DNA of 41,162 nucleotides from Bacillota bacterium (GTDB taxonomy: Bacteria > Bacillota > Sulfobacillia > Sulfobacillales > Sulfobacillaceae). Below the pieces are notes generated by a model. The model saw nothing but the letters and a program-made list of their open reading frames with translations, had not been told where the DNA came from and did no database searches. The stretch spans positions 1 through 41,162 of the forward strand of contig JAJYHT010000081.1 of assembly GCA_021784595.1 (NCBI GenBank). Reading direction: 5' to 3'. The position numbers and the translations under genes are program-made. Below, one piece after another: positions 1-41,162 of this stretch; position 1 is the first letter of the stretch; every line of letters begins with the position of its first letter.

Positions 1-822
1 GAACAGTTGCGCCATCGTTACACATGGCAAGAGCCGCTAGGTGCTCAGTGGGTCGATCAGACAGAGCTCAAAAAACTGGAGCCACATTTGATAGGGTACA
101 GCGCGGCCATCTACGATCCCACCGAAAGCCAAGTTCACCCACCCCTTTTGGTTCAGGCTGCAGTCCGGGCGGCGTTAGCGCGAGGGGTCACCCCCTATTT
201 CGGATCACCCGTTCGATCACTGGTGACCCACAATGATACCGTTCAGGGAGTGGCACTGCCTTCGCAAGACCTCTTGGCCCACCATGGCGTGGTGATTGCA
301 GCCGGGGCCTGGTCCGGTTTGGTGACGGATCTCCTGCAGCATCGCTTGCCGGTTGTGCCCATCCGAGGGCAAGTGATCTCCGTGAAACAAGATCAGCAGG
401 TTTTCCGCCATATTATTTTTCACGGCCACACCTATCTGGTCCCCAAACGCGATGGCCGATTAGTGGTGGGTGCCACCGAGGATGTGGCAGGGTTTGATTC
501 GCGTGTCACGACGAAAGGTCTGACACGACTGTCGGAAATTCTTCATAGTTTTGGGCTGTCCGAGTCAAATGTCTATGTGGAGCGTTTATGGGCAGGACTT
601 CGTCCCAAGAGTGCGGATGGGCTGCCGGTTCTGGGTCCATGGCCGGGGCGCAAGGGACTTTATCTGGCGACAGGACATTATCGAAATGGGGTCTTGCTGT
701 CCGTGCTAACAGCGGATATTATCAGCGGATGGGCCACTGGGCAACCAGACCCCATGGACTTGACGCCATTTCAGCCTGGCCGTTTCTGGAACACAAATTC
801 CACCAAAGAACGCCGTCAGTGA
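1..822 (+). CDS. thiO: FAD-dependent glycine/D-amino-acid oxidase (ThiO-like), 5' end outside window
   Basis: The frame is open from base 1, so the N-terminal Rossmann FAD-binding part lies upstream of the window. What remains is the substrate-binding and C-terminal FAD part of a DAO-family flavoenzyme: a VVIAAGAWSG segment, then PVVPIRGQV, YLVPKRDGRLVVGATED, and the C-terminal ERLWAGLRPKSADGLPVLG and YLATGHYRNGVLLS motifs. These motifs are typical of glycine oxidase ThiO, which oxidises glycine to iminoacetic acid for the thiazole ring of thiamine. No other thi gene is visible, so a general D-amino-acid oxidase is the alternative. The family is near certain; the exact substrate is inferred. 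It ends at a TGA (820-822) and no clear terminator follows. Confidence 0.75.
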   Translation, partial: EQLRHRYTWQEPLGAQWVDQTELKKLEPHLIGYSAAIYDPTESQVHPPLLVQAAVRAALARGVTPYFGSPVRSLVTHNDTVQGVALPSQDLLAHHGVVIAAGAWSGLVTDLLQHRLPVVPIRGQVISVKQDQQVFRHIIFHGHTYLVPKRDGRLVVGATEDVAGFDSRVTTKGLTRLSEILHSFGLSESNVYVERLWAGLRPKSADGLPVLGPWPGRKGLYLATGHYRNGVLLSVLTADIISGWATGQPDPMDLTPFQPGRFWNTNSTKERRQ

Positions 823-897
823 CCGAGAGCCGAGACGATTGTCCATTTCATCTCTCGCTACAACCTTACCCATTCTCTCGCCGACCACCAACGTTCC

Positions 898-1155
898 ATG
901 GAGCGCTTCATGAATCGATCCGAAGACGGGATGCAGCTACTGATAATCGTATGGGGCTGCGAAGGCACCTTGAAGATTACCCGTTGTGAGACACAGACCA
1001 ATAAAGATGTTCAAGATGGTATCAAGTTCCTGTCTAGCGGACTGATGCAGGCTATTCGCAATCCGACGGCTCATGACCAGGCTATCCACTGGCCAATCGA
1101 CGAGCAAGATTGTTTGGACATCTTAAGTTTCATCAGTTTCCTGTTTCGCAAATGA
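898..1155 (+). pseudogene. TIGR02391/Ymh-type protein, C-terminal fragment
   Basis: An 85-codon frame whose last 60 residues read like the C-terminal part of the TIGR02391 (Ymh) family. The family hallmark is visible as GLMQAIRNPTAHDQ followed by an acidic stretch and LDILSFISFLFRK. Full-length members are larger, with an N-terminal part missing here, and the ATG at 898 has no good ribosome binding site. The fragment starts 76 bp after the thiO-like gene and the coding-like frame appears to continue a little upstream of the ATG. I read it as a decayed gene; an intact small protein is less likely. Ymh proteins are often found in mobile and defence regions, which fits this border. Confidence 0.45.
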
Positions 1156-1266
1156 GATGTAGCCGCAGTATGGCCCACGAAATAATGCCGATGATCCGTT
1201 TAAGCTTTTCCTGGTTCCTCGCTCGTATTCGGAGTAGGATTGACATATTCGACACGGAGGCTCCGA

Positions 1267-1503
1267 ATGCTCTTCTCGGAAATATACCAGCGTTCGCCAC
1301 TGGGACGTTAACGTCTCAGGACGGCTCGCCTGCGTCAACAGCTATCCCAAACCGCGCTGGCGCACCAGTTGAGCATTGGCCGTTCCACCCTGGTCGAATA
1401 TGAGTCCGGAGCAACCGTCCCCTCCCTGACCGTCGCCATGCGACTTGCAGCCACGTTGGATGTCTCGCTCGACTGGCTCTGTGGGCTGGCACCCGATCGC
1501 TGA
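1267..1503 (+). pseudogene. XRE-family DNA-binding regulator, inactivated by a nonsense codon
   Basis: An ATG at 1267 sits 6 bp after a perfect GGAGG (1256-1260). It opens a frame that would encode a 78-residue helix-turn-helix protein of the Cro/CI (XRE) type. The frame starts MLFSEIYQRSPLGR, then hits TAA at 1309-1311, and continues without further stops as RLRTARLRQQLSQTALAHQL, IGRSTLVEYESGATVPSL and ATLDVSLDWLCGL. These match the classic XRE pattern of LR..R...S...LA, a recognition helix, YE.G...P, and LDVS.DWL. Removing the single stop would give a complete typical XRE protein. No in-frame ATG, GTG or TTG lies between the stop and the HTH, so re-initiation is unlikely. Confidence 0.6.
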
Positions 1504-1706
1504 CACCGACCACCATCAACGAATCCCCTCATCCTGTGCCGCTAGCATCTTCTGCCTCGTATTTGGCTGATTGAGACGCCCCTTGCCCTCGCGTCTCTGG
1601 CTTCACCTTACCCAGAACGTGTCCTCCACGGAAGGGATATTCTCACGAATCTCCCCAATATCTCCCGGTATACTCCTATTCGACCGCGCCTGCGCGCGCG
1701 TTTTTA

Positions 1707-1715
1707 TGCTATACT
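1707..1715 (+). promoter_or_regulatory. Extended -10 promoter element
   Basis: TGCTATACT forms an extended -10 box (TG, one base, then TATACT, five of six consensus). No -35 box is recognisable at the right distance, which an extended -10 can tolerate. It lies 35 bp before the ATG at 1750, which has an AAAGGAG ribosome binding site (1735-1741). It therefore probably drives the small broken frame at 1750 and perhaps the LuxR gene behind it. Confidence 0.45.
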
Positions 1716-1749
1716 CTTGGACAATTCTTCCAGCAAAGGAGCGTTGGTC

Positions 1750-1859
1750 ATGTCGACGGTAGAGAAGACGGCCGCCAGAAAAGTGAACTCGTGGCGGAGG
1801 CTCTCAACCACTATTACGAAACGCTACGGAAAGACGGAAAAATCCGCACTGCGCAGTAA
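1750..1859 (+). pseudogene. Small ribbon-helix-helix-like frame, probably frameshifted
   Basis: The ATG at 1750 has a good AAAGGAG site 8 bp upstream and begins MSTVEK. The rest of that frame (37 codons) is featureless. Switching frame at about 1764 gives EDGRQKSELVAEALNHYYE and then TLRKDGKIRTAQ, ending in TAA at 1857-1859. The KSELVAEALNHYYE segment resembles the second helix of small ribbon-helix-helix (CopG/antitoxin-type) regulators. The simplest reading is a small RHH regulator with a one-base frameshift after codon 5. No toxin gene follows; the next gene is the LuxR-type regulator 38 bp downstream. Confidence 0.3.
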
Positions 1860-1897
1860 CTGACCACTAGTGTCGCGGCCGGCAAGGGGGGATCACA

Positions 1898-2638
1898 ATG
1901 CCCGGCACGCCATCCCGACGAGTTTTCGGTCTCTTCAACGTCTACCGCTTCATTCTCGCGATTCTGATTGCCTGGGTGGTGATGGAGGCGCCCCACTACC
2001 ACGTCTCCTTGTCTATCGGATGGCCCTTGGTGGCATTTCTGCTGGTCTATGACGCCATCCTATGGATCCTCTCGCGTGTGGTGGACTTTTTCACCTATGG
2101 AACCCTCTTGAGTCTTATCGCCATGGCGCTGGATACCTTGTTAGCCGCCTTAATCTTGTTGCAGTTTGCCTTTCCCACCAACACCGACTCACCGGTATTG
2201 CTGCCCTTGCTGGCATTTGAAGGCTGGGCGTATTGGAATTGGGTGGGCGGCCTCTTGGTGACCATGGCTACGGAGCTTTTGTTGCTCGGTACCTGGTTCT
2301 ATCAAAAAGCCATCGGTCATGCCGCCTTTTCACCAGCCTTGCTCGTCTTTTGGGCGGCCGTACTCCTCATCATCGGATTGGTGCCGGTGTCGATTAGCTG
2401 GGTCACTAACGAACACCCCTTGGGTACATTGCTGCCGAAGCCCACGCCGGCATCTCCGACAACCGACGCATTAGACACGTTGACCGAGCGGGAACGCGAA
2501 ATCTATCAATATCTCAAAGCGGGAAAGACGTTGCCCCAGATTGCGAAGCTCTGCACCATCGAATATGGCACGGTCAAAACCCATGTGCGCCATATCTATC
2601 GCAAACTCGGGGTGTCCGCCCGCGAACAGTTGCCTTAG
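1898..2638 (+). CDS. Membrane-anchored LuxR-type response regulator
   Basis: A 246-residue protein with an unusual layout. About five hydrophobic membrane segments fill residues 10-180 (for example RFILAILIAWVVMEA, LVAFLLVYDAILWIL, LLAALILLQFAF, LLVFWAAVLLIIGL). A LuxR/FixJ helix-turn-helix forms the last 60 residues: LTEREREIYQYLKAGKTLPQ, IAKLCTIEYGTVKTHVRHIY and RKLGVSAREQL. There is no receiver domain, so it would be a one-component regulator sensing something in or across the membrane. The ATG at 1898 has a purine-rich AAGGGGGG site. The ligand and targets cannot be read from the sequence. Domain assignment is firm; function is inferred. Confidence 0.8.
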   Translation: MPGTPSRRVFGLFNVYRFILAILIAWVVMEAPHYHVSLSIGWPLVAFLLVYDAILWILSRVVDFFTYGTLLSLIAMALDTLLAALILLQFAFPTNTDSPVLLPLLAFEGWAYWNWVGGLLVTMATELLLLGTWFYQKAIGHAAFSPALLVFWAAVLLIIGLVPVSISWVTNEHPLGTLLPKPTPASPTTDALDTLTEREREIYQYLKAGKTLPQIAKLCTIEYGTVKTHVRHIYRKLGVSAREQLP

Positions 2639-2750
2639 CGGCCAAAATACCCCGGAGTATACCCGGATCTCTCCCTGTGCCGCGACGACTATTCGAGACC
2701 ACAATGATGAGAGAGTGACACCAAAGACGATATAGACAGGAGGGACCCAG

Positions 2751-3533
2751 ATGTGGCATGTCGGAATGGTCCTCATGGCCAGTGCCGTGACCCATTGGCA
2801 CGCCGCTTCCCGGATGCCAGTGAGTTCTACTCCGTGGCAAATCACCGGGGCGGCTCGAACGCTTCCGAGTCCCCATGCCTATGCCGCTACCGTCACCATC
2901 CCCGGAACCAGGAATGCACCGCACTTTAATATGCGGGATGCGCGATACTACCAGATTCCGCTGTCGTCACATCCGCCGGCGGTCACGGTCAATCCGGGCG
3001 CGACGGTAGCCATTCGCGAGATTGCTGCCAATCCCGCCCGGAAAACGGAACTGGTGAAAATTGGGGTCCCCACGACCAATGCTAGTCCGGGATCGCCGAC
3101 GCCCCTCGCCGCTTCGGCCATGCGGGTCGTGACCCCGCCAGGCGGCAAACCCAGTGTGTCGAGGGCATAATGTGAAACTGGATGGAATGATTTCTTAGGC
3201 ATTACGGTCGGGATTGTGTGGAACTTCATCAGCTTTTCGTATAATGGCAGCCAAGTGACGGGCTATCATACATGGGACCGGATTCGTCATCCCTTTCCGG
3301 ATGGCGACTATTTCGTGGCCAACCGGCAAGGCCATAGGGAGACCCGCGGTACGGCCTACGGGTGGAGCTTTGTCATCGAAGATGCGCCGGCCTTTGCCAA
3401 TACCAAGATTTATTGGGATGTCAATGAAGTGGTAGCCCACGGCAATGGCCGGGTCTCCGGTTACGTGAACTCCTGGGCGTCGGGGGCGGATAAATATCTC
3501 TTGGGAGGGTGGTGGCAAGTTGTCCATGGATAA
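2751..3533 (+). pseudogene. Putative exported protein interrupted by an in-frame TAA
   Basis: Starts at an ATG with a perfect AGGAGGG site 9 bp upstream and runs 139 codons to TAA at 3168-3170. The same frame continues open for 120 more codons: CETGWNDFLGITVGIVWN, then SFSYNGSQVTGYHTWDRI, GTAYGWSFVIEDAP and GWWQVVHG. The second half is rich in aromatics and glycines and looks like a folded extracellular domain, so I read the two halves as one about 260-residue gene with one nonsense codon. The N-terminus (MWHVGMVLMASAVTHWHAAS) is only a weak signal peptide, without a clear basic start. I do not recognise the family. Alternatives are two separate genes or stop readthrough; nothing else supports readthrough. 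Confidence 0.5.
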
Positions 3534-4017
3534 CAAAAGAAAACCCGCATGGCTCTTGGGCGTCCTCTTCATCAGCTTGGCGGTCGATGTCGCGAATGTC
3601 TTCCGGCTGGTGCATGGTCCTGTCCCCTTCCCGTTCTTTGTCCCGTGGATCGTCGCGGGGGTGGCCACAATCCTTTTAGCATGGAGAAAAGCCTACAATA
3701 TCCGGGCGGTCCGCATCATCCTCTGGATTGTCTTGTCATTGGCGGTACTTCTCCTCTCCATCCTGTCTGACGGAACCAACCTCAGTCTCTGGGTCTGGCT
3801 CGGCATCATCACTGGGCCCATGACCCCTATTCTCAGCAGACGACTGCTGGCAGGACTTCTTGGGCTGGCCCACACCATCACACAAGGATTCCTGCTGCCA
3901 CTGCCCACGCATAATGCGCCCTTGTCCTATATCCTCATCGATCTGACCGGCGCGCTTGGGCTTATCGCGTGGCATCAATGGCATCGACGTGCTGTTATGC
4001 AAGGGCGGTCATTATGA
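3520..4017 (+). CDS. Small integral membrane protein, unknown function
   Basis: A 165-residue protein with four to five hydrophobic segments (WLLGVLFISLAVDVANVF, FFVPWIVAGVATILLAW, IILWIVLSLAVLLLSIL, LWVWLGIITGPMTPIL, and a C-terminal ILIDLTGALGLIAW). The start is either TTG at 3520 or ATG at 3526; a GGGAGGGTGG stretch lies just upstream. It overlaps the end of the preceding interrupted gene by a few codons and its stop overlaps the next start (ATGA at 4014-4017), so the three genes were probably one transcription unit. No family is recognised. Confidence 0.6.
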   Translation: MSMDNKRKPAWLLGVLFISLAVDVANVFRLVHGPVPFPFFVPWIVAGVATILLAWRKAYNIRAVRIILWIVLSLAVLLLSILSDGTNLSLWVWLGIITGPMTPILSRRLLAGLLGLAHTITQGFLLPLPTHNAPLSYILIDLTGALGLIAWHQWHRRAVMQGRSL

Positions 4018-4894
4018 TAAGGAAAGGACCCATACTGGTCATCGGGGCGACGGGCAATCAGGGAGGTCATGTAGCCCGCGCCTTGTTAGACGCTGGATGG
4101 GCAGTGCATGCTTTTACACGGAATCCAGCCAGTCCTAAGGCTCAGATACTTAAGGACAAGGGAGCCATTCTGGTCCAAGGAGACCTGTCGGACCTTGATT
4201 CCCTCACATCCGAAACGTCGCAGGGATTTTTAGCGTACAGAATTTCTGGGATTTAGGCCTGAAAGAGGAAGTGCGCTTGGGCTCGAAGGTCATCGAAGCA
4301 GCGCGAGAAGCGGGAAATAACCCGCATATTATCTACAGTTCTGGGCTAGGCGCCGAACGCCGGCAGAGCGTAGCTGCCATCGACGGGAAGGTCATCCTCG
4401 AAGACAGATTGAGAAGTTCGGGACTACCCTTCACGATCTTGCGACCGGGTCTCTTCATGGATGATTTTCGGGGCGCATCCTTGCCATTTGCCCGTCCAAT
4501 TCAGCGTGTTCTCCGTAACCATCGTCCGCTCGTGGGCCGTTTATTTCTGGCCACCGTACAAGCGATGATCCCGAAGAATAGTTCGATACCGCTGACAACG
4601 CTTCAAGATGTTGGACGGATCGTTGCATGGGTCTTTGAACATCAAGACATTTCCCTAGAGCAGGCGTATCAATTAATAGGTAGCGTCGAAACGCCAGATA
4701 CATTATGCATGCTGTGGCAGCGGGCGATGAATCAATCGATTCCACACGTCCCGATTTTAAACTTTGGAATTCATCTCATGCATCCCAAGATGGCTACATT
4801 ATTGGAGTGGTTGGGTCAATATCAAGCCGCGCTCAGCGAGCCCCCCCTTTTATTGCAAACATATGGGGACTGGCTATCGTCTCTCGCACGGTAG
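4014..4894 (+). pseudogene. NmrA-like NAD(P)-binding protein, frameshifted
   Basis: The first part encodes an N-terminal Rossmann fold (PILVIGATGNQGGHVARALL, with the GxxGxxG motif) and runs to DLSDLDSLTS. After about 4206 that frame becomes meaningless and stops. The -1/+2 frame picks up exactly where the family continues: RNVAGIFSVQNFWDLG, LKEEVRLGSKVIEAAREAG, IIYSSGLG, FTILRPGLFMDDF, and on to the stop at 4894. So a full NmrA/HSCARG-type gene of about 290 residues has one frameshift near 4200-4210, with probably a few bases lost. Family members are NAD(P)H sensors or atypical short-chain reductases. The start at 4014 overlaps the upstream stop. A sequencing error cannot be excluded. Confidence 0.7.
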
Positions 4895-4915
4895 GAATTC
4901 CCGTGTTGCTGTTAG

Positions 4916-5164
4916 GCGGGATTCGTTAGCAGCAAGTATGCCACAACGGTTCATGGGCTGCTGTCGCTCTCCTATAGCGGCATTGGTCGTGCCCGTGTGG
5001 GCTATGCCCTACACATATTCATGGTTGAATACACAGACGTAGGGACGCGGCCCTTCGCGGTTATATTGATCGCGCTAGCAATTATCATGGGGGGCGTCAT
5101 TGAGGACCGTGCGTCACGGCGGGAAAGGAGGACACGCGAATCGTATTTGGCATCTGGCAGGTAA
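4916..5164 (+). pseudogene. C-terminal remnant of a membrane protein
   Basis: An open stretch without a usable start and in a different frame from its neighbours. It encodes one convincing hydrophobic segment (FAVILIALAIIMGGVIED) preceded by SGIGRARVGYALHIFMVEYT and followed by a very basic tail (RASRRERRTRES), as expected for the last membrane helix and cytosolic tail of a larger protein. It is cut off upstream by a stop at 4913-4915. Identity unknown; it may be chance, but composition suggests a gene remnant. Confidence 0.25.
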
Positions 5165-5506
5165 CTTCGGCGGACTTTTGCTTTCAAATTCCTTGGTCTG
5201 CTCCACACGAAAGAATTTACCAAGAGAACCGGGATCTCCCCAACGAAACGGGAGGGCGGGATTCACCAACGATGGTCCCGGTGCCTCCGTGCAACTACCG
5301 TGACACTTTGGATAGTCTGCCTGCAACGCAGAGTCACAACAGACTGGCCGCGGGGTGCAAGGTGCTTTTACCACGCTCGGAAGTGTTGCTACATTCCATG
5401 TTCCAGTAGAAGCAGCGTCGGCCCGCCTGCCGAGGATTCCCTACGATACCCCAACGTCCCCATCATGTTTTTTCTGGTCGAGTTATTCCATGGGCCAATC
5501 GAACGT
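5165..5506. other. Gene-free stretch at the island border
   Basis: No gene with a plausible start and ribosome binding site was found here. One plus-strand frame is open from 5104 to 5409 (about 100 codons, ending at TAG 5407-5409), but it has no proper start codon and no family resemblance. The stretch is best taken as decayed border DNA between the chromosomal genes and the island. Confidence 0.4.
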
Positions 5507-5788
5507 ATCTTTACAGGAATCCTGTCTCATAGTTGGGCTATTCTTTTCGGTAGGAGGGAATGAAACATGGACGCCTTGCCGAATCCGAACAGTGACGAAT
5601 TCGGCCAATTAATTGACCGATACCTGGCCGACAGGCGACGGGCCGGTTGGAACAGTCGGCAGATTCAACGTGAGGCCCAATACCTTGGAGACGCTGCGGC
5701 CAATCACTGGAACCCGCCCCATGGCGCGAGCGAACGTGCCTTGCACCGTTTTGTCCGCTGGCGGGAAACCGCCACTCGCGAGAATCGA
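5507..5788 (+). repeat. Left copy of a long diverged repeat (promoter region plus small gene)
   Basis: This segment recurs in direct orientation at 38579-38865, at roughly three-quarters or more identity by eye. The copies share the upstream ACAGGAATCCTGT palindrome, the CTTTTCGG and AGGAGGGAATG(A/T)AACATGG leader, and most of the gene behind it. The two copies bracket the Dpd island, 33.07 kb apart. Confidence 0.75.
5513..5525. promoter_or_regulatory. Palindrome ACAGGAATCCTGT, candidate operator
   Basis: A perfect 13-bp palindrome with a central A/T, 41 bp before the start of the small gene at 5567. An identical palindrome is at the same place before the paralogue (38587-38599). Its conservation while the surrounding bases differ suggests a protein binding site, perhaps for autoregulation. 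Confidence 0.4.
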
Positions 5789-5791
5789 TGA
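5567..5791 (+). CDS. Small conserved protein of unknown function, island-border copy 1
   Basis: A 74-residue protein with a strong AGGAGG site (5552-5557) and an ATG at 5567. It is charged and predicted helical: LIDRYLADRRRAGWNSRQ, IQREAQYLGDAAANHW, ALHRFVRWRE. No transmembrane segment or cysteine motif. It has a clear paralogue at 38641-38892; both share MD-LP-PNS, IQREAQYLG-AA--HW and FVRW-ET, so the gene is real and under selection. The pattern faintly recalls the helical core-binding region of tyrosine recombinases, but I cannot assign it. Its place beside att-like sequences makes a DNA-binding or element-maintenance role possible (speculation). Confidence 0.7.
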   Translation: MDALPNPNSDEFGQLIDRYLADRRRAGWNSRQIQREAQYLGDAAANHWNPPHGASERALHRFVRWRETATRENR

Positions 5792-5854
5792 TGGAGCAGG
5801 CCATGTTCTCCAGGCTCGTATCTCGTCTCCCTGCAGCCGAGATGTGAAACACGT

Positions 5855-5880
5855 CTAACGCCGACCATTGGATTTGAAGT
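5855..5880 (-). repeat. Left att-like sequence derived from tRNA-Sec
   Basis: 24 of 26 bases match 39154-39179, which lies inside a tRNA-Sec 3' fragment. The exact core, CCATTGGATTTGAAGT, is 5865-5880 here and 39164-39179 on the right. On the minus strand this is the anticodon loop with UCA, the 3' side of the anticodon stem, and part of the long variable arm. No tRNA continues on either side, so only the recombination-site portion is left. Same orientation as the right copy. Confidence 0.6.
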
Positions 5881-6235
5881 TGCTGATCACGCGTTTTGCG
5901 CGCATGCCCCAACCATCTAGTATTGGTAAAAAATCGCTACAGGAAACGCCTTGCATAGTTTCTTTCGTTTACTCGTGTTTCTACCGTTTCTGGGTTCGTG
6001 TGGATGATTTGTGGATGACGCGACCGAATGTCCCGGTAATCAAGTAGCCATTTTCTCGGACGCTTCCGCCTATTGCGTGGGGAACGCATGGCACCTCAGC
6101 GCAAAATGTTCCACCCCCGATACCCGAAAGTTCCTACACATTTTAGCCTCTTGATGAATTAGGGCCGATACATTTCTAGCGTCGAGCGAAACCGAATTGG
6201 TGAAATGTTCGTGTGACGTCGCGCCCTTGTGCCTG
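5881..6235. other. Gene-free stretch downstream of queE
   Basis: I see no gene in these 355 bases and no strong terminator behind queE. Local features are a short CGCG-TTTT-GCGCG hairpin near 5890-5904 and a repeated GTGGATGA around 6000-6016. It may hold arm-type sites of the left att region, but nothing proves this. Confidence 0.4.
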
Positions 6236-6958
6236 CTATACTTTTCTCTTATTGCCCCATGCCAACGTATGCAGTTGCGGCAAAACGCGGACGTCATTGA
6301 ACGCAGGATCGTGGAGCATCTTGTCCGCTAGCCATCGAAATTTGGCGAGCAAATGGTCAGCAAGGTCTCTCTGGTCGTAAGCATCTAGGTCGTCGTTTCC
6401 TACCTGCAGGTAAAATGGAACGAAAGGAAAGGCGGCGTGAACCTTTTGAGCGTAGGCATAATCTGTATCATCAAAAACTACAACCTTTAGACTGACGGGG
6501 ACCTTGTGATTGTGTGCTGAGTGAAGGATTTCTTGGAGCAACGGAAAATCGGTGACCATCCGACTACTGGGAGGTTTGGGACTCAACACAAGTTGGTCCA
6601 CGGTCGTCAACCAATCCTGCCACTTGCTCCCCTGAGTTTCTATGCTCAACTGATACCCGGCCCGATGGGCCAATTGGATAAATTGGCCCATCGGTTCTCC
6701 GATTAGTGCCGGATTCCCTCCAGACACGGTAATCCACTGAGCATTGTGGCCGCCCAGTTCAACCACCTGTCGCAAAATTTCTGATGGGGTAAGCAAGACA
6801 TGCTTCTCGCTACCATCCCATGTAAACATCGAATCGCACCAAACGCATCGATAGTCACATCCGCCGGTCCGCACAAATATTACCTTTAAGCCCATCATGG
6901 CCCCAGATCCTTGGACAACTGGGCCAAAAACCTCATTAACGGGAATTTTCATACTCAT
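6236..6958 (-). CDS. queE: 7-carboxy-7-deazaguanine synthase QueE (radical SAM)
   Basis: QueE converts 6-carboxy-tetrahydropterin into 7-carboxy-7-deazaguanine, the ring-contraction step to preQ0. The 240-residue protein has the radical-SAM cluster motif Cx3Cx2C at C34, C38 and C41 (CDYRCVWC), the substrate-binding EVFGPVVQGSG start typical of QueE, and an ITVSGGNP motif for SAM binding. Its ATG overlaps the queD stop (ATGA at 6955-6958), so translation is coupled. It is last in the queC-queD-queE operon. Together with FolE from elsewhere in the genome these enzymes give preQ0, the substrate of the TGT-like proteins encoded divergently next door. Confidence 0.95.
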   Translation of the reverse strand: MSMKIPVNEVFGPVVQGSGAMMGLKVIFVRTGGCDYRCVWCDSMFTWDGSEKHVLLTPSEILRQVVELGGHNAQWITVSGGNPALIGEPMGQFIQLAHRAGYQLSIETQGSKWQDWLTTVDQLVLSPKPPSSRMVTDFPLLQEILHSAHNHKVPVSLKVVVFDDTDYAYAQKVHAAFPFVPFYLQVGNDDLDAYDQRDLADHLLAKFRWLADKMLHDPAFNDVRVLPQLHTLAWGNKRKV

Positions 6959-7380
6959 CTTAGATAGGCGGCTTTCGATTTAGGTGTTTCCCATACCTCA
7001 ATCCCACTCACTTCTACCGCACCCTTATGGGGCAGTTTTTCCGAAATAAGGTGGAAGATATGGTGTGCGATATTCTCGGCCGTACTCCGCTTTCCTAACA
7101 GGTAAATCTTCGACCCGTGCTTTTCGAGATCTGTCACAATTGGTTCGTCACCCGCCGCAATAAATGCATGATCCATGGCAGAGATAATCGGCGCCATGAT
7201 TTGTTTCAGATCTCCAAAATCCAAAACAAATCCCTCGTTACTCTCATCATCCAACAAGGTGGTTGATTGGAGCGAAACGATGATGGTATAGGTATGCCCG
7301 TGTACATTGGCACACTTACCCTCGTGTCTGGGAAGTTGGTGCGACGCGTCAAGAACAAACTCTTTAGATATCCTGTACAT
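6955..7380 (-). CDS. queD: 6-carboxy-5,6,7,8-tetrahydropterin synthase QueD
   Basis: QueD turns 7,8-dihydroneopterin triphosphate into 6-carboxytetrahydropterin. The zinc ligands are visible as H14 (DASHQLP) and the HGH pair H27/H29, with catalytic C23 just before (KCANVHGHTY), and a late glutamate in VWETP. The frame is open to an ATG at 7401, but the ATG at 7380 (MYRISKEF) is the likelier start: it fits the family's usual N-terminus and has the GGAGGGTGGAGAAG purine stretch just upstream. It begins 58 bp after the queC stop and overlaps queE by 4 bases. Confidence 0.95.
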   Translation of the reverse strand: MYRISKEFVLDASHQLPRHEGKCANVHGHTYTIIVSLQSTTLLDDESNEGFVLDFGDLKQIMAPIISAMDHAFIAAGDEPIVTDLEKHGSKIYLLGKRSTAENIAHHIFHLISEKLPHKGAVEVSGIEVWETPKSKAAYLR

Positions 7381-7438
7381 TAATGCTTCTCCACCCTCCA
7401 TGTCGTGCAGGCTATCCTCGATCGGGAGCGGAGCGGCA

Positions 7439-8143
7439 TCATCGAAAAGTTATCCCGTCGATGGAGGGGGTTACAGGTCCCTCGTGCTTCGCCTCTCGTT
7501 CCGTTAGATATTCCGCCAGCCCACGATTTCTCAATTTGCAAGCGGGGCAAGTACCACATCCCGGTCCAATAATTCCGTTGTAACAGGTCATAGTCTCTTC
7601 GCGAACCAAATCAAAGCATCCCAATTGATCCGCTAGAGCCCATGTCTCCTTCTTGTCTAACCACATAAGTGGCGTATGAATGACAAATTGATCATCCATT
7701 GCCAGATTTAGCGTCACATTTAACGACTTGACAAAGACATCCCGACAATCTGGGTATCCACTAAAATCCGTCTCGCAAACCCCCGTGACGATATGTTTTG
7801 CCTGTAGTTGTCGCGCCAAAATGGTGGCGAAGGATAAGAATATGTGGTTGCGCCCCGGAACGAACGTACTCGGCAACTCTCCGTTACTTCCTGCCGTTAC
7901 CTCGATCTCAGTCCTTGTCAGGGCACTTGGGGCTAGTTGGTTTAATAAATTTAAATCCAAGACATGATGGGTCACGCCAAGCTTGTCAGCAATACGCCGT
8001 GCACACTCCACTTCTTCCTCGTGTCGCTGATTGTAACGAAACGTCACGGCTTCAACCCGCTCAAATTGGCGCTGCGCCCACACGAGGCAGGTTGTGCTGT
8101 CCTGGCCACCACTAAACACGACCACTGCGCGCCGATTTTCCAA
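7439..8143 (-). CDS. queC: 7-cyano-7-deazaguanine (preQ0) synthase QueC
   Basis: QueC uses ATP and ammonia to turn 7-carboxy-7-deazaguanine into preQ0. The PP-loop is SGGQDST at the N-terminus, followed by the family's [12 protein letters not shown] and [11 protein letters not shown] motifs, and a C-terminal zinc site [15 protein letters not shown]. The frame is open to an ATG at 8179, but an AAGGAGGGG site points to the tandem TTG codons at 8146/8143, giving [16 protein letters not shown] at 8143 has the better spacing. It heads the queCDE operon and is transcribed away from the TGT-like gene 253 bp apart, so its product is probably dedicated to DNA modification, though the host's queuosine pathway could also draw on it. 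Confidence 0.95.
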
Positions 8144-8236
8144 CAAGTCCCCTCCTTTCGACCTCCAAACGGCCTTCACATCGTCAAGACATTTTATAAT
8201 ACTCCGAACTGATTTGAAGCAGTTGGCTTAAACGCT

Positions 8237-8271
8237 TTTAGGTATAGTTTCTTGATACACTATACCCTAAA
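8237..8271. promoter_or_regulatory. 12-bp inverted repeat in the queC/dpdA divergent promoter region
   Basis: TTTAGGTATAGT (8237-8248) and its reverse complement with one extra C (8259-8271) are separated by 10 bp. The repeat sits about 94 bp before queC and 126 bp before the dpdA-like gene, where a regulator could control both divergent operons. No T-run follows, so it is not a terminator. No preQ1 riboswitch pattern was found here. Confidence 0.45.
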
Positions 8272-8396
8272 TTCCACCGCAGTTTCCAGCGGCACGAGTG
8301 GTGTTCTACAGGTTATGTGCATCCTGTCGATTCACGATGGGGTTCGTGGTATTCTATCTTTTGATTGGCACGGTTCGACACTAGGAGCAAATACAT

Positions 8397-10427
8397 ATGG
8401 ATAAGACTGCGCTCGTCATAACCTCTTGTACTGGAGAGAAAGTATTTCATCCCGATAATCAACTGACCCAGCAGGATTTCGTCAACCCAGAACGTTTAGC
8501 AGAGAGAGAAGGAGAACTGGCGAGCTATTGCCTACCTGCCGCTGAAATGTACACGGGAGGCCAACATCTCGATCTGATGAAAGGTGTCCGGCAGTTCCGC
8601 CAGGCCGGGGGCCGAATTGATGTCGCCATTCTGTCTGCCGGGTACGGTCTACTAGAAGAAACCGCCCGGATTGTGCCTTATGACATTACGTTCAATACGA
8701 TGCGGCGGTCGCAAATCGTAGAGTGGTCCCATAAGCGGAATGTGCCAGATGCCCTCGCCAAGAAAATGGCGGGACATGATCTTGTCTTCTTTCTGCTCGG
8801 TGATAAATACATCCAGGCCCTCGATCTGCCTCTTGGGATCAAAGGTCACCAAAAGAGAATCTTTTTTGCGGGCACGGTAAACAAGACGCAGATACTATCG
8901 GACGATCATTACTTGCTCGAGATCACCGAAATGGAGGCACGGCAATTTCATCGCGGGTTGGTACGCATTAAAGGAGCACTCTTCGCAAGATTGCTGACCC
9001 AATTGACAGAGCAAGGCGGTTCATGGGACGTGCTGTTTCGACGTCCGGAATTGACGCGCGAATATATCCTCCGGGACTACGCCATGGACGTACAAGGAGA
9101 TCTGTTTGATGGCCGTAACGAGACCGGAGAGCGCATGATGTTGCCCTTCATCTCCGAATTATTTCCAATATCACCCAATGAAGTGGCGCCCAATAGCGGG
9201 CGTGAATTTCTCTATTTCATGCCCGAGAACGATGATCGGGTGGACCCGACGTACGATTTTCTAACTGACACGGCCCGCGCTAAGCGCGATCCGCTCACCG
9301 ACGACTGGTATGCTCATCAGTTCTATCCGTCTCCGCAATACAATGGACTGCTGTTATCCAAGGTCAACATCGATAAGGCCTCACAACGAAAGCGCGAATT
9401 AATCCAACAACAAGGAATCCGAGAATTTCTCCATCTTCCCGCTAATTATCCCATCATGGGTGATTGCGGAGCGTTTAGTTATAAAGATCAATATCTACCG
9501 CCATACGACACCGGCGAAGTGCTCCAGTATTATGATACGCTGGGTTTTAACTTCGGGGTATCGGTCGACCATTTGATCGTCGGACCCTATCAAAGCGACG
9601 AAAGCGAACGTAATCGCCGGTTTAGATTAACCTTGGAGAACGCTGCAGACTTCATCAAGCAATATAAGATGCATCATCACTCCTTTGCCCCGATTGGGGT
9701 GGCCCAAGCATGGGATCCCGGTTCGTTTCGTGAGGCCATCCAAGAATTGATTCAACAAGGGTATGTCTATGTGGCATTGGGCGGTCTCGCGTTGGAAAAA
9801 TCGTCTCGAATCTTCGAGATAGCGAAGGCCATTGCTCCGATCATTCCCAATCCAGACTTCCGTGTGCATCTCTTCGGAGTCGCTAGAGATATGGCGACCA
9901 TGCGCGCGTTCCATCAGTTAGGCATTACGTCATTCGATTCGGCATCTCCCTTGCGACGGGCTTGGTTAGGGACTGGGCACAATTATCATGGCGTCGACGG
10001 CAAACATTATGCTGCTATCCGAATACCCGAGGCCTTTGAAACAAAGGGACGGGTCAAAAAAATGTTGGCCCACAGTGTAGAACCCTTCGCGACATACAAG
10101 CAGCGTGAACGCCATGCACTTGAAAGCCTGCGCGCTTATGATAAAGGGCAGATCGAGATCGACCAAGCGTTGCAAGCCATACTCGATTATGATCACCTGC
10201 TCGGCGAAGATCGCGCCGAACACAAAATACTTTATCGGCAAGTCTTGGTGGACAAACCATGGAAAACCTGCGGATGTACCATCTGTCATGAGATTGGTAT
10301 CGAGGTCCTGATTTTTCGCGGGAACAACCGCAATCGTCGACGGGGGTTTCACAATACGCACGTATATTTTCACCAAATATGTGAACTCCAAACTCAGTTA
10401 GGATTAGACTCTGTTCGGACACCGTGA
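8397..10427 (+). CDS. dpdA: DpdA-like DNA guanine transglycosylase with N-terminal YaaA/DUF6884-like domain
   Basis: The 676-residue protein has two parts. Residues 1-170 resemble the YaaA/DUF6884 type domain (ALVITSCTGEK, LPAAEMYTGGQHLDLMKGV, AILSAGYGLLEE, PYDITFNTM). Residues about 300-580 are a tRNA-guanine-transglycosylase barrel, with D356 in MGDCGAFSY corresponding to the TGT DSGGFQ motif and D514 in ITSFDSASPLRRAW in the place of the nucleophile. A zinc site follows at C625, C627 and C630 with histidines near 650-660. Known DpdA proteins exchange guanine in DNA for preQ0. The similar domain fusion in haloarchaeal TgtA5-type proteins is known; its role is not. The start is an ATG with TAGGAG 11 bp upstream. 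A tRNA substrate remains possible, but the dpd neighbours favour DNA. Confidence 0.8.
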   Translation: MDKTALVITSCTGEKVFHPDNQLTQQDFVNPERLAEREGELASYCLPAAEMYTGGQHLDLMKGVRQFRQAGGRIDVAILSAGYGLLEETARIVPYDITFNTMRRSQIVEWSHKRNVPDALAKKMAGHDLVFFLLGDKYIQALDLPLGIKGHQKRIFFAGTVNKTQILSDDHYLLEITEMEARQFHRGLVRIKGALFARLLTQLTEQGGSWDVLFRRPELTREYILRDYAMDVQGDLFDGRNETGERMMLPFISELFPISPNEVAPNSGREFLYFMPENDDRVDPTYDFLTDTARAKRDPLTDDWYAHQFYPSPQYNGLLLSKVNIDKASQRKRELIQQQGIREFLHLPANYPIMGDCGAFSYKDQYLPPYDTGEVLQYYDTLGFNFGVSVDHLIVGPYQSDESERNRRFRLTLENAADFIKQYKMHHHSFAPIGVAQAWDPGSFREAIQELIQQGYVYVALGGLALEKSSRIFEIAKAIAPIIPNPDFRVHLFGVARDMATMRAFHQLGITSFDSASPLRRAWLGTGHNYHGVDGKHYAAIRIPEAFETKGRVKKMLAHSVEPFATYKQRERHALESLRAYDKGQIEIDQALQAILDYDHLLGEDRAEHKILYRQVLVDKPWKTCGCTICHEIGIEVLIFRGNNRNRRRGFHNTHVYFHQICELQTQLGLDSVRTP

Positions 10428-10505
10428 TCGTCCCCAAAAACGAGATCAGTTCCAGTGTCATCCGTGCGCGAACGCCATTTCCTAACCATTACTTCTATTC
10501 ATTGG

Positions 10506-10534
10506 TTGACAAACCGTCGCACCCACACTAAGAT
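10506..10534 (+). promoter_or_regulatory. Sigma-70/A-type promoter for the second TGT operon
   Basis: TTGACA (10506-10511), a 17-bp spacer and TAAGAT (10529-10534) make a near-ideal vegetative promoter. It points to the start at 10592 and lies in the 164-bp gap after the dpdA-like gene, so the second TGT-like gene and the DpdGH pair behind it can be transcribed independently. Confidence 0.6.
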
Positions 10535-10591
10535 TAACGAAGCTGAACAGCAAGTTTCCAGATCTTACTTGCCTAAGCAGGGTGATACGCG

Positions 10592-11491
10592 ATGGAATTT
10601 TACGTCAGTTGGTCCCACAGCGACGTTTTGTTTGCGGATTATTTTGATAATTGCAATATATTGGTTAGCGCCGTTCCCGACAACCGACGGGCCATTGGCC
10701 GCATTAAGACCCGGCCCAGAAATTTACTGTTGGACAGCGGATCAGTTTATTATGCGCGTCAGCGTCTTCGACCGCCGGTCCAAACTGTTTTTCAGACGCA
10801 GTTAGATATGATCGAGGACTTGAATTTCGGTACTAATATACAAATGGTTCACTTGGACGAACCCATGATCAACAAGAGCACCCTGGTAGAATGCTATAGG
10901 GCAATGGAACGAACCCTCTATAATGCGTATGAATTTCTTCACCTGTTCCAAACGCACCATTTTCAGTCGACGATTCAACCCATGGGCGTCATTCAAGGAT
11001 TCGATGGTCCGAGCGTGCGGTACGCCGCCAGAGAACTTAAGAAAATGGGCTACAACAGCTTTGGCATCGGTTCCCTTCTCACGCAGCACCCCGATAAACA
11101 GTTGCACTTAATCCAAGAAGCGGCAACAATTGTCGGCCCCCAACAATTGCACGTGTTCGGCGTCACGGGTCTGGCCCAGATGAAAGAAATGATAAAACTC
11201 GGGATTACATCCTTCGATTCAACCCGACCTACGATGGCAGCAGTCTATTTTCAATTGTTTTATTCTAATCCCTTTCGAACCTACCTGTTAGCCGATTCGC
11301 GCTCCACGAAAACACTCTCTCGACTAAGTGAACCATTACCCTGTGGCTGTCCCGTGTGTTTAGTGAATCCCAAGGAAATGTTCACCGTCGGACCAAGAAA
11401 GTTTGCGAAACTACGAGCCGTTCATAACTATTATCACTTGACCAAGACGTTGGAACATCTGGCCGAACAGGAGAATCAGGGGGAGATCTAA
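10592..11491 (+). CDS. Second, stand-alone TGT-like transglycosylase
   Basis: A 299-residue TGT-fold protein without the N-terminal domain of its neighbour. It keeps the catalytic landmarks: D48 in LLLDSGSVYYARQ (DSGGFQ position), PMGVIQGFDG (the family's V-QG segment), D209 in GITSFDSTRP (nucleophile position), and a zinc site C251, C253, C256 with a histidine some 25 residues later. Both TGT-like proteins share GITSFDS and CGC-xx-C, so they are paralogues. It could be the partner of the longer protein in a heterodimer, as bacterial and eukaryotic TGTs dimerise, or act on another site. Its stop overlaps the next start (TAATG). Start ATG 10592 has a moderate AGGGTGA site. Confidence 0.75.
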   Translation: MEFYVSWSHSDVLFADYFDNCNILVSAVPDNRRAIGRIKTRPRNLLLDSGSVYYARQRLRPPVQTVFQTQLDMIEDLNFGTNIQMVHLDEPMINKSTLVECYRAMERTLYNAYEFLHLFQTHHFQSTIQPMGVIQGFDGPSVRYAARELKKMGYNSFGIGSLLTQHPDKQLHLIQEAATIVGPQQLHVFGVTGLAQMKEMIKLGITSFDSTRPTMAAVYFQLFYSNPFRTYLLADSRSTKTLSRLSEPLPCGCPVCLVNPKEMFTVGPRKFAKLRAVHNYYHLTKTLEHLAEQENQGEI

Positions 11492-12228
11492 TGTTATTTC
11501 AGATGTGCTATGGCCCCGAAGTAAAATCCGTATATAACGTCATCCGACGCAATCCCGGCCTTACAATCGACGACCTGTGTCAACGGTTTCAGTATCATCC
11601 CGCCGGAAGCATCGTCTCGCTGCTCCAAGGAGTTATCGTCTTGCTGAGTGACCTCGACATGATACGGGTATCCGATGGGTACCGTGTTACGGTCGACGAG
11701 CCATGGAACCCCGTAAAAATCTCATACAAGATCTTCGATTTACGCCATCATGTTGCCGATAGTGCTCTAGACTATGCATTCACACATATTTATGAAGATC
11801 TATTCGTCTTGCCGGATCAATTGTTCGTGCCGAACTTACATGTAGCCGTCAACATGAAGTATGAACAACTGGCCATCGGCGAAGAAAAAATTAACGCATG
11901 GAAGCGGATGATGGAATACTTTGGACTTGGCTATCGACTATATTCAGGATTCTATGCGATTCCCCACCTCCGTTTATTAACGGACATCATTGGCCAAGTC
12001 GACCACTGGGATGGGCCGCTACACCGTTTCTGTGAAGACGTGATCAACCCCAACCTCCCCTGCCTGACGGCGTCGCGAGCCGTATTTTCAGGCACCATAT
12101 TTGCCTTGACCCACCTCCATCGGCAAGGGAGTATCCACCTGGCTCGCCAACAAGATCTTCCTTATCCCTCCTATGGGGAAGATAAATGGAACTGGGTTAC
12201 CATCACAAACACGGGGGTGACACAATAA
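11491..12228 (+). CDS. DpdG-like protein, second copy in the TGT operon
   Basis: A 245-residue protein clearly related to the DpdG protein at 26602-27453. Both carry a winged-helix-like N-terminal part and the motif WK (137-138) followed by FGLGY (144-148); in the other copy these are 149-150 and 156-160. Both then show a P-domain with L..-I and a late L..L--.GSI-L segment (ALTHLHRQGSIHLARQ here). DpdG has no known catalytic activity; the layout suggests a DNA- or partner-binding subunit for the DpdH ATPase, which follows in both places. The start and stop overlap the neighbours as TAATG, so the three proteins are translationally coupled. An AGGGGGAG site precedes the start. Confidence 0.65.
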   Translation: MLFQMCYGPEVKSVYNVIRRNPGLTIDDLCQRFQYHPAGSIVSLLQGVIVLLSDLDMIRVSDGYRVTVDEPWNPVKISYKIFDLRHHVADSALDYAFTHIYEDLFVLPDQLFVPNLHVAVNMKYEQLAIGEEKINAWKRMMEYFGLGYRLYSGFYAIPHLRLLTDIIGQVDHWDGPLHRFCEDVINPNLPCLTASRAVFSGTIFALTHLHRQGSIHLARQQDLPYPSYGEDKWNWVTITNTGVTQ

Positions 12229-15200
12229 TGGTCCCCTGCATAAACCAAAACTCCCTGAAACTTCTCACAGGGACAGCGGACGAACGATACCTCCAATCGC
12301 CCGACTACTTCCGCCGCACCCATTATCCCCAGACGTTATACCGTTTCCGCGGCAACGAAACAGTCGATACATGGTCTGAAGATGAATTTCGAGATGAGTT
12401 AGAGGGGGCGGATACGCGCGGCAACCAAATTTACATAATTTTCGGTTCCACCGGATCAGGCAAATCAGAACTCCTATGTTGGGTGGCTGACCAAGTTTCA
12501 CATCGCCCGGACCGACCCGTTATACGCATTTCACGCACGGAAATCAACCCGCAAGTCCTAGTAGCAAAATGCTTTGAGAGTCTTGGTCTCAACAATCTGC
12601 TCGCGATCGATATATCCAAATGGCAATTGTTGTTGGACAAGCCCATCACCATCGTGAACCAAATGGTTTGGGGTACCCTGAGTGAATTTTTCGATTCTGA
12701 CGAAACCATCGTACCGCTTGCCCTCCTTCTAAGACCTGTCGTAGAGGAGAACCTCTTGAAATTTTCAAAGGAAGTGCAAGCTGGTCACATAACCCGAGCC
12801 TTAGAACTTTTGAGCCCGGATCAGTTTGCAGAATTGATAGGGACGACCTCTCTCCCCATGCCCCTTGACTATTTGGCCTTTCGTCAATCCCTCCGGGAAA
12901 AATTGGACCAATTTCTCCTAAATGGGCGGAGTATCCGATCATTGTTCCAAGAACTATCGCGGCACATTATCGCGAAGGGAATACGGCCCCTCTTACTAGT
13001 TGATGACCTCGTTCAGTCTGTAAACATTTACGCAGGAGAGTTATTGGATCACTTCTTATCGTTAGAGAACGGTACCTGGGATGTTGTCATCGGAGTGACC
13101 CCAGGAGTTCTTAACGAATCCAATAAAGGTCGATCAATTGCTGATAGAATAGAGACTCTGGATACGATCGATGACCGAGTTAAAAAACTATGGTTATCCG
13201 ACGAATCAGGAAGCCAGTTCTATGGGCTCACAGAGCACCATGTCGTCCCTTATATGCAGCAATACTTAGTGGAACTCAAAAGGCAGTCCGGCTTCACGTG
13301 TGCACCCGAATGTGTTCACTTTGCGCAATGCCAACAACTTCTGTTTGCATCTGACGCAGTGGAACTCTTGCCGTTTAATGAACAGTTGTTACGGAGAATG
13401 TATGCAGCAATACCCGACGGGAAGGGAAAACTCCGGTATATGCTGCTCAACACCAAGAAGATCCTCAAATTTGTGCTGAACCCTAGTCGACAGAACGCGC
13501 AACGAGTAGTAGGGCTAGTATTACGGGAACGCTACGCTGACCACGACGACCCGTTGACCAAACAGTTGGTGGAGTGGTATGCGGACTCCACATCGAATAT
13601 CGCAACAATACCAGAACTTTTCCGCCAGCACTTTCATCTGGGTGCCAGTTCCGTCCCGATAATGACGTTGAATACCGTCCATCCATCGTTGCCTCCCGAT
13701 CTTGGCCAGACCAACCCCTCCCGTCACGACGACTCCAAACGTCTTGCAGTGAGGGACTGGGCCGAAGGAAAGAAAGTGAATGGTGAACTACTCAACGGGG
13801 TCATTCTCGGTGTGTCTACGCTCGTTAGCGACGCCATCAAAGCGACCCTCATAGCCCGGCGCTTCACATCCCGTAAGTCATCCATGCTTCAGCGATCCGA
13901 AACCATTAAAGGCAGTCGATACCCCATCTATCTTGGGAATTCGAATATTCTGACCGAAAAGATAGTGGTCAGCAAGGGGGGGCCGGCCGTTGTCATCGCG
14001 GATTATCAGCAACTGAAACCTTCGCAAAAACCCTTGGTATTTCCCTCTTTGGCTAATGCGTCCGAAACCGCACAGTGGATCTACCAAGGGGAAAGTGTTC
14101 GAGACTTTTGGCTCGCGCAATTAGCAGAACATTTGACCGTGGACATTGATACATTTGCTTTACGACTGAAAACATGGGTCAATGAGTGGGTCGAGATCAG
14201 TCGCCATCAGCTCTTTTCCCTTCCGAGCCCGTTTTCCACAAGATTACAAGAAGATGTCGAACAATTCTTTCGCGACTGGTTTCTCCTGCGAGATAATATT
14301 TGCGATGCAGATCGACTAGAGGAGATTCCCGCGGAAAGTAACTTTGAACAGACCTTCTTATCGATCCGTCCAAGCGCGGTACTTGACAGATACACTTTCG
14401 GGTCTACTCCACTTGGAGAATTCATCACCACAATTCAACAAAACTTTCTGGCATACAAGGACGGGATGATTGAAGTCGCCCGCCAGGAAGGTAGACGGCA
14501 GGGCCACGTCTTACCGCTATTGACTCAACTCCCAGATCCCGAAGCGGCACAGATAGTCGCCGACATACGCAGTACATCGACCCTCGAGGACATTTCGCCT
14601 AAGGTTTTGCGTCACCTGGCAAAAACCAGTAATTGGTTAGACGATCACAGCATATTTGAACAGTACGAGGCCCTGTGCATGCTGCACAATAAGACAATGA
14701 ATGCATATAGTCACTGGTTGGACCTGCGAGTCCAAATAGCGATGCGACTGCAGTCTTTAGGCAATCAGATAATCCTTCCAGAGCCGCCTGTTGTCAATAT
14801 ACACTGGGAGTATCAGAGAGCCATGACTGAACAAAGCCAGTGGGATAGCCGGTGGAATATGACCCAATCCGTCCATGATGCTTTAGTTCTGACACCACAG
14901 CTAGCAATCACACAATTATTATCGAAGGATGCCGCGGCGAGGTCGGTGATGAAACCGTTCGTAAAGCAATGGCGAACCCTAGAGTCCCTCATCCATCGAT
15001 GCCTGAGGGGCGAGCGATTAGACCGCAGAAACCGTGCATTCGTGGAACGATGGAAAACCCAGCAGGTCCCTTCCCTGACATCTGAACTGAATCGCGCAAC
15101 CCAAATCCACGAGCGCATTCACATGTTGGCCATTCTCATTGCAAAAGACCGCCATCTTCCTTCGCATCTCACGTTGGCGGAAATCCGTACCCACATATCG

Positions 15201-15392
15201 CAGGATTCAAACATCTCCCGAAGCTTACGGAACAAATTGGTTCAATTGCTGAAGAACGGGGAAACCCACCTGCCTTCTCGAGGCCAAACGATTGTCTTGA
15301 GCGAACTCCAAGAGCAGTTTCCCCAGACCTATTCCTACGTGGACATAAAGATTCGGGTGAAAAAACTTGGCGAAAATGACTTGGACCGTTAA
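12228..15392 (+). CDS. DpdH-like P-loop ATPase, second copy in the TGT operon
   Basis: A 1054-residue STAND/AAA-like ATPase. Walker A is FGSTGSGKS (G73-S80) and Walker B RPLLLVDD (253-260). A small cysteine cluster FTCAPECVHFAQC lies near 355-366, and an LLPFNEQLLRRMY segment follows. The DpdH at 23519-26611 has the same architecture, with Walker A at the same position (G74-S81), Walker B FIED at 313-316 and LYPFNRTALENIY, and like this one follows a DpdG. The two are therefore diverged paralogues. The frame is open from 12186, but ATG 12228 overlaps the dpdG-like stop (TAATG) and has a GGGGGTGA site. Linked to transglycosylases, it may drive DNA handling during modification in place of DpdB (inference). 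Confidence 0.65.
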   Translation: MVPCINQNSLKLLTGTADERYLQSPDYFRRTHYPQTLYRFRGNETVDTWSEDEFRDELEGADTRGNQIYIIFGSTGSGKSELLCWVADQVSHRPDRPVIRISRTEINPQVLVAKCFESLGLNNLLAIDISKWQLLLDKPITIVNQMVWGTLSEFFDSDETIVPLALLLRPVVEENLLKFSKEVQAGHITRALELLSPDQFAELIGTTSLPMPLDYLAFRQSLREKLDQFLLNGRSIRSLFQELSRHIIAKGIRPLLLVDDLVQSVNIYAGELLDHFLSLENGTWDVVIGVTPGVLNESNKGRSIADRIETLDTIDDRVKKLWLSDESGSQFYGLTEHHVVPYMQQYLVELKRQSGFTCAPECVHFAQCQQLLFASDAVELLPFNEQLLRRMYAAIPDGKGKLRYMLLNTKKILKFVLNPSRQNAQRVVGLVLRERYADHDDPLTKQLVEWYADSTSNIATIPELFRQHFHLGASSVPIMTLNTVHPSLPPDLGQTNPSRHDDSKRLAVRDWAEGKKVNGELLNGVILGVSTLVSDAIKATLIARRFTSRKSSMLQRSETIKGSRYPIYLGNSNILTEKIVVSKGGPAVVIADYQQLKPSQKPLVFPSLANASETAQWIYQGESVRDFWLAQLAEHLTVDIDTFALRLKTWVNEWVEISRHQLFSLPSPFSTRLQEDVEQFFRDWFLLRDNICDADRLEEIPAESNFEQTFLSIRPSAVLDRYTFGSTPLGEFITTIQQNFLAYKDGMIEVARQEGRRQGHVLPLLTQLPDPEAAQIVADIRSTSTLEDISPKVLRHLAKTSNWLDDHSIFEQYEALCMLHNKTMNAYSHWLDLRVQIAMRLQSLGNQIILPEPPVVNIHWEYQRAMTEQSQWDSRWNMTQSVHDALVLTPQLAITQLLSKDAAARSVMKPFVKQWRTLESLIHRCLRGERLDRRNRAFVERWKTQQVPSLTSELNRATQIHERIHMLAILIAKDRHLPSHLTLAEIRTHISQDSNISRSLRNKLVQLLKNGETHLPSRGQTIVLSELQEQFPQTYSYVDIKIRVKKLGENDLDR

Positions 15393-15439
15393 TGCGTAGC
15401 TGTGAGGTCAACGCACTCACTTCACGAACCGTCCATTCG

Positions 15440-15481
15440 GTCTTCTCGGAGCCCATGCCTTATCACGCCATGGGAGAAGAC
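15440..15481. terminator. Bulged hairpin between convergent operons, possible terminator
   Basis: GTCTTCT...CCCATG at 15440-15457 pairs with CATGGG-AGAAGAC at 15469-15481, leaving a five-base bulge and a roughly 11-base loop. It lies in the 187-bp gap where the plus-strand TGT/DpdGH operon and the minus-strand dpd operon end facing each other. There is no clear T-run, so termination is only suggested. Confidence 0.3.
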
Positions 15482-15579
15482 TCTTCCCAGTTGGAAATGG
15501 CGAAATCGAACCGATGAGGTCCAAGTGGGACGGCCCACCTTTACAAAGCATCCAAAACACTTATAGTTTCACAGACCAC

Positions 15580-17850
15580 TCAACTGGTCCGCGCATTCCT
15601 CGCATAGCTCTCCAAGGATTCGATAATGCCGGTTGTCCCAGAACTACGTGGATATACAATCTCACCGGAAACGTACGGCATAATGCCGATGGTCAGTGCG
15701 TGAGACAAACACGTCGTGACTACAACCGCGATATCGGAGTTTTTGGCATGATGTTTCGCCTGGGTGGTCAGTGTGTTATCGGTACACAATTGTATATTCA
15801 CTGATGGGTTCCGTTTAGAGACCAGTTCCACGACTCTTTGCGCAGCCGGTTCGCGACAAGAAAAAATCGTGATGCGGCGGTCACCCAATCGGAGCAACAT
15901 ATCCTCTACAACAGCAGATTCAGCGCTTTCTGCAAGCATTTCTTTGAATTTCTCGAGCATATTTGGCTCGACATGAACCCGCCCCCCTAGCTGCATCCAG
16001 TCCGAAATTTCCGTTGCATTATGGGTGGCCGAGATTGTCGCAGCCCACCGATACCAGATATCCCGCAATTTTTCGTTGGATAACCCATGCTCATTAAACA
16101 ATTCAAGAAAATCCAACACATGGATTCGCATTCGGCTGGAAGGATGCGCATTTAGCCATTCCCTCAAATCGTTCCACAATTGCTCCTTCATGGCACCATC
16201 GAGAGCAAGCAGTCCTTCCGTCAATCGGAAACTGAGCCCAAGATTGGTGTCGTTCATTTTTCCATGAACAATGAGAGCAAACCGTGAGCTTTCGTATACC
16301 TTGGTCGCTAATTCACTCGGAAAATGTTCCTCCTGGATTAAGGACGTCGCGATCATAGGCAATGCAATCGCCAACAGTTCCTTGGACATGGGGATCGTCG
16401 ATGTTGCCACTTCCATTAATTCCAGTTCCAAGGCATCCAGCATCGCCGGAGACCATGGAATTTGATTCATTTCGCCCTCGATAGCTTGGAGTGCCCTATA
16501 GAGGCCTGTCTTATCCGTATTCGGCGATCGAGCCGCTCTCAACCAATTGATCCAATCTGAAGGATCATCTGATCCGTCACTGTCGTCTTGGAATCCTGCG
16601 CTCCATGTAAGTACGAACCGTACCCACCCCTTGATTGTCGGATCCGAATTTAGGTGGTCCTGCTCCGCCTGACTGAGATGCACATAGGCATCATACGCCG
16701 TCAAGCACATGTCAGACGTTTCGGTCATGAGTGCAATGCCACACAATAATTTCACCTTGGCCACTGACGATTCACAATCCAGCAGCGTTAAATAAGCATC
16801 TTCGTATTGACCTAAGCCGAAAAACTGCTGAGCCTCATCAAGGGAAGCCGCTGGAGCGCCAGGCTCAGCAGGGGCTATCAGAGTAATCAAATGTCTTAAC
16901 AACTCAATGGTCTCTGCATCCTCCGCCAACGCCACGTATCGGTTGAGTTTATCTAGCTCCGAGCGAAACGCTGCTTCGTAACCAAAGATCCGAAGAAAAA
17001 TATCCTCGTCGAACCCGAGTTGTGACCGTAATAGCGTACCCAAACGAGATCGCGCCTCTGCGAACGGCCCATGGAGAACCTGATGAGGTTCCAGTTCAGC
17101 ATAGACAATGACCTGGTCATAGAAAGCTTGTAGCATGGCGCGCTGTACGGACCTAGGTACAGTCTGCAGACCAGCTATCAATTCAAACTCTTCGAGCTCC
17201 CAAATCTCCTTCCACTTCCCCTGGCTACTTAACCACTGAATCGTGAGAAAGCTAGCGTTCTCCTCACTGACAAAGTGCCCCGTACGTATTAGCGTCAGGA
17301 TACGATATGCCTCGTCCCAATCGCGAAAGGACAGATGTTGAAAGAACCGGTTCCTAAGGGAAAACGCACTCATCTCGATTTCATCAAAGGGGATAATCGG
17401 CCTTCGGTCGTCCAGTGCCACCCACAATCGCAATACATTCCAGACGTCGTTCTCTACTTCGTTAGGAGACGCGAGCCCGTAATAACCGTGAGGGAAAATT
17501 TGCCCTCCCAAGGAGCCAATCTGCGTATTGTGGTCAAAGAGTTGTTTAGTATGGCCGGGGTGTTGAGCGTAAACCGGCGTAACGAACTTCGTAATTTCTT
17601 CAAAGTGGCCGTACAGGGTAGATTCATCTGAATTCAAAACAAGCCAAATGATTGACGAGTGATGGTGATACGGAATGACTGCGGTCTTGCCGTCCACCAA
17701 ACGCTGCAGCATTGAACCAAGCATGGCATGAGAACAATCAATGACCCCCTCCGGCTCGATACTCATGAGCCGGTAGCTATTTCTCCCTTCTACCTGTAGC
17801 ACCGAAAGAAGAAAAGCCCGAAGTGTGTGATCTGTAATAGGGATGTTCAT
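15580..17850 (-). CDS. dpdD: DpdD
   Basis: A 756-residue protein of the DpdD type, recognised mainly by its size and its place at the end of a dpdE-F-G-H-I-J-K series. The first 500 residues are largely helical, acidic and repeat-like (for example LDEAQQFFGLGQYEDAYLTL), suggesting a TPR-like scaffold. The last 100 form an alpha/beta segment: RITIFSCREPAAQRVVEL, DIAVVVTTCLSHALT, and a final glycine-rich YPRSSGTTGIIESLE. No nuclease or ATPase motif is obvious. The start is the ATG at 17850, overlapping the dpdK stop (ATGA) with GGGAGGAGG inside dpdK's end; the frame could extend to 17871. Function is unknown; probably part of the restriction arm. Confidence 0.7.
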   Translation of the reverse strand: MNIPITDHTLRAFLLSVLQVEGRNSYRLMSIEPEGVIDCSHAMLGSMLQRLVDGKTAVIPYHHHSSIIWLVLNSDESTLYGHFEEITKFVTPVYAQHPGHTKQLFDHNTQIGSLGGQIFPHGYYGLASPNEVENDVWNVLRLWVALDDRRPIIPFDEIEMSAFSLRNRFFQHLSFRDWDEAYRILTLIRTGHFVSEENASFLTIQWLSSQGKWKEIWELEEFELIAGLQTVPRSVQRAMLQAFYDQVIVYAELEPHQVLHGPFAEARSRLGTLLRSQLGFDEDIFLRIFGYEAAFRSELDKLNRYVALAEDAETIELLRHLITLIAPAEPGAPAASLDEAQQFFGLGQYEDAYLTLLDCESSVAKVKLLCGIALMTETSDMCLTAYDAYVHLSQAEQDHLNSDPTIKGWVRFVLTWSAGFQDDSDGSDDPSDWINWLRAARSPNTDKTGLYRALQAIEGEMNQIPWSPAMLDALELELMEVATSTIPMSKELLAIALPMIATSLIQEEHFPSELATKVYESSRFALIVHGKMNDTNLGLSFRLTEGLLALDGAMKEQLWNDLREWLNAHPSSRMRIHVLDFLELFNEHGLSNEKLRDIWYRWAATISATHNATEISDWMQLGGRVHVEPNMLEKFKEMLAESAESAVVEDMLLRLGDRRITIFSCREPAAQRVVELVSKRNPSVNIQLCTDNTLTTQAKHHAKNSDIAVVVTTCLSHALTIGIMPYVSGEIVYPRSSGTTGIIESLESYARNARTS

Positions 17851-18359
17851 AATATGGTCGCCTCCTCCCACCGCGCACGCGCATACAGAAGAGCCTGGTT
17901 AATATCTGGCCTCAACGTCGTTATTCGCACGCCTTCGCCGTTAATATGAATGCCGCGATAGGTAAAGTTCATCGACCCATGCAGATAAAAATTGTTAGAA
18001 CACAGCCCCTTCTCGTGGTTATTAGCCAAATGTCTAAAGGCAATATTCTCCGTGCTTTCGACTAACCCCAGGAATTTAGCTGTATGCGTGTCCTCCGCAT
18101 TACAAATTATGCGGACATTCGTCCCGTGAAACGCCCATTGCTGAATGATGTCCGACAAATAGATTCGCCGCCCCTCAGCAAAAGGAAACACATCGGCAAA
18201 TTGTCCTTGCTGATTATCCAAAACGGGAGAATTGCTTACCCACGGAGAAATCACATAGATTTCCTGACTAGGTCTAACAGCTTCTACCGTGAAAAGGGAC
18301 GCTAACGCATCCGTGAGCTCTTTGGTTCCACCATACGAGCGAATAAAGCGATCGGTCAA
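17847..18359 (-). CDS. dpdK: DpdK, phospholipase-D-type nuclease
   Basis: A 170-residue single-domain PLD-superfamily protein. The HKD-type motif is H115-E-K117 followed by GS (128-129) and N131 (NNHEKGLCSNNFYLHGSMNF). One such motif means it would work as a dimer, like Nuc/BfiI-type nucleases. It is the only obvious nuclease in the dpdE-D operon itself and so the likely DNA-cutting component. The start is inferred as TTG 18359: it overlaps the dpdJ stop (TTGA) and follows GGGAGGTG by 7 bases, whereas the ATG at 18395 lies inside dpdJ without such a site. Next in line is dpdD, also with a 4-base overlap. Confidence 0.85.
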   Translation of the reverse strand: MTDRFIRSYGGTKELTDALASLFTVEAVRPSQEIYVISPWVSNSPVLDNQQGQFADVFPFAEGRRIYLSDIIQQWAFHGTNVRIICNAEDTHTAKFLGLVESTENIAFRHLANNHEKGLCSNNFYLHGSMNFTYRGIHINGEGVRITTLRPDINQALLYARARWEEATIL

Positions 18360-21300
18360 GCCGACACCTCCCGTATCCGTAATTCGAAATCCCATTGCGT
18401 ACCACGGTTATGAATCGCCGCTACATACGGAAAGAACAATTCATAATCAAGTTCAATTGAGGACTGGACGACATTCAAAAGGGCCTGTTGACACCGTTCA
18501 ATATCCTGTATCGCACACTGCAGGCGTACACGAATGCCCTGACCCAGGGTGCTTCGAACGGTTTCTTCCCAGCCCGGGGTTGCATAATCCACGGTGACAT
18601 ACGGATCACCCAGAAGATTGCGTAACAAAGCCCGAGACGGGGGTAGAAACGACTGGTAGGGACTGTAGATGTCAAGACATTCGGGGCAGGAGTCAAAGCA
18701 ATTCTCCCATAGCAAGGACTCGATAATGTGAAAGCGCTGTTTTTCATCTACATGGATGCCCGGTTGGACAGATCGAATGACGTTGTCTAACTGATCAGAG
18801 AAGTCGTCGTGCTTAACACAGGCGACGGTGAACACGCGAGCATCAATTTTAAGGTTTAATCGTTTTTCCTCCCCACGCCAGAACTCATGCAAAGTCGCTA
18901 CGAATGCGTCGGTTGCTTGGTTGGCATTGCCATGGACGAATCGCGTCATCAAACTGATCAGGAAATCTTTACGTGGTGAGATACCAAGCGTCGTAAGTTG
19001 CCATTGTATTTGCCGCAACACCTGCTTTTGCTCTCCCACAGACGTGGTCGCCCGCATCGCCATTAGCATCTCTGCCCACGGTCCTTGCTTGAGATGCGGA
19101 AGCAACGCATCCAACGATGAGGCTACTTTCTTCCGAGGACAAAAATCGATTGCCATCGACACTGCCTCTTCAAATCCAACGGGATCGTTGGCAATGGCCG
19201 AAGCTACTTTAGCAATGATCCCAAGCCCCCCCGACTCACTCTCAGACAGCCAAATTTGTCCGTCATGGATATCGACGAGTAGTTCGTCAACATTGAGGTC
19301 GGGAACCAGGTTGATCAATGCCGATTGAATACTGGCCGCCACCGTGACGATCAGGCGTTCATTTACCCAATCCCAGAACACATTGTCCTTACACAAGTCC
19401 TTATGAAGTACGTCGAGGTGGTCAATAAATTGCTTCATGAGGGCCTCATCCTCAATGTAATCAACGAGCTTTTTATATAACTTGGTATCGCTCACGGGAT
19501 CTGAATCACCATAGCTTTGTTCATCAGTAAGGGTTGATTGAAAGATAACCTCGAGTGTTCGAGTGGAAATACTTGACATTTTAGACCGGTAGATCCCTAT
19601 GGATTCCGGGATATCGCACCCTGAACTTACGGCGGTAGCTATCGCCGACGACGTGCAGATCTCTAGGAGCCATTGTCTTTCAAAAACCGAGAGTTTCCCC
19701 CTCAAGGCCTCATCCTGGTGAATCCGATAGGCATAGTACTGGGCACGAAATTCCTGCATCATCTGAGACCACTGTTCGTGCGCCACCAGTTTACGCAAGT
19801 CTTGTACACGAAGTTGAAACTGCAACGCATCGGCGTCAACGCGAAATCCGACTCCCGCCTGTTGCCCTTGCCACTCAAACATATAAGTCTGTCGGACACT
19901 GCGCCCGTCAGTATACCTCGTGTCCGTTTCAACACCTTGTGCGTAGCGGACAAACGTCGTATGCGAATGCTCTGAACTAGACCAGTAAGCGATCCGTTCG
20001 ATGAGCTGATTTAGCATCATCGACCGCGGAAGGACGATATCCCGCCCCTCGTTGGTGAAGTGAGCCTCGTCGTGCGGCGTGATTTCGACATTCCACTGAA
20101 GAAAACCAGTTGATCGATCGGAGACATTTTTGGGAATGTTTCTGACCTCAATCGCTTCAGGTAATAGTACGGTAACTGCTCCATTCTGAACGCTTTCCAA
20201 CGGCGTAACCTTGATCGACTTCGTCTGGCTTAGGTCAATGACGGTCGTATTGTCTGGCAGTGCAAGCCAGTGTGCCTCGGTAATCTTTCGGACATTCACA
20301 TAGCGCTTGGAGACGTTTCCCGGTGCGAACTCTGCCATTCCTTGTGGCAAGCCCATAAATTGGTGGTCTAAAGTTTTATCCGGGAGAATGATTTCCAATT
20401 CATTGATGTCTAGCGATGTGAAGAGATTGTTTGGAACATAGCCTCTGAGCGCGGTATCTGTGGAAGTTTTGACCGCTACAACGCGGTTTCCTTGCACTTC
20501 TTGTTCCCAGTTCACGCTGAGATGAGCAAATAAACGGGGAAGCAGATCTAAAAGAATGGACCGAGGAGGCGTCCATAAAATGCGGTCGATCGCAGGATCC
20601 GTGACTTGCAACGCGCTTTTAAGGTATCCGCGCAGGTCGGCAAAGTCGCCGGACAGGATCTCCTGGATTAAATCCCTGATAAGGCGTTTCTCAAATACGT
20701 ATTGACCCGACGAGGATGGCGTTAACACATTCCATACGCTCGCCTCAGGATACCGCATGCGTAATTTCGTTCCCAGCCAATCCATCAACCCAAACGCAGC
20801 GTGAATACGCTGAACATAGGGGTTATGGATGGGGAGACGCAGGTCTGGCAAGAGCGGACTAAATAATTGCTCCGGGTAGTCGTATGTGTACCGATCTCGT
20901 CCGTACGCCGAGGTAAGTACTAGGGTCCATGGCCGCATCCCAACCTGCCTGCCTGCCCGGCCTTTTCGCTGCATAAAAGATGCCAAATTGCGCGGAGCCT
21001 TATGCTGGATGACTGCACCGACCGCCGTATCGTTATACCCGACCTCCAACGTGCTTGTGGCGATAACCAACTTAGCTTTTGGATCGACTCCCTTCTGCTG
21101 CGAGGACGTAATGTCCACCTTTAGCGGATTTCTCAAACTATGTGGATCAATCGCCTCGGCAAACGACCATACTTGTCCCACCCTGTTTCGGACGTCTCGT
21201 TCATGTTTGGGAACAGCGTCTGCATACCGATACTGACTTAGCACTTTCCGTTCTTCTGCGTCTTGTTCAATGTGAAACCAACGATTAATGAGATCAAGCT

Positions 21301-22855
21301 TGTCTGTGAACCCAAAGATTTTCGATCCCCAAGACCCGCGTGAAACGGCGACGTCTAACGGATCCAGCATGCGACCCATGAGCATCGCAACCTGGACGGT
21401 GCTAGACAATAATGCGGTGGCCGAAAACGGATCTCCTCGCAATACAAGATTGTACTCCGCACCCTCCTCGTCCATCTCGTTATCCCGAGGCGTGATATAT
21501 CGGATTCCCATCTTGTCGATCCCAACTAATTGGGAAAAGAACGTTTCCGCGTTGGGAAGAGTTGCACTGAGCCCCGCAAAATGAATTCCCGCATGCGGAT
21601 GATATTCCTGGGCTAACCTTCGCCATCGGCGAAGAACATATGAAACGTTGGCACCGGTGACACCATGATAAATGTGGACCTCATCCAGAAGCACAAACGT
21701 GGGAAGTGCATACGCGTTCGGCCCTAAGCCAAACACATGATAATCCTTCAAACTCGTCAACTTTCGATTGAGCATCTCCGTTGTTGAAAACACAAGATCC
21801 GGCGGGCGCTGTTCCATCGTACGGCGGGTTAACGCAATGTTTTGTGGGCCCAACACAAACCCACAACCTATATTGGCACACCTTAATCGTTCCACTCCCT
21901 GGTCGAGGTCTGTATCCGCCCAGAGCAAGTCGGCATTACACGAGGGGCAAGATAAAAACGGGCAGACGTACCCGCCAGTCACATGGTGCCATTGGTAATA
22001 GTCGCTCTTTTTGACATGTTGGGCACTCGGTGGTGTCGCTCCGTAATAGGCACCCACGGTCAATGGCCGACATTTGACCGAATCACAATAATCATTAAGA
22101 TTGGTTATTTCGGAAACTGCTTCTTTGAACTGATCCTTTAGCAACTCGGTTCTCGGATAGAGGCATAGGACTCGCACCCACGGCCTATCATTTTTGCGGA
22201 TCGACTGCAAGGCCCGTGAAAGAGCAGGCAAGTAAAAAGCCTTGGTTTTGCCGGCCCCAGTGCCGGCTGCTATGATTGTTCCATAGTCGCGCGAACTTCC
22301 GCTAGATTCCAGCAAATGCAATAGCGCGTCCCGTTGGAACGCCGCCATGCGAATGTGGCCGTTATCAAGAAGTATTTTCAAGGGTTCGATGAAACTCTTG
22401 AGCTTAGCCGATTGAGCTAGTGACTTTTTTACGTCATCCCACGGTATCGTGCGTCTAGGATATCGACGATATGATACCTGTGACTTGATGTGACTGATGA
22501 GACTCGGAGCTGACATCCAGTCAGCATTTGAAAAGCGCTGTTTTAGCAGATACAGTAAGCGAACCGTCTCTGCATAACGAGTCCGGTAACCCAAGCCCTT
22601 TTTACTTTCAAACAACAGTTTCCGTTCTAGAAGACTTTTCAAGATATCGGTCGCCTGAAATCCTTGTCGTTGTAATTCTGTCCACAGTCGACCCAACTTG
22701 GGCGTGGCAGCGTTCGCGAGAATATCATAAATTTCCTGATCAGCATTCAGGTATCCACCCACGATTCCCCAATTTAGAGGGCCACTTTCTTGTCGTTCAA
22801 ATTGGGTGAGGACTTCGTCTGCTAACTGATCGAGGAGATCTTCACTGCCATTCAT
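18356..22855 (-). CDS. dpdJ: DpdJ, large DEAD/DEAH-type helicase
   Basis: A 1499-residue superfamily 2 helicase. Walker A is AAGTGAGKT (198-204), motif II DEVH (391-394), motif III SAT in AGLSATLPNAE, and the C-terminal helicase domain has ATSTLEVGYN and QRKGRAGR. A zinc-ribbon insertion lies between motifs Ia and II with cysteines at about 298, 303, 306, 326 and 331 (CPFLSCPSCN, RCANIGCGF). The following 800 residues have no motif I recognise. The LASFMQRKGRAGR region is like that of Lhr/MrfA-type DNA helicases. The start ATG 22855 is 16 bp after the dpdI stop with an AAAAGGGGG site. It would translocate on or open target DNA for DpdK. Confidence 0.88.
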   Translation of the reverse strand: MNGSEDLLDQLADEVLTQFERQESGPLNWGIVGGYLNADQEIYDILANAATPKLGRLWTELQRQGFQATDILKSLLERKLLFESKKGLGYRTRYAETVRLLYLLKQRFSNADWMSAPSLISHIKSQVSYRRYPRRTIPWDDVKKSLAQSAKLKSFIEPLKILLDNGHIRMAAFQRDALLHLLESSGSSRDYGTIIAAGTGAGKTKAFYLPALSRALQSIRKNDRPWVRVLCLYPRTELLKDQFKEAVSEITNLNDYCDSVKCRPLTVGAYYGATPPSAQHVKKSDYYQWHHVTGGYVCPFLSCPSCNADLLWADTDLDQGVERLRCANIGCGFVLGPQNIALTRRTMEQRPPDLVFSTTEMLNRKLTSLKDYHVFGLGPNAYALPTFVLLDEVHIYHGVTGANVSYVLRRWRRLAQEYHPHAGIHFAGLSATLPNAETFFSQLVGIDKMGIRYITPRDNEMDEEGAEYNLVLRGDPFSATALLSSTVQVAMLMGRMLDPLDVAVSRGSWGSKIFGFTDKLDLINRWFHIEQDAEERKVLSQYRYADAVPKHERDVRNRVGQVWSFAEAIDPHSLRNPLKVDITSSQQKGVDPKAKLVIATSTLEVGYNDTAVGAVIQHKAPRNLASFMQRKGRAGRQVGMRPWTLVLTSAYGRDRYTYDYPEQLFSPLLPDLRLPIHNPYVQRIHAAFGLMDWLGTKLRMRYPEASVWNVLTPSSSGQYVFEKRLIRDLIQEILSGDFADLRGYLKSALQVTDPAIDRILWTPPRSILLDLLPRLFAHLSVNWEQEVQGNRVVAVKTSTDTALRGYVPNNLFTSLDINELEIILPDKTLDHQFMGLPQGMAEFAPGNVSKRYVNVRKITEAHWLALPDNTTVIDLSQTKSIKVTPLESVQNGAVTVLLPEAIEVRNIPKNVSDRSTGFLQWNVEITPHDEAHFTNEGRDIVLPRSMMLNQLIERIAYWSSSEHSHTTFVRYAQGVETDTRYTDGRSVRQTYMFEWQGQQAGVGFRVDADALQFQLRVQDLRKLVAHEQWSQMMQEFRAQYYAYRIHQDEALRGKLSVFERQWLLEICTSSAIATAVSSGCDIPESIGIYRSKMSSISTRTLEVIFQSTLTDEQSYGDSDPVSDTKLYKKLVDYIEDEALMKQFIDHLDVLHKDLCKDNVFWDWVNERLIVTVAASIQSALINLVPDLNVDELLVDIHDGQIWLSESESGGLGIIAKVASAIANDPVGFEEAVSMAIDFCPRKKVASSLDALLPHLKQGPWAEMLMAMRATTSVGEQKQVLRQIQWQLTTLGISPRKDFLISLMTRFVHGNANQATDAFVATLHEFWRGEEKRLNLKIDARVFTVACVKHDDFSDQLDNVIRSVQPGIHVDEKQRFHIIESLLWENCFDSCPECLDIYSPYQSFLPPSRALLRNLLGDPYVTVDYATPGWEETVRSTLGQGIRVRLQCAIQDIERCQQALLNVVQSSIELDYELFFPYVAAIHNRGTQWDFELRIREVSA

Positions 22856-22871
22856 TGTCCGATGCCCCCTT

Positions 22872-23522
22872 TTAGGGAAGAATACTCACACGGATTTTCT
22901 TGGCTAGGCCTTGTTCCCTTAACCAAGCCATGATGTGGGTGCTAAGATCATTAGCAGTTGCCTCACCCCGCGACATGAGGGCCAGAAATTCTTGTACTTC
23001 GTCTGTCGCGTCAAAATCTTTTACGATGTCGTCGGCACGCGATAGCGATCGTTTTAGGTCCCTTACTGTCTCTTTGGTCACTGACCAAGTATCCGAAAAC
23101 TCCGCGAGGCTTTTCTCCAAACGCTTAATTTCGTCTCGTAATGAAGAAAGTGGTGCTACCACATGCAGGACGCGAGACACTCCCTCCGTTGTGTGGGTAA
23201 CATACTGACGCCAACATTGCTGCAAGTCACTCGTGGGATTCTGAAGAGATGGAACGGATACGTTCTCGAAATCATCTGCTGACAGGTCTTGAATGAGCCC
23301 ATTGATTCGCCGTAGGACGTCATGCATCTGGGGGTTGGAGAAGGTCACCGGGTCCAGCCCATGGAGAACAGTATAGGATTCCTTGTACGCATCAAATTGG
23401 CGAACAAGCCCTTGAATTCGTGCCGACACCTCGCGCCTCTTTTGTTCACGCTGGGCTTTTGATTCTTGGGTTCGAACCTGATCAATGACCATCCGCGCTT
23501 CCTTTATCTTGTCCGATATCAT
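22872..23522 (-). CDS. dpdI: DpdI, coiled-coil protein
   Basis: A 216-residue, highly charged, nearly all-helical protein. Residues 1-60 (KIKEARMVIDQVRTQESK, then AQREQKRREVSARIQGLVRQ) and 125-190 look like coiled coil. No enzymatic motif and no membrane segment. Assigned as DpdI by order (between dpdH and dpdJ) and size. The start ATG 23522 overlaps the dpdH stop as ATGA. A structural or bridging role between the DpdH ATPase and the DpdJ helicase is reasonable but inferred. Confidence 0.7.
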   Translation of the reverse strand: MISDKIKEARMVIDQVRTQESKAQREQKRREVSARIQGLVRQFDAYKESYTVLHGLDPVTFSNPQMHDVLRRINGLIQDLSADDFENVSVPSLQNPTSDLQQCWRQYVTHTTEGVSRVLHVVAPLSSLRDEIKRLEKSLAEFSDTWSVTKETVRDLKRSLSRADDIVKDFDATDEVQEFLALMSRGEATANDLSTHIMAWLREQGLAKKIRVSILP

Positions 23523-26500
23523 GATGCATCTCCCCCCAACAATGCTTCAATTTGACGGGCCACCCGTCGTAGTGCGTCCACCTCCGCCGTAAAGGGGGCA
23601 GAACTCTTAGCGTCGTCAAGTATTACTTTCCGCCTAAAGTCTGCAATCTTCGAATCTAGTAGTTTGTTGAGGTTCCCGAACAGTTCGCTATATGCGGATA
23701 GCTTACTAAAAGGATTTGTTCCGAGCATTTGCAGTCCGTCCATGCTATACTCCACTCTCATTACAACGTGAAGTGTTTGAAGAATTTCCATGAGGTCATC
23801 TGCATTAAGACGATTATTGGTCAGCAGATCGAACGACGGACTGGGATACGGCTCATGGATTCTGACCAAGTACTTTAAAAACCTTGTAATGTCAGCAAAC
23901 GCACGATGGACAGCATCCGTGTCGATATCGCCAATCTCCTGCTTCACCCACTCGAGATGGGAATTTGCGAACTTCTTTTCGTCGGCAATGATGTAATCTA
24001 ACTCAGAAAAAATATTAAGAATTCGCATCGCAACATAATCCATTTTTTGTTCGTCTGCAGCAGAAACCTTAGCAATGGGGATCGCTGCAGGAGCCGACCA
24101 CTGGTTGTCTCGAGCGCTTTGGATGTGATTCAGTAATCGCATGGCATCAAGAAAGACCACCGATGCGCTAGCTGCGGGTCCCCCTTGGAAGCAATTATAT
24201 AAGTGAATCAGATGGTTTCGATGTTGTTCAATTAAGACCCATTTAGCGTTGATTTCATTGCTCATTCCGTTCCATGCCGAACCGTGCGTGCGATCAACCT
24301 GCGGTCTAGACAAGGGCGCGAATAACTCGGCATACACAGCCGTCTCCTCATATTCTCTCCAATGACCTAAATAGGCTTGAATATGCAGGGAGGCCGTCAC
24401 GCCAAGCAGCCCTAACGCATCCGGCCCGTGTTCTCGAACAGACAATGACTCGAGGATGAAGCTCCTAACCCGTGGTTGCATTGTATCAAGCCAGCTATAT
24501 AGCCGCGTCAAATGTTCAATTGACTCCGGAAAATCCCACGACCCCTGCCCAAGATGACGCCATGCGGCCAGTCCGAGAAGAATGAATTGGGTTTCTTGTG
24601 TTCGCTTCAAGTTAAAAGTAAACGCTCTTCTCGACGTGATGTTGAGCCCCTCAATGTCGATATTATCAACTTTGAATGAGTCGAAAATGACCTTCGCAGG
24701 AATGTCTTCGAACTCACCGCTAACAAAGTCAATGAGTAACCCCTGAATATCGCGCCGGTAATCTGTCCGTAAGGGCTCGTTACGGGCTATCCAATTTTCG
24801 AGTTCTCGTTGGGCATCTTCGAAGGCCTTGTTTCGTCTAGGGGGCAGTGGTTTGAGTGGGTCTTCGGCGGTGTCGTTTGGACCCATTTCAGTCTGTTGGG
24901 TAGGCTTCTTGCGATCAGATTTGCCCTCTATTCCCTGGATAAACGGCAAATGGAAGTCCTTGAACGCCGACTCCGGCAATCCCCCGACAAGTACTTCCCC
25001 CCCAAATTCTTGTCTCGTGACAGTGCCGTTACCCCAAAGCCGCAAAAAGGTAGACAAGCGCTCTGACCCATTCTGCTTGGCAACTATGGGTTCTTGCGCC
25101 GAGTCAGCCCATTGGGGCATTTGGAATTCAGTGCCTAACACTCTAGTACTGGGTGGAAATTCCCCGGTGGGACTAAGTGCAAAATATTGTTGCAAGAGCA
25201 ACTTAACGCTTCTCAAGAGAGAACGCGGAGTCTTCTGTTCTAATCCTTGGTAAATGTTTTCTAAGGCAGTCCGATTGAATGGATAGAGGGGGAGCACGAG
25301 ATCATCGGATGATTGGTGGAGCGCCCAGTGGTGCCCCATCATATTGTCGGCAATCGGCAACTCCTGAAATGATGCCCCTGTCGCCACCCAATCCCGAATC
25401 CTATCAGGGGACACGTAAATGGCGTTTAAATATCGTCCCACCATCTCCGATATTTCACCCGACGTTGTAAGCGAAGCTTGATCTACAAAGATACGACCCG
25501 TCACACGTTCTTTAAGAGAATCTGGGAAAAACGTCCTAAAATATTGGTTTGTAATACCCACGACTGAAAATAAGCGGCACATCGATTGATTGTGTGCGTT
25601 TCCAAGGTGTTCGGTCACGAGCACCTCTACTAGGGCCCCATCAATTCCAGTAAACGACGTAATATCTTCAATGAACAATGTTAAATTCTTACCCCGTGAT
25701 TTCAGGCTTCGCCGGAGCTGTTCAAACACACCACGCAAGTCGGCTGCCCGTAAGTTCGTACAACTTTGAACCACAGGCTCCAGTAATTGGTTCAGGTACC
25801 CTGACAATTGTTGACGCAGATCTGCATCGCTGGCCAAGTCTGCCGCGAGGCCAGATGCCGCTTGAGAGTCAAACAATGCCTCATTTCGTAGGCGTGTCAA
25901 CGTGGCAAATGCAAATCGCAAGTCTTCGGTACTAAAATGTGGGTCGATGTCGTCCTTTCGAGCGTTGCTATTATCGGACACGAGTCGCTCATAAATCCGA
26001 TCAATGGGTCCATTTTTTTCGAACAATAATTTTTGAATGGCCCGGTCAGCTAAAAATGGATAAACGTCCCGTTGATACCGTCGTTTGATCCATTTGTTTG
26101 CAATTTCCCCACCGTGGTCGATATCATTTTGCACGGCAATGGCGAATTGGAGAATAATATTTTGCTTTAACGTACTGGCATCCAAATGCTCATTGGCTCG
26201 GACGAGAGTCTCCAAATCTTGAATCTCGTTGTCTTCAAAAACCTGAGAATGCAAAATTTGCTCAATCGCCCCACGCAGCGTGCTTTGGGATCGAGAAATA
26301 AAGACTACTGCTTCACTATCATCACGTACGTGCTGCACCATCTTTTCCTTAATCCATCGAATCAAATGAGACTTTCCTGACCCATTATCTCCCTGGACTA
26401 CAAAGAACTGGTGGTCGGTCCGCTTCGCTAAAAGGTGTTCTTGAAGCAAGGTGTCCTCATCCATCTGTACTATACCTTCCATGCTGATACCGCTGGTTCC

Positions 26501-26611
26501 GAATCTTAATTGATGAAACGGTGAATGGGTGGCCAAAAAATCCGCCGTATCCTGGGTTGTCGCATCGGTTCTAATAACCTCCGCCAATCGCTGACTCAAC
26601 TCTACGTCCAT
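23519..26611 (-). CDS. dpdH: DpdH, P-loop ATPase
   Basis: A 1030-residue ATPase with Walker A VQGDNGSGKSH (G74-S81) and Walker B LTLFIEDIT (310-318), then VVGITNQYFRTFF as a sensor-like segment and PRSLLRSVKLLLQQY. The remaining 550 residues are mostly helical without a recognised catalytic motif. It begins 10 bases inside the end of dpdG and ends in an ATGA overlap with dpdI. It has a diverged relative in the plus-strand TGT operon. Family role: unknown ATPase of the dpd restriction arm; by motif spacing it may be a molecular switch coupling DNA sensing to the helicases (inference). Confidence 0.8.
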   Translation of the reverse strand: MDVELSQRLAEVIRTDATTQDTADFLATHSPFHQLRFGTSGISMEGIVQMDEDTLLQEHLLAKRTDHQFFVVQGDNGSGKSHLIRWIKEKMVQHVRDDSEAVVFISRSQSTLRGAIEQILHSQVFEDNEIQDLETLVRANEHLDASTLKQNIILQFAIAVQNDIDHGGEIANKWIKRRYQRDVYPFLADRAIQKLLFEKNGPIDRIYERLVSDNSNARKDDIDPHFSTEDLRFAFATLTRLRNEALFDSQAASGLAADLASDADLRQQLSGYLNQLLEPVVQSCTNLRAADLRGVFEQLRRSLKSRGKNLTLFIEDITSFTGIDGALVEVLVTEHLGNAHNQSMCRLFSVVGITNQYFRTFFPDSLKERVTGRIFVDQASLTTSGEISEMVGRYLNAIYVSPDRIRDWVATGASFQELPIADNMMGHHWALHQSSDDLVLPLYPFNRTALENIYQGLEQKTPRSLLRSVKLLLQQYFALSPTGEFPPSTRVLGTEFQMPQWADSAQEPIVAKQNGSERLSTFLRLWGNGTVTRQEFGGEVLVGGLPESAFKDFHLPFIQGIEGKSDRKKPTQQTEMGPNDTAEDPLKPLPPRRNKAFEDAQRELENWIARNEPLRTDYRRDIQGLLIDFVSGEFEDIPAKVIFDSFKVDNIDIEGLNITSRRAFTFNLKRTQETQFILLGLAAWRHLGQGSWDFPESIEHLTRLYSWLDTMQPRVRSFILESLSVREHGPDALGLLGVTASLHIQAYLGHWREYEETAVYAELFAPLSRPQVDRTHGSAWNGMSNEINAKWVLIEQHRNHLIHLYNCFQGGPAASASVVFLDAMRLLNHIQSARDNQWSAPAAIPIAKVSAADEQKMDYVAMRILNIFSELDYIIADEKKFANSHLEWVKQEIGDIDTDAVHRAFADITRFLKYLVRIHEPYPSPSFDLLTNNRLNADDLMEILQTLHVVMRVEYSMDGLQMLGTNPFSKLSAYSELFGNLNKLLDSKIADFRRKVILDDAKSSAPFTAEVDALRRVARQIEALLGGDAS

Positions 26612-27453
26612 TGACTGGCACCCCCTATCTGTATCTCAGACACCTTTTCCACAATCGCATGTGAGTTCACGGGATATAGAAACCATGTGTCGGTGGAATC
26701 TGCCCCGTAACGCAAGACGATACTGCCTCTGTCATGGAGAGCACGCAAACCGGACGAAAGGGCTAACGACAAACTTTTTTCAGGTAGATTAGCCTTGCCC
26801 CGGTTCGCGTTAAATAGCGACCCCCCGTCCAGTTCCGGACATGTCTGCGAGAGCCACTGCATGAAGTGGCCGAACGACACGGTCTTCCCTGTGTTCCATC
26901 GTTCAGACGTAATAACGCGGGAGAGTCGCCTTGCAGCATTAGGAATTAACACCGGTTTTTTGGAGGGGTGATGATATCCCAATCCGAAAAACGTGGCCCA
27001 ATGTTTCCATGCATCAATGTTAGTCTCGTTGTAGAGATTTTTCTCTCCCAAAGGGTTCATTTCAATGTCAAATTGACCTTTTAATGTCGTAGAGTCTTCA
27101 GACAGAACGTGCTCTCCGCGGCCAATGTACCACCCGGTAAATCGGCAAAAGCGGAGTTCTGGGCGGGAAAACACCAGTTTGGCGAGTGTATTGCGAAACG
27201 CATTCAGATTTTGCACATCGGCACCCTCAAGAGCTAAGGTGATCTTACCGTCGACGTCCTCCGCGATAAGTTCCCCCCTTTTTGCAAACACGACTATCTT
27301 ATCGAACAGGTCCTGGGACTTGTTCACAACGGCCGGTTGCAACAATTCCTTAACTTCGTCCTTGCTCAAGGACGGACGAGAATACACCAACTTGCATAAA
27401 GCATAGACCCGTTCTGGGGTATATTCATTCGTCAACCGATCTATGAATGGCAT
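26602..27453 (-). CDS. dpdG: DpdG
   Basis: A 283-residue protein assigned to DpdG by place and size. The N-terminal 75 residues fit a winged-helix-like fold (ERVYALCKLVYSRPSLSKDE, then a beta-hairpin ELIAEDVDGKITL). The centre has WK 149-150 and FGLGY 156-160, shared with the copy at 11491-12228. The C-terminal part has SSGLRALHDRGSIVLRYG. No catalytic residues are evident. It starts 23 bp after dpdF with a GAAGGGAGGG site and overlaps dpdH by 10 bases. DpdG and DpdH always side by side here suggest a two-protein module. Confidence 0.75.
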   Translation of the reverse strand: MPFIDRLTNEYTPERVYALCKLVYSRPSLSKDEVKELLQPAVVNKSQDLFDKIVVFAKRGELIAEDVDGKITLALEGADVQNLNAFRNTLAKLVFSRPELRFCRFTGWYIGRGEHVLSEDSTTLKGQFDIEMNPLGEKNLYNETNIDAWKHWATFFGLGYHHPSKKPVLIPNAARRLSRVITSERWNTGKTVSFGHFMQWLSQTCPELDGGSLFNANRGKANLPEKSLSLALSSGLRALHDRGSIVLRYGADSTDTWFLYPVNSHAIVEKVSEIQIGGASQWT

Positions 27454-27476
27454 CCAGAATCCCTCCCTTCAGTGGG

Positions 27477-30089
27477 TTAAAACCATCCTTCAGAAGCATC
27501 CTTATCGTCTGATAATAGCCCCTCAAAATTATAAATCACGCCATCGACTGCATGATCTATCGGGCGGTGCTCCGATGTAATGAATAAATCTTTCGGCGCG
27601 ATATGGATCACCTGATTGCCTCGTCTGTTTGCCTGATACTGTCGAGTCCACCGGAACATGATACTAGAACCCGCACTATCCGAAGGGTCGTACAAGGTAG
27701 CAATAGGCCCCGCCAAACGATAGTAAGGAGCGAACAGTTCTTGGGCTGTCAACACAAAGTGCGGTTTCCACGCGATTCGCGACAATCGCCGAAGCATGTT
27801 CGACCATGCACCTTCAGGAAGGTTTGCAAAAATCACGTATTGTATCCCGGATTCGATTAAATACGTCACGAGATCTAGTGTAGTCGGGGTATTTAGGTTC
27901 CCATCATACTGTGGAGAATATAACAGCAGGTCCTTGTTCTCACCCAAAACGACGCGTAACGAATCATTCACCGTAAGGGGCTCGGGAGAAGCATCAGGTC
28001 CGGTTGGCCATGGCCACTCCACAGTGACGTGCGAAGCAGTCGGGAAATATGCCTGACCTTTGGACCGACAATGGGGGCATCCCCCACAGCCCCGCGAAGC
28101 ATATGGGTAGATCGATACAAACCGATCAGCGAAACACACATCCCCATAATCTTTGGCAAGTCGCACAATCCGGTCGAATTCCTCTTTGATGTTCTGCCAT
28201 TCCTGGTCGCGTGGCGATCCCAACTCTGCTTCCAACCTATCTTTGTTTTTAAGGACGTCAATATTTCGCAGACGTATAAGAATTTTTCGGCCCTTGCTTT
28301 CCATGTCGTCCGAATTTTGTACGTCTAAAATATCGATAAAACCGTGTCTATATAGAAATAATAGTACGACCTCATTCCAATTGGCGCTCCGTTTGCCTGT
28401 TAGTTCCCCGTCGAGGTAGTGTGGTCGGATGCCAGTGTCTATCCATAGCACATCACCCGCAATTAATTCTCCGTGGGTCATCAAACTTTCCCATCTTTCG
28501 ACCATCTTTGGCACTGACAATATCTTCTTGTTTACGAGATTGAACGATATTTGTTGATCTATGGTCAGAATCGTACTCAAAAGGCTTATCGCTCCAAATC
28601 CATCACGTCCCGAACGACCCACTTCTTGATAAAAGCGATTGATACTCTCAGGCAGTCCCACATGAATGATCGTCCGGATGTCTCGCTTGTCTACCCCCAT
28701 TCCAAACGCGGAGGTGGCGACGACCATGTCAAGGTCATCCGCATTCCACCGTAAAATAATCTCTTTGCGTTCCGAGTCGGGCGTATCAGAGGTGAATACC
28801 TCTACTGATCGAAAGCCTTTACGGAGCAGCAAATCCGTCCAGTAATAGGCCCTATCCTTTTGGACGGTATATACGACGATGGGTCGCGGTAACAATGGTA
28901 GAATCTCTAAAATTCTCTTCTCTCTCTCGCTTTCACTTTTAGGATGGTCAACCCAATACTGGGGTTCTGTTCTCAACGAATCTGCACGAATAGCCATAAA
29001 CTTCCCGTTATCAGAAAATAATTCCTTAAGGATATTGGTAGCTGTGTCGGTCAATGTGGCCGACATCAAAATTGTCTTTAACATTCCTCTACTAGCATTT
29101 AGCAATTGTCTCCGGAGAACCGATAACAGCTGGAAAGTCGTCCGAAACGCATTGCCCCAGTCTACAACGATATGTGCCTCATCAATTACCAAGCGCTTAA
29201 TTTTTCCCAGTGCAGCCGCGTCGAGTAACGGCTTGCTCAACATCCCATTCAACAAAGACTCAGGGGACGTAAACAACAAGGGGATCGTTCCATTTTTTAA
29301 TCCCTCGTAGATAATCTCCTTTTCCTCTGGAGCCAATCCCCCATAATAAGCTTGAGGCTTATGGGCAGGACTCAGTGCATCTTTAAAATATGCTTGAGCC
29401 GCACGCTGTTGGTCGAGAGCCAAGGCTACAGTGGGGACCACTATGATAGTGGTGCCGCTGCGCCCCACCCCTCCGTGGACAGTTCCGCCTTCTGTTTCTA
29501 AAAACGCAGGATATTGCGCAACCAGACTTTTTCCGCCGCCGGTTGGCATACAGGCTAATAAGGTGGACCCTTCAGACATGTTCATGCTCGCCTGAATTAA
29601 GATCTTTTGCTCGTTCGAGGCGTAGGACTCAAATCCCGTCATTCTAAAAAGTGTTCCATCGCCGACAACAGATGCACGATGTCTACGGGCCTGGAGATCG
29701 TATATGGAAGAGAGTGCGGTTGCCCCTTCGAACCACGGCGGATATCGTTCTATGACATCGACCTCTCCGTAGTCGCTGATAACTAGCCCAAAGTCATGGG
29801 CCAGTACTTGAAGATGATCCTTGATGGTCTCCGATACTTCAACCTTCCGTTTAAACATCAAAACAACTTGACGAAGATGCCCAGCCACATCATACCAAGA
29901 CACATTCTTGTCTCCCTCATCCACGGCAACCAGAGTGCGCGCCAGGCGTAGGCAGCAACTATTGAGCGAACGAACGTGATCATCGGTCTGTTCATCAAAC
30001 CACGATTGAATTTTTGCAAACCCATCCTGAAATGACACCCGACTTGTCATCATCTCACTTAGGACGTGGGTTGCCGAGAAGTCATTCAT
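27477..30089 (-). CDS. dpdF: DpdF, RecQ-like helicase
   Basis: An 870-residue RecQ-like superfamily 2 helicase. Walker A is MPTGGGKS (181-188), motif II DEAH (303-306), motif III SATLTD, motif V VVATSAFGMGVDKRDI and motif VI YQEVGRSGRDG. A RecQ-type zinc site follows (CFADRF, then GCGGCPHC around 660-680). Unlike RecQ, about 150 residues precede the helicase core, and no HRDC domain is evident at the C-terminus. It would unwind DNA 3' to 5' by analogy to RecQ. Its ATG overlaps the dpdE stop (ATGA). Confidence 0.9.
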   Translation of the reverse strand: MNDFSATHVLSEMMTSRVSFQDGFAKIQSWFDEQTDDHVRSLNSCCLRLARTLVAVDEGDKNVSWYDVAGHLRQVVLMFKRKVEVSETIKDHLQVLAHDFGLVISDYGEVDVIERYPPWFEGATALSSIYDLQARRHRASVVGDGTLFRMTGFESYASNEQKILIQASMNMSEGSTLLACMPTGGGKSLVAQYPAFLETEGGTVHGGVGRSGTTIIVVPTVALALDQQRAAQAYFKDALSPAHKPQAYYGGLAPEEKEIIYEGLKNGTIPLLFTSPESLLNGMLSKPLLDAAALGKIKRLVIDEAHIVVDWGNAFRTTFQLLSVLRRQLLNASRGMLKTILMSATLTDTATNILKELFSDNGKFMAIRADSLRTEPQYWVDHPKSESEREKRILEILPLLPRPIVVYTVQKDRAYYWTDLLLRKGFRSVEVFTSDTPDSERKEIILRWNADDLDMVVATSAFGMGVDKRDIRTIIHVGLPESINRFYQEVGRSGRDGFGAISLLSTILTIDQQISFNLVNKKILSVPKMVERWESLMTHGELIAGDVLWIDTGIRPHYLDGELTGKRSANWNEVVLLFLYRHGFIDILDVQNSDDMESKGRKILIRLRNIDVLKNKDRLEAELGSPRDQEWQNIKEEFDRIVRLAKDYGDVCFADRFVSIYPYASRGCGGCPHCRSKGQAYFPTASHVTVEWPWPTGPDASPEPLTVNDSLRVVLGENKDLLLYSPQYDGNLNTPTTLDLVTYLIESGIQYVIFANLPEGAWSNMLRRLSRIAWKPHFVLTAQELFAPYYRLAGPIATLYDPSDSAGSSIMFRWTRQYQANRRGNQVIHIAPKDLFITSEHRPIDHAVDGVIYNFEGLLSDDKDASEGWF

Positions 30090-33000
30090 GAAGGTCTCCC
30101 CGTCTGCACAAATGCTACCGACTGCAACCGAATTGCGGGGTTCCTCAGACCCTCCACTAAGGCTCGATAGACTTGTGATGTACGCTCGTATTGATCATCA
30201 GTACCGGGATTTTCGCCAAAATATAAATGGGACGCCTTAAGACCATCTAACCGTGCCTGAAAATCGCGCTCAGCGCGTTTGGTATCGATTGCTTGTGCAG
30301 CATATGCACGAACTTCGCGAAGACTTCCCTCGTAAGCATCATCAATCCGCGATATCCACGTGGTTGATACATGTGATTTCAACCATTCTAAGTTGGTTCT
30401 AGAGCCAGCAAATGTGGAGGACGTTCCCCGTTTGCCTAAATGAATCACTTTACTAAAATTTGTACGATCTATTGTCTTAAGTACTTCGTCACAATCGAAC
30501 TCAGATCCGGAATAACTACACAACGAAACGTAAGGTTCTAGCGGGACATATCCCTGGGCTAAAGCCAGAGGTTCAACGGATTCGTGGAGTTTTAGTAAGG
30601 GGCGAACATCGACGGTAATCGCCCACGTAAACACAAACCCTGTCCACTGTATTGGCGCATCAACCATATACGCGCAAGACGTCCCTCGCGGCGACTCAAT
30701 AGCGTTACCCACGATCGCATCAAATAAGGGGTCCCCTGGCCCGAAAAAGATCAGGTCTTCGCGCCGAACGGCCAAGGAGCGATCAAATGTTCCGCGCAAC
30801 TCATGCTTATTACGAGCTCTCTTTCTGGCTTCTGCCATGTCCGGCGGAACGAACAGTGTATTGGCCATCGATCGAAAACTGGTCCGATCTTGGGTAAAGC
30901 TTACAATATTAGCCGACTCACGAACGCCATGAAGCCCCGTCATATTGGCCCACGCCATCATTGCCTCAGATAGTCGGTGGCCTCCATTATCATCGAAAGC
31001 ATGAATAAGCGCAGCTAATTGATGTTTAACCGCTTCATCCAGTTGCCGTGCGACATCGTAGAACCGTTCCTTCTCTACTGCTTCGCGAATTTGTATCCAT
31101 TGGTCCTGCATCGCAGCCCTAACATTCCTCAGTCCGTTCCGAACATCGCTCATAACGGCAGCGGCAAGTTGCTCTTGAATATCGCCCAAGGCAATTTCCA
31201 GCCCGCTTAAAGATTCGTCGAATATTCGCAAGCCCGTGTCCCACAGCGTAAACAGATCGTGTTCTACGGTATCCTCCGACACAAAAACGATAGACACCAC
31301 ATCATCTTCCCTGCCAATCCGATCAAGCCGCCCAATACGCTGCTCCAGCTGGACCGGAGACCACGGTAAGTCCACATGGAGAAGTTTGGTGGCGTGTTGA
31401 AAATTTCGCCCTTCCCCGCCTAACTCATCACACAACATAAACCGACACGATGTATTTTTTTGAAAATCATCCGCGGCTTGTTGAAGTTCCTCATCTGTCT
31501 TGCCGAAATAGAAACTGCGCACAGCATCCGAGCCAAACCGCTTGATCAACAGAGGCTCGAGTACGACAAGTGTTTCCCGCCACGACGTAAAGACCACAAA
31601 CTTATCGCTGGACGACGAGTCGCTTAGAATATCAATGACGTGCAGAAGTCGCCCTTTGATTAATTCAGGGTCGTCATAGAGAGCATCCATCTGATCGAAT
31701 TCGTATTGAGTCGCCTGTTGCCACAACTGCAGGTTATGGATAAGGTTGTCTCGCGGCTCGTGGCTAGACCATTCCACATCATCTATGGGGGTCCCAGTCG
31801 CATGGAAGTGTGCATCAAGAACCTTTGATAATGCCCACGGAGAGCTAAAAAATGCCGAAAGTGCTTGGGATACCATACCGAATGACTTTAATTCGTTTGG
31901 CCCGACGCTCACAAGATAATTGAGGTATTCTAGAAGAGCTTCATAAGTTTCGGCTTCGTAAAACCCTACGTCGGACCCCTGTAGTGCATACTCCACGGTA
32001 GTTAGCCGACGTTTTGGCAACTTGTCTTCTAACTCAAATCGTCTATGCCGAATGATCTTGCGTTCGAATTGGTAATGTTCGCTGATATACGCTAATGCAA
32101 GCTTAACCTGATTTAACCCTTTGTCCGACTCTGTCTCCGTAATGGAACTTACCACCTTTGAAAGAGTTGGGTCTTGAAGTTTAGCCGCAATTGCTGCGAG
32201 TTCTTCGATGTATTCGTCTGCTAAGTCGTACTCCACATAATCGTCTAAACTCCGCACCAATCGATGAACCTGATCCCGAAGAAAATCTTGCTTATCCAAG
32301 ACATCCGAAAATTTCTCGGCAGACATGGATAAGTACTTCTGTGGATACAAGAGAATCAGTAACTTGAGATATTCTTCCCGTCGTTCTTGAATTGGCGTGG
32401 CAGAGAGTAAGAGAAAATGGTTGACCTTACTACTGAAGTCGACAAGGGCGTTGTATATGGGTGCCAGCCTAACTAAACGGTGGGCCTCGTCAACAATGCA
32501 GACATCCCACGATTGAGAAAGTACCGAAGCCCCTACCGCGGAATCGATTTTTTCAATAGGAAAAATTAAGTCGTCAAATGAGTAGTCAGTCACCGAGGTA
32601 TGCCACACCGGCACATCAATCCAAAATTTTAATGACAATTCGGTTTTCCATTGATAGACCAACGCTTCGGGAGCGAGGATTAATGTCCGCAACTTACCAA
32701 ACCTTTGTCGCAGCCCTTTAACGATCACAGAGGCTTCGATTGTTTTTCCCAACCCAACCTCATCCGCCAGCATGAAACGACAAGGGTTCTCGGACACTGC
32801 ACGCGCGATGGTGTCTACTTGATGGGGAAGCAAGATAACGCGAGACCCAAGAAGTGTTTGAAAACCAAACGTCGCATTTTGCAAGCTTGTCAAGGAGCCT
32901 TCAACGGTTCTTCGATGGCGATACCATTTGGGATTTTGCAATTCCATATCTTTTAGTTGTTGAAGCGGGTTCGGTTCGCCACGATTAAAAGGAATAAGCA

Positions 33001-33646
33001 AGTCTGCTTCGCAGACTAACGTCGTGGCGGACCTTTCCGAATCATGGACAAAGTAATAGTAGTATCCCCCCGATTCATGGGAAAAGGCTTGAATCTGAGC
33101 AGATCCGGACTTATCCCGGTACCTAGCCATCGTGCCTGCAAGGATTCTAGAATGCCGGACTAGCCCAACGTATACCTGAGTACTGTTCGGAATTTCATAG
33201 GCTTTCTGAACGTTGAACGGGGTGAAAAATCGCACCCGAACCAGATGTTCATCGTTATCAACATACTCTACGTGACCATAAATAAACTGGCGGGGCAGGT
33301 CTGGGTACTCGTTGTCAAACGGGCACCGGACATACATTCCGGCAAGAATTCCTCCCTCGTTCTCCGTGCGCTCAATTTCTGTAGCGTGCAAGGATACCAG
33401 CTGGTACCGACGACTTGGCTGCCCGCTGCTGGTCATATAGGAAGTGTCAACTAACCACTCCGTGACCAAATGGAGTTGTGGAAACGTTAATGTCCGAAGA
33501 CGCTGGCCACCTCTCTCAACCCACGATTCGCCACCACATTGCTGTCGTGCTCGCCACCACTGAGCAGGTGTTGTCCATGTTCCCGATTCTTTTAAATTCG
33601 TCAAAAAGTTAAGTAGTTTTTCATCGGACCATGCTCCTGCGTCCAC
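30086..33646 (-). CDS. dpdE: DpdE, SNF2/RapA-like helicase
   Basis: A protein of about 1186 residues with a SNF2-family ATPase core. Walker A is LADEVGLGKT (309-316 counted from the upstream ATG), motif II DEAH (400-403), motif III LLSATPIQERREE, and the C-terminal domain has FVVFTSWRE, LGGEGRNFQHA and QLEQRIGRLDRIGR. This arrangement is like RapA and other bacterial SNF2 translocases; the first 280 residues contain beta-rich segments. It is first in the restriction operon. GTG 33646 is chosen because GGGAGGGAG lies 8-9 bases before it; ATG 33688 would add 14 residues but has a weaker site and would leave almost no leader after the candidate TAAAAT box (33700-33705). Confidence 0.88.
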   Translation of the reverse strand: MDAGAWSDEKLLNFLTNLKESGTWTTPAQWWRARQQCGGESWVERGGQRLRTLTFPQLHLVTEWLVDTSYMTSSGQPSRRYQLVSLHATEIERTENEGGILAGMYVRCPFDNEYPDLPRQFIYGHVEYVDNDEHLVRVRFFTPFNVQKAYEIPNSTQVYVGLVRHSRILAGTMARYRDKSGSAQIQAFSHESGGYYYYFVHDSERSATTLVCEADLLIPFNRGEPNPLQQLKDMELQNPKWYRHRRTVEGSLTSLQNATFGFQTLLGSRVILLPHQVDTIARAVSENPCRFMLADEVGLGKTIEASVIVKGLRQRFGKLRTLILAPEALVYQWKTELSLKFWIDVPVWHTSVTDYSFDDLIFPIEKIDSAVGASVLSQSWDVCIVDEAHRLVRLAPIYNALVDFSSKVNHFLLLSATPIQERREEYLKLLILLYPQKYLSMSAEKFSDVLDKQDFLRDQVHRLVRSLDDYVEYDLADEYIEELAAIAAKLQDPTLSKVVSSITETESDKGLNQVKLALAYISEHYQFERKIIRHRRFELEDKLPKRRLTTVEYALQGSDVGFYEAETYEALLEYLNYLVSVGPNELKSFGMVSQALSAFFSSPWALSKVLDAHFHATGTPIDDVEWSSHEPRDNLIHNLQLWQQATQYEFDQMDALYDDPELIKGRLLHVIDILSDSSSSDKFVVFTSWRETLVVLEPLLIKRFGSDAVRSFYFGKTDEELQQAADDFQKNTSCRFMLCDELGGEGRNFQHATKLLHVDLPWSPVQLEQRIGRLDRIGREDDVVSIVFVSEDTVEHDLFTLWDTGLRIFDESLSGLEIALGDIQEQLAAAVMSDVRNGLRNVRAAMQDQWIQIREAVEKERFYDVARQLDEAVKHQLAALIHAFDDNGGHRLSEAMMAWANMTGLHGVRESANIVSFTQDRTSFRSMANTLFVPPDMAEARKRARNKHELRGTFDRSLAVRREDLIFFGPGDPLFDAIVGNAIESPRGTSCAYMVDAPIQWTGFVFTWAITVDVRPLLKLHESVEPLALAQGYVPLEPYVSLCSYSGSEFDCDEVLKTIDRTNFSKVIHLGKRGTSSTFAGSRTNLEWLKSHVSTTWISRIDDAYEGSLREVRAYAAQAIDTKRAERDFQARLDGLKASHLYFGENPGTDDQYERTSQVYRALVEGLRNPAIRLQSVAFVQTGRPS

Positions 33647-33688
33647 AGCGTTCTCCCTCCCATCCGAACATTCGGGACGGATTTTCAT

Positions 33689-34183
33689 TTTTCCTGCTAA
33701 TTTTACATCTGTTGGGGCATTCCTCCCAGTGGCTGGTCGGATGTTTGGCTACAGCCGTTCAGCCATACCTGATCGAGATAGTCCCGAATTTCGTGGAATT
33801 TGAGGTTAGCAATTCCCTCCATGTGGTGGGGCCCTAGGGTATGGCGGCACGGCAACCTGCCATCGAGTATGTACTAATGGTTGATGTGAGGATCCTGTCG
33901 GTGTCCTTTACCCGCCGTCGAATTTAGGGGTAGTATGTTCGGCTGTCACTCTGCAGCGAAAACGAGGATCCACAGTGGGTTCGTGATTACTAAGATATTC
34001 ATGCAAGACGATTCGTGCAAGACGATTCGTCCACATCCTTCATTCGTTGTGCTGCAATGGCATGTTGACTTCGCCTTTACAACCGCCTCGTGTAAAACGA
34101 CTGATTAGTTACATCCAGCAGCCTCTCCGTTAATCGCCTTCCACCAAAGAATTACAGCACCTCTTGAACCTACGCTTCCAATT
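33689..34183. other. Long intergenic region upstream of dpdE
   Basis: About 495 bases without a believable gene. It should hold the dpdE operon promoter; a TAAAAT box on the minus strand at 33700-33705 is the best candidate, without a good -35. It also holds a tandem repeat at 34002-34029, and GAGGATCC occurs twice (near 33890 and 33965). No terminator with a T-run is seen behind the nuclease gene, so readthrough into dpdE is possible. Confidence 0.4.
34002..34029. repeat. Tandem 14-bp direct repeat
   Basis: TGCAAGACGATTCG occurs twice without a gap (34002-34015, 34016-34029). A degenerate relative (TGTAAAACGA) follows about 60 bp later. It lies in the gene-free region upstream of dpdE; binding sites for a regulator are one possible reading. 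Confidence 0.55.
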
Positions 34184-35371
34184 CTAACGCCGAGGTGCCG
34201 ATGGGACTGTGCGAAAGGTTCCCGCCAACGAACAATAATACTTGTGATCGCACACGTCACAGGTGCGCTTGTCGGGCGCTTCAAACAGTGACCCGGAGGG
34301 TCGGCTTGCCCACGAAACAACAAGGCCGCCGCCTGCAGACTCACCATGTACCGATTCCTCGATCTCCCCGACCACGCGGTCGAATTCCTCCAGACTTGTC
34401 GCAACGGATGTGGGAGATACCGGAACCAAACGTAGACAACGATCCTCGCGAAGCGCGGTGGACAAAGTGGGTAATGGCCCGCCTCGCCAATTCAGAATCG
34501 CTAGTCGGTCGACTCCCTCAGGCATAATGTCCGTCTGACCTTTTTTAATGTCACTTTGCAAATCTTTAATATCGGTGGCTGAGGGAACCAATTCGTTAAG
34601 GAACAAGATGATCCCGGCCACCACTGGAGCAGCGCCGGGCTGCCTACCTCGTAACCATGCATAGGTCTGAATTTGATTAGCATAATGATTCCATACCGGA
34701 TCCTTTGGTGTCGGCCGCCGAGTTCCTTTGTAGTCAACAATGATCTCGTACGTCGTTTGGTAAGCCAAGTCCGGCAACTGCTTATATAATTCTCGCACAA
34801 GCAAATTTCCTTGAGGTGCCGAGCTAACCTTTATCGAACCAATTACGTCAGCGATGCCGGTCACTTCATACTTTTCCGACCGATATCGCGCAGTGGCAGG
34901 CAATTCTCTTAATGCCTTCAAGGGGACCTCGGCATCCGAAATAAGAGGAAACAACGATTGGCCCCAAGTATCGATTGCAGAGTGTGCTCGTTCGCTAGAC
35001 AGGAGCTTGTGACCGGGTGGAATCCCGGAGGGGCATTGACATGGAGTGCCGGGACAGAACAACCCACGTGGAGGGATAAGAGCCCGACCAGCGAGCCGTA
35101 GGTAAACCTCTTGTTCTATAGGCCGAATAACTGACTCCCAGTCCCAAGGAAAGGTGGAAGGAGAAACTCCGGAATTCCAGCGTACATAAGCTTCTTCCAT
35201 AACAGCATGAATAAATTCTCCAAACCACAACTGAACCGGCTTTGACGGTGGTAGTTCACCGCGGTTTGCATAGCGGTATTGCAGACCGCATTTAAGGTAT
35301 GACAAAAGATCTCCCGTTAGGCTATACGATGGGATGATATATGGGTTGCGGGCCCTTGATAGCTGAATCAT
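34184..35371 (-). CDS. PD-(D/E)XK nuclease of Cas4/RecB type with probable Fe-S cluster
   Basis: A 395-residue nuclease. The PD-(D/E)XK core is visible as H55 (FGEFIHAVMEEAY), D175 (GIADVIG), D213-x-K215 (EIIVDYKGTRRP) and Q233/Y237 (QIQTYAWL, the RecB QxxxY motif). Four cysteines, C28 near the start and C371, C374, C380 near the end (CDVCDHKYYC), match the Fe-S staple of Cas4 and AddB. The start ATG 35371 follows an AGGGGGGG stretch just after the helicase stop (35388); the frame itself is open to 35503. Together with the upstream UvrD-like helicase it resembles an AddAB/RecBCD-like end-processing pair, here as separate small proteins. A Cas4 role is unlikely: no CRISPR is present. Confidence 0.8.
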   Translation of the reverse strand: MIQLSRARNPYIIPSYSLTGDLLSYLKCGLQYRYANRGELPPSKPVQLWFGEFIHAVMEEAYVRWNSGVSPSTFPWDWESVIRPIEQEVYLRLAGRALIPPRGLFCPGTPCQCPSGIPPGHKLLSSERAHSAIDTWGQSLFPLISDAEVPLKALRELPATARYRSEKYEVTGIADVIGSIKVSSAPQGNLLVRELYKQLPDLAYQTTYEIIVDYKGTRRPTPKDPVWNHYANQIQTYAWLRGRQPGAAPVVAGIILFLNELVPSATDIKDLQSDIKKGQTDIMPEGVDRLAILNWRGGPLPTLSTALREDRCLRLVPVSPTSVATSLEEFDRVVGEIEESVHGESAGGGLVVSWASRPSGSLFEAPDKRTCDVCDHKYYCSLAGTFRTVPSAPRR

Positions 35372-35387
35372 GCTTCCATCCCCCCCT

Positions 35388-37757
35388 TCAAATATGTAGA
35401 AGCACTGGTAGCCCGTTGCCCCATTGCCAGACCTCATTGCGATCCCATCCTGTAGCCACATTTCGGATTGGATTTCGTGGGGGCCGATGGTTACGGCCAG
35501 CATTTAAGCCAACAATCAAGAGAACATCTTGCGCCCGGCTATATGCTACGAAATACCGACGCACTAAGTCATCAAATGTACGGTCAAGTGCTGAGCGCGA
35601 CGGTGCTCCCAACAACGTAGAGAATGGTCGAACTTCATCCTCGCAATTGTGGTCAAATCCCGGCGTTTCGGGAAACCTAGACCGTCTCTGCTGTGGGTGG
35701 TCTCGGGAAAAATCTGAGCCCACATCGACAATGACTAACGGAAATTCCAGCCCTTTGGACTGGTGAATTGATAGCACGCTTAGTCGATTGTCCGGCAGTG
35801 TTGCCAGCAGTTCCTCATCGACATCGAGCGCCCCACCAGCGAGAGGAACAAAAATATCCCAGATTGCGTTACGAACACTGGCCGTGCGCAACGGGCCGCC
35901 CAGAAGTACTTCGCTGTCAAATCCGTTTAAGCGCGCCGACTCCAAGATGGCTCGTAAGACAACTTCGAGGCGGACAACCCCCTCTATATCATCCTGAAGG
36001 GGAGGTATCCATGACACCAGCTTGTAAGTTAGTTCTGCCATGTTCTCTCGGACGCCTACCGTCGTCCCCGACACATGTAAAATATACTGTTCGTAGCCTG
36101 CAACGAATTTTTGTAATTCATGAATCGAACGGGCGTAATTTTGAGCCTCTGTGCGCCATGACGCAAAGGTGCGCCGAACATCAGTAGGAAGGTTCGCTAT
36201 ACCAGTTTCAATGTTAGCGCGGGGATCGATGCATTCTAGTAATAGCCCGCAGAGTACCATCACGTCCGGCTGCGCGTCCAAATTTTGACCTCGGGGATTA
36301 AATAGAGGTATAGACGGAGCCTTAGCCATCAATTTCTGGCGCAGAAGGCCCGGAAGGCGGAGGCGCGTTGAGGTTTCTTCGCGTGGGCTAAATGTCAAGA
36401 GTGCAGCGTCAGCAAGAGTCCCTGCCGGATCGGCGTGTAAAGTACCCACACCCGGGATCACGTATCCATGTCCGTAAAACACGTCATGGACGAAAGTTGC
36501 CAGATCGGCTGCCAATTGGGAAATGTCATCACGAAACATACCAAGAACAGGAATATTCGGCCCGAACTTCCTCGCTGGAACTAGAGCTGGCTTTCGTGCA
36601 ACGCGCGCAGGTTGAAATGCGGTGTCTAGTTGAGCGAAATCGTTGCAAAAATTCACGATATCCTTGGTAGAACGATAGTTTTTCACTAAGTAAACCGTCG
36701 AGGTGGGGATGCCAAGGGCGGCCTTGGCCTTGGCGGGAAATCCTGTGAATAGCTCGACGGTTGCGCCTCGAAAACGATAAAGAGATTGATCATCGTCACC
36801 AACTACAGACAAACCGCCACCGTTGGCTATCGCCAATTCGGCCAAACGGAAATAAATAGACTGCTGCAGAGCGTTGGTATCCTGATATTCGTCAACTAGC
36901 ACGTTCGTAATTGGTCGAGAATACGTTGGGCTGCTAAGAGCGGACCAAAATTGTTCCTCTAGACCAGCATAGTCAACTACATTGGCGCGAAGCAAAGCAA
37001 CCCGATAGTCGTTGATGGCATCACAGGCAATGTTGACTCCTGGATGAGGATGCCTACCACAAATACTACACGCAGTGATGGAGGATCGATATGAACTTTC
37101 GTCCACAACATCGTGGGACAACCGATCACGAAGAGTCAACAGGTTTTCCGCGAGTTTTGCCGGATTCAAAGGCGGCCAAGTTCCTCCGTTCAACCGTTCC
37201 ACGTAGTCCCGGAGTATGGGATCGTTGTAGCGGCCGGAGGCAAACAAACCGTTCTTCAAGAAAAGCCCCTTTGCAACAAAATCCTCAATGACATTGGGAG
37301 GTCTTTGACCGGGCAGGCGCGACTCTGTCAAAAGTTGTTCAGCTAAGCTATCTAAGGTATCGATCATTGAAGCATTAAAATCTATCAACAGTAACCGCCC
37401 AGCAGCCCCTGAAGGGATGTAGGCAGAGGCATTCAAGTACTGTTGGATAGCATTTCCCCATAACAGAACACGCGATCGCAACTCTTTGGCTGCCTTTCGA
37501 GTAAAGGTTGTTGCAATGATTGTTTCCGGCTCGAACCCGTCCACAACAATGAGTTTTAATACTCGCAATGCCAAAACTGTGGTCTTCCCGCTACCCGGCC
37601 CTGCAACAATGAATAAATGGTCAGTCGGTCCCGCCAAAATTGCACGCCATTGGTCAAGGTTGGGACGGGTTCCAACGGCCTTACCTACAGCTGTGACAAA
37701 TAACCTCATCATTCTTGTCCGTTCAGTCAAGGTCAAATTATGGCACCCCGCATACAT
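35388..37757 (-). CDS. UvrD/Rep-type superfamily 1 helicase
   Basis: A 789-residue 3'-5' DNA helicase. Walker A is AGPGSGKTT (53-59), motif Ia IIATTFTRKAAKELR, motif II VLVDEYQDTN, motif III VVGDDDQSLYRFRGA, motif IV YLVKNYRST, motif V LSIHQSKGLEFPLV and motif VI YVAYSRAQDVL-like (YFVAYSRAQDVLLIVG). A CSICGRHPH segment inside domain 1B may bind zinc. It lacks the C-terminal nuclease domain of AddA; the nuclease is the next gene, 16 bp downstream. The start may be ATG 37757 or one of the ATGs at 37712/37709; none has a strong ribosome binding site. Probable job: processing DNA ends for degradation or repair in the defence island. Confidence 0.88.
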   Translation of the reverse strand: MYAGCHNLTLTERTRMMRLFVTAVGKAVGTRPNLDQWRAILAGPTDHLFIVAGPGSGKTTVLALRVLKLIVVDGFEPETIIATTFTRKAAKELRSRVLLWGNAIQQYLNASAYIPSGAAGRLLLIDFNASMIDTLDSLAEQLLTESRLPGQRPPNVIEDFVAKGLFLKNGLFASGRYNDPILRDYVERLNGGTWPPLNPAKLAENLLTLRDRLSHDVVDESSYRSSITACSICGRHPHPGVNIACDAINDYRVALLRANVVDYAGLEEQFWSALSSPTYSRPITNVLVDEYQDTNALQQSIYFRLAELAIANGGGLSVVGDDDQSLYRFRGATVELFTGFPAKAKAALGIPTSTVYLVKNYRSTKDIVNFCNDFAQLDTAFQPARVARKPALVPARKFGPNIPVLGMFRDDISQLAADLATFVHDVFYGHGYVIPGVGTLHADPAGTLADAALLTFSPREETSTRLRLPGLLRQKLMAKAPSIPLFNPRGQNLDAQPDVMVLCGLLLECIDPRANIETGIANLPTDVRRTFASWRTEAQNYARSIHELQKFVAGYEQYILHVSGTTVGVRENMAELTYKLVSWIPPLQDDIEGVVRLEVVLRAILESARLNGFDSEVLLGGPLRTASVRNAIWDIFVPLAGGALDVDEELLATLPDNRLSVLSIHQSKGLEFPLVIVDVGSDFSRDHPQQRRSRFPETPGFDHNCEDEVRPFSTLLGAPSRSALDRTFDDLVRRYFVAYSRAQDVLLIVGLNAGRNHRPPRNPIRNVATGWDRNEVWQWGNGLPVLLHI

Positions 37758-37781
37758 TGTTTGAAAAGAGGTAATACGGAC

Positions 37782-37787
37782 ATTATA
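37782..37787 (-). promoter_or_regulatory. Perfect TATAAT -10 box before the helicase/nuclease operon
   Basis: On the minus strand TATAAT lies at 37787-37782, 25 bp before the ATG at 37757. No consensus -35 is seen 16-18 bp upstream, so activation by a regulator is possible. Confidence 0.4.
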
Positions 37788-38420
37788 CGCCTATTGGTTG
37801 GAAATCCATTGAATGGAAAGCCTAAACCTAGTGAAGGTCTGTCCGGCAGGTTTCAATACACCCTCACAACCCCGAAGGAAGTGATGGCGACATACAATAG
37901 AGACAGGGCGCATCCACAGGGACGATTCCCTGCCTCTCCTCCCGGTCATCGGCGGTCACGACTGGTCGTCCCAAGCGTCCGCCCTTCGGGATTGTCGGGG
38001 CCCCCAGAAGATAAATGTGTGTGCCACCCCGTGCGAGCCGCGTTTCTATACCGTCCTTTGGATCCAGTCCAGAGGGCACGAATCGGTCGCCCGGGTCCAT
38101 GTGGAGACCGGATCGTCCGGGATTAGAGCCCCTCACCCGGCATGAAGCCCGTCGCCCAGTGGGTGATGAACCATTGGCCGTGGATACGTGTGAAAGTCGC
38201 CGATCCTTCTTCGTCATTCTGTCCAGCGGAGTTGCCCGTCCAAGACACCTGCGCCTGCCACGTGAGGGTGGCCGTACCTGTGGCCTGCCGTCCGCGCGTT
38301 AACCCACCTAACCAAAGAGAATACGCATAATTTCATAAAGCGTGGGAATAAGATGGTTTCTCAGGTACGCCGAACCTGATTATATACGACCAATGACCGC
38401 GGGCACCGCCTGGTCGGCAA
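37788..38420. other. Gene-poor, G+C-rich stretch
   Basis: Several overlapping open frames exist on both strands (for example minus 37864-38217 and plus 38142-38330), but none has a ribosome binding site or a recognisable motif. The composition differs from the dpd genes on the left, so this may be a relic of another insertion. I call no gene here. Confidence 0.35.
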
Positions 38421-38517
38421 GGTCGGGCTGGCTTGAGCCCCGGCCCCACTTCGGAAAGTAAGTACGCACGGCTCGATTTATGTAGGGGAGTCGTTCGACT
38501 CCCTCCGAAGCCCGACC
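38421..38517 (+). ncRNA. Structured-RNA candidate closed by a 9-bp stem
   Basis: GGTCGGGCT (38421-38429) pairs perfectly with AGCCCGACC (38509-38517). Inside are at least two further hairpins: GGCTTGAGCC (38430-38439) and GGGAGTCG-TT-CGACTCCC (38486-38503). ACTTTTATT follows directly, as in an intrinsic terminator tail. The nested layout is like a multi-branch RNA or riboswitch-type leader. The next gene is the small border gene at 38641. It does not fit a tRNA or any riboswitch I can name. A palindromic DNA element is the alternative. Confidence 0.4.
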
Positions 38518-38578
38518 ACTTTTATTCCTGCTTCCGGTATGTAGTATTTTTACGGCTCATTCTGTGAGCCAGGTCGGC

Positions 38579-38865
38579 ATCTTTATACAGGAATCCTGTC
38601 TCACAGTTGTGATAGCCTTTTCGGCAGGAGGGAATGTAACATGGACACCTTGCCGAGTCCGAACAGTGAGCAAACCGGCCATTTAGTTGACAGATATCTT
38701 GCCTTCAGACGACAGTCCGGTTGGAGCAATCGGCAAATTCAACGCGAGGCCCAATACCTCGGAGAAGCCGCAGCCGATCACTGGAAACCTATCGACGACG
38801 CCAGCCAGCGCGCCATACAGCGCTTTGTCCGATGGCTAGAAACCGATACGCGCGAGGTCAATGAC
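38579..38865 (+). repeat. Right copy of the long diverged repeat
   Basis: Partner of 5507-5788 in the same orientation, covering the palindrome, ribosome binding site and most of the small gene. Substitutions are spread, with many at third codon positions, so the copies have diverged under protein-level selection. This is not a recent exact duplication. Confidence 0.75.
38587..38599. promoter_or_regulatory. Palindrome ACAGGAATCCTGT, second copy
   Basis: Identical to 5513-5525 and also 41 bp before the start codon of the small paralogous gene. Candidate operator shared by both genes. Confidence 0.4.
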
Positions 38866-38892
38866 AGAGCATCGCTAAGCTGTCCAGATTAG
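38641..38892 (+). CDS. Small conserved protein of unknown function, island-border copy 2
   Basis: An 83-residue paralogue of the protein at 5567-5791 (HLVDRYLAFRRQSGWSNRQ, IQREAQYLGEAAADHW, AIQRFVRWLETDTRE), with an AGGAGGG site. The similarity stops at about residue 75; the last residues (RASLSCPD) are unrelated and overlap a minus-strand frame, so the end may have been replaced by recombination. It stands 260 bp left of the tRNA-Sec fragment, as its relative stands 60 bp left of the other tRNA-Sec-derived site. The repeated pairing ties the gene to the att sites; function unknown. Confidence 0.65.
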   Translation: MDTLPSPNSEQTGHLVDRYLAFRRQSGWSNRQIQREAQYLGEAAADHWKPIDDASQRAIQRFVRWLETDTREVNDRASLSCPD

Positions 38893-39070
38893 CGGCTTGT
38901 CCCCATGCCACCGTTTTAGCGATGGAAATCCGTTCCTGGCATTGTTTGGTCGCGCAGCCCTCGCAATAGTCATCACAGTTTACTGTGTCCACTCGCTCAT
39001 TGCTCTCTTGGTGACGGCTCGTGGTGACGGGTGGAATAAAGCTGGGGATTTTTGGGTATGTTGAAGGCAA
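38858..39070 (-). CDS. Short cysteine-rich frame, doubtful
   Basis: A 70-codon frame with a clustered pattern of cysteines (CDDYCEGCATKQC) that could bind a metal. It has no strong ribosome binding site, starts right after a minus-strand terminator, and overlaps the end of the small border gene by 35 bases. The cysteine spacing is the only argument for it. It may be a remnant. Confidence 0.2.
   Translation of the reverse strand: MPSTYPKIPSFIPPVTTSRHQESNERVDTVNCDDYCEGCATKQCQERISIAKTVAWGQAANLDSLAMLCH
38974..38987. promoter_or_regulatory. 14-bp palindrome CACAGTTTACTGTG
   Basis: A perfect palindrome lying 130 bp left of the tRNA-Sec fragment. Its symmetry fits a dimeric repressor or an integrase/excision-factor binding site; no direct proof. 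Confidence 0.3.
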
Positions 39071-39099
39071 AATAAAATGGCCTCCGATCCTCGGAAGCC
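39069..39099 (-). terminator. Intrinsic terminator behind the tRNA-Sec fragment
   Basis: On the minus strand GGCTTCCGA-GGA-TCGGAGGCC forms a nine-position stem with one mismatch and a three-base loop, followed by ATTTTATTTT. It lies 16 bp after the tRNA 3' end, so it is probably the original selC terminator and marks host DNA on this side. Confidence 0.7.
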
Positions 39100-39115
39100 T
39101 TACGGGACTTGACTT

Positions 39116-39183
39116 TGGCGGGGATATGTGGGAATCGAACCCACCGCCGACTTCTAAAGCCGGCCATTGGATTTGAAGTCCAA
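39116..39183 (-). tRNA. selC: tRNA-Sec (UCA), 3' fragment only
   Basis: Read on the minus strand: an anticodon stem TTGGA/TCCAA with loop CTTCAAA (anticodon UCA), a long variable arm (GCCGGC...GTCGGC), a T arm GTGGG-TTCGATT-CCCAC, and an eight-base acceptor strand ATATCCCC followed by G73 and encoded CCA. UCA anticodon, long variable arm, eight-base acceptor and G73 are the marks of selenocysteine tRNA. The 5' half (D arm and acceptor 5' strand) is missing; AAAACGGCTTTTTC of unrelated sequence stands there instead. This is the typical displaced 3' end left when an element integrates into a tRNA gene. The intact gene should lie at the other end of that element, probably right of the window. 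Confidence 0.8.
39154..39179 (-). repeat. Right att-like sequence inside the tRNA-Sec fragment
   Basis: Matches 5855-5880 at 24 of 26 bases, including an exact 16-base core over the anticodon loop, where tyrosine recombinases often cross over. It is next to the integrase gene, whose end is 119 bp away. Confidence 0.6.
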
Positions 39184-39298
39184 GAAAAAGCCGTTTTGCC
39201 TTGTCTCAAATGGTGTGATGGGTCGTATTGTGCATCGACTAAAACCCGCTCTGTGACCACGTTTGACGGCCTTGCGATAAGAAAAGTGTCTAAGTACG

Positions 39299-40498
39299 TC
39301 ATGGTCCATCTCGCACCGATTTGCGATCATTCTGCGGCCCGTCTGCGGCCCGTGCCGTGACGAATAAGGCATCCATTTGGTCGGCAGCTTCGTGCTGCAT
39401 ATTCGGCAACACATGCCCATAAATTTGCAAGGTAACACTAATGTTGGCGTGCCCAAGGCGCTCCGATACCACCTTAATTGGCACACCGGCGGCTATCCAC
39501 GCGGTCGCCATCGCATGGCGCAGGTCATGGAGCCGCACGGTGGATACCGATGCACGGGTTCTAAGGCGTCTATAGTGAGCACTCACATTAGTCGGCCAAA
39601 ACATGGTGCCTCGCTCCGACGGAAAGACCCACTCCTCACGATTCCAGTCCTTGCCAAAAAACTCGCGTTCCACCCCTTGGCGCTCGCGGTGTTCATTTAA
39701 AATGTTGAGCAAATACGACGAAAGCGCAATCGTTCGGCGGCCTTTGGCCGTTTTGGTGTCATGGACCGTCAACAAATTGTTAAATTCGGCTGCGGTTCGC
39801 TGAATAACTACAGTCCGCTGGCCCCAATCGATATCCGTCCACTTCAACGCCACGACCTCGCCGCGCCGACATCCTGTCAATGCGACAAACCACCAAAGGG
39901 CCTTCAATCGGTCGGTCTCCGCAACATCTAATAGGCGCATAGCTTCCTCTTTGGTAGGAAGCACGATTTCAGGTGATGTGACGCGGGGAGGCTTAACGCG
40001 GTCTGTGGGGTTGAACGGAATGAGGCCCCAATTGACCGCTTCATCAAGCGCGGAGTGCGCAACAACATGGGTATGATGCACAGTGCTAGTCGCTTTCCCG
40101 GCCGCCAGCATTTGTGCATACAAGGCTTGAAAATCGGCGGGTGTGAGAGTCTTTAACGGTTTGTTCCCGAAGGCCGTCAAGCAATGCGCCGCGTAACGCT
40201 GGTAGGTCAGGAATGTAGTATCTCTCACTCGGCCTACCGCTGTCCCTTCGAGCCATTTCTTAAAAAAAGAGGCAAACGTCTCTTCGCTCGGTGGTTTCCG
40301 ATTCGGGTCTTCTCGGTACTTCGCCGCTTCCGTCTCGGCCCAGTGCTTGGCTTCGCGTTTCGTGTCGAAGGTTTGGGTCATTTCGTGCCGTTTGCCCGTC
40401 TCGGGATCATACCGCACCACCCGGCCTTTCCACCGGCCCGAGTCGAGTTTGCGCGGTTCGACCGCATACGGCGCTTTCGCTTGCGGCCCGTTAGGCAT
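39299..40498 (-). CDS. Tyrosine-type site-specific integrase
   Basis: A 399-residue phage/ICE-type integrase. An arm-binding N-terminal domain is at about 15-60 (GRWKGRVVRYDPETGKRHE, AP2-like), a SAM-like core-binding domain at about 75-165, and the catalytic domain has R in TGCRRGEVVALKW, K in TKTAKGRR, HxxR in LHDLRHAMAT, H in LGHANISVT and the nucleophile Y in LQIYGH. All catalytic residues are present, so it looks active. Its 3' end faces the tRNA-Sec fragment, the usual position of an integrase that uses that tRNA as its attachment site. By the tRNA logic its own element extends to the right, but it could also have served the Dpd island. Confidence 0.93.
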   Translation of the reverse strand: MPNGPQAKAPYAVEPRKLDSGRWKGRVVRYDPETGKRHEMTQTFDTKREAKHWAETEAAKYREDPNRKPPSEETFASFFKKWLEGTAVGRVRDTTFLTYQRYAAHCLTAFGNKPLKTLTPADFQALYAQMLAAGKATSTVHHTHVVAHSALDEAVNWGLIPFNPTDRVKPPRVTSPEIVLPTKEEAMRLLDVAETDRLKALWWFVALTGCRRGEVVALKWTDIDWGQRTVVIQRTAAEFNNLLTVHDTKTAKGRRTIALSSYLLNILNEHRERQGVEREFFGKDWNREEWVFPSERGTMFWPTNVSAHYRRLRTRASVSTVRLHDLRHAMATAWIAAGVPIKVVSERLGHANISVTLQIYGHVLPNMQHEAADQMDALFVTARAADGPQNDRKSVRDGP

Positions 40499-40724
40499 CG
40501 TGCCCGATCTCCATCTTGTTCATTCCCCTGTCCGTCCTTTTCCGTTGGCTCGTTCTGTCCACACTTTCGCCACGCCGGATGCGGGTTCCTGCCGATGGAT
40601 CGTGCCAGGAGAAATTTTGTGACAATCCGGGTCCCATTTCAGCAGGATCGTCGGGGCTCGCTGTCGAATGATGCGGAGAGGTTGATTCTCCCGTTATCTG
40701 ATCTTAGAGAGAGGGACAGGGGTT

Positions 40725-41162
40725 TTGTCGTATTCGCCGCACACCGTCCGCCATGCTATTTTGTGGCGCTCTGTCCAATGGGGCATCGGGGCTTTGATGG
40801 GAGCCTATCTGGGTCTCTCCGTGATCGGGCTCCATATCTTTTGGACCCATCATCCCGCGGCGGTTCGGGCGGGCCTGTTGGACTATGTGGCCGCGCAAAG
40901 TGCTCTGACGCTGCTCCTGCTGCTGGGCATGCGGGCTTTAGTCTGGACCCTGCTGGTCCAACCGTTGACACACCGGACCACCTATGACGAGCTCACCGGC
41001 CTCTGCCGTCCGGGGGCCTTTTGGGAACGGGCAGAGCATCAAGTGGCGCAGGCCTATCGCTTGCACCACGCGGTGGCCTTCGTCTTTTTGGACCTGGATG
41101 ACTTTAAAGTGCTCAATGATACCCAGGGCCATGCGGTAGGCGATGCCGTCTTGCACACTTTT
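40725..41162 (+). CDS. Membrane-bound GGDEF diguanylate cyclase, 3' end outside window
   Basis: Starts at a TTG (40725) after GGGACAGGGG. Two membrane segments come first (VQWGIGALMGAYLGLSVIGL and ALTLLLLLGMRALVWTLL), then the beginning of a GGDEF domain: DELTGLCRPGAFWERA, VAFVFLDLDDFKVLND and GHAVGDAVLHT. The window ends before the GGDEF signature itself, so activity cannot be judged. GGDEF proteins make cyclic di-GMP. The longer open frame on the same strand (40184-40987) is in another frame and is a shadow. Confidence 0.85.
   Translation, partial: MSYSPHTVRHAILWRSVQWGIGALMGAYLGLSVIGLHIFWTHHPAAVRAGLLDYVAAQSALTLLLLLGMRALVWTLLVQPLTHRTTYDELTGLCRPGAFWERAEHQVAQAYRLHHAVAFVFLDLDDFKVLNDTQGHAVGDAVLHTF

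What the first reader, a model, noticed from the sequence alone, without database searches (positions are those of the whole stretch)
8397..11491. Two different TGT-like transglycosylases in one dpd island, with no DpdB or DpdC
The known Salmonella dpd pathway needs DpdA (TGT-like) plus DpdB to put preQ0 into DNA, and DpdC to convert it to the amide. Here there are two TGT-like proteins, both with TGT catalytic aspartates (D356/D514 and D48/D209) and the zinc cysteines, and neither DpdB nor DpdC is recognisable in the window. The second TGT may replace DpdB as a partner (heterodimer), or the two may make two modifications. Without DpdC the DNA base may stay preQ0, unless the extra N-terminal domain changes it.
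Basis: partly seen in the sequence, partly recalled or inferred. Interest (0 to 1): 0.9.

Follow-up and report, generated by a model that had tools for sequence, protein, structure and literature searches.

The report
DpdB-less DNA-deazaguanine island with two transglycosylases
This island marks and polices DNA with a modified guanine; instead of the usual helper protein DpdB it carries a second base-swapping enzyme with its own helper and motor proteins, an arrangement we found in several other bacterial phyla but not described in the papers we could search.

Summary
The two TGT genes are real and sit in a nearly complete dpd restriction-modification island. The second TGT (299 aa) keeps every catalytic and zinc residue and forms its own clade, distinct from DpdA and from tRNA TGT. 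It is co-translated with two remote relatives of DpdG and DpdH. This trio recurs in 16 of 16 related islands (Bacillota, Chloroflexota, Deinococcota), always with DpdA and never with a DpdB above cut-off. Of 26 plasmid-borne dpd islands, 12 have a second TGT without DpdB, 12 have DpdB without a second TGT, 2 have neither and none has both. Most likely the trio replaces DpdB in ATP-driven preQ0 insertion and the fused domain then makes the amide; that mechanism is inference. This is a new variant of a known system; published surveys that required dpdA plus dpdB would have missed it.

The parts
6236..6958 (-). queE (preQ0 synthesis)
   Evidence: Homologous to queE of the L033 and L036 islands at 48-49% identity; annotated QueE in L033
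6955..7401 (-). queD (preQ0 synthesis)
   Evidence: 45% identical to the 6-carboxytetrahydropterin synthase of the Paenibacillus sp. 37 island
7439..8179 (-). queC (preQ0 synthesis)
   Evidence: PADLOC QueC 9.7e-19; 67% identical to QueC of L033
8397..9036 (+). DpdC-type DUF6884/YaaA-like domain fused to the N-terminus of DpdA; motifs C11-xxx-K15 and LSAxxG (79-84)
   Evidence: Pfam DUF6884 45.8 bits; PADLOC DpdC 6e-8; motif alignment with stand-alone DpdC; motif definition in PMC11701544
9213..10427 (+). DpdA (DNA-guanine transglycosylase) part of the fusion; D356, D391, D514, Zn C625/C627/C630 with H652
   Evidence: NCBIfam DpdA 427 bits; Z 40.4 to 7ui4
10592..11491 (+). TGT2: second, shorter TGT; D48, D89, Q135, G160, D209, C251/C253/C256, H278 intact
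   Evidence: Pfam TGT 56.8 bits; residues invariant in 16/16 homologues; own clade 99/99; AF2 model pLDDT 89.5, Z 26.4 to Z. mobilis TGT
11491..12228 (+). p245: remote DpdG relative, start codon overlaps the TGT2 stop (TAATG)
   Evidence: hhalign 97.7% over 210 columns against DpdG; no Pfam/NCBIfam/PADLOC hit; junction sequence
12228..15392 (+). p1068 (1054 aa from ATG 12228): AAA-type ATPase, remote DpdH relative, Walker A GSTGSGKSE and Walker B LLLVDD; start overlaps the p245 stop
   Evidence: hhalign 99.7% over 494 columns against DpdH; invariant G76/G78/K79/S80 and D260
15580..17871 (-). dpdD
   Evidence: NCBIfam DpdD 319 bits, cut-off 300
17847..18395 (-). dpdK (PLD-like)
   Evidence: NCBIfam DpdK 136 bits, cut-off 100
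18356..22855 (-). dpdJ (helicase)
   Evidence: NCBIfam DpdJ 1284 bits, cut-off 800
22872..23522 (-). 216-aa protein in the dpdI position
   Evidence: NCBIfam DpdI only 25.6 bits, cut-off 150
23519..26611 (-). dpdH (below cut-off)
   Evidence: NCBIfam DpdH 322 bits, cut-off 450
26602..27453 (-). dpdG (weak)
   Evidence: NCBIfam DpdG 42 bits, cut-off 80
27477..30089 (-). dpdF (helicase)
   Evidence: NCBIfam DpdF 570 bits, cut-off 550
30086..33688 (-). dpdE (SNF2-type helicase, below cut-off)
   Evidence: NCBIfam DpdE 420 bits, cut-off 500

Best explanation
This is a dpd DNA-deazaguanine restriction-modification island of a DpdB-less, two-TGT type. SHOWN by sequence and predicted structure: (1) queC/queD/queE supply preQ0; (2) the first gene is a DpdC-DpdA fusion; (3) the second TGT is a separate, catalytically intact paralogue, co-translated with a DpdG-like protein and a DpdH-like AAA ATPase; (4) this trio is conserved with DpdA across phyla, in islands without a DpdB above cut-off; (5) the opposite strand carries a dpdD-K restriction set. 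INFERRED: DpdA and TGT2 work as partners in base exchange, probably with TGT2 pairing with DpdA as TGT subunits pair. The DpdG/DpdH-like pair binds and opens or moves DNA at the expense of ATP, the role that DpdB fills elsewhere. G in DNA becomes dPreQ0, and the fused DUF6884 domain hydrolyses it to dADG as the self mark. Unmarked DNA is attacked by DpdD-K.
For: DpdA and DpdC domains. TGT2 catalytic set invariant in 16/16; clade support; nearest solved structure by sequence is DpdA 7ui4 (1.5e-17), then archaeosine TGT (2.3e-10). Trio in 16/16 loci, with stop/start overlaps in the window. No DpdB over cut-off in 15 TGT2-bearing genomes or records or in the own genome. Plasmid dpd islands: 12 second TGT only, 12 DpdB only, 2 neither, 0 both; Fisher p 1e-5, ignoring relatedness. 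The same split occurs within Cyanobacteriota: Nostoc and Picosynechococcus have a second TGT and no DpdB; Scytonema and Allocoleopsis have a DGQHR/DndB protein and no second TGT. p1068 has intact Walker motifs. Thirteen host genomes carry a separate full-length tRNA Tgt, so TGT2 is not needed for tRNA there.
Against: No experiment and no complex prediction shows that TGT2 and DpdA interact. DpdG and DpdH belong to the restriction half in Salmonella, so their TGT2-linked relatives could sense rather than modify. Two DpdA-bearing Bacilli genomes (G454, G562) have neither a second TGT nor a DpdB, as have two plasmids, so a partner is not universal. The DpdB model used misses divergent cyanobacterial DpdB, so absence is firm only where the local profile and motif were also run. 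The exclusivity rests on few independent lineages (8 of 12 second-TGT plasmids are haloarchaeal), and in the tree the haloarchaeal and cyanobacterial second TGTs are not in the TGT2 clade.
Confidence: 0.5

Rival explanations
1. The two TGTs work separately: DpdA makes one mark and TGT2, with its own DpdG/DpdH-like helpers, makes a second mark or the same mark at other sites or on the other strand.
For: TGT2 keeps all catalytic and base-pocket residues and has a full set of its own helpers. In five of the 16 loci TGT2 is on the other strand from p245-p1068. One Clostridiales MAG carries three dpd-type TGTs in one region.
Against: TGT2 was found with DpdA in all 16 loci and one DpdC domain serves both. 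Co-occurrence and non-overlap with DpdB fit partnership better.
Confidence: 0.25
2. The TGT2 trio belongs to the restriction side: a sensor that reads or exchanges the base at unmodified sites and triggers DpdD-K, while DpdC-DpdA alone does the modification, as phage DpdA does without DpdB.
For: Its two partners resemble DpdG and DpdH, counted with restriction genes. Phage DpdA introduces preQ0 (PMC6884629), and phages are not reported there to carry DpdB. A published paper cites DpdB as dispensable in some clusters (PMC12839542).
Against: In the window the trio lies in the same direction and block as dpdC-dpdA, opposite to dpdD-K. Non-overlap with DpdB, a modification protein, would be unexplained.
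Confidence: 0.17
3. One of the two TGTs is really the tRNA TGT of this organism.
For: The genome has no canonical Tgt but does have a QueA-domain protein (225 bits).
Against: TGT2 scores 30 bits against the 307-bit cut-off for tRNA Tgt. The other 13 TGT2 genomes have a canonical Tgt as well. Its neighbours are all dpd genes.
Confidence: 0.05

Closest known systems
Dpd restriction-modification system of Salmonella Montevideo (DpdA-K)
   Same: preQ0 synthesis genes, DpdA, a DpdC-type domain, and recognisable DpdD, E, F, H, J, K
   Different: No DpdB; DpdC fused to DpdA; extra TGT2/DpdG-like/DpdH-like operon
Cyanobacterial dpd plasmids of Scytonema and Allocoleopsis
   Same: The same DpdC-DpdA fusion, 41-43% identical over 98%
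   Different: They carry a DGQHR/DndB (DpdB-type) gene and no second TGT
Haloarchaeal plasmid islands (Haloarcula, Natronosalvus, Haloferax and others)
   Same: DpdA with DUF6884 plus a second TGT followed by an approximately 300-aa protein and an ATPase; no DpdB detected
   Different: DUF6884 is absent from the DpdA N-terminus: it is the next gene downstream in some islands and, as inferred from protein length, probably fused at the C-terminus in others. The second TGT is a different clade, and the ATPase is BrxC/D-like.
BREX-related capture (BRC) systems with TGT (PMC12839542)
   Same: TGT plus an active NTPase without DpdB; the authors propose that the NTPase substitutes for DpdB
   Different: No DpdC and no Dpd restriction genes described; built on HerA/FtsK and PglZ. 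Relation of its TGT to TGT2 not tested.
Eukaryotic QTRT1/QTRT2 heterodimeric tRNA TGT
   Same: Idea of two TGT paralogues acting together
   Different: One QTRT subunit is non-catalytic (own knowledge); TGT2 keeps its catalytic residues

Membership tests
Dpd system | DpdA (DNA-guanine transglycosylase) | tested here: met
   427 bits vs cut-off 200; Z 40.4 to 7ui4
Dpd system | DpdB (DGQHR/ParB-like ATPase) | tested here: not met
   None in window or genome; assembly 97.5% complete
Dpd system | DpdC (DUF6884), preQ0 to amide | tested here: met
   Domain and motifs present as N-terminal fusion; catalytic activity not testable here
Dpd system | Restriction operon DpdD-K | tested here: met
   DpdD, F, J, K over cut-off; E and H below cut-off but long matches; G and I weak
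Dpd system | dPreQ0/dADG in genomic DNA | not testable with these tools
   Needs mass spectrometry
DpdA family (for TGT2) | NCBIfam NF041059 over 200 bits and place in the DpdA clade | tested here: not met
   80.5 bits; TGT2 and DpdA are separate clades, 99/99 and 100/99
tRNA-guanine transglycosylase Tgt (for TGT2) | NCBIfam TIGR00430 over 306.75 bits | tested here: not met
   30 bits
TGT superfamily (for TGT2) | TGT fold, catalytic Asp pair, Zn site | tested here: met
   PF01702 56.8 bits; residues; Z 26.4
Phage DpdA2 | Sequence kinship with Vibrio phage nt-1 DpdA2 | tested here: inconclusive
   No phage match at 1e-5 by tblastn and no PHROG; DpdA2 itself not compared
DpdG / DpdH (for p245 / p1068) | NCBIfam equivalog cut-offs | tested here: not met
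   p245 no hit, p1068 32 bits vs 450; remote homology only

The most novel reading that the evidence does not exclude
A two-TGT DNA modification machine in which DpdC-DpdA and TGT2 are both catalytically active parts of one ATP-driven complex, each serving one strand of the target or depositing a different 7-deazaguanine, and which has arisen more than once (bacterial, cyanobacterial and haloarchaeal second TGTs) as an alternative to DpdB.
Probability: 0.2. Interest if true: 0.82.

Novelty: new variant of a known kind. Interest (0 to 1): 0.62.

Why it matters
DpdB is treated as part of the bacterial insertion machinery, and a large published survey required dpdA plus dpdB to call an island (PMC11888242), so this class was invisible to it. 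A conserved substitute (second TGT plus a DpdG/DpdH-like ATPase pair) makes the question 'what does DpdB do for DpdA?' testable by comparison. It also shows DpdC physically joined to DpdA, so insertion and conversion of the base may be coupled. Several named strains carry the same cassette, for example Paenibacillus glucanolyticus NBRC 15330, P. tyrfis MSt1 and Fontibacillus panacisegetis DSM 28129.

Tried and rejected
Phage origin of TGT2: no match in 50,697 phage records, none in viral contigs, no PHROG. TGT2 as a decayed pseudo-enzyme: rejected, catalytic set invariant. TGT2 as a recent duplicate of DpdA: rejected by the tree. Missing DpdC: rejected. The weak DpdB hit in Paenibacillus sp. 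LS1 (40 bits vs cut-off 300, on another contig) was not counted as DpdB. A solved-structure match for the DpdC domain by sequence was not found, and the fold search of the whole fusion was filled by TGT hits and did not test residues 1-260, so the YaaA-like fold rests on Pfam and on PMC11701544. Key papers on DpdA/B/C biochemistry (Gedara 2023, Yuan 2018, Thiaville 2016) are not in the library; what is said of them comes from papers that cite them.

Full report
WHAT IS THERE. The window holds a nearly complete dpd island. On the minus strand lie queE, queD and queC (6236-8179). On the plus strand lie two TGT genes followed by two more ORFs (8397-15392). On the minus strand again lie dpdD, dpdK, dpdJ, a dpdI-like gene, dpdH, dpdG, dpdF and dpdE (15580-33688). 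The first TGT is DpdA: 427 bits against a cut-off of 200, a profile match of E 8e-122 to the solved DpdA 7ui4, and a predicted structure at Z 40.4 to it.

DPDC IS NOT MISSING. Residues 1-213 of that protein match DUF6884 (45.8 bits, cut-off 30) and PADLOC DpdC models. A published survey lists DUF6884 as the DpdC domain (PMC11888242), and another paper places DpdC in the related YaaA family (PMC12839542). The Pfam authors describe two conserved DUF6884 motifs, CxxxK and LSAxxG (PMC11701544). The window protein has CTGEK at 11-15 and LSAGYG at 79-84, and C11, K15, S80, A81 and G84 are invariant in 11 fusions. Stand-alone DpdC of Enterobacter shares these motifs and a PYxxTF motif, lies directly upstream of dpdA, and aligns to the window domain (E 9e-7 pairwise). 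In the 16 TGT2 islands DUF6884 is fused to DpdA in 14 and is a separate gene near an unfused DpdA in 2, Desulfocucumis and the OHK40 MAG. In some haloarchaeal islands it is the gene directly downstream of DpdA; in others the DpdA protein lacks it at the N-terminus but is about 965 aa long, which suggests a C-terminal fusion. Fusion and adjacency in different arrangements point to one shared task.

DPDB IS ABSENT. No DpdB was found in the window or in the 97.5%-complete genome.

THE SECOND TGT. It keeps the residues equivalent to D102, D156, Q203, G230 and D280 of the Zymomonas enzyme and the zinc site, unchanged in all 16 homologues. Its predicted structure (pLDDT 89.5) is a TGT barrel at Z 26.4 to Zymomonas TGT. 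By sequence its nearest solved relative is DpdA (1.5e-17), then archaeosine TGT. In a 79-sequence tree it forms a clade (99/99) apart from DpdA (100/99) and from canonical TGT; the join of TGT2 to DpdA (97/89) may be affected by long branches. It lacks the DpdA aspartate-histidine pair and the basic stretch before the HN motif, so the two proteins are not interchangeable.

ITS TWO PARTNERS. The next ORF starts on the stop codon of TGT2 (TAATG), and the third starts on the stop of the second. Profile comparison finds the 245-aa protein related to DpdG (97.7%, 210 columns) and the 1054-aa protein related to DpdH (99.7%, 494 columns), the latter with intact Walker motifs. The cassette is therefore a set of remote relatives of DpdA, DpdG and DpdH.

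HOW GENERAL IT IS. Searching with TGT2 gave 13 genome loci (Paenibacillus, Bacillus, Ectobacillus, Fontibacillus, a Clostridiales MAG, Desulfocucumis, three Chloroflexota) and two plasmids (Paenibacillus sp. 37, Deinococcus taeanensis). All 16, the window included, hold the trio and a DpdA. None has a DpdB over cut-off. All 13 genomes have a full-length tRNA Tgt besides; the window's own genome has none, although it has a QueA-domain protein, which remains unexplained.

NON-OVERLAP WITH DPDB. Taking DpdA, not TGT2, as bait in plasmids gave 26 islands. Twelve have a second TGT and no DpdB detected: Paenibacillus, Deinococcus, Nostoc, Picosynechococcus and eight haloarchaea. Twelve have DpdB and no second TGT detected: ten Proteobacteria, Scytonema and Allocoleopsis (the Bradyrhizobium record was left out of the TGT family search and rests). 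Two have neither. Fisher p is 1e-5 if the records were independent, which they are not; counted by lineage the test is weak. In whole genomes, DpdA-first searches of Bacilli, of one genus within them and of Chloroflexota gave six genomes with a DpdA over cut-off and a second TGT, none of them with DpdB over cut-off, and two with DpdA alone. The DpdB model misses the cyanobacterial type, so a local profile and a DGQHR motif search were added; they found none in the two-TGT loci. The cyanobacterial DpdB assignment rests on record annotation and that motif.

MECHANISM. Most likely the trio takes the place of DpdB: TGT2 partners DpdA, the DpdG-like protein and the ATPase prepare the DNA, DpdA (and perhaps TGT2) swap G for preQ0, and the fused domain makes the amide. 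The gene content, domain anatomy and non-overlap are shown; the interaction, the ATP step and the product are inferred. Rivals are two separate marks (0.25), a sensor for restriction (0.17) and a tRNA role (0.05).

NOVELTY. The two-TGT arrangement was not found described in the papers that could be searched, though one paper cites DpdB as dispensable in some clusters and proposes an NTPase as substitute in a different system. Subscription papers were not available, so prior mention cannot be excluded. It is a new variant of the Dpd system, not a new kind.

Noticed in passing
window 34184-37757 (-): A PD-(D/E)XK nuclease (439 aa) and a UvrD/AddA-like helicase (789 aa) follow dpdE. The same pair (42-44% identity) lies beside the dpd island in L045, and a PD-(D/E)XK/UvrD pair stands next to a solitary DpdA+DUF6884 in L106, so it may be a recurrent dpd accessory.
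   Followed up: partly
window 39299-40498 (-): Tyrosine recombinase at the island edge; related recombinases lie near the islands in L036 and L044, so the island is probably mobile.
   Followed up: no
L090, L091, L092, L093, L120, L121: Alphaproteobacterial plasmids have DpdB-DpdA-DpdB, two different DpdB genes flanking one DpdA; the second copy suggests that two partners per DpdA may be usual there.
   Followed up: partly
L042 and L113 (Clostridiales MAG Soudan_19): Three dpd-type TGTs in one region: DpdC-DpdA, TGT2 and a cyanobacterial-type second TGT.
   Followed up: partly
L082 11178-12125; L083 6159-7082: Cyanobacterial second TGT sits between two DEAD/DEAH helicases, next to a DpdC-DpdA fusion.
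   Followed up: partly
L051, L052, L084-L087, L115, L116: Haloarchaeal plasmid islands carry DpdA/DUF6884, a second TGT, an approximately 300-aa unknown and usually a BrxC/D-like ATPase, often with preQ0 synthesis genes and Csa3 nearby.
   Followed up: partly
L033 19094-19891, L036 9095-9886, L037, L038, L039, L041, L048: A 262-272 aa protein without family match lies between dpdCA and tgt2 in Paenibacillus, Fontibacillus and Bacillus islands; absent from the window.
   Followed up: partly
own genome G000 (C95:140105-141109): QueA-domain protein (225 bits) present although no canonical tRNA Tgt was found in the assembly.
   Followed up: partly
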